From the IMG/VR virus record IMGVR_UViG_3300049098_000031, positions 1 through 54,990 of that record: a stretch of DNA of 54,990 bases; one strand, written 5' to 3'. This stretch comes from a virus. The translations under genes and the position numbers were made by a program. Numbering within the stretch: the stretch's first letter is position 1; each line of letters opens with the position of its first letter. Below, one piece after another: positions 1 to 54,990 of the stretch. The notes under the pieces were generated by a model. The model was not told where the DNA came from and did not search any database. It worked only from the letters and a program-made list of their open reading frames with translations.

Positions 1-1
1 G

Positions 2-1168
2 ATCAACACCATGCTCGGCTCTGCTGGCATGGATGACATCGACACCATCGTCAGGAATCGCGAAAAGACAGAGGCTGCACTCGCCAACCTGACCAACGAG
101 TTCTCGGAGATGAAGCGCAAGATGGCGACCATGCACGTCTCCAAGGGTGGAAGCGTTGCCAAAGTCTCTGCAAGCGGAGAGCTTCCGAGCGGTGGTGCAA
201 CGTGGCGCAATGCCAACGAGGTACTGAAAGAGAAGGGCATCCGTGTGCCTGATTCTCGCAAGCACATGTTCCAGTTCGAGGTTCCGTTCTTCGAGTGGGA
301 TAGCGAGCACCGTGACGTACCGCAGCAGGATGAAGCGTACCGCTGGCGCTGGGACGTACTCGCCAAGCTGATGTGGGGTCTTGCCTTCGACAAAAAGCCG
401 TGGGTCTGGGGTCACACTGGCACTGGCAAGACCACCCTCGTTGAGCAGGTGTGCTCCATCCTGAACTGGCCGTTCGTACGGGTGAACTTCGACTCGGAGA
501 TCACGCGTATGGACTTGATCGGCAAGGACGGGCTGACCACGGATGAGCATGGCAACACGATCTCGTACTTCAAGGACGGCATCCTGCCGCAAGCGATGAG
601 CCAGCCGACGGTCATCTGCAACGACGAGCTGGACTTTGTCCGGCCTGACATTGCATACGTATACCAGCGTGCCTTGGAGGGCAATGGCCTGCTGCTCACA
701 GAGGATGCTGGTCGCCTGATCCGTCCGCATGAATACAACCGCATGGTAGCCACGGCCAACACGCAGGGTCAGGGCGATGAGTTCGGTCTGTATCAGGGCG
801 CAAGGGTGCAATCGCAAGCGTTCCTTGATCGCTTCCAGTGCTGGGTTGAGGTCGGATACCTGAACGCAACGGACGAGAAGAAACTGGTGCAAGCACGTGT
901 GCCTTCGCTGGCCGAGGACATGGTTGATCGGCTGATCAAGTATGTACGTGAGCATCGTGAAGCGTTCAAGCAGGCTGCGATTCTCAAGCCGCTGTCGCCA
1001 CGTGGTGTTATCTCGACTGCCGAGGCGATTGCGTTCTTTACTTCGCTGCATCCCAAGGCCAAGGAAGGTGAGGCCGTACGCATGGCCATCGAGGCCACTG
1101 TGCTTGGCTCGGTGACGCATGCTGATGCTGCCAAGATCAACGAGTTAGTCGATAGAACTTTTAACTAA
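2..1168 (+). CDS. CobS-like MoxR-type AAA+ ATPase, 5' end may lie outside the window
   Basis: The protein has a Walker A GHTGTGKTT at residues 134-142 (counting from the ATG at 11), a Walker B VICNDELDF at 201-209, a sensor-like ATANT at 247-251 and a DRF arginine-finger segment near 273. The order and spacing match the CobS/MoxR group, known from the cobaltochelatase ATPase subunit and from many phages. The frame is open to the window edge and no ribosome-binding site precedes the ATG at 11, so the true start may be upstream. By family knowledge it would form an AAA+ ring that remodels a partner, most likely the VWA protein at 2696-4720. A cobalamin role is unlikely in a phage, since no other cobalamin gene is near. 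Its last codons form one arm of the hairpin at 1138-1175. The ATPase call is firm; the substrate is unknown. Confidence 0.88.
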   Translation: MNTMLGSAGMDDIDTIVRNREKTEAALANLTNEFSEMKRKMATMHVSKGGSVAKVSASGELPSGGATWRNANEVLKEKGIRVPDSRKHMFQFEVPFFEWDSEHRDVPQQDEAYRWRWDVLAKLMWGLAFDKKPWVWGHTGTGKTTLVEQVCSILNWPFVRVNFDSEITRMDLIGKDGLTTDEHGNTISYFKDGILPQAMSQPTVICNDELDFVRPDIAYVYQRALEGNGLLLTEDAGRLIRPHEYNRMVATANTQGQGDEFGLYQGARVQSQAFLDRFQCWVEVGYLNATDEKKLVQARVPSLAEDMVDRLIKYVREHREAFKQAAILKPLSPRGVISTAEAIAFFTSLHPKAKEGEAVRMAIEATVLGSVTHADAAKINELVDRTFN

Positions 1169-1175
1169 CTCGTTG
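1138..1175. repeat. 12-bp perfect inverted repeat of the TAACTCGTTG motif
   Basis: CAACGAGTTAGT (1138-1149) and ACTAACTCGTTG (1164-1175) pair perfectly around a 14-base loop and straddle the ATPase stop codon. There is no T-run after it, so it is a poor intrinsic terminator. The same 13 bases CTAACTCGTTGCA recur on the minus strand in the intergenic region before the capsid gene (43510-43522), again next to an inverted copy. A protein-binding site or control element is inferred. Confidence 0.6.
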
Positions 1176-1198
1176 CATCCGACTTAAACTTCATGCTA

Positions 1199-1219
1199 GG
1201 GTGTCTGCACTAGACACCC
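1199..1219 (+). promoter_or_regulatory. 8-bp hairpin in the leader of the HNH gene
   Basis: GGGTGTCT (1199-1206) and AGACACCC (1212-1219) form a perfect stem with a five-base loop, ending four bases before the GGAG ribosome-binding site (1223-1226) of the HNH gene. Hairpins that limit early translation are known upstream of phage homing endonuclease genes; that role here is an inference. No T-run follows. Confidence 0.45.
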
Positions 1220-1232
1220 GATGGAGATCACC

Positions 1233-1841
1233 ATGAACCCACTTGATCTGGCCGGAAAGACATTCGGTCGCTGGACTGTGCTTGGCTTCGCCGAGCGCAG
1301 GAATCGTGCAACCTACTGGCATTGCCGGTGTGAGTGCGGCAAGCGTCGCAAGGTAAAGGGCGTGACCCTGACAAACGGTACGTCAACAAGCTGCGGATGC
1401 AGCAGACGCAAGCCAATCTCGCACGGCATGTCGAAGACGCCAACTTGGTACTCGTGGCTGGCGATGCGACGCCGCTGTTACGAGCCTAGCCACTCCGGCT
1501 ACAGCCAGTACGGCGGACGTGGCATCAAGGTCTGCGACCGTTGGCGTGACTCGTTCGAGAACTTCCTTACCGACATGGGCTATCGCCCTGATGGCATGAC
1601 GCTGGATCGCATCGATAACGATGGCGATTACACACCAACGAACTGCCGATGGGCTGATGCCAACACGCAAGCGCGCAACAGGAAGTACGTCAAGACAGTC
1701 ACGTGCAACGGTGAGTCGTTGACCAAGGCCGAGTGGGCCAGACGAACCGGGGTCACACAGGCGCTGATCTCTATGCGCATCAACAAACTGGGGTGGGACG
1801 TGTGCAAGGCATGCACCACCCCTCGAAGGAGTAAGCGATGA
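1233..1841 (+). CDS. HNH-type homing-like endonuclease with N-terminal Cys cluster
   Basis: The start is placed at the ATG at 1233 because GGAG lies six bases upstream; an ATG at 1221 has no such site. The 202-residue product has a Cys cluster (CRCECG at 31-36, SCGC at 53-56) that probably binds zinc. A long segment typical of phage HNH proteins follows: YGGRGIKVCDRW at 93-104 and LDRIDNDGDYTPTNCRW at 124-140. The C-terminal stretch (about 153-190, TKAEWARRTGVTQALISMR) resembles a DNA-binding helix-turn-helix. Such genes often behave as mobile free-standing endonucleases. Its position between the ATPase and its likely VWA partner suggests insertion into that operon. It overlaps the next gene by ATGA. 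Confidence 0.82.
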   Translation: MNPLDLAGKTFGRWTVLGFAERRNRATYWHCRCECGKRRKVKGVTLTNGTSTSCGCSRRKPISHGMSKTPTWYSWLAMRRRCYEPSHSGYSQYGGRGIKVCDRWRDSFENFLTDMGYRPDGMTLDRIDNDGDYTPTNCRWADANTQARNRKYVKTVTCNGESLTKAEWARRTGVTQALISMRINKLGWDVCKACTTPRRSKR

Positions 1842-2524
1842 ACATCACTGAAGCAATGAAGAAACAAGAAGACCTGAACGACGAGCTTGCTGATCACGTT
1901 GTGTACAGCGAAGAACTTGGTGCGCATGTACTGCATCACCCGTTCGTTGTGCAGGTTCCGTACACGCCACAGCTCAATGCGCTGTGTAACCAATGGTTTG
2001 CTGGCAAGACCGAAGCGACCGAACGTGCGTTGAGGGAGGGCAAGTTCCATCACTACGTGTTCCTGCACGAACGACCGTACCGACTGTCTGCGTTCATACG
2101 TGTGATCCACGATGACCGCATGGAAGACGACGACTACTGGTCGTTGTTGCGTGACGTCTGGCTCGACGCTGAGTTCCCGTCTCGTAACCGTTCCTCGTGG
2201 CGCACGCTGTTCATGTCCGAAAGGCATGGCATGCGTCAATCAATCATGGATGCCGGTGAGTACCACACATGGCACAACCTGCCTGACAGGATACGTGTCT
2301 ATCGTGGCTGCGACATCGAGAAGGAAACATCGCAGGGCATATCGTGGACGCTTGATCCGACGATAGCGTTGTGGTTTGCCAACCGATTCGGTCGTAGCGG
2401 GCAGGTCATCTCGGGCGAGGTCGGCAGGGAAGCGATCCGTGCGGTACTCAATGGACGTGGCGAGTCGGAAGCGATCATCGTCACGGACTTCGACTGGGAG
2501 GCTGCGGTAAACCATGACGAATGA
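1838..2524 (+). CDS. ADP-ribosyltransferase-like protein
   Basis: The 228-residue product has three blocks spaced like an ADP-ribosyltransferase active site: VYRG with Arg156, ISWT at 168-171, and GESEAII with an E-x-E (209-211). Between them lies a FANRF segment typical of the NAD-binding fold. These match the R-S/T-E triad of arginine-type ARTs. The N-terminal 150 residues are not recognised. If active it would transfer ADP-ribose from NAD+ to a host or phage protein. The ATG overlaps the HNH stop as ATGA, so translation is probably coupled. The fold call rests on short motifs read by eye; a non-catalytic relative is possible. Confidence 0.6.
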   Translation: MNITEAMKKQEDLNDELADHVVYSEELGAHVLHHPFVVQVPYTPQLNALCNQWFAGKTEATERALREGKFHHYVFLHERPYRLSAFIRVIHDDRMEDDDYWSLLRDVWLDAEFPSRNRSSWRTLFMSERHGMRQSIMDAGEYHTWHNLPDRIRVYRGCDIEKETSQGISWTLDPTIALWFANRFGRSGQVISGEVGREAIRAVLNGRGESEAIIVTDFDWEAAVNHDE

Positions 2525-2690
2525 AATGCTCATCAACACGGCGACCGTGAAGCGGTTGCGCAAAGCGTACGATAAGGCGTACGCACAAGGACTCGAACGC
2601 ATGACGTTCGACAAGGTTGAGCTGGACATGGAGTACGCCATGTACCTGCTCGATTGGGCTGAAGACTACATCAAACAACACAAGAGGTAA
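2514..2690 (+). CDS. Small hypothetical protein, 58 aa
   Basis: An ATG at 2514 opens a 58-residue frame ending with TAA at 2690, six bases before the next start. It overlaps the ART-like gene by 11 bases. An alternative ATG at 2526 would give 54 residues. The product is helical and rich in charged and aromatic residues (KRLRKAYDKAYAQG, then YAMYLLDWAEDYIKQHKR at the end). No family is recognised. Its compact fit between two genes and the ribosome-binding AGAGG near its 3' end, which serves the VWA gene, support a real gene. Confidence 0.65.
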   Translation: MTNEMLINTATVKRLRKAYDKAYAQGLERMTFDKVELDMEYAMYLLDWAEDYIKQHKR

Positions 2691-2695
2691 TCAAC

Positions 2696-4720
2696 ATGAA
2701 CAAACGACGTAACATCATCAGCACCGTGCCTGAGCATGGCATGAAGACCGAAGAGTTTGCGATGGCGCAAACATCTGCAAGCCGGGTGTTCGGACGTGAT
2801 CGGGATGCCGCTGTCATCTTCGAGGGCAATCAGGCCATGGTTCGGACGGACGGCACCATCGTCTATCCTGCGCTGGCTGGCGGACACCAGATGTCCAAGG
2901 ACGAGATACTGGTAGCGCGTGGCTTTGCCGACCACGAAACTGGGCACAAGCGCTACACGGATACGGGCGTTATGGAAGAGTTCAACAAGGAGTGCGAGTC
3001 ATCTGACAATGCGTTGCTGCGACAGGTTGCGTTCGCAGTGGATGACATTCGCATCGAGAAACTTGCGATCCGTGACTACTCCGGTGCGCAGACCAACCTC
3101 GAAGCGACCAACGATGCGATGCTTGGTGAGTTCGTTGAGTTCGCCAAGGAACATCCCGAAGAGGCGCGTGATCTTGACGTTGTCATGCCTGTCATGATGA
3201 CAGTCGAGGGTCGTCGGCGTATGGGGTATCGCTCCGAGCATGCCGATGATGCGCTGGCCGTACTGACAGACGAGCAGCGTGAGAAGATCAATGCGTACGT
3301 CGACATTGCCATGGGCGTGACCAGCCCTGATCCAGTTGGCGGCACACGTGAAGTGATCGATGCTGCCAAGCTGATCATCGACGAGAAGGAGAAGCAGGAG
3401 GAGCAGGATGACCAGCCTGAAGATGGAGAGGGGCTTAACCCTGAAGGCGGCGACGAGGGCATCCCTGTTGAAGGCGGCGATGACGAAGGCGGAGGCGGCA
3501 GTGGAGACGACGAGGAACGTGAGCAGTCCGATTCCGAAGGCAAGACCACTGGCGAACACAAGGAGTTTACTGGTGAGCTTGCGTCGCAGGGCAAGCCGCT
3601 CGATGCGGATGACCTGATGAGCAAGGCGATCAACAGCTCGTTCGAGAAGTACATCCAGCCCAACAGCAAGCACTATCGTCCGTACTCCACGCAATACGAC
3701 AGCTACTCCCGTGCCGATGACCTGATGGTTGGGATGATGACGCCGTACATGAAGTCTCGTGTCGAGTCGGGATCGGTGAGGCGTTACGAGAGGATCGTGA
3801 AGGACATGCACGGCAAAATCTCCACCATGGCACGCAAGCTGGAGCGTGCGTTGATGGCCAAGCAGCGTCGTGACTGGCAGACCAACTTGGAGTTCGGCAA
3901 CCTTGATCCTAAGCGTCTGGTGCAAGCTGCGCTTGGCAAGGACAACGTCTTCCGTATGCGTGACGACCGCAAGGAACTTGACACTGCCGTGTCGATGGTG
4001 ATCGACCTGTCTGGAAGCATGCACGGTCGTGTGTTTCTGGCCGAGCAGGTTGCGATAGCGTTGTCGCAGGTACTGGAGAAGGTCGGTGTTGCGTTCGAGG
4101 TTGTTGGCTTCAACAACATCTTCATCGCCTCGTACTCAACGGCTGATAGCAAAGAGTACTGCACTCCCGGACGATACGCTGATGCGGTGTTGCCTATCTC
4201 GTGGATGAAAGACCTGAAGAAGGTCGCCGAAAACCCGAGAACTAGTGGCAAGTTCTCCCGCTTTGAGCCGTTCCAGATGTACGAGTTCAAGTCGTACGAC
4301 CGCAAGCTGATGCAGGAACGGCATGGCATGGGCATGATTGCCAAGTGCGTTGGCGGTCACAACTCTGACGTCGAGGCTGTACGCATGGCGGCGACGCACC
4401 TGCGTCACAGGCCGGAGTCACGCAAGATCATGTTTGTCCTGTCCGATGGACTCCCCGAGGTCACGTGTACGCTGGGCGGTTCTTCTCACCAGCTCCAGCA
4501 CTTGCGCAACGAGATCGAGCGAATGGGTATGCACGGCATCGAGTGCGTTGGTCTTGGCATCCAGTCCGATGCCGTGTCTCGCTTCTATCCACGCTACGTG
4601 ATCGTCAACGATATCAATGATCTGCCGAAGGCATCGTTCGATCAGATGGCCAAGATGCTGGTCAATGACAGGTACAAGGTCGACAACTCAGACCTGATGT
4701 CCTCGACTGGGGCAAGGTGA
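2696..4720 (+). CDS. CobT-like VWA-domain protein with HETGH motif
   Basis: The 674-residue product has an N-terminal domain containing HETGH (80-84) followed by an acidic helical segment (VDDIRIEK), then an acidic glycine-rich linker at roughly 225-300. A C-terminal von Willebrand A domain follows, with the MIDAS sequence DLSGS (437-441) and the later SDG (583-585). This is the arrangement of CobT-type proteins that partner MoxR/CobS AAA+ ATPases. The HExxH-like motif suggests a metal-binding or protease-like domain; whether it is catalytic cannot be said. AGAGG precedes the ATG. With the ATPase at 2-1168 it forms a likely metal-dependent ATPase/adaptor pair. It ends in a GTGA overlap with the next frame. 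Confidence 0.82.
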   Translation: MNKRRNIISTVPEHGMKTEEFAMAQTSASRVFGRDRDAAVIFEGNQAMVRTDGTIVYPALAGGHQMSKDEILVARGFADHETGHKRYTDTGVMEEFNKECESSDNALLRQVAFAVDDIRIEKLAIRDYSGAQTNLEATNDAMLGEFVEFAKEHPEEARDLDVVMPVMMTVEGRRRMGYRSEHADDALAVLTDEQREKINAYVDIAMGVTSPDPVGGTREVIDAAKLIIDEKEKQEEQDDQPEDGEGLNPEGGDEGIPVEGGDDEGGGGSGDDEEREQSDSEGKTTGEHKEFTGELASQGKPLDADDLMSKAINSSFEKYIQPNSKHYRPYSTQYDSYSRADDLMVGMMTPYMKSRVESGSVRRYERIVKDMHGKISTMARKLERALMAKQRRDWQTNLEFGNLDPKRLVQAALGKDNVFRMRDDRKELDTAVSMVIDLSGSMHGRVFLAEQVAIALSQVLEKVGVAFEVVGFNNIFIASYSTADSKEYCTPGRYADAVLPISWMKDLKKVAENPRTSGKFSRFEPFQMYEFKSYDRKLMQERHGMGMIAKCVGGHNSDVEAVRMAATHLRHRPESRKIMFVLSDGLPEVTCTLGGSSHQLQHLRNEIERMGMHGIECVGLGIQSDAVSRFYPRYVIVNDINDLPKASFDQMAKMLVNDRYKVDNSDLMSSTGAR

Positions 4721-4725
4721 TTGTC

Positions 4726-4938
4726 ATGGCCAAGCGTAGACAACTGGTAACTGGGAGAATCGACCATGCTTGGCTTGGTTGGTTCCCGCAAGCTGGCTGG
4801 AACATGGAGTTCTGGCTGTCCGTAGCTAACGCCGTACGTAAACGCGGCATACGCAGAGGTGATCGCAATGGAGTTGTGCGCATCTGTAGAGAAATCTGGA
4901 ACATCCAACACGCAAACGAGGTAAGCAATCATGAGTGA
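4726..4938 (+). CDS. Small hypothetical protein, 70 aa
   Basis: The start is placed at ATG 4726, with AAGGTG about seven bases upstream; a GTG at 4717 overlapping the VWA stop is an alternative. The basic product (many Arg and Lys, with a Trp-rich WLGWFPQAGWNMEFWL segment) resembles no family I know. It overlaps the next gene by eight bases. Its gene status rests on this tight operon packing. Confidence 0.55.
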   Translation: MAKRRQLVTGRIDHAWLGWFPQAGWNMEFWLSVANAVRKRGIRRGDRNGVVRICREIWNIQHANEVSNHE

Positions 4939-5410
4939 CATGAAAAAGAAAATCGGCAAGCAGGGGCTTGATGGTCTGTTGAATCGCAAGGAACCTGAGC
5001 GTCCGCAGATCGGCAGCGGCCATCGCAGCAAGTTCAAGGACAACCCTAACTACGATCCGTACACAAATAGCTGGCGTGGTACTGACTCGTATCGCTCTGC
5101 GTACGACGGGCCACGTGGTATATCGAAGCGCTCCGGTGGCAACGTGTCCCCGGGCCGGGTGGCTGCGTACGGTGGCAACGTGAAGTTCTTCGAGGAGGAT
5201 GGGCTGGCCGTCATCCACGAGAGCGAGATACGCAGGCTCAGGCTTGAGCTGGGCGACCTGCTCATTAACGCACTGCGTACTCGTAACATCGGCCTTGGCA
5301 TCGGCGCTGAATCCGAAGTGCATGCCATGATCTCCACGCTGATCGAGACGGACGGACGTGTTGCCCACAAGGGCAAACTGCTCAAGGTCTGCATCGAGGA
5401 GGACGAGTGA
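4931..5410 (+). CDS. Hypothetical protein, 159 aa
   Basis: The N-terminal third is basic, polar and probably disordered, with Asn, Tyr, Arg and Gly. The second half (from about residue 85) reads as an alpha/beta domain with a helix around ESEIRRLRLELGDLLINALRTR. No domain is recognised. GAGG lies upstream of the ATG, and the TGA overlaps the next ATG as TGATG, so it is probably cotranslated with its neighbours. Confidence 0.7.
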   Translation: MSDMKKKIGKQGLDGLLNRKEPERPQIGSGHRSKFKDNPNYDPYTNSWRGTDSYRSAYDGPRGISKRSGGNVSPGRVAAYGGNVKFFEEDGLAVIHESEIRRLRLELGDLLINALRTRNIGLGIGAESEVHAMISTLIETDGRVAHKGKLLKVCIEEDE

Positions 5411-5790
5411 TGAACAAGGTGATATGCCCACTATGCGGTCACTATATTGAGCCAGCAAAAGAAGCACATGTTCACAGAAAGGTTGGTGGACATCGCTGGG
5501 CAGTACACTCTGATTGCTGGCAGGAGTCAGGTGGTTTTGAAGAACTGAAAACAGCGGTTGCAGATGCCGCATTGCAGGAGAGTGTGGTGATGGAAGAGAA
5601 GAAATTTTGCCCGTTCACAATGACACGGCCAGACGAACCTTGGCCTTGTTGCGAAAATATGTGCATGGCATGGGAGCCAGAAGAGACTTTGATCCGAAAG
5701 GAGTACGACCCGCAGTTGACACAGACTGTTGACCAAACGCTCCATTATGACGGCTACTGCAAGCTGATCGAAAAGCGGGAGGTTGAGTGA
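5410..5790 (+). CDS. Cys/His-rich putative zinc-binding protein, 126 aa
   Basis: The ATG at 5410 is chosen over the GTG at 5407 because GAGGA sits at a normal distance. The first 40 residues carry CPLCGHYI, then several His residues and HSDCW, which looks like a treble-clef or HNH-like zinc site without clear catalytic residues. The second half has CPFTM, CCENMCMAW and a final YCK, a second possible metal site. The base composition is more AT-rich than its neighbours, which may indicate separate acquisition. It overlaps the integrase start as TGATG. Function unknown. Confidence 0.65.
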   Translation: MNKVICPLCGHYIEPAKEAHVHRKVGGHRWAVHSDCWQESGGFEELKTAVADAALQESVVMEEKKFCPFTMTRPDEPWPCCENMCMAWEPEETLIRKEYDPQLTQTVDQTLHYDGYCKLIEKREVE

Positions 5791-6653
5791 TGGACAGGAG
5801 TACGCAACTCAAACTGCTTGGCTCGGTGGAGCGGGTCAAGCATCCTGATTCGCCAACGCTATGCGATGTTTGCACACGGTACATCATTGACCGTGGTGAG
5901 CTTGGCGATACGGATGCGCTGTACATCGAGCGGCTGGAAAACGAGATCGGTGAATGGCCGATTGCATCGCTCGACAGGAAGACGGTCGACGTGTTGATTA
6001 CGCGTCATCGTCTGGACGTACGTGGCAACTCGAAGGCTGCGGTGAGGCGTGAGCTGACCACGTTACAGGCGGTGTTGAACTTCGCCTACGACGTGGGCAT
6101 TGCGGAGCATCCGACCAAGTTGCGCAAGCCGAACAGTGACAAGCCACGTGATGTGTGGCTCGATTCGGATGGCGTCGAGGAGTTCCTGCGCATGTGTGAT
6201 CAGGAGTTCAGGCCGTTTGCGACGGTGTTGTTCTTCACCGGCATGCGCCTGAGCGAAGCGATCAATGCGCGCTGGGATCATGTGCGTGGCAACGTCCTCA
6301 CGGTCGAGTCGAGGAAGGGTGGCGTCCACAAGACGCGCTCGATCCCGTTGGTGCAGCGTGTGCTTGACCTGATCGGCACACAGGGTACGGGTTGGTTGCT
6401 CAAGCGTAGCTGCGGATCGCAGTGGACGAAGCGCATGGTGTACCAGCACTGGAATCCCGTGCGTGACAGGATGGGCATGCCAGCGTTGACGCCGCACTGT
6501 GCACGTCACTCGTTCGCCAGTAACCTGATCATCCGTGGGGCTGACAGTCGCACGGTAGCGGAGTTGCTGGGGCACTCGTCCATGGACATGATGAAGCGGT
6601 ACACGCATCTGAACACCACGCACCTGACGGAGGCAGTGTCCAAGCTGGTGTAG
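5790..6653 (+). CDS. int: Tyrosine recombinase / phage integrase
   Basis: The ATG at 5790 follows GGGAGG and overlaps the previous stop; the product is 287 residues, on the short side for phage integrases. An N-terminal core-binding domain is followed by the catalytic domain with Arg153 (TGMRLSE), Lys176 (SRKGG), the His236-x-x-Arg239 box (HCARHSF), His262 (LGHSS) and the nucleophile Tyr271 (RYTHL). All catalytic residues are present, so it should be active in site-specific recombination at an attachment site. It lies last in the plus-strand cluster, just before a terminator. No clear att site can be pointed out from this window alone. A role in dimer resolution instead of integration cannot be excluded. 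Confidence 0.92.
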   Translation: MDRSTQLKLLGSVERVKHPDSPTLCDVCTRYIIDRGELGDTDALYIERLENEIGEWPIASLDRKTVDVLITRHRLDVRGNSKAAVRRELTTLQAVLNFAYDVGIAEHPTKLRKPNSDKPRDVWLDSDGVEEFLRMCDQEFRPFATVLFFTGMRLSEAINARWDHVRGNVLTVESRKGGVHKTRSIPLVQRVLDLIGTQGTGWLLKRSCGSQWTKRMVYQHWNPVRDRMGMPALTPHCARHSFASNLIIRGADSRTVAELLGHSSMDMMKRYTHLNTTHLTEAVSKLV

Positions 6654-6725
6654 CAAAGTTCAGACAGATGCGATATGATGCACCCACATGCTGATGTTGC
6701 GTTGTTCATGGCATGTGTGTGTTGG

Positions 6726-6758
6726 AAGGGCTGGCTCGAAAGGGTCGGCCCTTTTTTT
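6726..6758 (+). terminator. Intrinsic terminator after the integrase
   Basis: AAGGGC (6726-6731) pairs with GCCCTT (6748-6753), extended by a wobble pair, and is followed by a run of seven T (6752-6758). It lies 70 bases after the integrase stop and faces the converging minus-strand operon that ends at 6761. Confidence 0.85.
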
Positions 6759-6760
6759 GC

Positions 6761-6949
6761 CTAGCGTTTGCGCTGTTCCTTTTGGGGGCGTGTGTGAATT
6801 GCTTCCAACCTGCGCTTGCTGTTCTGGCGAGCGAACCTGTAGGCGTAGTCGAACGCCTCGTCCTTTTCCATTCCTTCCTTGATCAATCTCTTTACGTTCT
6901 TGCGTATGACTGTGGGCGACATGCCCGGGTCTAGTGTTGACTTGATCAC
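6761..6949 (-). CDS. Small basic hypothetical protein, 62 aa
   Basis: The start is a GTG at 6949 that overlaps the stop of the upstream nuclease gene (GTGA), so coupled translation is likely. The product begins VIKSTLDPGMSP, has a helical lysine- and arginine-rich body (TVIRKNVKRLIKEGM) and a very basic tail. It may bind nucleic acid; no family is recognised. The upstream extension of this frame (to 7135) only shadows the nuclease gene and is rejected. Confidence 0.6.
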   Translation of the reverse strand: MIKSTLDPGMSPTVIRKNVKRLIKEGMEKDEAFDYAYRFARQNSKRRLEAIHTRPQKEQRKR

Positions 6950-7323
6950 TTCAGGTATCCCTGCGCGTACGCCCACTCCCTGTACATCTCCACGAAATGA
7001 TTCAACTCGATGACGACCATCGTCTCTTCCACCTTCACACCACTGCGCTTGTTGACCACGATGGGCACTTCGTCTGCGCCTGCGTTGCGTTTGGCCTGAC
7101 GGTGGGCCTCGTGAAAGTTCAGGCGCTCGACGCACTTGGCCTCGACTGACAGGCGTGGCGTACCGATCAGGTCGGCGCTGCCTTTTCCCTTGCGTGTCAT
7201 GGGGTCGCCCGTGTAGAGGGATCGCATTACAGCGACACCAAGTTTCTCGGTGAGGAACTCGGCAAGCTGGCGCTCGAAGCGTGCGCCTTTCTCTTTCATG
7301 TAGCGTTTGGATTTTGCTGGCAT
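6946..7323 (-). CDS. PD-(D/E)XK nuclease, Holliday-junction-resolvase-like
   Basis: The 125-residue protein has the core order of small phage PD-(D/E)XK nucleases: GARFERQL with a conserved Glu, then GSADLIG with the catalytic Asp, then VEAKC supplying the E-x-K pair. A helix with NFHEAHRQAKRNAG follows and probably contacts DNA. Size and motif order resemble archaeal Hjc-type resolvases and phage nucleases that process recombination intermediates. It sits at the end of the replication operon, overlapping both neighbours (TGATG upstream, GTGA downstream). Resolution of branched DNA before packaging is a reasonable inference. Confidence 0.72.
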   Translation of the reverse strand: MPAKSKRYMKEKGARFERQLAEFLTEKLGVAVMRSLYTGDPMTRKGKGSADLIGTPRLSVEAKCVERLNFHEAHRQAKRNAGADEVPIVVNKRSGVKVEETMVVIELNHFVEMYREWAYAQGYLK

Positions 7324-7622
7324 CAGTCGTCTTCCTGCCAGTCCATCTCTTCCTTACACGGTGAGCAGATATACTTCCACTTCGGACGTGTACGTGTGCA
7401 GCCGCAGTTCATACACGGACGATTCCATGTCTTGACTGTGGAGCGTTGGGACTGGGCGTATTTGGCGGATTCAAAGTGGGCGATGTTGTGGCGTACGAGG
7501 ATGCGCTTGAGGGTGTCTACGCAGACGCCGAGTTCTTCAGCCATCTTGGTATACGACATCCTGTTCAGGTTCGCGCGTAACCAAGCGAGCTGTTGCTTTG
7601 TCGGCGTCGTGTAACGTGGCAT
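7323..7622 (-). CDS. HTH plus zinc-ribbon small protein, 99 aa
   Basis: The N-terminal half contains a helix-turn-helix of the type seen in phage and transposon DNA-binding proteins (MAEELGVCVDTLKRILVRHN). The C-terminal half has CMNCGC and CSPC, four or five cysteines spaced like a zinc ribbon. The start is uncertain: ATG 7622 begins MPRYTTP, while an in-frame GTG at 7634 has equally poor ribosome-binding signals. It overlaps the nuclease start by one base. It probably binds DNA, possibly as a regulator. Confidence 0.65.
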   Translation of the reverse strand: MPRYTTPTKQQLAWLRANLNRMSYTKMAEELGVCVDTLKRILVRHNIAHFESAKYAQSQRSTVKTWNRPCMNCGCTRTRPKWKYICSPCKEEMDWQEDD

Positions 7623-7646
7623 AAGCGCTAACACGTACGCTGGTGC

Positions 7647-7829
7647 CTATGCGGCAGGGTCTTCTTGCTTTACGTGGTCAGCCTGTACGGATTCAGCTTC
7701 GGCATTTTGCCTTGCGACCTGCATGTGTATCTTGTTGACGACAGGTGCCACTTGACCGTAAGGCCCTTGGTTGAGCATGCCGATAACGACTTGAAGTTCT
7801 TCTGCTGATAACGCGATGTTGTATTCCAT
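7647..7829 (-). CDS. Small phage protein of unknown function, 60 aa
   Basis: This 60-residue protein starts MEYNIALSAEELQVVIGML and continues into a GPYGQVAPVVNKIHMQV segment. I recognise this as a pattern common in small phage proteins that have no assigned role. The C-terminus is acidic. Its weak GGA ribosome-binding site lies beside the 3' arm of a strong hairpin (7837-7858), which may limit translation. Confidence 0.65.
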   Translation of the reverse strand: MEYNIALSAEELQVVIGMLNQGPYGQVAPVVNKIHMQVARQNAEAESVQADHVKQEDPAA

Positions 7830-7836
7830 GTTTCAT

Positions 7837-7858
7837 TCCGGTGAGTTGCCTCACCGGA
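7837..7858 (-). promoter_or_regulatory. 9-bp hairpin with GCAA tetraloop over a ribosome-binding site
   Basis: On the minus strand TCCGGTGAG and CTCACCGGA pair perfectly around a GCAA loop, a GNRA-type tetraloop. The 3' arm contains the GGA nearest the ATG at 7829. No T-run follows, so translational control or mRNA stabilisation is more likely than termination. Confidence 0.55.
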
Positions 7859-7871
7859 TGATACCCAACAA

Positions 7872-8093
7872 TCAATCGCTTGTAAGCCTCGCTTGACGTT
7901 TTTTGTACGCCTCCGTGATTTCCTCAATCGCCTCGGCTTCGGGTGAGCCTTGCGCCACCTTGAATCCGACCAGCTTTGCATCCATCAAATCCTTCGCTGC
8001 GTCCAGTAGTGCGACGAACTCAGGCGGGAGTACCTTCCTGTTCACGTCGGGGTTGTCGGTCAGTCTCACGCCGACCATCTTGCGCTCTGTCAT
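7872..8093 (-). CDS. Small hypothetical protein, 73 aa
   Basis: The start is ATG 8093 (MTERKMVGVRLTD) because GGAG lies just upstream. The same frame can be extended to 8222, but that extension covers a low-complexity leader and is rejected. The product is a mixed-charge helical protein with a C-terminal helix (EAEAIEEITEAYKKRQARL). No family is recognised. It follows the helicase-primase gene after a 162-base gap that carries AT-rich and inverted-repeat sequence. Confidence 0.6.
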   Translation of the reverse strand: MTERKMVGVRLTDNPDVNRKVLPPEFVALLDAAKDLMDAKLVGFKVAQGSPEAEAIEEITEAYKKRQARLTSD

Positions 8094-8196
8094 TGTCGTC
8101 TCCTGTGAGTGCCCAACGGCTCCTACCGCAGCAAGCAGACAACCGACGCCGCGCCTCCAAGAGCGGCTCGGTTTCTGCTGCAAGGGGCCGTCAGGC

Positions 8197-8248
8197 AAAA
8201 TTCCAAAGGAATCTATATACATATAGGGGGGAAAAACGCTGGAATTTT
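8197..8248. repeat. Inverted repeats around a TATA-rich stretch in the helicase-to-7872 gap
   Basis: AAAATTCC (8197-8204) is matched by GGAATTTT (8241-8248), and ATTCC-AAA-GGAAT forms a smaller palindrome at 8200-8212. Between them lies TATATACATATA (8214-8225). The layout resembles an operator around a -10 region serving the minus-strand genes downstream, but no good -35 is seen. Confidence 0.4.
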
Positions 8249-8255
8249 CCGTTCC

Positions 8256-10559
8256 TCACGATTCATCCCCTTGATTTCCTTCGTCTTTTTCGTCATCAAC
8301 GGAGGAACGAGGATTTTCGTTTGCGTTCCTCCGTTCCGGCGCTTTTTTCAGGCGCAGAAAGCGCTGCCATCGACCGCCTTTGTCGCTGCGTTTACCCGAC
8401 ACGCGCTCCTTCTCGATCTCGATACAACCCTCGTCAACCAACAGGCGCACGGCCTCCTGCCACAACAACTGGCTCGCCTCTGTCTTCATGCGCTGTTGCA
8501 GGAATCGCAGGTTCAGTCTGCCATTCTTGATGTCATCACCGAACTCTGGATGGTTGGCGTTGCTTGCCATCAGGTGATTGGCTCGCTCGTAAACGTACAT
8601 GTAAATCTGATCCATGTCAGGGTGATGGCCAACCCAGTCATACACGCCAGTTTCCACCTTGTAGATGCGCTTTTTATCAACAGCCGATGTGATCTGATTG
8701 CGTACATTTTTCTCAGTCTTATCAAGAGCTTCCGCAATATCCTTCACGTTCGTTGCGCCATGGTCACGCAAGTAATCCACAACGGAACCAGCGGCTGTCT
8801 TGTCCCGCACCCTGATCTCCTCCTCCCTGAGCAGGTGCGTCACGTCTTCGAGCAGGCCGGTGATCTTGTTGCGGTGCAGCCAATGCGTACTGACGTCGCC
8901 GCCGAAGTTCTCCTTGCCCAAGCCGCCCATGAAGATGGCGTTGTTGACGGTCACGTCGAACCTGTCCGGGTCGATCTCAGCCAGCTTGGCCATGACGGTT
9001 TCAGCGATGTCATCGTTCGGACGCCAGATCGGGATGGCGAAACGCGCACTGTTGACCACGTTCGACGCGCCCCTGATCTTGCCCACAGCGCCCTGTGGCG
9101 TGGTCGGTGAGTGCATCCCCCCGTCTTCCTTGCGCAGGTGGTGCGTGAAGACGACAGCGGCCCCTGTGGCCACTGCGATGGACTGCGCCCACTTCATTGC
9201 CTTGTCCGCAGCGATGTTGTCCTCATCGAAGCGCCAGTCGAAGAAGGACTGCATCGGATCGATGACGAGCAGGGCCAAATCCTTGTAGCCGATGACGGTA
9301 TCCGGCAGGTCTTTCGTCAGGACTTCACGCCATGAGTGCGCCTCCGGCGTGAACTCCAGCGCATCGAACTTCTTCACGCCAAAACTCATCGTGTTCTCCA
9401 TCTCCGGCACGCTGATGATCGTCAGCCCCTCGCCCATAAAGACGCGCCTGTACGTAGGGTCGAGCGACATCAGGCGGCGTGAGATTTCGTGTGCGTCATC
9501 TTCGCCAAGGAACAGGATTGAGCGCCCACGCTTGCGCACACGATGGCCCATCCATTCAACCTCGTCATCCTCGCTGTACATCGACACCTTGACGGCCAAA
9601 TCCAGCAGCATGAACGTCTTGCCGACGCCACCGGGCGATGCCAGTACGCCGGGGAGTCCTGCCGGTATGATTTTGTCAACGAGATACTCACGCTCAGGCG
9701 GATCGATGTCGAAGTAGGTTGCCGTACTCAGGCTGATGAGCGCCTTGTTCTCAGCCATGGCGATCTCGGCATCGGAGCGCACGGCCTTGATCCTCTGCCC
9801 CCTGCTGTTGAACTCGTCTGGGTTGTTCGCCTTGTGCAGGTTCATGACCGACTTGGTAATCGTGATGATCTCGTCCTTCGTCAGCGGAGGATTGCAGCGT
9901 TTCTCGTTCTCTGCCCACACGAGACGCAGAATGTCCTTGCCCCACTTGTCATCGTGTTCATTGATGATGGCACCGGCAACGCGCGTCATGCCATCGTTGC
10001 GTTCGCCAGCGCCGAACTCGGCCTTGATACCTTCACGTTCTGTGTCCTCGAAGTCGACCTCTTCCTGCTTGCCGACGTGACCGTACACCCACGGGTGCAT
10101 CTCAGCGTGCATGTACGTCAGCGTGGTTCCGGGTATCAAGTCCCACTTGTAGTTCTTGCTCGGCGCCACCTTCACGTAGCCGCCGTCACCACGTACGTCG
10201 ACGCCTTCGATGCCCATCCAGTTGGTCGTGTTCTTGACCTCGTGGCCGGGATGGGAGAAGAAGATGTGATGCCCCCTTCTCGTACGTGCCTGTATTGGAG
10301 ACACAATGCCTTCGGACAGCATGCGCTCATACGCTTCTTCGTTGTCACAATCCACGACGACAAGGTTTGATACCTCGCCGGTGACGACACCGATCTCGGC
10401 CTCTGGCCAGTGGCTCCACCACTCTTCGATCATGCCCTCGTCTGCTGGTTCCTGCTGAAATCTCCGCCACTTGGCCAGTGGTCGCTTGCTTGTCGGGCTG
10501 ATCGGGATCACCGACAGGCCAATCTCGGCATACTGGAGTGCGTAGTCTTTGTTGCTCAT
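8256..10559 (-). CDS. Prim-Pol / RecA-type helicase fusion (replicative primase-helicase)
   Basis: The 767-residue protein starts with a bifunctional primase-polymerase domain: DCD at 70-72 (metal-binding), RGHHIFF at 95-101, and the GVDVRGDGGYV segment at 119-129 that forms the nucleotide pocket. After a helical linker comes a RecA/RepA-type ATPase with Walker A SPGGVGKT at 308-315, a Walker B LLVIDP, and a THHLRKED segment. A winged-helix-like C-terminal region (RDHGATNVKDIAEALDKTEKNVRNQI) probably binds DNA. The protein should prime and unwind at the phage origin. GAGG lies before the ATG. It is the second gene of the operon that starts with the HTH protein. Confidence 0.9.
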   Translation of the reverse strand: MSNKDYALQYAEIGLSVIPISPTSKRPLAKWRRFQQEPADEGMIEEWWSHWPEAEIGVVTGEVSNLVVVDCDNEEAYERMLSEGIVSPIQARTRRGHHIFFSHPGHEVKNTTNWMGIEGVDVRGDGGYVKVAPSKNYKWDLIPGTTLTYMHAEMHPWVYGHVGKQEEVDFEDTEREGIKAEFGAGERNDGMTRVAGAIINEHDDKWGKDILRLVWAENEKRCNPPLTKDEIITITKSVMNLHKANNPDEFNSRGQRIKAVRSDAEIAMAENKALISLSTATYFDIDPPEREYLVDKIIPAGLPGVLASPGGVGKTFMLLDLAVKVSMYSEDDEVEWMGHRVRKRGRSILFLGEDDAHEISRRLMSLDPTYRRVFMGEGLTIISVPEMENTMSFGVKKFDALEFTPEAHSWREVLTKDLPDTVIGYKDLALLVIDPMQSFFDWRFDEDNIAADKAMKWAQSIAVATGAAVVFTHHLRKEDGGMHSPTTPQGAVGKIRGASNVVNSARFAIPIWRPNDDIAETVMAKLAEIDPDRFDVTVNNAIFMGGLGKENFGGDVSTHWLHRNKITGLLEDVTHLLREEEIRVRDKTAAGSVVDYLRDHGATNVKDIAEALDKTEKNVRNQITSAVDKKRIYKVETGVYDWVGHHPDMDQIYMYVYERANHLMASNANHPEFGDDIKNGRLNLRFLQQRMKTEASQLLWQEAVRLLVDEGCIEIEKERVSGKRSDKGGRWQRFLRLKKAPERRNANENPRSSVDDEKDEGNQGDES

Positions 10560-10571
10560 GTGTGTGTTTCC

Positions 10572-10772
10572 TCAGTCGTTGATAAAATAATCGTCCACCT
10601 TCAGGTCAGGACGGGCTTGCTTGATGGCTGCGATCAGGATGGTGTTCATGTGACCCTGCTCTATCCACCGGTATGGTCTGGTGCGCATCTTGCCTGTCAT
10701 TTTGGCTACTTCACGTGCGCCACCGGCGTCATCTATGAAGCGTTTGATGTCGAACCGCATCTGCTTTTTCAT
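10572..10772 (-). CDS. Cro-like small HTH regulator, 66 aa
   Basis: The ATG at 10772 (MKKQMRFDIKRFI) is chosen; the frame is open further upstream but would run through the promoter region into a hydrophobic shadow. The product contains a plausible helix-turn-helix (GGAREVAKMTGKMRTRPYRWIEQ), and its size and basic character match Cro-type repressors. It is transcribed away from the 10854 operon from an overlapping promoter. It precedes the primase-helicase gene by 12 bases. Autoregulation of the shared control region is inferred. Confidence 0.65.
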   Translation of the reverse strand: MKKQMRFDIKRFIDDAGGAREVAKMTGKMRTRPYRWIEQGHMNTILIAAIKQARPDLKVDDYFIND

Positions 10773-10788
10773 TCTCGTAAATTTCCTC

Positions 10789-10817
10789 TTGCAATCAGGC
10801 TCAGTGCCGCATAATAT
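10789..10817 (+). promoter_or_regulatory. Sigma70-type promoter for the recombination operon
   Basis: TTGCAA (10789-10794) and TAATAT (10812-10817) are separated by 17 bases and lie 37 bases before the ATG at 10854. This is the best consensus-like promoter seen in the window. Confidence 0.8.
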
Positions 10818-10840
10818 ACAGCACTCGAACAACAAAGCAA
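10813..10840 (-). promoter_or_regulatory. Divergent promoter for the HTH/primase operon
   Basis: On the minus strand TTGCTT (10840-10835) is followed after 16 bases by TATATT (10818-10813). The -10 element shares five bases with the plus-strand -10, so polymerase can occupy only one of the two promoters at a time. Confidence 0.6.
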
Positions 10841-10853
10841 GCCAACACACCAG

Positions 10854-11255
10854 ATGAATAGACCAATAGATGAAGACGAACTCGACCAACTCGCGCAGGA
10901 ATACCTGCATTGTATCGAAGCCAAGAAGGGCATCGACCAGCTACTCAGGGAAGTGAAGCAAAAGATTTCCACCTACAAAGCAACACCCGCCCCCGGCGCA
11001 GAAGCGCATTTCTCTGGCAAACGATACGATGTCGTTGTCAAGAAAGCGGCGCGTTATAAATGGGATGAGGATATGGTGGAAGCAGCGGCCAAGAATGATG
11101 ATGCAATCGATGCCATCGTCAAGCACAAGGTAACGGTCGACACCAAGAAACTCGACTCCCTGCCAACCAAGTCGCTCACGCACCTGCTCGGTTATGCCGA
11201 CATCACCGACGGAATGATCACCGTCAAGATCACAGAGAAAGAGGAAAACGAATGA
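10854..11255 (+). CDS. Hypothetical protein of the recombination operon, 133 aa
   Basis: This is the first gene after the plus-strand promoter. The N-terminal 40 residues are a charged helix (LDQLAQEYLHCIEAKKGIDQ), followed by an alpha/beta region ending in an acidic tail. Small proteins of this kind commonly precede Sak4-like ATPases in phages, but no function is established to my knowledge. The stop overlaps the ATPase start as ATGA, which suggests coupled expression and perhaps a shared complex. Confidence 0.72.
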   Translation: MNRPIDEDELDQLAQEYLHCIEAKKGIDQLLREVKQKISTYKATPAPGAEAHFSGKRYDVVVKKAARYKWDEDMVEAAAKNDDAIDAIVKHKVTVDTKKLDSLPTKSLTHLLGYADITDGMITVKITEKEENE

Positions 11256-12049
11256 CATTCACACCAATGAAGACCGATGATGATGCCATCATCGATGCGT
11301 CGAAGACGCTCGTGTACGCACTGCACGGGTTCGGCAAGACAACCCAGTGCCGGTACTATCAGGAGGCATTTGGCAAGGGGTTCATCCTGTCTGGAGAGGG
11401 AGGGCTGCGTTCCATCAGCGACGTCGGCATCGATTACCTGCCGTTCTCGTCATGGGATGGCAAGCACGATCCAGAAGCAGGCGTGTACTCGTTCCGTGGC
11501 ATCTGCAAGATGATCCAGTCTCCTGATTTCAAGAAGGCTGGCTACAAGTGGATCGCCATCGACTCTTTGACTGAGGCCAGCGACTTGCTGTTCAAGGAAC
11601 TGGAGCAGAAGTTCAAGGACGACAAGAACGGTTTCAAGATGTGGGGCGAGTTCGCACGCCAGATGATCGGCTCACTCAAGTGGGTACGCGATCTCGGCTA
11701 CCACGTACTCGTAACGGCGCTGGCCAAGGACGAGGAAGACGACAACGGTCGCACGACCTTCTGGCCGCACGTACACGGCAAGGCAGCGGCCAAACAAATT
11801 CCTGCACTGTTCGATCACGTGTTCGCAGGCGTACGGGAAACCATCCATGAAGACGATGGAAGTATCCGTGTCGTACGCAAGCTATACAGTGACGAGGTGT
11901 ACGGATACCACGGCAAGATACGCGATCCGTTGCGGCGTATCCCGCCCGTAATCCACGAGGCCAACATTGCGGCTGTACTGGAAGCCATGAACTACGACAG
12001 CGACGATTTTGATAAGTGGCTTGCAAGCCACGAAGGAGAATACGCATGA
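11252..12049 (+). CDS. Sak4-like RecA-type ATPase (single-strand annealing/recombination)
   Basis: The 265-residue protein carries a P-loop HGFGKTT (25-31) immediately after an N-terminal strand, then EGGLRSI and a Walker B-like KWIAIDSLTE segment. This short RecA-fold plan fits Sak4-type phage ATPases, which work with an ssDNA-binding protein in homologous recombination. The following gene is such a protein and overlaps as ATGA, and a nuclease lies two genes on. GAGG precedes the ATG. The family call depends on motif order and context. Confidence 0.78.
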   Translation: MTFTPMKTDDDAIIDASKTLVYALHGFGKTTQCRYYQEAFGKGFILSGEGGLRSISDVGIDYLPFSSWDGKHDPEAGVYSFRGICKMIQSPDFKKAGYKWIAIDSLTEASDLLFKELEQKFKDDKNGFKMWGEFARQMIGSLKWVRDLGYHVLVTALAKDEEDDNGRTTFWPHVHGKAAAKQIPALFDHVFAGVRETIHEDDGSIRVVRKLYSDEVYGYHGKIRDPLRRIPPVIHEANIAAVLEAMNYDSDDFDKWLASHEGEYA

Positions 12050-12576
12050 GTGATTTTGATTTTTCCCAACTCGACCTGAGCGAATATGAAGTCGACAGCG
12101 GTGAGGAGCGCCTGCGTGCAGGTAGATACATCTGCAAGGTGACTGAGGCCAAGGTCGAACCGATGAAGAGCAAGAACGGGTACACGCTTGTTCTGCGCCT
12201 TGAAGACAAGGTGACTGGCCACGGCAGCATACCGATGTTCATTACCGTCAAGCACAGCAAGAGCGCCAAGGCGCAACAAATCGGGCTTGCGCAGGTAAAG
12301 ACACTGGCCACGCATGGCGGCTTGCCCAACCCTGACAAGGTCGGAGACGTGAAGAACCTCGTCGGCCTTGAGGTAGGTGTGAAGGTATCGCCTGAGCCTT
12401 GGACTGACGACAACGGCGAAGAACGCACGGGTAGTGCCGTCGACAAGTGGCACCCGTTCTTTGATCCAGCCAAGGGCGCAACCGGCCCCGACCCCGTGGA
12501 AACGAAGGGATCGGACTCGGTAAAAACCCCGCCGCCTCCGAAGGCAGACCCATTCGACGACGACATTCCTTTCTGA
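12046..12576 (+). CDS. DUF669-like single-stranded DNA-binding protein
   Basis: The start ATG 12046 has GGAG upstream and overlaps the ATPase stop. The 176-residue product has a beta-rich N-terminal domain (LRAGRYICKVTEAKVEPMK), a central region with IGLAQVKTLATHGGLPNPD, and a disordered proline-rich linker ending in the acidic tip DPFDDDIPF. That tip is the classic C-terminal tail by which SSB proteins dock partners. DUF669-type proteins next to Sak4-like ATPases act as phage SSBs. It likely coats ssDNA during replication and recombination. Confidence 0.78.
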   Translation: MSDFDFSQLDLSEYEVDSGEERLRAGRYICKVTEAKVEPMKSKNGYTLVLRLEDKVTGHGSIPMFITVKHSKSAKAQQIGLAQVKTLATHGGLPNPDKVGDVKNLVGLEVGVKVSPEPWTDDNGEERTGSAVDKWHPFFDPAKGATGPDPVETKGSDSVKTPPPPKADPFDDDIPF

Positions 12577-12630
12577 TTTCGTGTCACTCGTTGCCAAGGA
12601 CGGCTTTTTTCACCACACAGAGAACAACCA

Positions 12631-12684
12631 ATGACTGAGATTACCTACAACAGACAATTTATCGAGGAGCAACAAGATGGCTGA
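12631..12684 (+). CDS. Possible 17-aa leader peptide
   Basis: An ATG at 12631 opens a 17-codon frame (MTEITYNRQFIEEQQDG) that ends with TGA overlapping the start of the next gene at 12677. It contains the GAGGAG that serves that gene. It could be a translational leader or simply chance; no independent support exists. Confidence 0.25.
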   Translation: MTEITYNRQFIEEQQDG

Positions 12685-13090
12685 CTCACTGGATAATCTG
12701 CACGAATCAGAGCGACGCAAGCGCGAAGCAATGAACATGATGGACGAAAGGGTTCGCGTGAGCTTCGACCCGAACAACCTGAACCAACACGAACCCGGTG
12801 CCAAGCTGGATGGCGGCAAGCCACGTATGAGCCTGATCATGAACGGCTTCGCCAGTGCATTGTACGAGGTCGCACAGGTAGGTACGTACGGTGCCGACAA
12901 GTACACCGACAACGGCTGGGTGGAAGTCCTTGATGGCGTCAGCCGTTACACCGATGCGATGTACCGGCACCTGCTGTTTGAATCATCCGAAACACACGAT
13001 CCCGAAAGCAACCTCATGCACGCCGCACATGCTGCATGGAACGCATTGGCAAGGCTGGAGCTGATGCTGCGGGAAGGTCGGCACTTGTGA
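12677..13090 (+). CDS. dATP/dGTP diphosphohydrolase-like (DUF5664-type) protein
   Basis: The 137-residue protein has the pattern GAKLDGGKPR near residue 41, then a helix, GADKYTDNGW, YTDAMYRHLL, an acidic ESNLMHAAHAAW block, and a final leucine-rich helix. I recognise this as the phage family known as dATP/dGTP diphosphohydrolase N-terminal domain, related to MazG-type all-alpha NTP pyrophosphatases. It would hydrolyse deoxynucleoside triphosphates to monophosphates and pyrophosphate and so change the dNTP pool. GAGGAG precedes the start. Activity depends on the family assignment, which is by pattern. Confidence 0.7.
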   Translation: MADSLDNLHESERRKREAMNMMDERVRVSFDPNNLNQHEPGAKLDGGKPRMSLIMNGFASALYEVAQVGTYGADKYTDNGWVEVLDGVSRYTDAMYRHLLFESSETHDPESNLMHAAHAAWNALARLELMLREGRHL

Positions 13091-13968
13091 TCGAAGAGAT
13101 CGCTGATCTCGTCGAGAAGAACGAACCGGAGTCTCCCTCCGGTCGCATTACTCCAGAACACATCGAGCGCGAATACATAGGCGCATCCAGCATCGGGCAT
13201 CCATGTGAACGCATGATCGCCCTGCGCCTACGCGGCTTTCCAACCGATCCGATCCGCCCGTCCTTGAAGCGCATCTTCGAGGCTGGCCACCTGTTCGAGC
13301 GGTTGGTTGTCGATCATCTGGAGGAGTGCGTATCGTACTTCGACGAGTACGTTGTTACCGACACAGGCGCTGGCATCGAAGAGCAGCACACGTACTACTA
13401 CTACGGTGGCGCATGCCGCGCACACAGTGATGGCGTCCTGCTACACAAGAAGAGCGACGAGAAGACGCTGATTGAGATCAAGTCTGCCAACGACACGTCG
13501 TTCGGCTCGTTCGTACGCCTCGGCCTGAAATACTCGCACCAGTCCTACTACGACCAAATGCAGTTGATGATGGGCCTTGGCGAAATGAAGCATGGCCTGA
13601 TGATCATGATCAACAAGAACAACAGCCAGATGCACACGGAGGTTATCGAGTTCGACGAAGTCATCTTCGGCTACCTGACTGCACGCGTCGAGTACGTGGC
13701 ATCAGGCAAGGACGAGAAGTACGGGAAGGACGCCAACAACCCGGTGTGTAATATGTGTAGTTACACACACGCCTGCCACGACCCAATCGAGATCGACCGT
13801 AGCGAACGTACGTGCAGGCACTGCGCCTACTCGATCATCACTCCCGGCGACTATGCCTACTGCAACAACGACGACGTGCTTGAGGTAAGCGCGATACTGG
13901 AAAGAGACGAAGCACACAGAAACGCACGCACGTGCCCATACTTCACTGACTACAGGGGGAAGAAATGA
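13087..13968 (+). CDS. Cas4/AddB-like PD-(D/E)XK exonuclease with Fe-S-type Cys cluster
   Basis: The start is a GTG at 13087 overlapping the preceding stop (GTGA). The 293-residue protein has an N-terminal Cys40 (GHPCER), His68 in EAGHLFE, Asp115 (HSDG), the Glu130-x-Lys132 pair (IEIKS) and a QMQ motif (157-159). Cys221, Cys224 and Cys230 then complete a four-cysteine set with Cys40. This is the Cas4/AddB plan, in which four cysteines hold a 4Fe-4S cluster around a RecB-type nuclease. A further Cys group (243, 246, 259) is extra. With Sak4-like ATPase and SSB it makes a recombination cassette that would resect DNA ends. Confidence 0.78.
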   Translation: MIEEIADLVEKNEPESPSGRITPEHIEREYIGASSIGHPCERMIALRLRGFPTDPIRPSLKRIFEAGHLFERLVVDHLEECVSYFDEYVVTDTGAGIEEQHTYYYYGGACRAHSDGVLLHKKSDEKTLIEIKSANDTSFGSFVRLGLKYSHQSYYDQMQLMMGLGEMKHGLMIMINKNNSQMHTEVIEFDEVIFGYLTARVEYVASGKDEKYGKDANNPVCNMCSYTHACHDPIEIDRSERTCRHCAYSIITPGDYAYCNNDDVLEVSAILERDEAHRNARTCPYFTDYRGKK

Positions 13969-14216
13969 GCGACCTTATCATGGAACACACAGCAAGCTGG
14001 GTTACGAAGAAGATACGCGACCGCGAACGCAGTAACCTGACAGACCTGCCGACAGCCGTCTTCATCACAGACGACATGAAAGAAGAACACGATATTCTGA
14101 TCCGTGGGTTATCACGCGCCCCCGGCAAGGGTTACGATTTGCTCGGCGTATACGAGAATCCGACACGTGAACTCATACTCGAAGACCTGCAAGAATTTTA
14201 CGGAGCACCCGCATGA
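13965..14216 (+). CDS. Small hypothetical protein, 83 aa
   Basis: The ATG overlaps the nuclease stop (ATGA), and its own stop overlaps the next start the same way. The product is a mixed alpha/beta protein with AVFITDDMKEEHDILIRGL and a C-terminal acidic helix. No family is recognised. Tight coupling to the nuclease and oxygenase genes suggests a role in the same process. Confidence 0.65.
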   Translation: MSDLIMEHTASWVTKKIRDRERSNLTDLPTAVFITDDMKEEHDILIRGLSRAPGKGYDLLGVYENPTRELILEDLQEFYGAPA

Positions 14217-14848
14217 CCCAACTCATCGATCAGTATTACCACGTACCAAATGTCTTCACCGAAGCAGAGATCGGCGAGATCATCGAGCGCGGCAAGGCCA
14301 TGGCTCCAAGTCGTGCAAAGGTACTCAAGGGAGGCGTCTCTATACCTGACGTCTTTGCACGCCGCTGCAAGCAATCATGGATACAGATGCGCTACGACTC
14401 TCGCTGGATATTCAACAAGCTGTCGGATGCCGTGAACCATGCGAACGACACTTCATTCAAATACAACCTGAGCTGCATGGAGCCGCTGCATTACTTGGAG
14501 TACGGTTTTCTTGGCGGGTACGGCAAACACGTCGACAACGGCGAAGATCGTGTACGCAACCGGTTGCTTACTGCCATCGTTCCACTTACCAGCTTCAGCG
14601 AATACGTTGGCGGAGGACTGGTGATTCACGGTGATGAGTACAGCATGCCGGTCGAATTCATTTCCAACCTTGGTGACGTCATCGTGATTGACTCTGGGCT
14701 ACCACATGAAGCCAAGCCAGTATGGTGGGGCAATCGCAAGGCGCTAGTGGGGTGGTTCCGTGGGCCAACGCCGCCAGACCTGAAGCACGAAACGCTTCTC
14801 TATGACGTACCGAAACGACCGAAACGAGGCGTCAGCACATGGACGTAA
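14213..14848 (+). CDS. 2-oxoglutarate/Fe(II)-dependent dioxygenase
   Basis: The 211-residue protein shows the double-stranded beta-helix signature of prolyl-4-hydroxylase-type oxygenases: GKHVDN with the iron ligands His106 and Asp108, GGGLVIH and GDVIVIDS strands, the distal iron ligand His165 (LPHEAKPV), and Arg175/Lys176 (NRKALVGW) for 2-oxoglutarate. All three iron ligands are present. The substrate could be a phage or host protein side chain or a nucleic acid base; the sequence does not decide. It lies in the early recombination operon and not among virion genes, which leans toward DNA or a host factor. Confidence 0.82.
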   Translation: MTQLIDQYYHVPNVFTEAEIGEIIERGKAMAPSRAKVLKGGVSIPDVFARRCKQSWIQMRYDSRWIFNKLSDAVNHANDTSFKYNLSCMEPLHYLEYGFLGGYGKHVDNGEDRVRNRLLTAIVPLTSFSEYVGGGLVIHGDEYSMPVEFISNLGDVIVIDSGLPHEAKPVWWGNRKALVGWFRGPTPPDLKHETLLYDVPKRPKRGVSTWT

Positions 14849-15054
14849 ACTTGATCTTGACGCTTGGCCACCGCAGGGAACATCCGACGATTACCAAGGG
14901 CGCTAGATTTACGATTGCCGAAGGCGAGCCAGTAAACGAGGAATCGCTTGCCAAGGTACATAAGCAGATCGAACACGCCGTACGCCTGATGATGGCGGAG
15001 ATACAGGAGGAGGTTGCCCCAGAGGGCACGCCTCCCCCGATCACGTTCGATTAA
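14839..15054 (+). CDS. Small hypothetical protein, 71 aa
   Basis: It overlaps the oxygenase gene by ten bases and is the last gene of the plus-strand operon. Residues 1-35 look beta-rich, and a helix follows (KVHKQIEHAVRLMMAEIQEEV), then a proline-rich tail. No family is recognised. Its TAA stop shares the TTAA at 15051-15054 with the stop of the converging giant gene. Confidence 0.6.
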   Translation: MDVNLILTLGHRREHPTITKGARFTIAEGEPVNEESLAKVHKQIEHAVRLMMAEIQEEVAPEGTPPPITFD

Positions 15055-18000
15055 TCGAAGCCGCTATCGAATCCACCCTTGAATCCATCGGTGAAGGACT
15101 TACCCCATCCTCCGCCTTTGGATTTCTTCTTGGGTGCCTCTCCCGCCATCAGGTCGACCATCGACTCTCGTGCCGCCTTGACGCCTCCAACAAGCGGTAC
15201 GCGTCCGACCGCCTCACGAGCCGCCGCACGTTCCTTGGAGTTGCTATCGCTGGTTCCCCAGCCAAGCGTATCCAGCCCTGCCTCCTTCGCCCCGCCCAGT
15301 ATCTTCATGGCGGAGAACCCGGTGCCGACTGTCGGGCCAAGGATAGTCCCTGCTACCCTTGCTTCGCCGTACGCGCCGTTGTCTGCCTGAGCGACGACGT
15401 CGTGGATGACCTCGGCGAGGAAGCCGAAGCCACCTGCTGCACCAAGTCCCTCGAAGTACCAACCAAGGTAGCCGTCCCAGTCGCCATGCACTTCTTCGTC
15501 GTAGCCGATGGCTTTCATGAAGCTGCGCTCACGAAACGCTGCTGACCTGTCGTCTTCGCCACCACGCATCTGCACCACGTCCTTGACTCCCAGTGCGGCA
15601 GCGCCCATAGCTGGAGCCATGGTGAGCAGGTAGCCCGGTCGCTTCATGTAGCGCGGATCACCAGTACGGAAGAACTTCTTCACGTCCTTGATCATCACGT
15701 CCTTGACCAGCCTGCCCATCATGAGAGGGAACGACTTGAGTTGCCAGAACAGTGCGCCAATCGGCGTTTGATATACGATTGGAATGTCGTTCGGGTTCGG
15801 CGAGAAGATTGTGTCGTTGGCGAACTTGATCATGCCCTTCGATACTGCTACGTCTTCAGGGTTGAGTTCCTTGCCGGGGTTTTCGAGGTAGTCTTCCAGC
15901 CCGTACTTCTTCAGCATACGGTGTGCGTACTTGTATGCAGCCGGTTGGTTGGCCAAGGGTGCGCCATCAACCTTCGCCATCAACGCTTTACGTCGCTGCG
16001 TCTCAAACATACTCAGCGCAATCGAGCCGGAAATCCCACGCCACATGTCAGTCCACGGCGTCAGCATGGTCGCGTTGAAGAACGCGTTCTGCGCCTTGCC
16101 GATTTTTCCAGCAGCGTCTGCTGCGTACAGACCAATCATGCGACTGTGAAGCTGGTTCTCGATAGCGACACCAGTCTGCTTGATCATGTCCCTGAACTCA
16201 CCATCAGACGCGTACTTGGTGATCCCTCTGATCCAGTCCTGCATGCTGCCAGACCGAATGAGCGGCAGGGTTGTGTCAGGAATAGAGGTCAGCGTGGTAA
16301 ACGTCAACAGCGAGATGTTGTTGAACGCACGCATCGCACGGCTGGAGTGGATTGCCTTGTCGGATGACAGCTTGTTGACCTGCTTGCCTTGGATCGCGCG
16401 CATGGTTCCCTCGGCGTGCTTGAACTCGTCGTGGTGCATACGGGTGGGGTTGCCACCTTCGTCCAGCTCGAAGTCGCGCATACCGTTGACGATAGCATCG
16501 ACACGACGCTCGTAAGTCTTCGAGGTTCTATCCGGCGGCATCATCTCCATGAGCATCTGCCGTGCAGAAGCGGTGCCACCGTCGCCACGGACAGCGGCCA
16601 GTACCTTCTTGGCTGCCTCTTTCGCCTCGAACTCATTCGAGAATGGCATGTCGACGCGCAGTGAAATCTCGCCAGTCTCGTACGGTGAGTCGTCTCCAGC
16701 GCCAATGATCTGCCCCTTGATCTTCTTGGTAAAGACGCGGGGGCTACTCAGCAGGCGGGCAACGCCGTCCAGACCTTCCTGTCCAACCGTCATGTAATCA
16801 GCGTACGCGTGCATGTTAGTGCCGACACGCTTGGTCTGATGCAGGCGCTTGGTTGCGCCGTCCAGATACTTAACCATGATGACATCGAGGTTGTTCTGGA
16901 GATACGGTTCAAGCACGTCGTACATGCCCGGATGCTGATCGAGTCGGATGAGACGCTGGAAGTCGAGGTTGTCTGCGACCCCAACTGCGTGCGTAACTGG
17001 AGGTGGCACGTACAGGCCATCGTCGCCAACAATCTTGGCAGCCACATGCTCGGCCACCTCACGAGCAGATGCACGCGTACGATCCGGCTTCTCTGCCATG
17101 TAGTAACTTGTCAGCTTTTCGATGAAGTCATCGTGGTTGCCCTTGATTGCTTCAGAGTTCCAGACCTGCGGTACGTAGTCCTTGATGTTTCCGACCATCG
17201 CGCCTTCATTACTCAGTTCCTTGTGAACCTGATCGAACGTATCCCTGATTACGTTGTAGACCTGAAGTTCTTCGTTGCTCAACTGCTTGTAGTGACGTGA
17301 CATGCGACCACGACGCAGCGCTTGCATGATGCGGGTATGCGATTCTGGTTGCTTCTCCATGTCAGCCAGCGGATTCGAGCGTCCCATCCAGCGCTTCATG
17401 GCGTTCGGCGCATCCGGCAGGTTCATCAGCAAGCGGTTGATCGGCATGTAGCGTGAAGCAAACTCATGCTGCGTGGAGGGAGAGAAGTCTTCCACGTAGT
17501 CAGCCAGCCAGTTCATCCCCATCTTGCGCATGCGTGCGCTGTTCGCACCAAGCGTACGGTCGAGGATAGATGCGGCACGCGCATCTTCAAGCTCCCTCTC
17601 GCTCAGTGCGCGGCCCCGGAATATGGAACGAGCAGCGTTGACGAACCCTTTCGGTGTGCCGCTCTCCTCGAGGCTTTGCAGCAGTGCTGGTACGTCGTTC
17701 TCCAGCGACTCGCCGTTGATCATGCGCTTCGCAACGCTGGCGTTGACCGGCTCTTGCAACGGCTCGCTGTAGTAGAGGCGATTGTCAGTCTCGTCGAAGA
17801 ACTTTGCATCCTGATGCTTGACGCTGTACGCAGGCGAACGCGGCTTGCCGTCCTCCCCCATCGTCTCGATCAAGACCATCGTGCGGTGTGCCTTCTTGTA
17901 GCCGTCGACGGTGTTGTAGTGGATCGTATCGATAGAGTCGTAGCCTTGTTCACCAAGATACTTGGTCAGCATGTTACGGGCAGTCGTCGGCTCGATGCCT

Positions 18001-21000
18001 GCGTCCTCTATTGCTAACGACATGTGCTTGTACAGCATGTCGCCACGCAGGCCGGAGCCGCCAGATTCTTCGCCACTGAGCATCAACTTCATTGTGCCCA
18101 TGCTGTAATTGATTTTCGACTGGTCAGCGCCATTGTCCTTCATGACGTTGTAGACGTAGCGGAAGATGTTGCGGGCAATCGCATCATTCTCAAATGTGTA
18201 GTATTTGTTTGGGCGGGCATCGAAGGTATTCATCGCCCTGACGTACACGGGAATGACGCCGGGGTCGTACGGGAATCCCTTGTCGATCATGTCGGCAAGG
18301 ATGCCTTCTTCGTACTCTTGCAGCCCCTCAATGGAACGCTGAAGCGAAGCGATCTCGCTATCGAATTCACCAGCCATGCTCTCCGGGAAGTAGTCATCTC
18401 CCATCGATGCGGCGTAGAAGTCGTTGCTACCATCGCGCAGTGACTCAAGATCGCGCAGCTTGATTTGCGCTTCAGAAATCGACTGCGTGGTCATGGCCAT
18501 GTCTCCCGCCATCATCTCCATCTCCACGTAGAAGTCTGGATCGATGTTCTCCTTGCCACCAAGCGCCTCAGTCCACGCACGCATGTAGCCGCCGTACGTT
18601 GCCCTGCGGCCATACTTGGCATCGACAGTAAACGGGTCGACTGAAACGTAGATGCCAGCCCCGTAGTTGCCTGACTTGGATGCATCGAAGACGGCATCGT
18701 CTGCACGCGACCAAGTGATGTTGGGAGACGCATGGAAGAAAGGCGTCGGTTCGTCTTCGCCTGTGAACATGCGAATCTTTTCTTTCATGGTCGGCAGCGA
18801 AGATTCCCACGTACTCTGGAAGCGCCGCACGGCATGGCTCGGTAGCACAGTCGGAGGCTCAATACGTGATACCGACTTCTTCGGATCGACGAACATGTCG
18901 CCGTAGAGTGTCAGCCTGCGGAATGTCTGGCGGATGTCCTTGCGTCCGATCATGCCGTTCAGCAGGTATGCTGCGCCTTCAATGATGCGGTCGAGGATGC
19001 GGCTCAGTGTGCTACGCAGCTCGAGGTCTTCGATGCTGCCGTCAACACGGGCCTTGAATACGTCGCCCTTGGCTACGCGCTCGGCCAGATACTGCGACCA
19101 GTTTTCGACGTACCATTCCTCGGCCTGACGCTCCAGCTTCATGCTCTCCGGCATGTCTCCGTAGCTGCGCTTCGCCATGGTTTTCTTGATCGGGTCGTCT
19201 GCGTCGATGAACGCCTGCCTGATCATCGCCCGCTCTGTATCCGAGATCAGGTTGGTACGCATGAGAACGTGTCCAATCTCGTGCATCAGATCGAACGGAC
19301 TGCTTTCGCCCTTGTTCAGGCCAACCGACAGTCGACGCAGATCGGAACGCAGCATCTTGAACTCATCGCTGGTGAAGTCAGCCATGACGCCAGTTGCGTT
19401 CGGAGACATCTTGGTGCTGCGGGACAGCCTGTAGATGTCGTTCATCGACAACAGGTTGGCTTCGTCAGTTGCGCTACGCGACGTCTTGTTCATCAGGTTG
19501 AACATCCGGTACGCCAAGGTACGCGAAGTATCCTGCACCTCCGGGTTCCGGTGCGTGATGTATGTCAGCGCCTCACGGATCGTGAAGCGAGCATCATTTG
19601 GAATACCCTCTGTGATACCGGACGCTGTGTCTTTCAGCTCGGTTTGGACAGCAATCCGTACGCCTTGTTCTTGCGCAAGGATCGGGCCGATCTTCTCGCC
19701 GCCAGCTTCGCCACGCTTGATGCGAGCGTTATGGTTACGGCGCATGACCTCCCGAATGATGACGGTCGCTTCTTTTCGCTTGCCGCTTTCAAATGCTTCC
19801 GACAGCATCTCCTTGAGCTGCGGCGAACGCGCCTGAAAAACCTGCTTCTTGAATTCCTTCGACGTCTTCGGCACCGTCTCTTCAGGGGTGCCGGTCTTCA
19901 TCTTGTGAACGATCTCAGCCTCGATGGCCTCGACTTCCTTGGTGCCACGATGCTTCTCGTGCAGCTTCAGGAGGCTCTTCATCGAGCGTGTACGCAGGTC
20001 TGGGATTTCGGCACCACTGGACTTTAGCGCCTCCTTACGATTACCAGCCGCCCACTCCTGCACATCTTTCTCTGCCTTGATCTGCTTGCGCTTGCGCTTT
20101 GCTTTCGCCTTGTTGCGGAACTTGCGAGCGATAGCGTTATCAGGCTTGAGCTTTTGCGCACGGCGGCGCATCTCGTCAGGAATTGACAGGATGTCGAGAT
20201 CGTAAACAGCCTCGCCTTCGAGATCACGCAGTCCCTTGGTGTCCATCTCCAGAACATCTCTGACCATATCGTCGAGATGGCCAGTCGTACGCAGATCGTC
20301 AGCGAAGAAATCGGCGAGGTCGTCAGCGATTTCCTCAGTGCGTTCGAGGTTCATGATGGTCATCTCCTGATCACCATCTACTTCCTTCCATGCGTAATCG
20401 ATTCCTACCGTCTCGCCATCGCCATCGATGATCTCTTCGCGAGCGCGTATGTAGTCAGCCTCTCCTTCACCCTTGATGATCTTGCCGATGTCGTTGGCAA
20501 ACTTCTTGATCTGGTTCTTGTTCTTGCGGCTACCAATCGCACGAAAGTTTGCGATTGAGTGCAGCGCACCAACAAGTTCTTTGGCCCGCTCTACGTACGT
20601 GACCGGGTCTGACGCCATGTCGGCCTGCTCCAGCGCCCGGTGCAGGTCTTCAACCAGCATGTAGTTGTTGATGACGTACGGAGACGCGGGTGAGCGCAAC
20701 GTCGGAATCTCTGCTGGCTTCGACGCCTTGATCTTGGCTGCGATCTGCTTGTCAGGAATGATCTTGGCGAACAGGACTTCGAGGTCTGGATCGATGCGCG
20801 TACGGCTTGCGAAGCGGTCGAAGATCGCCTTCACGTAGCGGGTGACACGCTGCCACAACTTCGGATTTTCGAGGCCAACGTCGCCCTTCTGCGTCAGCCA
20901 CGCAACGAACTGGTTGGCAAAGAATTCTTGCGGAGAATCAAATTCGTTTGTGCTTGGCTTGACCATGCCGCGACCCTGCGTGATGCCGACCTCCTTCATA

Positions 21001-23651
21001 ACGGCATCGGCCATATCGCCAGTGTGTTGCGGCAGCCCTGCTGCAACGGCTTCCTCGTCCAGCTTCCGCGCCTTGCCCTTGCCCTTGGCGGCGTAGTAGT
21101 TCTTGCGGATCGTCTGCCAGAAGTCCAGCTTGTCTCTCGATGTCAGGATGTTGAAGTACGCCCAGTGCCCAACCTCGTGAGCCAGCGCCATCGAACGCGG
21201 CGTAAACGATTGGTTGATTGCAGTGCGTACATCGGTGTCCTTCAGCGATGCCAACGTCAGTCGGCTACCCTCCGGCAGCGGATCGGTGTTCCGCAGGATG
21301 ATGCTATTGGCCAACAGGTCGCTTGGGTTCGACGCACTTTGCACCCTGAACCTGTTCTTCCCGCCGCCAATCGTCATGGCAGGAGCAAACTCTGAACTCA
21401 GCCTGTTGATGATGTTCTTCATCGTCGCGACATCTTCTGCCGGGAACGAATCAAACAGCATCTCGATATTGGTTACGGCGTTTTCTTTCGTGTCGACGGA
21501 GCGTTCAATGCCGTTCGGAGCAATATCCTTGAGGTAGATGTAGACGTCGGTCAGCTTGTCGATCATCGCGTTCAAGCTGTTTTCAGTTTGCGGCCAGCTT
21601 GATGACTCCAGCCTCATGGCATAGTCGTGAACGTCGGCGGCAGTCCACGGCATTTCATCGTGGCGCTCGCCAAGGATTTCGAGCATGCGTGCGTCACGTA
21701 CGGGAGTCTTGTGCAGTTCCTCGATTGGCATTGCCCGCAGATGTTCGTTCGGGATTGTTTCCGGCTTTGCCGCAGGGGTTTCTGTGTCTGCGCTACGGAA
21801 TAACCGTGCGTCACGGCGGCCAGAGCGCGTACCAACAGGCACATTGCCGACGTACCATTCGGACATGTCTGCCGAGCCGATCAACGTCTCGACGCCCTTG
21901 CCGTCCTTGAGCTGAGCATTTGTCAGAACACGCATGTCTGCCTTGCCGTCTTCACCAACCTCGGTCGACATCAGTGCCAGCCTGCGGCCTTCCGGTACGG
22001 GAGTAGCGTTTGCTTTCTCGACAGATGCGCGACGCTTCGGCTCCATGGTTTCGATGGCGCTGCGGCTGCGTTCCTGAGCGATCAGCTTTTCCAGCTCATC
22101 CATACGGCCAGCTTTCGCTGCTTCACGCATCTTGGCGGCGAGGGATGCAACGTCCGGGGCCGAGCCTGCTGAGGCTGTTGGTTTTGTGACAGGCTTCTCA
22201 CCACGCGCACGCAGCATGTTGTCGAACTCAACGTATGCCTTGTCTGTGATCGGGTCGTAGTAGCCAGTCTCGCCGCTCTTCAGCGGCTCATCGGCACGGT
22301 CTGCCAAGCGCGTACGCTCGACTGCGGTAAACTCGATTGGATCGACCTTTCTGGATACGCCAGCCTGCGCCCGAGCGACCTCGATGCCCTGTGCCACGCC
22401 ATCTTCGTCGAATCCTTCCAGCCCCCTGTAGAGGCCGCTCAGGCCACGCCCCTGAATGGTGTAGTCGCTGCCCTTGCTGATTCGCGTACCTGACTTCAGG
22501 AAACCCTGTATGCCTGACTTGCCGATGCCAGCCTTGGTCGGGCCGGTTTCGAGCGTGTTCATGGCACGTGCGGTTGCGCCGCCAGCAGACGCTGCGGACG
22601 ACTCCATGGTGCCGTCGTCGCCGATACGCTGGCCGACGCCAGCTCGGGTATTCTTTTCGATCAGGCGTTCGGCCTTGTCGACCTTGTCGGAATCCTTCTT
22701 GATGCGGTCAGCCAGTACCTGAAAGACAGCCTTCGACTCTGCCTGATTGGCGGAGACGCCTTCCTTCTTGAACGCGTACGCCAGTTGCTTGACTCGGCGC
22801 TTCTCGATTTCGGACAGGTCTTGCGCGATGCCCTTGGCAACCGCTTTCATGTCCATCTTCAGCTCGATGCCGTCCGGCGTGTGTACGCCAAGCGCCTCGT
22901 CACGGGCCTTCGCCAGTGTTTCGACGTCCTTCATCATGGCGGCGGTCGCCTCGCTGGAGCTATCGCCAGCTTCCTCGTACGCACGGATGCGTGCTTCAAT
23001 AGCATCGTCGGCAGTCTTCTGGATTATCTCGACTTCCTTGGCCGGACTCTCCATCATTTCACGTACGCGGGCACGCTCTTCTTCTGCCACCTTGATGGCC
23101 TTGCGGATTTCATTAGCGCCAATCTTGCCGTCCTTGCCGGGTTCGACGAACGGCAGAATGTCTTCAGGCATGGTGTCGTCCATGCCTTCGACGGTCTGCT
23201 CGAACTTGTTCAGTGCGCCCTTGCGCCACGGCAGGCCAAGGTAGTCTTCCTTGGTCGCCTGCTGCACGGCTGCGGTTTCTTCCGGCGTGATCTCTTGCTT
23301 GCCAGCGGCGACTTCTACTTCGCGTTGCGATGATGGCGGCGGCATGTCGCCACCAACCTCTTCTTCAGGCATGACCTTGGCAGCCGGAGCTGGAGCTGCG
23401 TCGGTTGTCGGAGCGAAGCGGCCTTCAAAGACAGTGATCGGGTCAACGTACCCACCCTCGTCGGTAACGCGTGTCTCGAAATCCGCGTACTCTGAGCGCA
23501 GGTCATTGAGGAACGATTCGATGGCGCTCTTGTTTGCCTCTTTCGGCTTGAGTCCATCGACCTTCCTGTACTCGGATGCTCTGCGCTGAATCTCTGCCCT
23601 GTCGTTTTGGACGAGTCCAGCCTGCTTCAAACAATCCGTCAATTTGCTCAT
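15051..23651 (-). CDS. Giant polyvalent virion-type protein: two zincin motifs plus ART-type domain
   Basis: ATG 23651 is preceded by AGGAG at seven bases, giving 2866 residues, by far the largest gene here. Helical regions at the N-terminus lead to a first HEVGH (825-829) and a second HEIGH (1457-1461), both metallopeptidase-type motifs. An ADP-ribosyltransferase-type segment follows from about 1640 (FFHASPN, then GNYGAGIYVS). A long helical region ends in a glycine-rich hydrophobic C-terminus (from about 2700) suited to membrane contact. This is the polyvalent-protein plan of phages and plasmids: toxin and peptidase modules delivered with the DNA. As last gene of the late operon, behind internal-virion-like proteins, it is probably an ejected virion protein. 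Delivery and enzymatic activity are inferences. Confidence 0.78.
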   Translation of the reverse strand: MSKLTDCLKQAGLVQNDRAEIQRRASEYRKVDGLKPKEANKSAIESFLNDLRSEYADFETRVTDEGGYVDPITVFEGRFAPTTDAAPAPAAKVMPEEEVGGDMPPPSSQREVEVAAGKQEITPEETAAVQQATKEDYLGLPWRKGALNKFEQTVEGMDDTMPEDILPFVEPGKDGKIGANEIRKAIKVAEEERARVREMMESPAKEVEIIQKTADDAIEARIRAYEEAGDSSSEATAAMMKDVETLAKARDEALGVHTPDGIELKMDMKAVAKGIAQDLSEIEKRRVKQLAYAFKKEGVSANQAESKAVFQVLADRIKKDSDKVDKAERLIEKNTRAGVGQRIGDDGTMESSAASAGGATARAMNTLETGPTKAGIGKSGIQGFLKSGTRISKGSDYTIQGRGLSGLYRGLEGFDEDGVAQGIEVARAQAGVSRKVDPIEFTAVERTRLADRADEPLKSGETGYYDPITDKAYVEFDNMLRARGEKPVTKPTASAGSAPDVASLAAKMREAAKAGRMDELEKLIAQERSRSAIETMEPKRRASVEKANATPVPEGRRLALMSTEVGEDGKADMRVLTNAQLKDGKGVETLIGSADMSEWYVGNVPVGTRSGRRDARLFRSADTETPAAKPETIPNEHLRAMPIEELHKTPVRDARMLEILGERHDEMPWTAADVHDYAMRLESSSWPQTENSLNAMIDKLTDVYIYLKDIAPNGIERSVDTKENAVTNIEMLFDSFPAEDVATMKNIINRLSSEFAPAMTIGGGKNRFRVQSASNPSDLLANSIILRNTDPLPEGSRLTLASLKDTDVRTAINQSFTPRSMALAHEVGHWAYFNILTSRDKLDFWQTIRKNYYAAKGKGKARKLDEEAVAAGLPQHTGDMADAVMKEVGITQGRGMVKPSTNEFDSPQEFFANQFVAWLTQKGDVGLENPKLWQRVTRYVKAIFDRFASRTRIDPDLEVLFAKIIPDKQIAAKIKASKPAEIPTLRSPASPYVINNYMLVEDLHRALEQADMASDPVTYVERAKELVGALHSIANFRAIGSRKNKNQIKKFANDIGKIIKGEGEADYIRAREEIIDGDGETVGIDYAWKEVDGDQEMTIMNLERTEEIADDLADFFADDLRTTGHLDDMVRDVLEMDTKGLRDLEGEAVYDLDILSIPDEMRRRAQKLKPDNAIARKFRNKAKAKRKRKQIKAEKDVQEWAAGNRKEALKSSGAEIPDLRTRSMKSLLKLHEKHRGTKEVEAIEAEIVHKMKTGTPEETVPKTSKEFKKQVFQARSPQLKEMLSEAFESGKRKEATVIIREVMRRNHNARIKRGEAGGEKIGPILAQEQGVRIAVQTELKDTASGITEGIPNDARFTIREALTYITHRNPEVQDTSRTLAYRMFNLMNKTSRSATDEANLLSMNDIYRLSRSTKMSPNATGVMADFTSDEFKMLRSDLRRLSVGLNKGESSPFDLMHEIGHVLMRTNLISDTERAMIRQAFIDADDPIKKTMAKRSYGDMPESMKLERQAEEWYVENWSQYLAERVAKGDVFKARVDGSIEDLELRSTLSRILDRIIEGAAYLLNGMIGRKDIRQTFRRLTLYGDMFVDPKKSVSRIEPPTVLPSHAVRRFQSTWESSLPTMKEKIRMFTGEDEPTPFFHASPNITWSRADDAVFDASKSGNYGAGIYVSVDPFTVDAKYGRRATYGGYMRAWTEALGGKENIDPDFYVEMEMMAGDMAMTTQSISEAQIKLRDLESLRDGSNDFYAASMGDDYFPESMAGEFDSEIASLQRSIEGLQEYEEGILADMIDKGFPYDPGVIPVYVRAMNTFDARPNKYYTFENDAIARNIFRYVYNVMKDNGADQSKINYSMGTMKLMLSGEESGGSGLRGDMLYKHMSLAIEDAGIEPTTARNMLTKYLGEQGYDSIDTIHYNTVDGYKKAHRTMVLIETMGEDGKPRSPAYSVKHQDAKFFDETDNRLYYSEPLQEPVNASVAKRMINGESLENDVPALLQSLEESGTPKGFVNAARSIFRGRALSERELEDARAASILDRTLGANSARMRKMGMNWLADYVEDFSPSTQHEFASRYMPINRLLMNLPDAPNAMKRWMGRSNPLADMEKQPESHTRIMQALRRGRMSRHYKQLSNEELQVYNVIRDTFDQVHKELSNEGAMVGNIKDYVPQVWNSEAIKGNHDDFIEKLTSYYMAEKPDRTRASAREVAEHVAAKIVGDDGLYVPPPVTHAVGVADNLDFQRLIRLDQHPGMYDVLEPYLQNNLDVIMVKYLDGATKRLHQTKRVGTNMHAYADYMTVGQEGLDGVARLLSSPRVFTKKIKGQIIGAGDDSPYETGEISLRVDMPFSNEFEAKEAAKKVLAAVRGDGGTASARQMLMEMMPPDRTSKTYERRVDAIVNGMRDFELDEGGNPTRMHHDEFKHAEGTMRAIQGKQVNKLSSDKAIHSSRAMRAFNNISLLTFTTLTSIPDTTLPLIRSGSMQDWIRGITKYASDGEFRDMIKQTGVAIENQLHSRMIGLYAADAAGKIGKAQNAFFNATMLTPWTDMWRGISGSIALSMFETQRRKALMAKVDGAPLANQPAAYKYAHRMLKKYGLEDYLENPGKELNPEDVAVSKGMIKFANDTIFSPNPNDIPIVYQTPIGALFWQLKSFPLMMGRLVKDVMIKDVKKFFRTGDPRYMKRPGYLLTMAPAMGAAALGVKDVVQMRGGEDDRSAAFRERSFMKAIGYDEEVHGDWDGYLGWYFEGLGAAGGFGFLAEVIHDVVAQADNGAYGEARVAGTILGPTVGTGFSAMKILGGAKEAGLDTLGWGTSDSNSKERAAAREAVGRVPLVGGVKAARESMVDLMAGEAPKKKSKGGGWGKSFTDGFKGGFDSGFD

Positions 23652-23661
23652 CACGTTGCTC

Positions 23662-23862
23662 CTAGATCAAGTCGGCCTGTATGCCAGCGATAATGATTGC
23701 GATAACTTCGTCGTCTTCGCGCATGATCTGATCGATGTCCTGCACGAAATCAGGCCCGCCTCCACGGCGTACCTTGACCTCCTTTTTGGTGACGATGATG
23801 TACACCGGGGCGAAGTAATCCCCATCAAAATACGTCTTGGCAAAGTAGCCATTAGGAAACAT
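23662..23862 (-). CDS. Small hypothetical protein, 66 aa
   Basis: The ATG at 23862 (MFPNGYFAKTYFDGDYF) overlaps the upstream stop by 11 bases; a TTG at 23907 would extend it by 15 residues. The product has a tyrosine-rich start, a KKEVKVRRGGG turn and an acidic segment before a hydrophobic end (VIAIIIAGI). It lies between a minor structural gene and the giant gene. Function unknown. Confidence 0.5.
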   Translation of the reverse strand: MFPNGYFAKTYFDGDYFAPVYIIVTKKEVKVRRGGGPDFVQDIDQIMREDDEVIAIIIAGIQADLI

Positions 23863-24490
23863 CCAGAGAAATCCCTGTTCTGTTTCCGTTGCCGTCCACG
23901 TTCGCAATGATGCGGTCGAGTGAATCGGCCAAGTCCCTGAAGCGTATCGTCGAGCCGTCTGCTCCGACCACCTTGCCAGCCATTGCCGCCAGCAGGATAC
24001 GCATCACCTCTTGGTGGCTGTACACGCCCTCGATGTTGTTGAGCTGCGAGTACACCTCTGTCAGCTTGGCATCTTGCGCAGCGTCGAGGCCGGAACCGGT
24101 CGATACGGTAATGACCTCCACCTGTGGCGGGTTGTAGTTGATGTCCACGACTGTCGTCGGCGACAGCGGCGTACGGTCAAAGCACGCGAATCCTTCCTGC
24201 CCGTCGTCGGTGATGATTGTTCCGTGTATCGTCAGCTCGTGCGATATGTCGAACGGAATGAGTCTCGCGCCCAAGTTCATGCGCACGTACCGCTCGGTTC
24301 CCTTGCCGCCACCCTTCGGGACGTTGCCAAAGGCAGACATAAAAACGTCGTACTTGCGCAGACCTTCGTCCGTTCTTCGCAATGCACGCATCTCCCTGTA
24401 GATGTCAATCGGGTCGACCTCAGCGCCAACAGTTTCTGCGCTCAGGTAAATGTCTCTGTTCGGCCCATCGATACTCGCGATCAGCGGCAT
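23852..24490 (-). CDS. Putative minor structural protein, 212 aa
   Basis: The protein is a soluble alpha/beta polypeptide with DIYREMRALRRTDEGLRKYD and a beta-rich middle, ending in a region with DRIIANVDGNGNRTG. I believe similar short proteins accompany tail or decoration proteins in related phages, but no function can be named. Order and polarity place it in the late operon, two bases after the 24493 gene. Confidence 0.6.
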   Translation of the reverse strand: MPLIASIDGPNRDIYLSAETVGAEVDPIDIYREMRALRRTDEGLRKYDVFMSAFGNVPKGGGKGTERYVRMNLGARLIPFDISHELTIHGTIITDDGQEGFACFDRTPLSPTTVVDINYNPPQVEVITVSTGSGLDAAQDAKLTEVYSQLNNIEGVYSHQEVMRILLAAMAGKVVGADGSTIRFRDLADSLDRIIANVDGNGNRTGISLDVS

Positions 24491-24492
24491 AC

Positions 24493-24804
24493 TTATTCCT
24501 CGATAATGACGTAGTTGTTCTCGTCAATTACTCCTGCGTACTGCACGGCCAGCCAGTTGATCACGATCAGTTCCAGTGACTTCGCCAAGTCGCCCACCGT
24601 GAACGTGTCATTGGATATGTCCGTCACAATCGGAAACGCTTGATCTGCAACGACAGACAGGCGATTGTGAATCGTGTCCCAACGATCCACCGTGTTGACC
24701 AATCCATCCTTCTCTTCGACGCGCTGAACCACGAGCCTGATCCATGGCTCGGAGTCCGGCGTTGGCGTCTCGATCAGGATTTGTTGCGCACGCAGCCTGA
24801 TCAT
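24493..24804 (-). CDS. Hypothetical structural-region protein, 103 aa
   Basis: It starts MIRLRAQQILIETPTPDSEP, has a central VEEKDGLVNTVDRWDT part, and a hydrophobic helix near KSLELIVINWLAVQYAG. The start shares its first base with the stop of the 24804-26357 gene, so coupling is likely. No known domain is recognised; a minor virion or assembly role is only suggested by position. Confidence 0.6.
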   Translation of the reverse strand: MIRLRAQQILIETPTPDSEPWIRLVVQRVEEKDGLVNTVDRWDTIHNRLSVVADQAFPIVTDISNDTFTVGDLAKSLELIVINWLAVQYAGVIDENNYVIIEE

Positions 24805-26357
24805 TAGACGTTGGTTTCGATGCCCGGTACGCAGGTAGCGTTGATGGTTGCGCTGGCGTTGGTGATCTGGAAGATCGTCTTCGCCGCCGTCACGCCGCCA
24901 TCGCCTTCACACTCGAAGACCACCCACTTGTTCGTACCAGCGGTTCCGCCCAGCGTGTCGCCGTCGTAGTCGAACTCGAACACGATGTCGTTGCCGGAAC
25001 GGAACGGCGATCCAGAGACGTTGCCCTTGACCGGAGTCGATGCGCTATCCTGCACGGTGATTGCGCCAGCCTCGTTGAAGTCGTCGCCTGCGCCCGGCCC
25101 GGTTTCAAAGAAGGCATGGAACCATGCGTTCGTATCGGCCACGGCGTTCGCGCCAACGGTGACGTAGTTGGTAACGAAGAACGGGTACGTCTTGGTGTCT
25201 CCAGCGTTATCGATAAAGACGACGTTTTGCTTGTCGACTCCGGTAAGGCCCTCGATGAACAGACCCTCGCCAGCGGCGCCAACATCGGCACGCGTGGTTT
25301 CACCAACCAGCGGCTGAATCTTGCCTGAGCCGGTGTAGCGATACCACGTATCTACCTGCTTACCGTTGGTGGTATTGCCTGCGTGCGCATTGATGTCGCC
25401 ATCGACTGTTGCAATTGCATCAAGGTACGCGACGCACTCGGAGAGGCTTGCGCCTGACGGGTTGTTAAGCACCCATGTGAAGTTGCCATCAGTCTCGTTG
25501 AATCCAGTCTCGGATTGAGGGGTATCCAACTCTTCGAGCGTCATGCCAACCCATACGCCAGTTGGCGTCGTCCACACGTCAGCGAACGGGTGATCGGTGG
25601 TATTGGTGGTTGCGTGAGGTGTTTCACCAAGTGCGAATCCGGTCGAGTAACCGTCCATCTCTGTTACACCAGAGTCGGACAGCGTCTTCCGGTCGTAGTT
25701 GTAACCGTAGGTTCTGACCGTCAGCGCCTCGTACGTACGCGTGTCGAACGTGGTGGTGTTAGCATCGACAGCCGCATCACCATAGACCTGAACAGCTTCG
25801 TCGACAGGGCCAGCCTTGTCGTAGTTTGCGGTCGCGCCGTGCAGCGCGAGCTGGTAGTACGGAGTAGATGACGCCTCGATATTACCGAGCGACTTGTTAC
25901 CGTAGTAGATACGACCAATGTCGCCGTTTGCCGCAAGTTCCCGCCAGCCTGAGCCGCGAATCTTGAAGCGGTCGTCGACTGTCAGCGAGGTATTGGAGCC
26001 GTCGGCATCGTCGAACTTGCGTCCGTTGACGAGGTTGTACGCACCGGCGAATTTGAACGAGCCTTCAAAGTAGTAGTCGTACTGTCGCAACGTCTCATCA
26101 AGTCGTCGTTGCTCACGTTCAAACGCGTACAGAGCTTCCAGCTTGACGCCATCCTGCTCTGTTAGCGGATTGGAATCGGTGCCGGTTCCGCCGCGCGAGG
26201 ACATGTCAATCGTCGGCGCTTCTTCAGCCGTGATGATTTCGATGCGCCCATTGGTTACGTCGAAAAAGATATTACCATCAGGCGTACCGGAGCGGCCCTG
26301 AGAGGACTGCACCAATCCGTTAATGGTGTCGAAGTTGGTGAGGTCAATCGTCGCCAT
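24804..26357 (-). CDS. Putative virion surface or tail protein, 517 aa
   Basis: The protein is rich in Gly, Thr, Asn and Asp with few lysines and many beta-type strands, as in phage surface and fibre-associated proteins. A helical segment lies at about 70-95 (KLEALYAFEREQRRLDETLRQYDYY, shortened here), after which repeated strand-turn blocks follow, and the end reads as a compact beta domain. No specific family is recognised. It overlaps the 26344 gene by 14 bases. A structural role is inferred from composition and position. Confidence 0.6.
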   Translation of the reverse strand: MATIDLTNFDTINGLVQSSQGRSGTPDGNIFFDVTNGRIEIITAEEAPTIDMSSRGGTGTDSNPLTEQDGVKLEALYAFEREQRRLDETLRQYDYYFEGSFKFAGAYNLVNGRKFDDADGSNTSLTVDDRFKIRGSGWRELAANGDIGRIYYGNKSLGNIEASSTPYYQLALHGATANYDKAGPVDEAVQVYGDAAVDANTTTFDTRTYEALTVRTYGYNYDRKTLSDSGVTEMDGYSTGFALGETPHATTNTTDHPFADVWTTPTGVWVGMTLEELDTPQSETGFNETDGNFTWVLNNPSGASLSECVAYLDAIATVDGDINAHAGNTTNGKQVDTWYRYTGSGKIQPLVGETTRADVGAAGEGLFIEGLTGVDKQNVVFIDNAGDTKTYPFFVTNYVTVGANAVADTNAWFHAFFETGPGAGDDFNEAGAITVQDSASTPVKGNVSGSPFRSGNDIVFEFDYDGDTLGGTAGTNKWVVFECEGDGGVTAAKTIFQITNASATINATCVPGIETNV

Positions 26358-26670
26358 CTGTCTTACCCTTCGTGATTAGTTGATCAAGTTTTGATGCCAG
26401 CATGCTGTTGTGTTCTTCGAGCTGGCGAATGTGCGCAAGCAATTCTTCATTACGCTGCGATACCGCGCCAATCAATGCAGACTTCGCAGTATTGTAGCCC
26501 TCATCGTACGCGAGCTTTTCAAAATGCTGCGCGAACTGCATGACGCCAATCATGTCAGCCGGTACGGCATGCTTGAGTGGCATGTCAAAGAGATGTTCGC
26601 CAGCAGGCGTGGTGACACGCCAAATCTTGTCTTCCTCAGTCCATGTGATCTGAGCGGTTGATAGTCTCAT
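26344..26670 (-). CDS. Coiled-coil hypothetical protein, 108 aa
   Basis: The N-terminal half is a small beta-type domain (TWTEEDKIWRVTTPAGEHLF). The C-terminal half is a predicted coiled coil (NEELLAHIRQLEEHNSMLASK) ending in an acidic tail. It could link or trimerise with the neighbouring surface proteins. It overlaps both neighbours (4 bases upstream, 14 downstream). Function unknown. Confidence 0.6.
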   Translation of the reverse strand: MRLSTAQITWTEEDKIWRVTTPAGEHLFDMPLKHAVPADMIGVMQFAQHFEKLAYDEGYNTAKSALIGAVSQRNEELLAHIRQLEEHNSMLASKLDQLITKGKTDGDD

Positions 26671-28226
26671 GCGTTATTTTCCACGTCCAAGTTGATAACC
26701 ACGTCGAGGTTTGCCGCCCCGAGCGTGTAATACGAAATTGATTCGACGTAGTTGTCGTCGATGATTTGTACGGCAACAGGCTGGTTTGTGTACGTGTGCG
26801 TAATTGCCTGATTGGCAGCCGTTGCTGTCTCTTCACCATCGATTTCTGTAGCGCCAACAAGGCTGCCAACAGCCGTCACGGTATAGACGCGCCACTCGTA
26901 CCCGGTGATCGCCGGGTTGATGTCGAAGCTGAACTGGTACTGCACGGCGTTGACAACAATCGTACCGCCGCCGGTCGCCTCGCAGTTTGCTTGCGAGACG
27001 TTGCAACCGTTTGTCGGGTTGATCGTGCAGGTTCCACTTGCGCCACTGTAGTTGACCTGAATCGTATTGGTGCCGAACTGGTGGCCATCGAACGTGTAAT
27101 TCCCGGGTGCCGTAATATTGATGCAGCGATTGTTACCGTCGAAGTTGAGGTTCGACAACTGGTTCATCTGAGACGCCGAACTGATCACCAGCGTACCAGT
27201 TGAGCTGTTGTTGTTGATGATGTTTCCGCCGTCAATCGACGCACCGGCAGGCGTCAACGTACCGCAGTTGTTCCAGTTGATGTTTGTTGCACTATGGCCT
27301 GACTGCATGGTCGCATTGCCGCAGGCAGTGAAGCTGTTGCCATCCTGCGTACCCATCGCCGGGAACGAGATTGTTCCCATGGCAATGAACGTCGACGACT
27401 TGAGGCTGAACGAATTGATCGTGACGCTGAAGTCGAGTTCAGCGGCAGAACCACCAACCGTCTTGCAGACGAGGCCGGTGATGTCGATGTCGGTGTTGCC
27501 GGTATTTTGCTGCGTCTCGATTTTGTACAGCGCGTTGTCGACGTTGCGGCTCGGGAATACAATCTGCTCGTCGACGGAGACGAGGTTGCAGTTTGCTGAC
27601 CCGGTGCTACCAAGAATGATCTCGCCCTTGGCGAAGATAACGCCGTCGATGTTCTCGGCGATGTTGTACTTGTTTGCCAACAGGCCGTCTTCGATAGCGA
27701 CGTCAGTGAAGTCGATAGCCTCGGTGGTATCGGAGTTGACGGTAATACCGTTGCCAAAGCGCCAGTTATCAAACCACGCGTTGACGACGTTTCGTGGCTT
27801 CGAGCCACAGTTAAAGCGCATGCCGACCTGCGTAATCGAGCCAGCCGTCACGGAGCCGGAGGTCGGCGTACTGTTGATGTCGACGATAGCGTCAGACCAG
27901 CCGCCGCCGTACGTATCTGATCCGCCGATTGTCCAGTACGCAGTGTTTGTACCGTCGGTTGCCCAAACCTGAATACCGTTGTTCGCTTGGTTTTGCAGGT
28001 TGGCGATAAAGGAAATATTGAAGTACAGTCGAATGTGGCTATTGGCGATGTTGAACGTACCAGCTACCCACGCATCGTTGGTGCCGTTGTTCGACATGGC
28101 ACAGGCTTGCGAGCCGTTGCCCTGAATCTTGATGTCCGGCTCGTCATTGAAGGTGTCGCCAGAAAACGCAGGCGACGTGGTGTCGCCGTAGCTGATCTCC
28201 GTCTGACTGGATACGACGTCAACCAT
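26667..28226 (-). CDS. Putative beta-rich virion surface protein, 519 aa
   Basis: The product is rich in Asn, Ser, Thr, Gly and Ile. The middle (about 170-400) has regularly spaced short strands and Asn turns that look like a parallel beta-helix, and pairs of cysteines (for example GTCTINPTNGCNV) suggest stabilised loops. The N-terminal part resembles a jelly-roll carbohydrate-binding fold. Such proteins often decorate the virion or bind surface glycans. No family is recognised, so the role is inferred. Its start abuts the 28226 stop. Confidence 0.55.
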   Translation of the reverse strand: MVDVVSSQTEISYGDTTSPAFSGDTFNDEPDIKIQGNGSQACAMSNNGTNDAWVAGTFNIANSHIRLYFNISFIANLQNQANNGIQVWATDGTNTAYWTIGGSDTYGGGWSDAIVDINSTPTSGSVTAGSITQVGMRFNCGSKPRNVVNAWFDNWRFGNGITVNSDTTEAIDFTDVAIEDGLLANKYNIAENIDGVIFAKGEIILGSTGSANCNLVSVDEQIVFPSRNVDNALYKIETQQNTGNTDIDITGLVCKTVGGSAAELDFSVTINSFSLKSSTFIAMGTISFPAMGTQDGNSFTACGNATMQSGHSATNINWNNCGTLTPAGASIDGGNIINNNSSTGTLVISSASQMNQLSNLNFDGNNRCINITAPGNYTFDGHQFGTNTIQVNYSGASGTCTINPTNGCNVSQANCEATGGGTIVVNAVQYQFSFDINPAITGYEWRVYTVTAVGSLVGATEIDGEETATAANQAITHTYTNQPVAVQIIDDNYVESISYYTLGAANLDVVINLDVENNA

Positions 28227-28585
28227 CAGTCAATCTTCTCGAATTCTGCTGAACGTAACATGTTGTTTCTGTCGCGCTCGAAGTGTACGCGCAGTTTCTT
28301 CCAGCTTTTTTCGCCGGGTTGCTGGGCGTTCATCTTGTCGGCCATCTCGCGTACGAGCGACTCGATGAGCTGGGATTGACGTGCGGTGTTCTCGCTGGCC
28401 ATGGTCGCAATGCCCTTGGCCGCCTCGATCATCTCGTGAGCGGCAGCCATGTCAGCATCTGACACAGGATTGTCAGGTTGTAACGCAGGCATCGGAGTAA
28501 CCTGCGGCTGGTTAATCGTCAGGATTCCCTGCGATTGCAGCCGATCCGCTTCTGACTTGGTGAGCTTTGTGATTTTAGACGCCAA
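28226..28585 (-). CDS. Hypothetical helical protein, 119 aa
   Basis: After a Pro/Gln-rich region (QVTPMPALQPDNPV) the protein is largely helical, with AHEMIEAAKGIATMASENTARQ and a charged C-terminus. It overlaps the upstream 565-residue gene by 11 bases. No domain is recognised; it may be a small accessory virion component. Confidence 0.6.
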   Translation of the reverse strand: MASKITKLTKSEADRLQSQGILTINQPQVTPMPALQPDNPVSDADMAAAHEMIEAAKGIATMASENTARQSQLIESLVREMADKMNAQQPGEKSWKKLRVHFERDRNNMLRSAEFEKID

Positions 28586-30272
28586 GGCACTTCCTCAACG
28601 TGTAGGTTTGGCGAAAGCGCTCTTCGATATTGTCGTACAGCTTTTTCGCGTTGATGAATCCTTCCTTAACCTCGCCGTCGACGTCGAGGACTTCACGGAA
28701 GTTGATCTGCTCCAGTGGCTTGACTTCGCGCGGAGCCGTGGCTTCGCCCTCCGGCGTCTGCGCTGCGGCTTGCTCTGGCGCGGCTGGTTGCTCCGCACGT
28801 TGTACGGTTGCCTGCCCCTCGGGGTCGACGTTGACTTGATCTCCCTTTTCTACCGGGCGGCGCGTGTTCTCGTCCGTCAGACGCGGCATGTCAGGGCGCT
28901 GGTCGTCCAGCAGACGGGTTGCTTCCGCCACGGTTGTCTCGACGTCGCTCGCATCGCCCTCAATCAGGCGTCTGTACAGGCCAACAGTGCGTTGCAGGAC
29001 TTCGTAACGCTGCGCAGCAGTGCGGTTGTCCTTGAGATCATTGGTCTGCATGAGCGCATCGATTTCTGCTCTGGAGGCTTCAATCTTTTGGCCCAGAGCA
29101 TCGACCATCTGCGCTGAACGCATGTCGGCTGCCAATTCTTGCAGGACTTCAGGATCAGCTTTGTCCTTTGTTGCGCGTTGGTACGCTTGGGTTGCCCTGA
29201 CAAGGTTATCCCGTGCGATACGTGGGTCGAAATCAGGGAACGCGTTCGGTAGTTCTTCAGGCTTCGGCTCAGGACGCAGGCCCATGTCGCTCATTTCGCG
29301 CTGCGCCATGATTTGCTCGTTCGTGGCTACGCGTGCACGTTCGAGTGCAGGCCCGTCGACGTTGATGTCGCCAGTCAGTTCAGGTGTTTGCCAATCTGTT
29401 GCCCGATGGAAGTTCTGTGCGAATTCGTCTGGAGACTGACCTTCGGGAAAACCCTTAATTCCACTGACACCAGCAGGCTGGTCGCCAAGTCCTTGACGCA
29501 GTGCAGCAATGTCCTGCGCCTGCTTTGCCTGTAGCGCACGCGCTGATTCTCTGCCGGTGACGCCACCGGTGACACCACCAACAACACCACCCATTGCGCC
29601 GCCGAGTACGGCCCCGGCACCGGTAGCCATTGCGCCGCGTCCAATGCTGTATTCGTCTTGCAGCCCAAGCTCGATGTCACGGTTCTGCATGAGTGCGTCG
29701 TGACCAAGCTCGATTCCTGCGTTCAGGGCGGCCTCGCCCTTGGCAGCCGACCACGCACCTGCCTTGATGGCATCGGAAGTTTTTGCCGCGCCCTTGACGG
29801 CCTTTCCGGCCATGGCTGCGCCAGCCGCACCCTTACCAAGGAAGCCGCCGACGAGGTTGATGGGGTCCGCGATGAGTGCGCCGGAGATGGATTTGGCTAC
29901 CTGCCAGCCGTCGACGTCGCCCATGCCGCCGTCTTGCCAGAAGAACGGCGCACGCTCGTACGCGTCTTGAAGACGCGCCTGAAGGAGTTTGAGGTCGGGA
30001 TTATCGTGCTGTTCCGCTTCGATCCAGTCGCGTCCGGCACCAACGGTGTTCAGATTTGACCACGTACGGTCGGAATACCAGCGCCGAATGGCGTCTTCGT
30101 CGTCGTCTAAACTCTCGCCCTTGACTTCGGCGTAGTAGCGCTTGATGTCGGAGATGAAGCGAGGATCGCGGAGAAGTCTGGACGGGTCGACCTCGTTGAT
30201 GTAGTTGTTACGTACATCCTCATCGAGCGCACCCGAGAATTGCCCCAAATCAAGGGGTTCAAATATTTTCAC
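28575..30272 (-). CDS. Putative internal virion (ejection) protein, 565 aa
   Basis: The GTG start at 30272 has GGAGA upstream. An acidic N-terminal domain (about 1-125) leads to a Gly/Ala-rich hydrophobic stretch at roughly 125-235 (GGFLGKGAAGAAMAGKAVKG, AGAVLGGAMGGVVGG). Long charged helices and a Gln/Glu/Ala-rich linker follow. Amphipathic glycine-alanine regions like this mark short-tailed phage proteins that leave the particle and form a channel in the cell envelope. Its place upstream of the giant polyvalent gene fits a joint injection apparatus. The exact family is not recognised. Confidence 0.6.
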   Translation of the reverse strand: MKIFEPLDLGQFSGALDEDVRNNYINEVDPSRLLRDPRFISDIKRYYAEVKGESLDDDEDAIRRWYSDRTWSNLNTVGAGRDWIEAEQHDNPDLKLLQARLQDAYERAPFFWQDGGMGDVDGWQVAKSISGALIADPINLVGGFLGKGAAGAAMAGKAVKGAAKTSDAIKAGAWSAAKGEAALNAGIELGHDALMQNRDIELGLQDEYSIGRGAMATGAGAVLGGAMGGVVGGVTGGVTGRESARALQAKQAQDIAALRQGLGDQPAGVSGIKGFPEGQSPDEFAQNFHRATDWQTPELTGDINVDGPALERARVATNEQIMAQREMSDMGLRPEPKPEELPNAFPDFDPRIARDNLVRATQAYQRATKDKADPEVLQELAADMRSAQMVDALGQKIEASRAEIDALMQTNDLKDNRTAAQRYEVLQRTVGLYRRLIEGDASDVETTVAEATRLLDDQRPDMPRLTDENTRRPVEKGDQVNVDPEGQATVQRAEQPAAPEQAAAQTPEGEATAPREVKPLEQINFREVLDVDGEVKEGFINAKKLYDNIEERFRQTYTLRKCLGV

Positions 30273-30353
30273 TTCGGTTCTCCAGTTTCCGCTTGTGTAA
30301 AGCCAGATTGTAGCTCGAACTGTAGAACGCGGGGGGCGAAATGTCGTCCCTTA

Positions 30354-31910
30354 TTACGGCGCGAAGTTCATTCCGGTGTCGTCTCGAGCCGGTTCAGAGT
30401 CGTTGATCGGCCCGAATACGCGATTGGACATGGCCGGATGTGACGGAGGCTTGTTTGCCTCGGCCTGCTTCGCTGCTCGTTGTTGCAGAATCTGCGCCTT
30501 CTGCTTCGCCATACGCTCCAGCTCATCAACCTCTTTCAGAAGTTGATTGGTCGTATTTTCCAGACGCCACAGAACCTGCTGGTCGATTTCGTTTCTGTCG
30601 GTCTGCTCGCCCCAGTCGAGCATCCAGTTGTTCGCACGCTGCATCTGTCCCTGAATTTTTTCACGCTGGCGGTCGCTCCAACGTAAGATTTCAGCTCGTT
30701 GCGGAGGAATTGTCTTTGCCTCTTCAGCAACGGTTTGGAGGCTTTCGGTTTTGTCGATACGATCTTTTTGAGCGCGAATTGTCTTCTTGTTGCTATCCAG
30801 CGCGCTATCGAAGTCTTCGACCGAGGTCTGCACGAAGTTTACAGCCGTCATCGGAGGTGGCGCGATTTTGTTAGCCTCTGTACGGTAGAGGTTTTCGAGG
30901 GTATCGCGTTCGTCGACGCCTTGACCTTCCACTTGGTTATACCAGTCGCCCACGACGTCACTTGCCGCAGCCGCGTCTCCGTCGTACTGGTTGACGTAGC
31001 TGGTGAAAGAGGCAATGTCTTCAGGAGTCTCAAACGCGTAGCGCTGATGGCCGTACTCGATAGCCGCTTGCTTGAGCGGGTCTTCTGTTGACTTCGCAGC
31101 GGCTGCCATCTGCTTGCTTTGCGCGTCCAGTCGCTCCTCCATGCTTCCTTTGACGCTTTCGTATGCCTGCTGGTTGGCCTGCGGCTGTTGGCTGGTCAAA
31201 AGATTGTTGCGCGTGGTCTTCACGTAGTCCATGGAGTAGTCCTTCACGTCTTCCCATTGTACGCCAGCAGCGTACGCACCAGCCTGCATCGTGCCCTCGA
31301 TAAACTGGGCGCTGTTTGGGTCGCCAGACATCTGCGCCAGTTGCGGCGCAAGTTGAGTCAGGTTTTGCAGGTACGTCGCGTATGCCTTGCGCTTGCGCTC
31401 CGCCTCGGCCTGCGCTGCGGCTGCGGCGCGAGCCGCCTGTTCCTGCTGCATCTTGTGGCGCATGCCGGAAATGTTCAGGGTCTGGCTGATGCGCTGACGA
31501 TTCTTCTCGCGCGTTTCCGGGTCGTCACCGGGCATGTACTGGAGCATGTTCTCGATGATCTGCTCGTCGCTGTGCGTCGGTAGCATGCGCATCGCCATCT
31601 GCTGCATGGTGTCTGATACCTGCATTTCGCGCGTTGCGGCTTCGAGTGCGCGTGTACGCTCGTCCTGTTCCTTACGCTTGGCGTTGTCTGCGCCGATGCG
31701 TTGGATGACGTCTTGCCCCGGGACCGAGCCACGCAAGTAGTATTCTTCCGGGCCAATGACGCTTTCGAGGTAAGCGTTAAAATCCTCAGCAGAGGCGTAC
31801 GGGTTGTTGGCCTTGAAGTCCTCAAATGCGCGTGCGATGTCACGTCGACGCTTGGAGGTCTTGTTGTTCCAATTCTGATTGCCGTATGAGATTCCTGCAC
31901 CTACGAACAT
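30354..31910 (-). CDS. Putative internal virion protein, helical, 518 aa
   Basis: The protein is almost entirely helical, with Gln, Glu, Ala and Lys-rich coiled coils (AARAAAAAQAEAERKRKAYA near residue 165) and a second coil toward the C-terminus (LLKEVDELERMAKQKAQIL). The first residues (MFVGAGISYGNQNWNNKTSK) resemble the start of other phage internal core proteins. It sits between two genes of similar character. A role in the internal core or ejection complex is inferred. An 81-base gap separates it from the next gene. Confidence 0.55.
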   Translation of the reverse strand: MFVGAGISYGNQNWNNKTSKRRRDIARAFEDFKANNPYASAEDFNAYLESVIGPEEYYLRGSVPGQDVIQRIGADNAKRKEQDERTRALEAATREMQVSDTMQQMAMRMLPTHSDEQIIENMLQYMPGDDPETREKNRQRISQTLNISGMRHKMQQEQAARAAAAAQAEAERKRKAYATYLQNLTQLAPQLAQMSGDPNSAQFIEGTMQAGAYAAGVQWEDVKDYSMDYVKTTRNNLLTSQQPQANQQAYESVKGSMEERLDAQSKQMAAAAKSTEDPLKQAAIEYGHQRYAFETPEDIASFTSYVNQYDGDAAAASDVVGDWYNQVEGQGVDERDTLENLYRTEANKIAPPPMTAVNFVQTSVEDFDSALDSNKKTIRAQKDRIDKTESLQTVAEEAKTIPPQRAEILRWSDRQREKIQGQMQRANNWMLDWGEQTDRNEIDQQVLWRLENTTNQLLKEVDELERMAKQKAQILQQRAAKQAEANKPPSHPAMSNRVFGPINDSEPARDDTGMNFAP

Positions 31911-31922
31911 GCTTTGTCCTCC

Positions 31923-33422
31923 TTACCCGTAAACCGACGGATTGCTGGAAAATAGATCATCAAGATCGTTGCTCGTGTTCCTGTTGTTCCACCACTCGTT
32001 ACCAGTCTGAAACAGATTGCTGAATCCGGTTGCTATGTTTTCATAGCCGCTGCTCGCGGCGTCAACGGCACCAGCCCCAAGCGGCCTGAAGAAGTTGTCA
32101 GGGGCGTTCGGTCTGGCGCTACCGTAATAACTACTCGGGTCTGTCATGCCCGGGAATTGCGGCGTGAACTGGCCATCGTACGAGGATGGGTTAGCGCCTG
32201 CGGCGCTTGTTGACGTACCCATTGCGCTTGCCATGCCAAGCTCGGCGATGCCAGCAAGGCTGCGGTCGAGGATGGCGCTGCGGATGTCGAGAGGTGCGCT
32301 GTAGCTACCGGCACTGGTCAGATTACGCGGCGAGAGTACGCCGGTGCCCATGCTCAGGTAGTCGTTGATGCGAGCGCTGGTCGGATCACGCAGGCCCATC
32401 ATCGTGTTCAGCGTCATGCCCTCGCGCTTCATGATCTCGTCCATCACGCCAGAGCGTGCGGCAAGGTCAGCCTGCGCTGCATTGATCTCGTTGTTCTGAA
32501 GCCCGGTGATGTAGCCCATGGCGTCGTTGCGGGCCTGAATTCTGGCCTGATGGTAGAGCGGATTGATCTGCTCGCGCAAAAGCTCACGGCGCGATGAGTC
32601 ACCGGTGCTGCTCATGTCAACACCACTGCGTATCAGGCCAGCTTCGTTGACTGATGCTATCTTTTCGGCAGCACGGTCTGCGTCGGCCATGTAGTCGCTC
32701 AGGAACTGTGAATTGCTGCGCTCGACATCTGCTTCTGTGTAGCGTTTCGGCGGCGTGTAGTCGCCAAATTGCGCCATGACGCGATCAATCTCGTCGCCGA
32801 TGATGCCAGCCTCGGTAAGAATCTTTTCCTGCCTGTCGATGACGAACTGCCGCTCATCGTTGGCAATGCCCATCATGCGTTCGTATTCCTGCATCCGGTA
32901 CTGGTACTCCAGTTGCGATTGCAACTGATCGTTCTCGTACTGGCGTACGTCGTACTCGCGTTCGCCTTGAGCGATGGAGCGAACGTAGTCGAGTTCTTCG
33001 AGGGCGCGTTGGCGTTCTGCCTTTGAGACTTCTTCGTCGTCGATCAGTTTCTGGAGCTGGCGTTCTCGTTCCTTGGCAGCGTTTTTGTCTGCATCACTGA
33101 TGCGGTATTTCTCATACTCCTGTTCGGCGAGAAGAAAGTCACGGTTCTGCTGTACCCAGTCACGCGAATAGCCCAACTGGTCGAGCACCAACGCCTGATT
33201 CTGGTCGTTGATGCCCATGTAGTAGTCGAACATCTCGTTTTCGCGTTCTTGAGCATCCACGCCCTGCAACATCATCATGTCGCGATAGTTGTTGTCCTTG
33301 CGACGCTGCTCCTGATTTGCGTAGAACTCTTGCATGGCCAATTGCTGCTGCTGATCGGCAGACTTCATGCCCATCAGGCCGCTTGCAACCTGTAAACCAC
33401 CAGTAATGAGTGCGCCCCACAT
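31923..33422 (-). CDS. Putative internal virion protein with hydrophobic N-terminus, 499 aa
   Basis: The N-terminus (MWGALITGGLQVASGLMGMK) is a glycine-rich hydrophobic segment like that of T7 gp14-type internal proteins. A very long charged coiled coil follows (Glu, Arg, Gln and Tyr-rich, about 25-215). A methionine- and alanine-rich helical part comes next, and the C-terminus is disordered, rich in Ser, Gly and Asn. This plan fits an envelope-inserting ejection protein. Homology to gp14 is not proven. Confidence 0.6.
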   Translation of the reverse strand: MWGALITGGLQVASGLMGMKSADQQQQLAMQEFYANQEQRRKDNNYRDMMMLQGVDAQERENEMFDYYMGINDQNQALVLDQLGYSRDWVQQNRDFLLAEQEYEKYRISDADKNAAKERERQLQKLIDDEEVSKAERQRALEELDYVRSIAQGEREYDVRQYENDQLQSQLEYQYRMQEYERMMGIANDERQFVIDRQEKILTEAGIIGDEIDRVMAQFGDYTPPKRYTEADVERSNSQFLSDYMADADRAAEKIASVNEAGLIRSGVDMSSTGDSSRRELLREQINPLYHQARIQARNDAMGYITGLQNNEINAAQADLAARSGVMDEIMKREGMTLNTMMGLRDPTSARINDYLSMGTGVLSPRNLTSAGSYSAPLDIRSAILDRSLAGIAELGMASAMGTSTSAAGANPSSYDGQFTPQFPGMTDPSSYYGSARPNAPDNFFRPLGAGAVDAASSGYENIATGFSNLFQTGNEWWNNRNTSNDLDDLFSSNPSVYG

Positions 33423-33434
33423 AATCTTCTCCGG

Positions 33435-35990
33435 TTATCCGAACAGCCTTCCGTACTGGGAAAGCAATTGTTGCGCCGCCAGCTCGTCTTTCTCGCCTAC
33501 GCGAGATACCAGCGCCTGAAATTCCTCTGCCGACAGGTTTGGAATGTTGATTCCGCCAAGCGCCATATTGCGATCAATGCCGTGTACGCCTCGTCTTGTT
33601 GCCTCGCGTTCCTCTTCCTTGCGACGAGCCAACCGATCAAGGTCGCCTTGAATACGTGACTCTTCCCCGGTAATCAGGCCAAGGATAGCATCAAGTTCGT
33701 CTTGTGCCTGCACAGCTTTGTACTGATCGCTCTCGCCAGCCAGAGGGTCATACAAGCCGCGCATGCGCTGAACGTCGTCCATACCGTAGAACGGCGTATC
33801 CTGCGTCTGGCCAAGGAGTTGCTGTGCGCGATTCTCGATTCCGCCACGATAGTCGCCAAGCTCGCCGAGGCGGCTGTTGATCGCTTCAATGATGTCGTTT
33901 GTCGACGCCATGTCTTGCGCTGTTTGGCCGCCGGTGTACAGGCCAAGATCGCGCTGCGCACCCTCAACGCCCGAGATCGCGTCCATCATGGCCTGCTCAT
34001 TCCAAAGGTCTGCGTCGCGTGCAGACTGGCCAAAGCCTTGCGCACGTCCAAGGATTTCGTCGATTGCGCCACGACGCTCCTGATAGCGAGACTGGACTGC
34101 CTGCTCGGCACCAAATAACTGGTCGAGAAGGTCGGTCATGTCTGGATCAAGCTCGCTCTCAAAGCCGCCAATGCGGTTGCGCAAGTCGTCGATTTGAGCA
34201 TTTGCCGAATCAAACTGCGATCCTGCCCGCAAATTGAGTTCCGGTGCCCGCTCAAGCAGACCGGAAATACTTTCTCCGAACCCTGTACGCGCCTGATTGA
34301 CACGATCAAGCTCGCTTTCGCGCCTGCTGCGTAGTGCGTCTACGCGAGAATCAAGGCCGCCGAGAGCGCCGGTGATGTCGCTGAAGTCTGTCGAGATCGG
34401 CGTGTTGAATCCTTCCGCCTGTGAAAGCACAGAGGCAATTTCGCTATCCAGTGATTCGATAGCGTCTGCATCACGAATCGTAGTTCCCTCAACCGATTCG
34501 CCCAGCGTGCCAAGACGATCCTGCAAGCCAGTACGGAACTGGTCGATGCGGCCTGCCTCTTGGTCGTACGCAGCGTTTTGGCTACCAAGCCAGCTTCCGA
34601 TTTCACCAAGCTCAGACTGGAGGCCGCCGAACCCCGGGTTGGCCAAGTCGGATTCGTAAGAAGATAACTGGCTTTGCAGATCACCATACTGCGACCCAAG
34701 CATGTCGAGGATGCCGTTGCCGTAGATGTCTTCGTCTTTCGCGTTCGCCCAGTATCCATCAATGCTGTCGCCCATACGTCCACGAAAGGCGTCATCGCGG
34801 CTGACTGCGGCGTTGCGATCTGACTTGATGTCCTTGAAGCGGTTTTGCGCCTTGACCAGATCGTCGATGTACTGATTCAGCGTGTTTTGATTGAAGCCGA
34901 CCGACTTCACGTTCGGATCGTACGCGTCGAGCGCAGTACGGAAACGAGGCGTGTTGTCCTTCATGTTTTCGTAACGGCGGTCGAAAAAGCCATGGATGTC
35001 GCCGGTACGTGGCTTGTATTCCATGAGCTTGTCGATGTCGATGTTTCCCAAACGCTCTTGGGTGGCCAACAGTTGATCAAGAAACGCTTGGTTATCCTGC
35101 ACGTTGTTGATGTTGATGCCAGACAGTTTGTCGCCAAAGCCTGACGCCAGCTTTTCGATGTCGCTTAACTCGTTCGTGTACTTGTTCAGCAGGTTGTTGT
35201 AGTCACGTTCCTGCTCGCGCCTGTACTGGTTCTCGCTGTCGAGGTACTTGTCGTTGAAAGCGGCGGCCATGTCGTAGCCGGTGTTATTCCAGTCCTTGTA
35301 GTAGTTTTGATCGTAATACCAGTTGTTCAGGCCGTTGTTGTCCCAGTTCGTGAAGTGCAGCGACTCCAACCCCTCCACCGGATCGTCGGTGAAGTAGATG
35401 TTGTTCATCGCCATCATCGGGTCGTTGTAATACTGCGACTCGCTGGTGTACGGGCTGTTCGTCGGGCCAATACCCCAGCCAGACCAGTTGCGCCCCATCT
35501 CGGAAATTACCCTGTGGTCTTGGTCTGGCATGAATTCTTGGCTATGAACCAAGCCGGGGTAGTAGCTGTCGTATGGCTTGCCGCCACTGGCATAGCCGTC
35601 AGCCCTGTTCCAGCCTTGACTCTCGATATAGGAATCAAGGACGCTGCCGCCGCGCCCGCTGAGCCGGTCGGTCTGCATCTGCCCAGAATCGTTTAAGTGC
35701 GTACGGAAGAAAGCGTCGTCGTTCGTGTTACCCCACTCATAGTCGTAATAACCGGAAACCTTATCCGGGTCTTCCCAATCCATCCAACCAGCGTCGTTCT
35801 TGTACACGAGGTTGTCTGGAAGCGTGTAGCCGAACTGGTTTTCCGGGTTGTACATCGGGCGGGTGTCGTAGTAGCCGTCACGAACACCGCTGGGCTGACT
35901 GTTGTTGTAATCGTACTTGTAGCTCAAGTCAGCCGTCTGGCCGAAGAACGGATAGTAGCCGCCGAGATATGGAGTGAGGTTAGCCGCCAT
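33435..35990 (-). CDS. Long coiled-coil virion protein, paralogue of the 35993 gene, 851 aa
   Basis: The first 250 residues are rich in Tyr, Asn, Asp and Gly and probably form an extended or surface region. The remaining 600 are long coiled coils. The C-terminal 250 residues align by eye with the next protein: shared YTGGQ, RLGELG/D-YRGGIE-RAQ-LLGQ, FYGM-DV, QYGRLFG against QYGALFG. This points to tandem duplication followed by an added N-terminal region. A fibrous core or tail-associated structural role is likely. No named family is recognised. Confidence 0.6.
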   Translation of the reverse strand: MAANLTPYLGGYYPFFGQTADLSYKYDYNNSQPSGVRDGYYDTRPMYNPENQFGYTLPDNLVYKNDAGWMDWEDPDKVSGYYDYEWGNTNDDAFFRTHLNDSGQMQTDRLSGRGGSVLDSYIESQGWNRADGYASGGKPYDSYYPGLVHSQEFMPDQDHRVISEMGRNWSGWGIGPTNSPYTSESQYYNDPMMAMNNIYFTDDPVEGLESLHFTNWDNNGLNNWYYDQNYYKDWNNTGYDMAAAFNDKYLDSENQYRREQERDYNNLLNKYTNELSDIEKLASGFGDKLSGININNVQDNQAFLDQLLATQERLGNIDIDKLMEYKPRTGDIHGFFDRRYENMKDNTPRFRTALDAYDPNVKSVGFNQNTLNQYIDDLVKAQNRFKDIKSDRNAAVSRDDAFRGRMGDSIDGYWANAKDEDIYGNGILDMLGSQYGDLQSQLSSYESDLANPGFGGLQSELGEIGSWLGSQNAAYDQEAGRIDQFRTGLQDRLGTLGESVEGTTIRDADAIESLDSEIASVLSQAEGFNTPISTDFSDITGALGGLDSRVDALRSRRESELDRVNQARTGFGESISGLLERAPELNLRAGSQFDSANAQIDDLRNRIGGFESELDPDMTDLLDQLFGAEQAVQSRYQERRGAIDEILGRAQGFGQSARDADLWNEQAMMDAISGVEGAQRDLGLYTGGQTAQDMASTNDIIEAINSRLGELGDYRGGIENRAQQLLGQTQDTPFYGMDDVQRMRGLYDPLAGESDQYKAVQAQDELDAILGLITGEESRIQGDLDRLARRKEEEREATRRGVHGIDRNMALGGINIPNLSAEEFQALVSRVGEKDELAAQQLLSQYGRLFG

Positions 35991-35992
35991 CG

Positions 35993-37813
35993 TTAGCCTC
36001 CAAATAGCGCCCCGTACTGGGCGATGATTTGCTGCGCGAACTCAGGGTCTTTTTCCTGTACGCGCTGAACGAGCGAGGCGTACTCTTCTGGCGTCAGATT
36101 GGAATTCGCAAGTTGCTGCTCAATAAACTGGCGATCCATACCAAAGACAGTGTTCTCGGCTTCTTGCGCCTCGCGTGCGGCGCGAGCGGCAGCCTCGTCG
36201 AGCTGTGTCTGGATACGGTCACGGTTGCCACCGAGCATACGCGAGATCGCGTCGAGTTCGTCCATGGCTGTCATTGCGCCGTACTGATCCTGTTCCTGAG
36301 CGAGTGAATCGTACAGTGATTGCATCTTGTCGACGTCTTCCATGCCGTAAAAGCTGGTGTCTTCGACTTGACCAAGCAGGTCTTGAGCGCGGCCCTCGAT
36401 ACCACCACGGTACGTGTCGAGTTCGCCAAGGCGGCCACGAATGGAGTCGGCCAATGACTGAATCTGATCACGATCTTGCGAAACCTGTCCGCCGGTGTAC
36501 TGACCAAGTTGCATGAGCTGGGTGTTCAGGTCGTCGAGTTGGCCGCGCATGCCCTGCTCGTCCCACAGGTCAAGGCCCATGGCCGCATCACGTGCTTGCT
36601 GCGCGTTACCTACGATGTCGCCAATGGCGTTGCGGCGCTCCTGAAAACGAGAGTCCAGCATCTCTTCGATTCCTGTCAGATCGTTGAGCTGTGCGCTGAA
36701 ATCTGCCTCAAGCGGCGAATCGAATCCCTGCATCTGACGACGCAGTTGCTCGACTTGGTTGCGCATGTTGTCGAAAGACGAGCCTGAGTTCAGGTTGACT
36801 TCCGGGGCCTTGCGCAGCATTTCTTCTATGGTCAATCCGAAGTTTTTACCTGCCTGATTGATGCGCTTTTCCTCGGACGTACGCTTGTCACGCAGTGCAT
36901 CGATCTGCGTATCGAGGTTGCCGAACTTGGCAATCGATGCGCCGAAGTCGGCGTTGAGCGGCGAATTGAAGTTCATCGCCTCGCGGGCCTTCATGGCGAC
37001 GGCTTCGTCGAGTGCGTTGATCTGGTCGAGGTCGTTGACCGTCAGGTCGCCGAACTGCTGTCCGAAATCCATCAGGGAGTTCTGGAGCGTGTTGCGGTAG
37101 TCGGATACGCGACCCTGCTCTGACGAGTACGTGTTGCGCTGCTCTTGCAGCCAGTCGTTGAATGAGTTCAGGCCAGACTCTACGCCGCCAAAGCTGGCGT
37201 CATCCAGCTTCGACTGATAGCCGCCAAACTGGTTTTGTATCTCGCCGAACCGGTTGGCCAGAGAATCAAGAGCGCCGCTGCGGTAGATGTCGGTGCCGCT
37301 TGAGGTGTTCCACAGGTTAGAAAGGGAGGTGTTCATCTGGTTACGGAAGCGCGAGTCAGCACTCAACGCATCCTGACGCTGGTCAAGAAGCCCTTCATAC
37401 TGGCCGAACATTCCCTCGATGTCGTTCAGAAGCGTGTTGCGATAATCGTTGTCGACGCTCATCAAGTTCGGCGTATCGAGCGATACCATCTCGCCGTACG
37501 AACTGATCATGGAAGGCATGTCCGGGGCGGCAACCTCGAAGTCGTTACGCAGCACATTGTTGCGCAAACCTTGCAGGTCTGTACGCCAGTCACCGAAATC
37601 ATTGACGTTGTTAAGATCAATATCCTGAAAACGGCTGCCAATCGAATCGAAGCTCTCGCCGAAGTTCAGCAGACTATCGTTGAAGCTGTTGACCTGCTCG
37701 TTGTACTTGTCTGCCTCTTCCTGCCTGCGTGCGTTTTCGCCAGCAACGAACGACTGTCGCTGATTGGTGTAGTCCGGCGGCGGCGGCGGCGCTGGCGAGC
37801 TATACATGCCCAT
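35993..37813 (-). CDS. Long coiled-coil virion protein, paralogue of the 33435 gene, 606 aa
   Basis: ATG 37813 (MGMYSSPAPPPPPDYTNQ) follows GGGAG at eight bases. The frame's upstream extension to 37852 is rejected. After a proline-rich start the protein is nearly all coiled coil, with repeated phrases such as LRDKRTSEEKRINQ and FQERRNAIGDI. Its C-terminal part shares RAPELNL/KAPEVNL, GQYTGGQ, RLGEL, GIEGRAQDLLGQ and the QYGALFGG end with its neighbour. It overlaps the 37800 gene by 14 bases. Probably a structural scaffold of the virion interior or tail. Confidence 0.6.
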   Translation of the reverse strand: MGMYSSPAPPPPPDYTNQRQSFVAGENARRQEEADKYNEQVNSFNDSLLNFGESFDSIGSRFQDIDLNNVNDFGDWRTDLQGLRNNVLRNDFEVAAPDMPSMISSYGEMVSLDTPNLMSVDNDYRNTLLNDIEGMFGQYEGLLDQRQDALSADSRFRNQMNTSLSNLWNTSSGTDIYRSGALDSLANRFGEIQNQFGGYQSKLDDASFGGVESGLNSFNDWLQEQRNTYSSEQGRVSDYRNTLQNSLMDFGQQFGDLTVNDLDQINALDEAVAMKAREAMNFNSPLNADFGASIAKFGNLDTQIDALRDKRTSEEKRINQAGKNFGLTIEEMLRKAPEVNLNSGSSFDNMRNQVEQLRRQMQGFDSPLEADFSAQLNDLTGIEEMLDSRFQERRNAIGDIVGNAQQARDAAMGLDLWDEQGMRGQLDDLNTQLMQLGQYTGGQVSQDRDQIQSLADSIRGRLGELDTYRGGIEGRAQDLLGQVEDTSFYGMEDVDKMQSLYDSLAQEQDQYGAMTAMDELDAISRMLGGNRDRIQTQLDEAAARAAREAQEAENTVFGMDRQFIEQQLANSNLTPEEYASLVQRVQEKDPEFAQQIIAQYGALFGG

Positions 37814-38273
37814 GTTCTTGCTCCCATTCGGTGAATGTCTCTGGTGACGCAACGTGGCTGAGTTCGTGCAACTCTTCCATCACGCCTCTCGCGTGGTCGT
37901 AGCCACCAACAATGCGTGCGGCTGTACGCAAAATCTCCTGCACGCCCTCGCGATACACGAACGCAAAGATGCGTGATGTCTGGTCGTCGAACTTCTTCCA
38001 ACGCTCGCTGTGTTCCCACTGCATGATGGCGGCTGCCATGGCGCTGGACAATTCGTCCTCGTGGGCGAGGAAGAACGGATTCTTGATCTGCATAATCAAC
38101 GCGCGGTAGAGCAGATGCGCCATGTCCTTGGCGGGGTCTTCAGAGTCTCCGTCGACGATGTTGTCGGCCAGCCGGGTCATGTACGCGATGTTCAGCAGGA
38201 ACTCGGTTGCGTGACGATCACGCTTCATCCATTTCGCGAACAGTTCCTCGAGATTGTCGGCTGGCAAAGGCAT
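37800..38273 (-). CDS. Hypothetical helical protein, 157 aa
   Basis: The protein is a compact helical bundle with NIAYMTRLADNIVDGD and acidic C-terminal residues. Proteins of this size are common beside tail genes of short-tailed phages; I cannot name the family. Its start shares a base with the stop of the upstream fibre gene. It might be a fibre chaperone or assembly factor, but that is only positional. Confidence 0.55.
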   Translation of the reverse strand: MPLPADNLEELFAKWMKRDRHATEFLLNIAYMTRLADNIVDGDSEDPAKDMAHLLYRALIMQIKNPFFLAHEDELSSAMAAAIMQWEHSERWKKFDDQTSRIFAFVYREGVQEILRTAARIVGGYDHARGVMEELHELSHVASPETFTEWEQEHGHV

Positions 38274-39826
38274 TACTGCGACTGAACCTTGACCGACATG
38301 ACGATGTCGAGGTTGGTCGGAGCCGCTCCGTTCGATACGACAATGCTGACCAGCTTTGAGCTTAGTGTCGCATCGACCGTGATCGGGTTGGACAGGGTGT
38401 CAGATGTCGGAGTATTTGAGACGTTGTACGTACTGCCGACCGGGACACCGTCGATTTCGATCTGAACGTCACATGTTCCAGTGTCTGTACGCAGCTCGAT
38501 TGCGCTAATGATAACTTTCTGTTTGAAGTATCGATTTGCCCTGAACGAGCCGTCTGCAACGCCTCCAGCTTGGTAGACGTTGATCGAGTCGTACGCGATG
38601 GTTTCCGGCATCTGCGCCACAGGGATACGAGCTGAACTGCTGAGGGTAGCAACACCGTTTGCTGCGCCCTTTTGACTCTTCGGGATCAACGAGCTGAAGT
38701 CGACGTCAGAATATTCCAGTTGTGTTCCTGTCGCATCAACTTGCAGAAATTGCAGCGCATTGTTGTCGTCAAACGTCGGAATTGCCGACGCAGGGTTGGC
38801 GGACAGGTACTTGGTGCCGTCGTAGAACTTGAGCTGGTTCGGCGCAACAGATGTGTCAACCCAGAAACGGGTCGCCGGATTTGGCGTACTTGCACCAATC
38901 GTGATGTCTGGCGTAACGGCCAAGGTGGCGACAAGTTGTTCGACCTTGGCCTGCGGTATTTCGTCGTCTTGGATAACCAGCTTGGTGTACGGAATGTACC
39001 CGCTGAGATCGGTGTAGCGAGACTCGATCATCAGCCCGGTGACGTCAACGTCCTCGATTGGCTCTGCGCCAATAATAGCGATCTTGGTGGAGCCGGGAAC
39101 TGCTGTATTGAAAACCACCAAATCGTTGTCAGGGTCGAGGAAGTAATCGAATGTCACGCCCTCTCGCATGAGAACGCCGTTTTTGTACACCTGAATCGAA
39201 GCGTCCCGCGTATGGACAAATCCAAAGTTTGACTTCAGGCCAACCGTCTCCTCGTCGTATCGGGAGATGTCGAAGGTGACGCCATCGTACAGCCTGAAAA
39301 CGGAAATCTTTTCGCCAACGCCAAGGGCCGACAGGAACGTGACGCTTCCGTTACCTCCGGTGCCTCCTGTCGGATTTGAGGTGTAATCGTTACCCGCACC
39401 CTCGGTGAGCAAGAGGCCCTCGCTGTAAACCACGAGTACGTCTCCGGCATCGTGTGCAACGTCAATTTCCGTTTCGCCGCCTGTAGCCGTGAAATCAACC
39501 CTGTCCTGAAATACGGGTTCGCCGATCTGACCGACGTCCTTACCATCGTTGCCGCGAAGCTCATCGACCGGGACGATTGTTTTCCAACCGGTTTCAGGGT
39601 CATTGAATTCGCCAGTGCGGTACTGGATGCCAGATGCGGTATCGAGGCGTAGCTCGACGACGCCATCGAAGTTCCCGTCATCATCGAAGATCGCATCCAG
39701 AAGTTCGGCAATTGTCTTGTTGCCTAATTCTGCGGAGTTCAGGTAGCGTACGACGCTCTCGAACTCCTCGTTGATCTGGCCAGATGAGAAGTAATTCTGG
39801 GCGTTGAGTTGGCGTAGTCTGCTCAT
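38273..39826 (-). CDS. Tail fibre/appendage protein with shared N-terminal anchor, 517 aa
   Basis: Residues 35-95 contain ELLDAIFDDDGNF, VELRLD, YRTGEF and DPETGWKTI, which resemble the N-terminus of the 1010-residue fibre at 48616-51648 (LLDELFDSVDGNL, VDLRED, RLGTYV, DPNAGWETF). The region around 100-280 repeats the YKNG/VYSEG-type strand pattern of phage fibre shaft domains. The C-terminal domain is beta-rich. A receptor-binding or fibre-base role is likely, with the shared segment as virion anchor. It lies just downstream of the nozzle-like gene. Confidence 0.68.
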   Translation of the reverse strand: MSRLRQLNAQNYFSSGQINEEFESVVRYLNSAELGNKTIAELLDAIFDDDGNFDGVVELRLDTASGIQYRTGEFNDPETGWKTIVPVDELRGNDGKDVGQIGEPVFQDRVDFTATGGETEIDVAHDAGDVLVVYSEGLLLTEGAGNDYTSNPTGGTGGNGSVTFLSALGVGEKISVFRLYDGVTFDISRYDEETVGLKSNFGFVHTRDASIQVYKNGVLMREGVTFDYFLDPDNDLVVFNTAVPGSTKIAIIGAEPIEDVDVTGLMIESRYTDLSGYIPYTKLVIQDDEIPQAKVEQLVATLAVTPDITIGASTPNPATRFWVDTSVAPNQLKFYDGTKYLSANPASAIPTFDDNNALQFLQVDATGTQLEYSDVDFSSLIPKSQKGAANGVATLSSSARIPVAQMPETIAYDSINVYQAGGVADGSFRANRYFKQKVIISAIELRTDTGTCDVQIEIDGVPVGSTYNVSNTPTSDTLSNPITVDATLSSKLVSIVVSNGAAPTNLDIVMSVKVQSQ

Positions 39827-39827
39827 G

Positions 39828-41339
39828 TCATCTCTGCCTTACGTTAAAACCGACTGCAAGGATACGAATCAGACCCTTGCCCTTCGATGTGAGCTTGACG
39901 CGCACACCACGATAGATCGCCTCGAACTTGCGTTCGTACTGCTTTGATATAGGATTATCGGGGAATTTCGCGTCTTCATCGTCCTTGATCTCAAGGTTGA
40001 ACGCGTCAAGTAATTCGTCTTCCTCGTTGAGGATTTCAACCATCAGGTCGCCCTGACCGGTCGCGTGCAGGAAAAAGCTGTGCGCAGCCTTGTCCTCGGT
40101 CATGGAACCCTGCCACGAAATCGGCGTCTTGATCTCCATCGCAACGTCTGACAACGCCTCCAGATCATCCTCGATGTCGAAGATTTCATGGATGCCGCCA
40201 TACCCGCCAAGGACAAAACGACCTCCAAGAACGTCTCCGCAGCGAGCATTGAGGTAGTCGCCGCTCGACCACTTTTCAGGAACCTCCTGCTGTTGGCTCA
40301 TATTAACGGTCAGGCGTTTTGAGACGCGGTCACTGATTGGAAAGAAAATGTGGTACTGGCTGTTTTCCTGATCCCAAACGGCGGAAATCTGCTCCTTGTT
40401 TGTAACCTGCTTGAGAAGGCGACGGTACTCAATGTCAACTCGGCTGGATAACAGGCTTGCGTACACGAGGATGCCGTTTTCGCGTGAGCGCATGATCGTG
40501 TGAACGCCGCGCTCTGAGCAGAAAACAAGGTCGGTGCCAGCCTGCACGATGGTGTTGTGCGAGATTGTACCGATGTTGATGTTGGCGCGTTCATCGAGTT
40601 GCCAGTTATTGATGTCCGGGTCGATGACGTAGATGAGCGTACGGTTGCGGGTGAAGATCGCCAAGCGATTCTGCTCGAACCCGGCGATACCCGTGATCTT
40701 GTCGGCTGTACCAAGCAGGTTGCCGATCTCGATCTTGCCGCCGCGCAGGACGTTCTCTTCGTTCGGGTCTTCGTCGTCGGCGAATACGTCGTACGTGTCT
40801 ACGCGCGTAAGCTGGACTTCCGTATCTCTGCCCAGCAGTCCGGCGACCACAAGGCGGCGCTGCACGGAACAGCAGTACGCAGGCGCGAGGACTTCCATGG
40901 CGCTGGAATCGTTGCGCTGGAAGGATGCTCCGTCGTAGACGTACATGTAGCTGTTCTTGGAACAGAAGTGGGCGCTATTCGAGAAGATTGTCGAGGTGAC
41001 GGCGACGTTTTTGTCGTATACGTCTTCAGCAACGTGGCCACGGTCGGACTTGAGGGAGATTTTGTAGTCGGTCGATTCGGCAAATGCGACGTTGGTTTCG
41101 TCGTCCCTGTTGCCGTAGAAGCGTACGTGAGTCACAAGTCCTGCGTTGACAACACGTCTGCCAGCAGGCGACCGGATGATCTGGCCACGCCAGTCGCAGT
41201 ACGCGTTGTTGCAGACGGACAGGGTCTGCTCTTTCTGGTTGTCTTGGGCGGTGACGTCGGTGCTTGAATCAAGCCCCATGAAGTTGGACATCACGAATGG
41301 CTTTACCTTGACGCCCGGTGGAGACTTGAAGCTGGCCAT
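39828..41339 (-). CDS. Putative tail nozzle / stabilisation protein, 503 aa
   Basis: The protein reads as a beta-propeller-like series of strands: FYGNRDDE, MYVYDGASF, RLVVAGLLGRD, RLAIFTRNRTLIYVIDPD, LVFCSERGVHTI, YGGIHEIFDIEDD. The SERGVHTI-type segment is frequent in phage nozzle and P22 gp10-like stabilisation proteins. The size of about 500 residues and the position directly after the small connector gene agree. It would close the short tail tube below the portal. The family link is by pattern. Confidence 0.65.
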   Translation of the reverse strand: MASFKSPPGVKVKPFVMSNFMGLDSSTDVTAQDNQKEQTLSVCNNAYCDWRGQIIRSPAGRRVVNAGLVTHVRFYGNRDDETNVAFAESTDYKISLKSDRGHVAEDVYDKNVAVTSTIFSNSAHFCSKNSYMYVYDGASFQRNDSSAMEVLAPAYCCSVQRRLVVAGLLGRDTEVQLTRVDTYDVFADDEDPNEENVLRGGKIEIGNLLGTADKITGIAGFEQNRLAIFTRNRTLIYVIDPDINNWQLDERANINIGTISHNTIVQAGTDLVFCSERGVHTIMRSRENGILVYASLLSSRVDIEYRRLLKQVTNKEQISAVWDQENSQYHIFFPISDRVSKRLTVNMSQQQEVPEKWSSGDYLNARCGDVLGGRFVLGGYGGIHEIFDIEDDLEALSDVAMEIKTPISWQGSMTEDKAAHSFFLHATGQGDLMVEILNEEDELLDAFNLEIKDDEDAKFPDNPISKQYERKFEAIYRGVRVKLTSKGKGLIRILAVGFNVRQR

Positions 41340-41812
41340 CAGTCGCTATCGCTCTTTAATTCCTCGTCGGTCAGCCCGTTGGTGACGCTTGTTTCCGACG
41401 AGCCGTCTTTGTTGGAGCCGCCATCCATCGGACGCATCTTGATGGCCGTGTTGCCGTTGATGTCGTGCCACATGATCTGATTCATGGCCTTGAAGTACAT
41501 GGCTTGATACCCGGGCGTCTTCTCGGACATCTGCTGGAAAGAGTAGTGCGCAAGCAGTCCAAGCAGCATGATCTGATCGGGGATGGGACGCGCCTCGTTG
41601 GCGCTCTTGTAATATTCGATCTTACGACCGTCGTAATACGGATGTGAACGGTAGTCCTCGATCACCATGTTGGCGAATTCGATGAACATGTTTGTCACAA
41701 CCCCGTCAACGGATTGTGGAGAGAAATCCCCGAAGCGACGAATTGCGCTCTTGATCAGCGTATCAAGCGGCGCGTAATCGTCGCGGATGTGGGGAAAGTT
41801 CTGCTCGGCCAT
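41339..41812 (-). CDS. Putative head-tail connector/adaptor, 157 aa
   Basis: The all-helical N-terminal two thirds (LIKSAIRRFGDFS, TNMFIEFANMVIEDYRSHP, and MLLGLLAHYSFQQMSEK) resemble P22 gp4-type adaptor proteins that bind under the portal. The C-terminus is disordered and acidic. It lies between a small basic protein and the nozzle-like gene, the usual place for an adaptor. The start overlaps the upstream stop by one base. Confidence 0.62.
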   Translation of the reverse strand: MAEQNFPHIRDDYAPLDTLIKSAIRRFGDFSPQSVDGVVTNMFIEFANMVIEDYRSHPYYDGRKIEYYKSANEARPIPDQIMLLGLLAHYSFQQMSEKTPGYQAMYFKAMNQIMWHDINGNTAIKMRPMDGGSNKDGSSETSVTNGLTDEELKSDSD

Positions 41813-42087
41813 CAGTCTTTAACACGCAACACTCGACCACGGGCGACGTGGAAATGGCGCTCAAACGCCTCGGCTTTGTCGCCGGGTACGTGCCATTCGC
41901 ATCGTCCGGGGTGTTCGACATTGCGGCGAGCGCGGATGCCGTTGATCTGGAATTCTCGCGGCTCGCTGTTGCGGCTGCGGAAAACGACAACAGAAGGCGT
42001 TGCTACCTTCCTCGTCTTGCGGGCTGTCTTTTTTGGAGCGGCTTCTTCTTGCACTTCTTCTTCATGGGTAATCTCTTCGTCGGCCAT
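41812..42087 (-). CDS. Small protein with acidic-basic N-terminus, 91 aa
   Basis: ATG 42087 (MADEEITHEEEVQEEAA) has GAGGA upstream. The frame could extend to 42189, but that runs through the capsid terminator and is rejected. An acidic N-terminus and a Lys/Arg patch (PKKTARKTRK) lead into a small beta domain (INGIRARRNVEHPGRCEWHV). It could be a head-decoration or head-closure accessory. No family is recognised. Confidence 0.6.
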   Translation of the reverse strand: MADEEITHEEEVQEEAAPKKTARKTRKVATPSVVVFRSRNSEPREFQINGIRARRNVEHPGRCEWHVPGDKAEAFERHFHVARGRVLRVKD

Positions 42088-42156
42088 GTCAGAGTCCTCA
42101 TCTGGATGTTGGTAAGGATAAAACGTACGCGTCGCGCAGTCGTCCTCATTGTACAG

Positions 42157-42180
42157 ACAAAACCCCGCCGAAGCGGGGTC
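42157..42180 (-). terminator. Intrinsic terminator after the major capsid gene
   Basis: On the minus strand ACCCCGC and GCGGGGT pair across a TTCG tetraloop (42179-42162), followed by TTTTG. It lies 27 bases after the capsid stop and should cut or reduce readthrough into the connector genes. Confidence 0.85.
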
Positions 42181-42205
42181 TTGCATCACTGTTACACGTC
42201 AGCGA

Positions 42206-43387
42206 TTAACCAAGGGTAGTCCACCCTTTCAGGTAGTGGTGAACCTTGTCTTGGGTCAGCTCAAGGCCACATTCAGTCATGTACTCTGACTTCTTGCGGT
42301 CTTCGCCGTTGCCCTGACGATTCTCCAGCAGCGCGGTGTCACGACCATCCATGTACCTGTACTTCAGGAACGGGAAGTCGATCATGACCATGCTGTCGGT
42401 CATGCCCGGAATACGGCGGAACTGCGGGTGCAGGTGAACCAGAAGGTCGCCAGCGAAGGTGCGGTAACGGGTGAAGTTCACACCGTACGAGCCTTCAACT
42501 TGGGTCGGGTTCCAGCGGTTCTTGCCGATGGCCTGCATGTGACCAGCGATGGTCGGGCCAACAAAGCACAGCTTTTCCTTGCTGCCGTACGCGAAGACAG
42601 TGTCGATCAGGAAGCGGTCGAACTCGTCCTCGGTGACGGTGTTGGCAGCGCCGAAGCCGGAAGCTGCATCGGTAACGCCAGTGATCTCGTTGATGAAGCC
42701 ACCAGTGTAACGAAGCGGCTCTGCCGTGTTTTCGTCAGTGATGTGCTTGGTGCCGAAGATCATTGCACGCTCGATGTCGCCCATGTGCAGCTTGAGCGCC
42801 TTCTCCTGAGCCTCTGCGTACTTGTCGCCAGTACGGAGGTAGGTCTTGTCCAGAGTGCCCGAGACGGAGAACGCCGTACGGAAAATCTGGGTGAAGTTGA
42901 AGGCGATGACTGCGTCGAACGAGATCGGGGTGGGCGTGTCCGCGCCTTCCTTCGCCGCGAAGCCAGCTACGAAAAGCTCTGCTCCATTTGCGATTTGGTG
43001 CGTGGTGCCACCGACGTTACGAGTAACGACGACCGTGGTGTTTGTCGAGGAAGTCGTGACGTGCATGACTTCGCCAGTTTCCGAGTTGATCAGGATTGCG
43101 CCAGCGATGGCGAACTTGTTTTCCTCGGAATCGGCGAGAGTGATCGTGGTGGTGACTGCGTCAGCGATAGCGCCGTTGACAGTCATGACGCGATCAGGAA
43201 GCTCGTCACGGAAGTTGTTGTATTTGGGGTCGTCGGTGGACTCGCTCGATGCCATGGCAAGCAGGGCGTTGAGAGGAGCGTCACCGTTCGGCTCCAGCAT
43301 TGTGAACATTTCGCGGTAATTCGTTGGCCGATGATCGGTATCGAACTGGCCAGTGCCGCGAAGACCTTGAATACCAGCTACAGGCAT
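42206..43387 (-). CDS. Major capsid protein, SU10/DUF5309-like
   Basis: The 393-residue protein has the features of SU10-type capsid proteins: an N-terminal arm with NYREMFTMLEPNGDAPLNAL, a beta-rich segment (TVVVTRNVGGTTHQIANG) and the characteristic NFTQIFRTAFSVSGT followed by KALKLHMGDIERAMIFG. HK97-fold subunits are expected to assemble into the icosahedral head. GGAG precedes the ATG. It lies downstream of the scaffold gene, with terminators on both sides, which suggests separate high expression. The capsid assignment is by motif pattern and location. Confidence 0.85.
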   Translation of the reverse strand: MPVAGIQGLRGTGQFDTDHRPTNYREMFTMLEPNGDAPLNALLAMASSESTDDPKYNNFRDELPDRVMTVNGAIADAVTTTITLADSEENKFAIAGAILINSETGEVMHVTTSSTNTTVVVTRNVGGTTHQIANGAELFVAGFAAKEGADTPTPISFDAVIAFNFTQIFRTAFSVSGTLDKTYLRTGDKYAEAQEKALKLHMGDIERAMIFGTKHITDENTAEPLRYTGGFINEITGVTDAASGFGAANTVTEDEFDRFLIDTVFAYGSKEKLCFVGPTIAGHMQAIGKNRWNPTQVEGSYGVNFTRYRTFAGDLLVHLHPQFRRIPGMTDSMVMIDFPFLKYRYMDGRDTALLENRQGNGEDRKKSEYMTECGLELTQDKVHHYLKGWTTLG

Positions 43388-43450
43388 GTCAATTCTCCAA
43401 AATAATGGTCAGATTTACAGGTTCGTTATGCGTGGAATAACCATCACGCG

Positions 43451-43520
43451 TAACTCTTTGCGGCAACTTCACACGGCGGAATTACCATCGCTTATGTGTG
43501 TTTCGTTTTGCAACGAGTTA
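43451..43520. repeat. Inverted TAACTCKTTGC pair upstream of the capsid gene
   Basis: TAACTCTTTGC (43451-43461) and GCAACGAGTTA (43510-43520) are inverted copies differing at one base, 48 bases apart. The second copy extends to a 13-base match (CTAACTCGTTGCA on the minus strand) with the hairpin region at 1165-1177. TTGCAA inside it could serve as a -35 for the capsid gene, but no good -10 follows. Confidence 0.5.
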
Positions 43521-43542
43521 GGTGAAATGTACATGCTGCGGC

Positions 43543-43559
43543 AGGGGTTGTAATCCCCT
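43543..43559. repeat. Short hairpin in the capsid leader region
   Basis: AGGGG (43543-43547) and CCCCT (43555-43559) enclose a seven-base loop, just downstream (minus strand) of the scaffold terminator. No T-run follows it. Its function is not clear. Confidence 0.35.
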
Positions 43560-43565
43560 TTTCGC

Positions 43566-43592
43566 AAAAAAAAGACCCGTCATGAAGACGGG
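43566..43592 (-). terminator. Intrinsic terminator after the scaffold gene
   Basis: On the minus strand CCCGTC (43592-43587) and GACGGG (43581-43576) form a stem with a five-base loop; a run of eight T follows after two bases. It lies between the scaffold stop (43652) and the capsid start (43387). Confidence 0.85.
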
Positions 43593-43651
43593 CCAAGCGG
43601 TTGAGGAAAACCGGATGAGGAGTTGACGTCCGGTGGGGGTATTCCTCGGGG

Positions 43652-44641
43652 TTACATTCTACGCTTCATGGCGCGGTTGATCATCCCTTCAAGATTCGGA
43701 TCAACCCCTTCGTTTGCAGGGCCACCCTGACCGGGCTGGGTTTCAGAAGTGCCGGTGAACGCTTGACGGCGCTGGGCCATGTCTTGCAGACGCCCGAACT
43801 CGCCAGCGTTGGCGCTGTTCTTGAAGTCCTGCGCGACTTTGAGGGCCAGCATCGGGTCGATGAAGTCCTCCATCACGTAGCCACGTTCGGCAGCAAAGTT
43901 CATGAAGTCCTGCGCCTTCTCGTCAGGCAGGCCGAGCTTTTGCTGCACCTGATTCAGGTTGTTGGCGATGCGCTGCTTGGTTGCGTTGACCATCTGGCCA
44001 CGTGCGTCCTGTGAAGCGGCTTTCGCGCCGTCTACCATGCCGCGTGACTGGCCCATCATCTGATTCATCATCTGCATCATCTGATTCATCTGTTGCTGGA
44101 CAGCCTGTGTCTGGCCAAACATGTCCTTGTACCCGGGCGGCAGGGATGCTGCGTTGTCCTTCTCCCACTGCTCGAACTGAGAGGAGATTTCAGATGCGCC
44201 CTGTACGGGAGCCTTCTGCTCGTTGGGGCGCTCATCTGGGCCGCCCTGTTGCAGGGGCTGGTTGGCCATCTGGATGAATCCCTTGACCAACTGGTCTGGC
44301 GTCATGCCGGGGTTACGCTTGAGCATTTCGGTAGCAAGGCCGAGTACGGGGCGCATGTAATCGTTGGCCTGATTCATCTTGCCGTAGCGCTCCATCATGC
44401 CCTTGAGCTGGGCTTCAGTGAGTTCGCGCTCACCGTCTTCCATCTTCACCTTGTACGTGACAGGAGATTCTTGGGCCTTGTCGCCCTCGGTTACTGGAGC
44501 GCCCTCTGTCTGGGCCTTGTCCATCGCGGTGTCTGTTTCAGGTTGCGGTTGTGCCGGGCCGGGTTGTTGCGGTTGGCCAAGCGCGCGGTTCGCCATCTGT
44601 TCGATGGCTGCCTGTTGAGCTTCAGGGCTTTGTTTTTCCAT
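43652..44641 (-). CDS. Scaffolding protein
   Basis: The 329-residue protein is rich in Gln, Met, Glu and Pro. It has a disordered N-terminal third, then a coiled-coil region of Met/Gln heptads (QQQMNQMMQMMNQMM at about 183) and a helical C-terminal part. This composition and location, directly upstream of the capsid gene, are typical of phage scaffold proteins, which direct procapsid assembly and leave before DNA packaging. AGGTG lies before the ATG. No protease is seen nearby. Confidence 0.8.
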   Translation of the reverse strand: MEKQSPEAQQAAIEQMANRALGQPQQPGPAQPQPETDTAMDKAQTEGAPVTEGDKAQESPVTYKVKMEDGERELTEAQLKGMMERYGKMNQANDYMRPVLGLATEMLKRNPGMTPDQLVKGFIQMANQPLQQGGPDERPNEQKAPVQGASEISSQFEQWEKDNAASLPPGYKDMFGQTQAVQQQMNQMMQMMNQMMGQSRGMVDGAKAASQDARGQMVNATKQRIANNLNQVQQKLGLPDEKAQDFMNFAAERGYVMEDFIDPMLALKVAQDFKNSANAGEFGRLQDMAQRRQAFTGTSETQPGQGGPANEGVDPNLEGMINRAMKRRM

Positions 44642-44651
44642 TGGTGTTCAC

Positions 44652-44936
44652 CTATGTGTCTTCGTCTGTATTGCTCGTATCGAGCGCGAGGTTCGTTTCG
44701 TAAATCGAGTGCAGTTGCCGTGGCAACTTCTCGAAGTTGTCCGTCGCAAAAATAGCACCGCGACGGTAGTGCATCTCGGCCTCGGTCATGTCGGGATTTG
44801 TGCCCAAACCACGTACCGCATCCATCATGTCCTTTTCCAAGTACGCCTTGATGAGCGCCCATCCAAGAGACTTTTCCAAATCGTGCAGCGCCTTGACGGC
44901 ATCGCGCGGCTTGATAGTGTCTAGTATCGATGACAT
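44652..44936 (-). CDS. Hypothetical helical protein, 94 aa
   Basis: ATG 44936 (MSSILDTIKPRDAVKALHDL) is chosen; extension to 44978 overlaps the preceding stop. The product is helical, with KSLGWALIKAYLEKDMMD and a disordered acidic C-terminus. No clear ribosome-binding site is seen, so translation may be coupled to the upstream genes. Function unknown; its position before the scaffold gene suggests a head-assembly helper. Confidence 0.6.
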   Translation of the reverse strand: MSSILDTIKPRDAVKALHDLEKSLGWALIKAYLEKDMMDAVRGLGTNPDMTEAEMHYRRGAIFATDNFEKLPRQLHSIYETNLALDTSNTDEDT

Positions 44937-44949
44937 GTTGGGGTTCTGT

Positions 44950-45126
44950 CTACTTGCTGAATTTCTTGAGGATAGCATGACCCTGCTTTATTGCACGCTC
45001 GCGAGCGTTTTTTCCGCAATATCGGCGACCAGTGACGCCGAATCGCCAGCATTGGCGGCCCCATTGATCGCGCCCAGCTTCGCTGACCTTGCTGAGTACG
45101 TGTTCGTGCGCTTCCTTCTTGGTCAT
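44950..45126 (-). CDS. Small basic Cys-containing protein, 58 aa
   Basis: The start at ATG 45126 overlaps the o-spanin stop (ATGA). The 58-residue product is basic, with CWRFGVTGRRYCGK and helices at both ends. Two cysteines only, so a zinc site is unlikely to be complete. No family is recognised. Confidence 0.5.
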   Translation of the reverse strand: MTKKEAHEHVLSKVSEAGRDQWGRQCWRFGVTGRRYCGKNARERAIKQGHAILKKFSK

Positions 45127-45428
45127 TGCACGATCCCGACAAGGGCGGTGTGCTTGGCGCGGCACTCGTGGTAGAGGCCGTACGTCTGTACGAGGTGCAG
45201 CATGACGTCAGAGCTTTTGCCCGCCGTGAGTTCCGGGATGTCCGGGCACTCAGTCATCAACGCTGGCGGGATATTGCCGATAACGCTGAAGGAGTTGCAG
45301 CCCGTCAGCATCGAAGCACTCAGGATCGCTGCCGCGATTCTGTACGTAGCGAACGATCTCGGTCGGCGCTTGGCGCTGGAGATTGTCGATGCGCTGCTGG
45401 AGCATGGCGTTTTCGTACGACAGTTCAT
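45123..45428 (-). CDS. Putative o-spanin (Rz1-like lipoprotein)
   Basis: ATG 45428 has a perfect AGGAG seven bases upstream, inside the Rz-like gene in another frame. The 101-residue product has a 43-residue basic then hydrophobic leader (RIAAAILSAS) ending in the lipobox LTGC, so Cys44 would be the lipidated residue of an outer-membrane lipoprotein. The mature part has IPPALMTECPDIPEL, typical of Rz1-like proteins. It overlaps the i-spanin gene by 179 bases and extends beyond its end. The unusually long leader is the only odd feature. Confidence 0.72.
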   Translation of the reverse strand: MNCRTKTPCSSSASTISSAKRRPRSFATYRIAAAILSASMLTGCNSFSVIGNIPPALMTECPDIPELTAGKSSDVMLHLVQTYGLYHECRAKHTALVGIVQ

Positions 45429-45582
45429 TAATCTTCTCCTGTGACTCGGCTTGCTTGTCGAGCAGGTCTTGTTGCGTACTGCGCTGGCCTGCATTGTAGC
45501 CGTGAAACCAAATGCCGACGAAGATGGCAAGGATGACGAGGGCCGGGAGGCCGTACTTGATGAGGGGGTTATTTAAGGACAC
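45250..45582 (-). CDS. i-spanin (Rz-like)
   Basis: The 110-residue protein has a single N-terminal transmembrane segment at about 10-28 (GLPALVILAIFVGIWFHGY), then a periplasmic coiled coil (KQAESQEKINELSYENAMLQQ). This is the topology of Rz-type inner-membrane spanins, which pair with the o-spanin to fuse inner and outer membranes at lysis. The nested second gene supports the call. It overlaps the holin-like gene by 14 bases. Confidence 0.8.
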   Translation of the reverse strand: MSLNNPLIKYGLPALVILAIFVGIWFHGYNAGQRSTQQDLLDKQAESQEKINELSYENAMLQQRIDNLQRQAPTEIVRYVQNRGSDPECFDADGLQLLQRYRQYPASVDD

Positions 45583-45751
45583 GCTTCTCGGCGACGTTGC
45601 TGACCACGTAGGCGGCGATTACCCACTGGAGGATGTTGCCGTACGTGGTCGGGTCGATCTTGGCGAACCAAACGAGGATGGTGCTGACGATCAGGGTGGC
45701 CAGCGCCATCAGGAACTTGCGGGAAATGAACTCGACGAGTGGCTTGTCCAT
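45569..45751 (-). CDS. Putative holin, 60 aa
   Basis: The start is ATG 45751 (a GTG three bases earlier is possible), overlapping the upstream stop by one base. The 60-residue product has two hydrophobic helices (FLMALATLIVSTILVWF and YGNILQWVIAAYVVSNV) and a basic C-terminus (EKRVLK), the plan of small two-span holins. It sits between a membrane coiled-coil gene and the spanins, so it should open the inner membrane for the endolysin at 46191. Confidence 0.7.
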   Translation of the reverse strand: MDKPLVEFISRKFLMALATLIVSTILVWFAKIDPTTYGNILQWVIAAYVVSNVAEKRVLK

Positions 45752-46143
45752 CACTGCTTTCTGGGTTGCGGTTGTGAGCGCCGGAGATCGTTGATGCCGC
45801 GTTCAGCCTCGAACATCCTTTCCTCAATCAGCTTCATCCTTTGGCGGCATGCGTTGTGAGTACGGTCTGCCTCTGTGGCCGTGTACTTGTCCGCTGACGA
45901 CACTCTGAATTCGTTTTTTAGTTCGTTGATGTCTTCCTTCAACTCTGTCCTTACTTCAACAATCTGGCTGGCAAGGTTCGTGGCCTGCACCTCCAGCTTG
46001 GCGTTTGACTCGGACATGTCGGCGACCTTCAGGCCAACCCATCCGAGTACGCCGAGAATCACCATGACAACAACCGTCTGTATGTGGCGCTCTACGCCGT
46101 TCGGCTGTTGCTCGTGATGCTCTTCGTGATGCTCTTCGCTCAT
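45751..46143 (-). CDS. Membrane-anchored coiled-coil protein of the lysis region, 130 aa
   Basis: A His/Glu-rich N-terminus (MSEEHHEEHHEQQPNG) precedes one transmembrane helix (TVVVMVILGVLGWVGLKV), followed by a coiled coil with ELKEDINELKNEF and a basic C-terminus. Such proteins occur next to holins and may act as antiholin or accessory factor; this is not proven. It overlaps the holin start. The start codon lacks a clear ribosome-binding site. Confidence 0.6.
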   Translation of the reverse strand: MSEEHHEEHHEQQPNGVERHIQTVVVMVILGVLGWVGLKVADMSESNAKLEVQATNLASQIVEVRTELKEDINELKNEFRVSSADKYTATEADRTHNACRQRMKLIEERMFEAERGINDLRRSQPQPRKQ

Positions 46144-46190
46144 GACGTTATCGTGTGTCCGTTATCCAGCAGTCATTGTATGAATGAACA

Positions 46191-46688
46191 TCAGTTCTGT
46201 CGTACCAAGTCGGGTAGGAATTTTCTGACATCGTAGTAGGGTTTCTTCCCGGTGAGCTGAAAATGGTACATGTCCCATCCCCACAAGTCCCAGCCGTTAT
46301 CGATGTCGAGTCCGTGGGTCTTGATGACCTGCTTGCAGGCCGTGACGATCCGCTTGGTCGGGTCGATCTCCCAACGCGGCTGGCCGTTGATCCACGGGAC
46401 GAGATCAACCGCAAGGCCGTAAAGATGGTAACTGTCCATCGTCTTGGATGCGCCTGAAGCCACCAGCTTGGACTGCTCAACCTCGGTGCGTATGCCATCA
46501 AAGACGGTGAAGTCGACTGGCGTGATCTTGATCGCTTCCGTGACCATGAAGCCGAGTTCGGGGTGTACGCCGATGAGCTGGTTCCACGAGCCTTCGCCGA
46601 TGACGTAGCCCTTGACTGGCGGTTTCGGACGTACCGGTTCCGGGCGTTCCGGGGGGGGGATGCTCTCTTCTTTGTCGATGTACGCCAT
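46191..46688 (-). CDS. Endolysin: M15-family L-Ala-D-Glu-type peptidase
   Basis: The 165-residue protein has the zinc-binding pattern of M15 peptidases: SYHLYGLAVDLV with His88 and Asp95 and a final WDMYHFQL with His142. A WGWD segment precedes the last ligand, as in T5-type and other phage endopeptidases. The N-terminal 25 residues are proline-rich and disordered. It would cleave peptidoglycan stem peptides and is placed in the lysis cassette with holin and spanins. No signal peptide is seen, so it needs the holin. AGGAGG precedes the ATG. Confidence 0.85.
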   Translation of the reverse strand: MAYIDKEESIPPPERPEPVRPKPPVKGYVIGEGSWNQLIGVHPELGFMVTEAIKITPVDFTVFDGIRTEVEQSKLVASGASKTMDSYHLYGLAVDLVPWINGQPRWEIDPTKRIVTACKQVIKTHGLDIDNGWDLWGWDMYHFQLTGKKPYYDVRKFLPDLVRQN

Positions 46689-46697
46689 GGCGGCCTC

Positions 46698-46763
46698 CTA
46701 GCAGTAGAGGGCACAGAAGATAACGAGCGCTGTGAAGACTGGAATGAGACGGATGAGTGTCAT
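46698..46763 (-). CDS. Possible 21-aa membrane peptide
   Basis: ATG 46763 overlaps the upstream stop as TGATG and opens a 21-codon frame (MTLIRLIPVFTALVIFCALYC) ending with TAG just before the endolysin's AGGAGG. The peptide is one hydrophobic helix. It may be a translated lysis micro-peptide or only a coupling spacer. No independent evidence supports it. Confidence 0.35.
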   Translation of the reverse strand: MTLIRLIPVFTALVIFCALYC

Positions 46764-47110
46764 CAGATGGATACCAAGATAAACGCCTGCATGACACCAA
46801 CCGACGCAATAATCGGGCCAGCGCCTGCGACCGTGTAAACAAAATCCGCGAACTCCGGCGTAGCGTCTGGCTTGCCGTCGCCGTCTGCGTCTCGACTGTC
46901 CTTCCACTCCTTGAACGCGCCAAAGATAGCTGGGCCAAACAGCGGGGAAAGCAGTGGAACCGGCCACAACTCGCACGCCGAAACAATGTCCGGTAAAAAG
47001 TATACGCCAGCAAATAGCAGGGCCATGGCAATGACGTAGGAGGCAGTCGCAAGCACGGTGCCGTAGAAGTAATGGTTGGCTTTATCGCGCGGGATTAGCG
47101 GTACGTTCAT
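46763..47110 (-). CDS. Small membrane protein, YfiM-like pattern, 115 aa
   Basis: ATG 47110 follows AGGAA and overlaps the nuclease stop (ATGA). Three hydrophobic stretches are visible: VLATASYVIAMALLFAGVYF, a weaker middle one, and FVYTVAGAGPIIASVGVMQA. Between them, DKANHYFYG near the start, FGAFKEWKD and the DADGDGKPD loop match a DK-H-KE-D pattern of small phage and YfiM-type proteins. It lies in the lysis block, so a membrane or envelope role is likely, perhaps a holin. Function not established. Confidence 0.6.
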   Translation of the reverse strand: MNVPLIPRDKANHYFYGTVLATASYVIAMALLFAGVYFLPDIVSACELWPVPLLSPLFGPAIFGAFKEWKDSRDADGDGKPDATPEFADFVYTVAGAGPIIASVGVMQAFILVSI

Positions 47111-47448
47111 TTCCTGTCCCTCATGTATGGTTGTGCATGGCCGGATTCTATCATCAGATCGTTCATGTTGATGGTTTCGCCGTTGACGTCGACGAAGAAT
47201 TCGCCAAGCCAACGACCGAACTTGCCAGTTTTGCGTGACACGACAGTGACGGGATTGTCGCTGACGAAGGTTTCCAAGAACTCGGTGGCTTCGTGGAATC
47301 CAGCTCGGCCACGTTCCGGGGTGTTGATGCCCCACAGGCGGAATCGGATTCGCTGGTGCGTGTTGAAGCCAAGGTCTACCTCGGCATCGACCGTGTCGCC
47401 GTCTACGCAGCGCGTGATTTTGCAGCGGTAGCGGTAATCAGGATTCAT
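47107..47448 (-). CDS. Thermonuclease (staphylococcal nuclease homologue)
   Basis: ATG 47448 has GGGAG upstream; an extension to 47502 is rejected. The 113-residue protein has the SNase core: VDGDTVDAE with calcium-ligand Asp, FRLWGINTPE with catalytic Arg37 and Glu45, and FGRWLGE with catalytic Arg79. Lacking a signal peptide, it would act inside the cell or virion. It overlaps both neighbours as ATGA. Phage SNases may degrade host DNA or take part in DNA entry; the role here is unknown. Confidence 0.85.
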   Translation of the reverse strand: MNPDYRYRCKITRCVDGDTVDAEVDLGFNTHQRIRFRLWGINTPERGRAGFHEATEFLETFVSDNPVTVVSRKTGKFGRWLGEFFVDVNGETINMNDLMIESGHAQPYMRDRK

Positions 47449-48047
47449 GTTTTCTCCCAAGCTGAGCCGTTCCATCGCTGGATATGCTGAATTTCTGCCC
47501 AAGCTGATCCATTAAATCGCCATACATTGCACGCTACCCACGACGAACCGTTCCAGCGGTATGCATTTGTGAACTGTGCATAGGCGTAAATTCGATCCAC
47601 GTAAACATTTCCACCGGCTTCGCTTTGCACCTGAAAGTCTATACCGAAAGACGAATCGCGTATGCGTGAAGTGGGTACTTCAGAACCAGTCCAGAAATAT
47701 GAGATTGTGCCCCAGTTAGTGCTGTAAAAACTTGACTTCGCTTTGTTTGCCCCGTTCCATGAGCTTGTGCGCGGGCGTACAAGCAGGTCGCTAAAGTTGC
47801 TGGCGACATCACCTCTACGCTCAACCACGCAATAGAATCCGAGTATCGAGGCAGTGGACGGTATAAGCGAGGAAAAGCCAAACGGCGTCGCCCTCAAGTA
47901 ATCGCTGATACTTGGCTTCGCAAAATTCGCAGATGCGGAAACGCCATCATTTGCTGTGATGTTGCCGGGGTTGCTCCAGACAGATTCAGAACCACCAAGG
48001 TCTATGTTTTGGCCTCCAGTAGGATATTTTGAACTTGTCTTGGGCAT
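47445..48047 (-). CDS. Tail-associated protein with C-terminal WNGS repeats, 200 aa
   Basis: ATG 48047 overlaps the upstream stop (TAATG). The N-terminal 150 residues are beta-rich with Ser/Asn turns. The last 50 carry three repeats: RWNGSSW, RFNGSAW, RWNGSAW. Such R-W-N-G-S-x-W units are common at the ends of phage tail proteins and likely bind carbohydrate or peptidoglycan. It lies between the fibre-related genes and the nuclease. A receptor or wall-binding role is inferred. Confidence 0.6.
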   Translation of the reverse strand: MPKTSSKYPTGGQNIDLGGSESVWSNPGNITANDGVSASANFAKPSISDYLRATPFGFSSLIPSTASILGFYCVVERRGDVASNFSDLLVRPRTSSWNGANKAKSSFYSTNWGTISYFWTGSEVPTSRIRDSSFGIDFQVQSEAGGNVYVDRIYAYAQFTNAYRWNGSSWVACNVWRFNGSAWAEIQHIQRWNGSAWEKT

Positions 48048-48616
48048 TAGAAATTGTTGTCTTCGGGGTTGATAACACGCCACCTGCCGTTTTCATCGTA
48101 ATCCCATAGCGCACCCGGAAAATCTATCTCGTCGAACGCTGGCTCAGGTTCAAATAAGTGCGGCGCTTTGTCTTCGATCACGGTGCGAAGTGGCTCAAGC
48201 GCTTGCGCAGGCAGTACGTCTGCGAGACGCTCCATGTAGTGAAACAGGCCAACCGGGTTGTCTGACTTCTTGCTGACCAACTCGGAGATGAGCTGGCCAA
48301 GGTTCTGCTTTTGCTCCAGCTTGGGAGCGTCTGCTTGATCGAATTTTGGGCTACGTAGTGTCTCATCGATTGTGGTCTGAGAGCCGATGCTGTCGATCCA
48401 CAGGTTGCGCAACGTATCGTCGATGTCCGGGCCGTACGTGAGCGTCCAGCTTGCCCACGTGTCCTCGAAGTCAACGTGTGCAATCATGGCCTGTACGCCC
48501 TGCTCGCACGTGAGTTCGGGGTCGATGGTGACGGCCACGTCCATGGCGGGCTGGCACGCCTTGGCGGCGAAAGCCGCGTCGACGTAATCACCAAAGCGTG
48601 TGGATGCTGTAATCAT
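48047..48616 (-). CDS. Hypothetical fibre-adjacent protein, 189 aa
   Basis: A helical-to-mixed protein with VDAAFAAKACQPAMDVAVT, a middle stretch rich in Asp and Thr, and a C-terminus carrying ALWDYDENGRWRVI. It is coupled to the fibre gene by TGATG and to the next gene by TAATG. Small proteins directly after fibre genes often act in fibre assembly; no family supports that here. Confidence 0.55.
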   Translation of the reverse strand: MITASTRFGDYVDAAFAAKACQPAMDVAVTIDPELTCEQGVQAMIAHVDFEDTWASWTLTYGPDIDDTLRNLWIDSIGSQTTIDETLRSPKFDQADAPKLEQKQNLGQLISELVSKKSDNPVGLFHYMERLADVLPAQALEPLRTVIEDKAPHLFEPEPAFDEIDFPGALWDYDENGRWRVINPEDNNF

Positions 48617-51600
48617 CAGATGTCAAACCAGATGTCGTTGGTGGCGCGGCCAGATGACGGTGCGCTGGTAGAAACGGTGAACCTCGGTACGTTGCCGCCG
48701 GGTACGGTGCCTTTGGCGTTGTAGATTGTGCCACTGAAATATCCGTTTTTGAATCTATAGCTCGTATCGCCTAGATTCATCAAGCCATTCGACGCGCCGC
48801 TTCCAGTGGTGTTGCATGGCCTGACTGATGGGCCGGTTGAGCTGATAACAAGTCCGCCAACGGTCCCGCGCCACCAGTACGCGCCGCTCCACGAGCCGTT
48901 CCAACTGCTCTGGTTTGTAGTCAGTACTCCATCGATGTTCAGGTCCCCGCTTGCACTGAGAGCCATCCTCTCGGTTGCCCCCGCAGTACCTGTCAACCTG
49001 TTAGTTGCGCCTGTCCACCACCGGTGATTGCCAGTACCAGCCACGAAGTGCAGAGTGTCATCACTCGCAATAACGGCGTTGGCTGTCAGGGCGACATCTG
49101 AATCAGCAGTGTATGTATTGCTGCTAATATCGATGCGGTTGGCATATAGATGTCTGCTAAAATGCCCGTCCCTCCAGCGTACGTTTGATGCGCCAAGGTC
49201 ACGGGTGCCGTCTGCGCTTGCTCCAGCTGAGTCGATTGGGAAGAGGCCATCCTGCCCGGCAGCAAAACCACCATAGCCTTCCCTGATAATGCCGCCGTAA
49301 CTGGTAACACGAATGTGTGGTGACGCACTCGTCATGTGGATGTCATCGCCGACAGTGAGGTCATTCTTTATGAAGAAATTTCGATTAGAGAAAGTGCCTG
49401 TCAGGCCCCAGTATCTATGGCTTTCTGCGAGCAGGTTCGCGCCATTGAGATAGGTGGCAGTGCCAAGCAGGGCTGCGCCGTCTCCGCTGACCTGAACCCC
49501 TTTGCGTAAGCCGGGTGTGTCGAACTTCTGACCCCATGTCCAGTCGAGTACAATCGGGCCTGAAAATTGGATGGCAGCCTGTGTGGAGAGTCCGCCAGTG
49601 CTTTCACCAATGACCGGGCCGCCGCTGCCGAAGTAATCGGTGTTGAAGCCGGAGGCTGAGAACTGCACCGCTACTCCGTCGCCAGTCACGCCGTGGATGT
49701 AGTCGTCGCTATAAACGACTTCGCCGCCGCCTATAACATATATGCCGAAGCCTGTAGTGCCCGGTGCCGCAGTGCCTTTGATTCCGCCGTTGTACGCAGA
49801 CAAGTACCCATAAACGGTAAGACCTGTGTTACTGCCTGTACTACTGCCAGAGGAGGAGGCTGCGGGGCCAGTGTTCTCAACGTGAAAGAAGCATCCGGCT
49901 CCACCGCTGGAGGCTGGGCCAAGTTGGAACCTTGATTGTGTGCCTTCAGTTCCGTGTACGTAACCACCCGGCGCTTGCAAGGTTACAGTTCCACCCTGTA
50001 CGCCAGACGTGTACACCAGAATCCGTACGTTTGACGCTCCGCCGTAGTAGACCAACCGCTCGGTTTCTACGAATGTGTGTGATCCTGTCGCGCCAACTTC
50101 GATCTCTATGATCGCTCTACCCATGGGCTTGTTTTCAGGGAACGCCTTGTTCATCCAACGGATGCAGCTCCCATAAGAATCAAACGCGTCGCCAGCCATC
50201 GGGTCGGCAGGGAATTCAGTTCCGGTAGCTGGATCGACATGTAGGACAAGCGCAGAATCGTTCGCCGGGCTAGTGCCTTCAAGCTCGATGCCCCTGAACT
50301 TCAGACTGTTGAAACTGCTCTCGCCATTCAGAAGCCCGTACGCCCAGTCGGATGAGATACCAACATTAGTGTTGCCGTCGACCGGGGTGAGATCGATAGT
50401 GCCAATGATGCTCCATGCGCCGTACACTCCAGAATTCCTTCTGCGTATGTACATGCGGGCGCTGTTGCCATCGAACACTAGCTGATGCGGTTGCTGGAGA
50501 TCAGTTTCGACGATCATGACACCCATGTCGATGGGTGAGTTGATCGGCCTGCTGTCGCTGTACCACGAGTAGATACCGGGTTCGACGATGGTGTCGAGGT
50601 CGTGGGTGCCGTTGAGGTGCCTGTCTGTGTTGTCCGAGGTAGACATCCAGTAACGGTTGTCGCCACGTTCGCGCGTCATGATGCTGGCTGCGCCCGGTGC
50701 CCCAAGTACGTTGGTTCCGTTTGTTTCGACTGTCGCGTCTGTTGCCGAGATGACCAATGCGGTTCCATCTCCACCCTGTGACGCGATGTCACCGAACGTG
50801 AGCTGCGTACTGGATGCAAGAGAATGAAGCTGCGCCTTGCGTACGTCTCCACTGTCAAGAAACTGGAGCGCCTTGTTATCGCCGGATACTTGGACACTGT
50901 TGCCAAAAACAGTGTTGCCGGTGAACGTCTTGTCGCCAGCGATTGTCATCGCCCGGTTGGCCACCATGTCTGCCCAGTTGGCGGAAATGGCGTTGACGAT
51001 GTCTCCCTGAACCGGTGTGTCGAGGACAGCAAAAGCCACGGCGTCTTGCGCCTTCTGCGCCCAGTGGAAAGCACTGTACAGGCCGGTTTCGACCTCGACG
51101 TCTTCAGCCTCAGTCGCCCACTGCTGGGCCTTGTTCTGCGAGGCGAGAGCGGCTGCGGCGCTGTTGGAAGCGTTTAACTCTGACGTGGACGCGTTGGTTT
51201 CGCTGCTTGCGGCATTTGACTCGCTGGTTGCAGCGTTGGTTTCGCTTGTGGCGGCATCGCTTGCGCTTGTCGCTGCGGCTGACTCGCTTGCTGCCGCATT
51301 TGTTTCGGCCAACTCGGCGGCGGTCTGGGCGGTCTGGGCCGCGTCGCGGGCGGCTTGTGCGTCGATCAGGAGCTGGTTGAGGTCAGTGTACGTGAAGGTT
51401 TCCCAGCCAGCGTTGGGGTCGACGTAGGTGCCAAGCCTGATCTGGAAGAATCCGGGGTTGAGCGGGTCTTCGCGCAAGTCGACAAAATTCTTGAGGTTTC
51501 CGTCGACGCTGTCGAAAAGTTCGTCCAACAGGTCTGGAAGACTGCGGCCACCCTTTTCGCACGCCTCCATGTAATCGTCGAGGATGCTCTCGCCGTTGGC

Positions 51601-51648
51601 GCTGGAGTTGAAGCGTAGCTGGTCTGTCGTTGGGCGTGTCTTGCTCAT
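48616..51648 (-). CDS. Large tail fibre, 1010 aa
   Basis: The N-terminal 95 residues (LLDELFDSVDGNL, DPNAGWETF) are shared with the 38273-39826 protein and probably anchor the fibre. Residues 105-175 are a low-complexity Ala/Ser/Thr/Glu/Asn coiled coil made of repeated SETNAATSESN-like units, a known fibre-shaft pattern. A Gly/Ser-rich beta region follows, and two repeats near the C-terminus (LGASNVRWRDGHF, LGDTSYRFKNGYF) resemble the tip domains of fibres. It should bind the host surface. It lies directly after a coiled-coil gene and the portal. Confidence 0.75.
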   Translation of the reverse strand: MSKTRPTTDQLRFNSSANGESILDDYMEACEKGGRSLPDLLDELFDSVDGNLKNFVDLREDPLNPGFFQIRLGTYVDPNAGWETFTYTDLNQLLIDAQAARDAAQTAQTAAELAETNAAASESAAATSASDAATSETNAATSESNAASSETNASTSELNASNSAAAALASQNKAQQWATEAEDVEVETGLYSAFHWAQKAQDAVAFAVLDTPVQGDIVNAISANWADMVANRAMTIAGDKTFTGNTVFGNSVQVSGDNKALQFLDSGDVRKAQLHSLASSTQLTFGDIASQGGDGTALVISATDATVETNGTNVLGAPGAASIMTRERGDNRYWMSTSDNTDRHLNGTHDLDTIVEPGIYSWYSDSRPINSPIDMGVMIVETDLQQPHQLVFDGNSARMYIRRRNSGVYGAWSIIGTIDLTPVDGNTNVGISSDWAYGLLNGESSFNSLKFRGIELEGTSPANDSALVLHVDPATGTEFPADPMAGDAFDSYGSCIRWMNKAFPENKPMGRAIIEIEVGATGSHTFVETERLVYYGGASNVRILVYTSGVQGGTVTLQAPGGYVHGTEGTQSRFQLGPASSGGAGCFFHVENTGPAASSSGSSTGSNTGLTVYGYLSAYNGGIKGTAAPGTTGFGIYVIGGGEVVYSDDYIHGVTGDGVAVQFSASGFNTDYFGSGGPVIGESTGGLSTQAAIQFSGPIVLDWTWGQKFDTPGLRKGVQVSGDGAALLGTATYLNGANLLAESHRYWGLTGTFSNRNFFIKNDLTVGDDIHMTSASPHIRVTSYGGIIREGYGGFAAGQDGLFPIDSAGASADGTRDLGASNVRWRDGHFSRHLYANRIDISSNTYTADSDVALTANAVIASDDTLHFVAGTGNHRWWTGATNRLTGTAGATERMALSASGDLNIDGVLTTNQSSWNGSWSGAYWWRGTVGGLVISSTGPSVRPCNTTGSGASNGLMNLGDTSYRFKNGYFSGTIYNAKGTVPGGNVPRFTVSTSAPSSGRATNDIWFDI

Positions 51649-51649
51649 G

Positions 51650-51919
51650 TCATTCGTTCAACATGTTGTGGTCGGCCAAGTAGCGCATGATGAGAGACTT
51701 GGTGAGAATGTGCGGGTTGTCCAGCTTCGCCAGCCGTTCGTGCACCTCAACCTTCAACCCAGCAACCTCGTCGGCTGTCGCGGAACGATTGCTCTGCTGG
51801 TGCTGCTTGATCTTGCTCAACTCGGTTTCGAGCGCATCGATTCTTGCGCTCAGGCTGATCATGATGTCAGCGGCCTGCGCTAGGACTTCGCTTGGATTGT
51901 CTGGGAGTTTGCGTGGCAT
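51650..51919 (-). CDS. Small coiled-coil protein next to the portal, 89 aa
   Basis: The protein is almost wholly helical: a proline start, LSARIDALETELSKIKQHQQ as a coiled coil, and a C-terminal part with NPHILTKSLIMRYLADH. It lies one base from the fibre gene and one from the portal. It may be a small structural or assembly factor; no family is recognised. Confidence 0.6.
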   Translation of the reverse strand: MPRKLPDNPSEVLAQAADIMISLSARIDALETELSKIKQHQQSNRSATADEVAGLKVEVHERLAKLDNPHILTKSLIMRYLADHNMLNE

Positions 51920-51920
51920 G

Positions 51921-53795
51921 CTATCTACCTGCTGCTTGTCTGGCTTGAGATTGCGGGATCAGGTTGCCCTTCTCCACCTGCTTCATCACGTTTTCGGCTG
52001 GCTGTACGCTGTTGCCGCGCTGCGCCTCCATCATGGCCATCTCCTGCGATGGAGACATGCCTTGCTGCTGCTCCTCCTTGCTGATCTTGAACTGGTCGAT
52101 GTCGCTGACGCCCATGGCCTTGATAGCCTCCTCAGCGATCTTGCCAGCTTTGTACTCCATGATCAGGCCGGTCTGGTTGAGAACCATGAGCATGTCGATC
52201 CATGTCTGCGCGTTGCGGGTTGGCTCGATGGGCAGGGTGCCATCAATGACCAAGTATTCGATCTGGCCTTGCAGGTCGCCGACTCCGTAGTCGATGTAGC
52301 CATCCTGCACCATGTCGGCGAGCTGGCCCGGGACGTCGGTGCCGGAAGCGTTGATGCTGCCTTCGAGGTTGAGCGCATCCTGAATGTTGCTCACCATCAT
52401 GCGTACCATCGGGCGCATGGAGGTGGCGGAGACGACTCTGGAGAGTACGCCGAGGCGTTGGCTGCCGAGCTGGGTCAGGCGCTGAATCTCGGTGGCAGTA
52501 CGTACGTCTGCGGTCGGCACGCCTTGCTGTGCGTCAGAGGCGGCGGAGACGCGCTGCTTCATCTCGTTGAGAGCGGCGATGTCGTTCCAGTGGCCACGGG
52601 TGACGTCCGGGATCGATGCGATATGAACGCCCTCGCCGGGTTTGACTCCGGGCATGGTGCGTACGATACCCCACGGGTTGCGGTCGATCAGGTCTGGGAT
52701 GCTGACCATCGTGGGGTCGGCGAAGATCAGGTTGTTGAGCGCCGCTTGGACGTTGTCAACGCGTGAGCGCATGAGCCACGTGGCGATGTCGTGCAGCGGC
52801 AGCAGAAGATCGTACAGGGACTGGCTGTACGTCTTGTGGCTGTCGTTGTAGAGGCCACCGATGGCCGTCGGAAACATGCGCCCGTACGGGTTGAGACGGA
52901 AAGAAATGATCTCCTTCTCGTCCATGATGGTGACGACGAGGTAGACAGTGTTGATGGTCGGGATGCCAATCTCGTAGCCGGTCAGGCGTATCCACGCCTC
53001 GTCGATGACGCGGTTCTTGCCGAGCTTGAAGTAGCTGTCGGACTCTGTCGTGGACTCGACGTTGTAACCCTTGCCTTCTTTCTTGATGTGACCGTGACCG
53101 TTCCAGCCGGACGCGCCAGAGACTGAAAGGTCGGAGGCGTACTTGGTCGGCTCTTTCTGGAGCTTGGGGTATAGGCCAGATGCGTACAGCGAGTTGAAGG
53201 AGACGCTGTCGCTGAAGATGATGAACTGCATCTTGTCCCAGTCGCCCCACGATACGCGCGGGTCGGGAAAGACGCGTCGCGGCTCGAAATTGATCAGATT
53301 GTTCTGGTTGCCACTCGGCTCCCAGATGACCTTGGTGGGCGCGAAGCCATAGCGCACGATGTCGAGAAGATGCTGGGCGATACGTGCTTCGCCCGCCGTG
53401 CGACGCATGTTCTGGTGCAGTACGCGCTCCATCAATAGAGCAGGCTTGCGCGAGGTGCGGTTCTGGCCTTCGAGCTGGAACATCGGGTTACGACCACCGA
53501 GGGCAGCCATCATGTACGTGACGACCGTGTCGGCAATTGCGCGGGTGTCGGGGATGACAGCCTTCTCGCGGAACTCGGTGGCGTCAGGGTCGACGTAGAC
53601 GTCGTGAGCGGCGTCAGCGTCGTCCCAGTGGGGATAGCGCTTGCTGATCGAGCGGTGCGACATGTTGTGGCACTGCTTGATATAACTGACCATCTTCTGC
53701 TGCTCTTCGTCAGTCAAACGCTCTGCGATGTCCTGATAGCGTTCGAGTGCAGCGAAGTGCTTTTGCAGGTTGATGACTTCGTATTCGTCAGCCAT
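51921..53795 (-). CDS. Portal protein
   Basis: The 624-residue protein begins with a helical domain, then a long alpha/beta region with VIWEPSG, RRVFPDPRVSWGDWDKMQFI and GYEIGIPTINTVYLVVTIMDEKE, and a C-terminal helical, Gln/Met-rich tail. Size, composition and its place directly after terminase fit a portal of short-tailed phages. It forms the dodecameric ring at one vertex through which DNA passes. No single catalytic motif exists to prove it, so this rests on pattern and context. Confidence 0.82.
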   Translation of the reverse strand: MADEYEVINLQKHFAALERYQDIAERLTDEEQQKMVSYIKQCHNMSHRSISKRYPHWDDADAAHDVYVDPDATEFREKAVIPDTRAIADTVVTYMMAALGGRNPMFQLEGQNRTSRKPALLMERVLHQNMRRTAGEARIAQHLLDIVRYGFAPTKVIWEPSGNQNNLINFEPRRVFPDPRVSWGDWDKMQFIIFSDSVSFNSLYASGLYPKLQKEPTKYASDLSVSGASGWNGHGHIKKEGKGYNVESTTESDSYFKLGKNRVIDEAWIRLTGYEIGIPTINTVYLVVTIMDEKEIISFRLNPYGRMFPTAIGGLYNDSHKTYSQSLYDLLLPLHDIATWLMRSRVDNVQAALNNLIFADPTMVSIPDLIDRNPWGIVRTMPGVKPGEGVHIASIPDVTRGHWNDIAALNEMKQRVSAASDAQQGVPTADVRTATEIQRLTQLGSQRLGVLSRVVSATSMRPMVRMMVSNIQDALNLEGSINASGTDVPGQLADMVQDGYIDYGVGDLQGQIEYLVIDGTLPIEPTRNAQTWIDMLMVLNQTGLIMEYKAGKIAEEAIKAMGVSDIDQFKISKEEQQQGMSPSQEMAMMEAQRGNSVQPAENVMKQVEKGNLIPQSQARQAAGR

Positions 53796-53839
53796 TGCGG
53801 TTCCTCTGGGGTGATGCCGAAATTTTGCGTGATTGTACC

Positions 53840-53853
53840 GGGACTGTCGTCCC
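53840..53853. repeat. Short hairpin between terminase and portal
   Basis: GGGAC and GTCCC form a five-base-pair stem with a four-base loop directly at the terminase stop. No T-run follows, so it is a possible mRNA structure and not a terminator. Confidence 0.35.
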
Positions 53854-54990
53854 TATACGCCCCATCCTCGCCACTTGAATTGGGACTTGCGTTTGGCGTT
53901 GAGACTGCTCTTGGTGGCAGGATGATGACCATGACCCAAGATGAGGTCGCGCTGCTCATTGTACTCCTGAAGCAAGGACGCGTTGGAGGAGTCGCTGCCC
54001 CACTGGTCTTCGGGACTGATGGCCGTTCTGGAGAGAATGTCCACGCCCATGGTCATGCAGTCGATCTGGTCGTCGAAACTGCCGAAGGGGAACTGCTCAC
54101 ACTCACGCAGGAAGTCGTCGAGCCATGGCGCTTTCTCGGGAAGGAAGACGCGCCCGCCTTGAATGATCGGCGTGATGGCGTGTACGCGGGACTCCTTGTC
54201 CTTTCCGGCGCGGTACGGGATGACAGCGATGCCGGAGGTGGACTTGAGTTCCTGTATGAGAGACTGGCCAGATGCCAAGTCCTCAATGTACGTGGCGCGT
54301 AGGCCCTTGCCGCGATACTCGTTGTTGAGCTGGATCAGCCGCTGCTTGAGTTCAGGAAAGTTGTAGCGGTCGCGGATGACGCCGAGGACGAAGATGTCGC
54401 CCTCCGGGGTCAGCCCCATCGGCATCGCGACTGTGTAGTCGTTGCCAGCCCCTTTCTTGAACGCGGTGTCGACCGGAATGATGATGGTCGCGAAACGGTC
54501 TGGCACCAGCTCGGTCGGATAATACTGCCACCACTGCTCCTTGATGATGTTGCCACCCTCGATGAACGGGGATTGCTGGTACAAAGCCTCGAACTCGCGC
54601 GGGTTGAGACGCTTGAGGCGGTGCAGGAAGTCCAGTGGGAAGCGCTCGGGCCACAGGGCTTGTTCTTGGCCACTGCTGTCGGTGGTGATGCCCTTGAAGT
54701 CAACGTGATACCAACGGCCCTCCTTGAAGTCCTCACCACGCATGAGCGTGCCGATCAGGTCGTCGGGGTGCCAGCGGGTGTGAATGACGATCTGCTTGGG
54801 CGGACGGCCATCGTGGGTAGGCTGGAGACGATTGACGAGGGCCGATTGGTAGTAACTCCACACCTTTCTGCGGGTGGAGGGCGATTCGGCGTCCTCGCGG
54901 TTCTTGTATGGGTCGTCCACGATCAGGATGTTGGCCGGTCGACCAGAGGTTGAGCCACCAAGGCCCATGCCGTAATACGCGCCACCGGCT
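53853..54990 (-). CDS. terL: Terminase large subunit (3' part; N-terminal end beyond window)
   Basis: The frame is open to the window edge. Visible are the Walker B-like ILIVDDP at about 14-20 of the in-window ATG, then QIVIHTRWHPDDLIG as a coupling motif, and the nuclease domain with IIIPVDTAFKKG, TYIEDLASGQ and FDDQIDCMTMGVD, whose acidic residues would hold metal. This is the ATPase end and headful/cos nuclease of a packaging motor. The N-terminal Walker A domain lies outside. It ends with TAG at 53853-53855, 57 bases before the portal start. Confidence 0.92.
   Translation of the reverse strand, partial: AGGAYYGMGLGGSTSGRPANILIVDDPYKNREDAESPSTRRKVWSYYQSALVNRLQPTHDGRPPKQIVIHTRWHPDDLIGTLMRGEDFKEGRWYHVDFKGITTDSSGQEQALWPERFPLDFLHRLKRLNPREFEALYQQSPFIEGGNIIKEQWWQYYPTELVPDRFATIIIPVDTAFKKGAGNDYTVAMPMGLTPEGDIFVLGVIRDRYNFPELKQRLIQLNNEYRGKGLRATYIEDLASGQSLIQELKSTSGIAVIPYRAGKDKESRVHAITPIIQGGRVFLPEKAPWLDDFLRECEQFPFGSFDDQIDCMTMGVDILSRTAISPEDQWGSDSSNASLLQEYNEQRDLILGHGHHPATKSSLNAKRKSQFKWRGWGV

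What the first reader, a model, noticed from the sequence alone, without database searches (positions are those of the whole stretch)
2..4720. CobS-like ATPase and CobT-like VWA module in a phage, interrupted by HNH, ART-like and a tiny gene
Motifs show a MoxR/CobS-type AAA+ ATPase and, three genes later, a VWA protein with MIDAS DLSGS. Such pairs are known for cobaltochelatase and for AAA/VWA chaperones, but no cobalamin gene is here. The inserted HNH gene suggests homing into the operon. What the pair acts on in a phage is open.
Basis: partly seen in the sequence, partly recalled or inferred. Interest (0 to 1): 0.6.

Follow-up and report, generated by a model that had tools for sequence, protein, structure and literature searches.

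The report
Phage CobS/CobT-like motor with protease-like site
This phage carries a two-gene protein machine that databases label as vitamin-B12 synthesis, but the second protein keeps a zinc-protease-like site that the true B12 enzyme has lost, so in viruses the pair more likely remodels or cuts proteins during infection than makes vitamin B12.

Summary
A CobS-like AAA+ ATPase (open at the left contig edge, so its N-terminus is missing) and a CobT-like VWA protein flank an HNH gene, an ADP-ribosyltransferase-fold gene and a 58-aa ORF. Both proteins are related to CobS and CobT but score far below the equivalog cut-offs. CobS groups with viral homologues outside the cellular clade. CobN is absent from all 27 viral records searched.
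It is present in 45/45 aligned viral proteins and absent from 30/30 cellular CobT, whose domain is homologous. It was lost in two Pseudomonas/Stenotrophomonas lineages. The pair is adjacent in 57/57 loci where context allows, often beside replication genes.
Best reading: an ATP-driven MoxR/VWA remodelling machine with a zincin-like head, not a cobaltochelatase. HNH and ART are local passengers. This bears on two conflicting published readings; proteolysis and substrate are untested.

The parts
2..1168 (+). CobS-like AAA+ ATPase, 5'-truncated by the contig end (first ATG at 11); Walker A GHTGTGKTT at 410-436, Walker B NDELD, sensor N, Arg-finger DRF
1221..1841 (+). Free-standing HNH endonuclease (phrog_374/3377), insert between cobS and cobT not seen in relatives
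1838..2524 (+). phrog_4776 protein with ADP-ribosyltransferase fold; triad R156 / S169-W-T / E209-x-E211; starts inside the HNH stop codon (ATGA overlap)
2514..2690 (+). 58-aa ORF resembling the C-terminus of a DUF7694 protein found at the same place in L023
2696..4720 (+). CobT-like protein: N-terminal zincin-like domain, acidic linker, C-terminal VWA domain
2933..2947 (+). HExxH motif (HETGH, residues 80-84) of the CobT-like protein
3044..3046 (+). Asp117, invariant in the aligned viral proteins and lost in cellular CobT: candidate third metal ligand
3983..4663 (+). VWA domain with MIDAS DLSGS at residues 437-441 and SDG at 583-585 (boundaries approximate)
5787..6653 (+). Tyrosine integrase downstream on the same strand (context; recurs in 32 of 58 loci compared)

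Best explanation
cobS and cobT encode one machine of the MoxR-AAA+/VWA type. The CobS-like subunit should form an ATP-driven ring; the CobT-like VWA domain should couple to it through its MIDAS and hold a protein substrate; the N-terminal domain of CobT carries an HExxH + Asp site and should bind zinc and cleave the substrate that the ring pulls or unfolds. It is not a cobaltochelatase. Shown here: homology, constant pairing, absence of CobN in the viral records, conservation of the HExxH/Asp site in viruses and its absence in cellular CobT. Inferred: zinc binding, proteolysis, a protein substrate, and early action (host takeover or genome replication rather than virion assembly). HNH and ART are inserted passengers in this phage. 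My sub-estimates: not a cobaltochelatase 0.8; active metalloprotease 0.6; acts on proteins at the replicating genome 0.35.
For: H80, E81, H84 and D117 are present in 45/45 non-redundant viral CobT-like proteins and in 0/30 cellular CobT above the TIGR01651 cut-off (single columns can coincide, the site never does), while G130, the MIDAS and SDG are kept in both; loci fetched through CobS alone, not through a CobT pattern, show the same. The two N-terminal domains are homologous over 215 columns (hhalign 96.7%, E 4e-10). The signature is also in haloarchaeal HVTV-1, Brevibacterium Cantare, Gordonia GMA7, Pelagibacter HTVC008M, Klebsiella, Rhizobium, SSU5 and ICP2. The AlphaFold2 model of the domain is confident (pLDDT 91.9, pTM 0.88); 13 of the 50 VIA-align rows are HExxH metalloproteases (ZMPSTE24 rank 1, 3c37, selecase, abylysin, M1 aminopeptidases, MATCAP). 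Pair adjacent in 57/57 loci. CobN absent in 27/27 viral records. Cellular CobS is a clade apart. Replication genes flank the pair in ICP2, T5S1, Rhizobium, SSU5, Klebsiella, Pseudomonas, Stenotrophomonas, T4-like cyanophages and a pelagiphage.
Against: Foldseek finds no significant PDB match (best E 0.86) and VIA-align Z is at most 5.5, below the level that shows a shared fold by itself. HExxH is lost in Pseudomonas nickieviruses and Stenotrophomonas ANB28, so proteolysis cannot be essential to the machine everywhere; three relatives have HEAGGH. In the window's own lineage the close neighbours are an integrase and terminase, with primase-helicase 3.5 kb away on the other strand, not a replication operon. 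No activity has been measured.
Confidence: 0.6

Rival explanations
1. Viral cobaltochelatase: CobST joins the host CobN and raises cobalamin supply, for example for B12-dependent ribonucleotide reductase.
For: Sequence relation to CobS/CobT; proposed for tailed viruses by PMC8651126; some carriers encode a ribonucleotide reductase (9 of 17 records, class not determined).
Against: No CobN in 27 viral records. Carriers infect E. coli K-12 (record H22); E. coli is among the control genomes and shows no CobN. The window has no ribonucleotide reductase large subunit. Scores are far below equivalog cut-offs (186 vs 559 and 135 vs 759 bits). The viral protein keeps an HExxH/Asp site that real CobT lacks.
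Confidence: 0.12
2. MoxR-VWA chaperone plus protease for virion assembly, as proposed for group 2.2 jumbo phages.
For: PMC7824862 reports the same architecture (MoxR + VWA fused to an N-terminal metallopeptidase) in jumbo phages and proposes virion assembly, citing a MoxR-VWA system in Acidianus two-tailed virus.
Against: In the window the pair is on + while head and tail genes lie on - at 15-55 kb; in many phages it sits among replication, not structural, genes.
Confidence: 0.2
3. Pure MoxR-VWA remodelling chaperone; HExxH binds a structural or regulatory metal and does not cleave.
For: Natural loss of the site in nickieviruses and ANB28, and absence in cellular CobT, with AAA+ and VWA kept; weak structural match to proteases.
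Against: The catalytic-type Glu81 is as invariant as the two His in the aligned viral set; a purely structural site would not need it.
Confidence: 0.25
4. HNH, ART and the pair form one counter-defence or takeover cassette.
For: HNH, ART and the 58-aa ORF overlap at their ends as in an operon; phage ARTs such as T4 Alt/ModA modify host proteins (own knowledge).
Against: 0 of 80 ART loci have cobS, cobT or a like HNH within 6 kb; the closest relative L023 has other genes in the gap; no PADLOC match beyond weak IetA.
Confidence: 0.05

Closest known systems
MoxR AAA+ / VWA-metallopeptidase pair of group 2.2 jumbo phages (Iyer et al. 2021, PMC7824862)
   Same: AAA+ partner, VWA protein, N-terminal metallopeptidase domain, adjacent genes
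   Different: Described in jumbo phages and assigned to virion assembly; here a 55-kb integrase-bearing phage, pair outside the structural block. ASV44728/9 themselves were not compared here
Viral cobST cluster (Liu et al. 2021, PMC8651126; T4-like cyanophage cobS and 'peptidase')
   Same: Same gene pair, same families (phrog_249; VWA partner)
   Different: That paper reads it as cobaltochelatase and calls the peptidase annotation a mistake; the HExxH/Asp conservation found here supports the peptidase annotation
Aerobic cobaltochelatase CobNST
   Same: CobS/CobT homology over AAA+, N-terminal and VWA domains
   Different: No CobN; HExxH and Asp present; below equivalog cut-offs; separate CobS clade
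RavA-ViaA, CbbQ-CbbO, NorQ-NorD MoxR/VWA remodelers
   Same: Division of labour: AAA+ ring plus VWA/MIDAS adaptor (own knowledge)
   Different: No zincin-like head in these pairs as far as I know; not compared here by sequence

Membership tests
Aerobic cobaltochelatase (CobNST) | CobN catalytic subunit encoded with, or available to, CobST | tested here: inconclusive
   PF02514 absent in G000 and 26 other viral records; the window's host is unknown, so a host CobN cannot be excluded for this phage
Aerobic cobaltochelatase (CobNST) | Equivalog-level score to TIGR01650 / TIGR01651 | tested here: not met
   186 vs 558.55 and 135 vs 759.05 bits (the CobS frame is truncated only N-terminal to the matched region)
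Aerobic cobaltochelatase (CobNST) | CobS within the cellular CobS clade | tested here: not met
   30 cellular CobS form their own clade, support 0.92, without any viral member
MoxR-type AAA+ / VWA pair | AAA+ ATPase with intact Walker A/B, sensor and Arg finger | tested here: met
   Pfam AAA_5 E 1e-12; motifs aligned
MoxR-type AAA+ / VWA pair | Neighbouring VWA gene with MIDAS DxSxS | tested here: met
MoxR-type AAA+ / VWA pair | Physical AAA+/VWA complex and ATP-driven remodelling | not testable with these tools
   needs protein work
Zincin metallopeptidase | HExxH plus a third acidic ligand, conserved | tested here: met
   H80, E81, H84 and D117 invariant in 45/45 (three with HEAGGH) and in 32/32 of A4; that D117 is the ligand is inferred
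Zincin metallopeptidase | Zincin fold | tested here: inconclusive
   Foldseek not significant; VIA-align rows rich in zincins but Z at most 5.5
Zincin metallopeptidase | Zinc binding and proteolysis | not testable with these tools
   needs protein work
ADP-ribosyltransferase (1838-2524) | R-S-E triad with ExE and ART fold | tested here: met
   R/SWT/ExE pattern in 79/80 relatives; nearly all of the 50 VIA-align rows are ART-fold proteins, Z up to 7.3

The most novel reading that the evidence does not exclude
The viral 'cobST' reported across environmental viromes as a vitamin-B12 auxiliary metabolic gene is a conserved ATP-driven metalloprotease of tailed viruses of bacteria and archaea acting on host or replication proteins, and the motor of cellular cobaltochelatase is a relative of it whose protease site has decayed (root not tested).
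Probability: 0.3. Interest if true: 0.8.

Novelty: new member of a known kind. Interest (0 to 1): 0.55.

Why it matters
cobS is listed among globally conserved viral auxiliary metabolic genes and was found in 75% of Baltic water stations (PMC9301287); such finds are used to suggest that viruses boost B12 synthesis. Two published readings of the same kind of gene pair conflict: cobaltochelatase with a 'mistaken' peptidase annotation (PMC8651126) versus MoxR-VWA-metallopeptidase in jumbo phages (PMC7824862). The residue comparison here favours the second and extends it to smaller integrase-bearing phages, cyanophages, phage-plasmids and archaeal viruses. It makes the question testable with one point mutation (E81Q).

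Tried and rejected
Single-protein scans of IMG/VR with CobT and ART found nothing usable; alignments were needed. Foldseek of the CobT head against PDB: no significant hit. Search for a known peptidase family in Pfam/PHROGs: only CobT/CobT_C and unnamed, CobT or weak 'peptidase' phrogs. Association of the ART with cobST: rejected, 0/80. Defence-system reading: no PADLOC match of weight. Staphylococcus and Listeria AAA+ hits: the neighbours checked have no HExxH and no DxSGS. Two literature searches on transcription timing and CobN gave nothing decisive. E. coli K-12 could not be searched by handle; the control genome was used instead.

Full report
What is there. The left end of the window holds, all on +, a CobS-like AAA+ ATPase (2/11-1168), an HNH endonuclease (1221-1841), a phrog_4776 protein (1838-2524), a 58-aa ORF (2514-2690) and a CobT-like VWA protein (2696-4720). 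The CobS frame runs off the contig; its homologues in Roseobacter phage CRP-810 and Cobavirinae phage T5S1 are 617 and 531 aa, so the window's copy is truncated. The record is a virus contig of 54,990 bases without end repeats. Downstream lie an integrase, a RusA-like resolvase, a primase-helicase, a Sak4-like protein and a Cas4-type exonuclease; head, tail, portal and terminase genes are on -.

Are they CobS and CobT? By homology yes, by membership no. The NCBIfam equivalog models are hit at 186 of a required 559 bits and 135 of 759 bits. In a tree, 30 cellular CobS above the cut-off form a clade (support 0.92) that excludes the window and every other viral CobS. CobN is absent from the window and from 26 other viral records. 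One bacterial genome (G001) holds both a true CobT (801 bits) and a viral-type copy (122 bits).

The missed feature. Aligning the viral CobT-like proteins showed that H80, E81, H84, D117 and E121 are invariant across seven very different phages. Extending this to 45 non-redundant viral proteins and 30 cellular CobT gave a clean split: H/E/H/D in 45/45 viral proteins; in cellular proteins the same columns read mostly A/S, F/I/Y/L, R/K and Q/T, while E121 (or D), G130, the MIDAS and SDG are shared. The cellular and viral domains are homologous (hhalign probability 96.7%, E 4e-10, 215 columns), so this is a difference at homologous positions. Bias check: the CobT patterns used for one scan included 'DH', but the loci fetched through CobS alone show the same motif. 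Three relatives read HEAGGH. The signature recurs in a haloarchaeal virus, Brevibacterium and Gordonia phages, a pelagiphage and a Klebsiella phage. It is lost, His and Asp together, in Pseudomonas nickieviruses and, His only, in Stenotrophomonas ANB28. The joint loss fits a metal site, and shows that the machine can be kept without it.

Structure. The AlphaFold2 model of residues 1-234 is confident (pLDDT 91.9, pTM 0.88): two short strands, a long helix with HExxH, and a later helix with D117 and E121. Foldseek finds no significant PDB match. The VIA-align second look lists 13 HExxH metalloproteases among 50 rows, with ZMPSTE24 first, but Z is at most 5.5, which alone proves nothing. For puromycin-sensitive aminopeptidase (8sw0) the end of the aligned range would place H80/H84 on H352/H356, the HExxH of that enzyme by my own knowledge; a residue-level alignment was not shown. 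Against viral models there are 11 hits with E up to 1e-3; the named ones are mostly phage CobT/VWA proteins.

Pairing and place. Of 62 loci with either gene, 57 have both, adjacent; the other five are at contig ends. The median gap is about a dozen bases; the window's 1,527 bases is the longest. In ICP2, T5S1, Rhizobium, SSU5, Klebsiella, Pseudomonas, Stenotrophomonas, two T4-like cyanophages and a pelagiphage the pair sits among DNA ligase, polymerase, primase, helicase, clamp or recombination genes. This was read from annotation, not tested statistically. In the window's own lineage the recurrent neighbours are integrase and terminase.

Passengers. The phrog_4776 protein is an ADP-ribosyltransferase by fold (pLDDT 92.5; nearly all VIA-align rows are ART-fold proteins, Z up to 7.3; Foldseek alone was not significant) and by motif (R, SWT, ExE in 79/80 relatives). 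None of 80 ART loci has cobS, cobT or such an HNH within 6 kb. The closest relative of the window's CobT, L023 (58% identity over the N-terminal part), has other small genes in the gap, one of which shares its C-terminus with the window's 58-aa ORF. So the gap is a place where genes accumulate; HNH-driven insertion is plausible, not shown.

How it likely works (inferred). A CobS ring hydrolyses ATP; the VWA MIDAS of CobT grips the ring and a substrate; the N-terminal head binds zinc and cuts what the ring exposes. Jumbo-phage authors proposed virion assembly for the same architecture; others proposed cobalamin synthesis by hijack of host CobN. The second is disfavoured by the residue split, by missing CobN, and by carriers that infect E. 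coli, whose control genome shows no CobN. Between assembly and early action I lean to early action from gene position, weakly.

Verdict. The value lies in the residue evidence that viral 'cobST' is a protease-type MoxR/VWA machine.

Noticed in passing
G001-G058 (class of the Poseidonocella genome): Of 33 genomes with a CobT above the TIGR01651 cut-off only 18 show CobN; 15 (and control Caulobacter vibrioides) have cobST without CobN, so cellular CobST may also have another role. Some assemblies are incomplete.
   Followed up: partly
L103, L148, L147: HExxH naturally lost in Pseudomonas nickieviruses (with the Asp) and Stenotrophomonas ANB28, while the AAA+/VWA pair is kept: a natural comparison set for chaperone versus protease function.
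   Followed up: partly
window 1838-2524; L150-L229: phrog_4776 ART family is widespread (187 IMG/VR stretches, mycobacteriophages, Agrobacterium pAt plasmids) and unannotated; its N-terminal half (about residues 1-107) has no tested fold match.
   Followed up: partly
window 15051-23654 (-): 2,867-aa protein with no clear family (phrog_35479 E 2e-5, DUF1501 E 0.003).
   Followed up: no
L059, L060, L067: CobT-like proteins with HEAGGH or HESGGH (one extra residue) instead of HExxH.
   Followed up: no
L139 25607-32250: Haloarchaeal virus HVTV-1 carries the pair about 2 kb from a SprT-like protease gene and an HNH gene.
   Followed up: no
window 11252-14848: Sak4-like annealing ATPase, Cas4-domain exonuclease and a 2OG-Fe(II) oxygenase in a row on +.
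   Followed up: no
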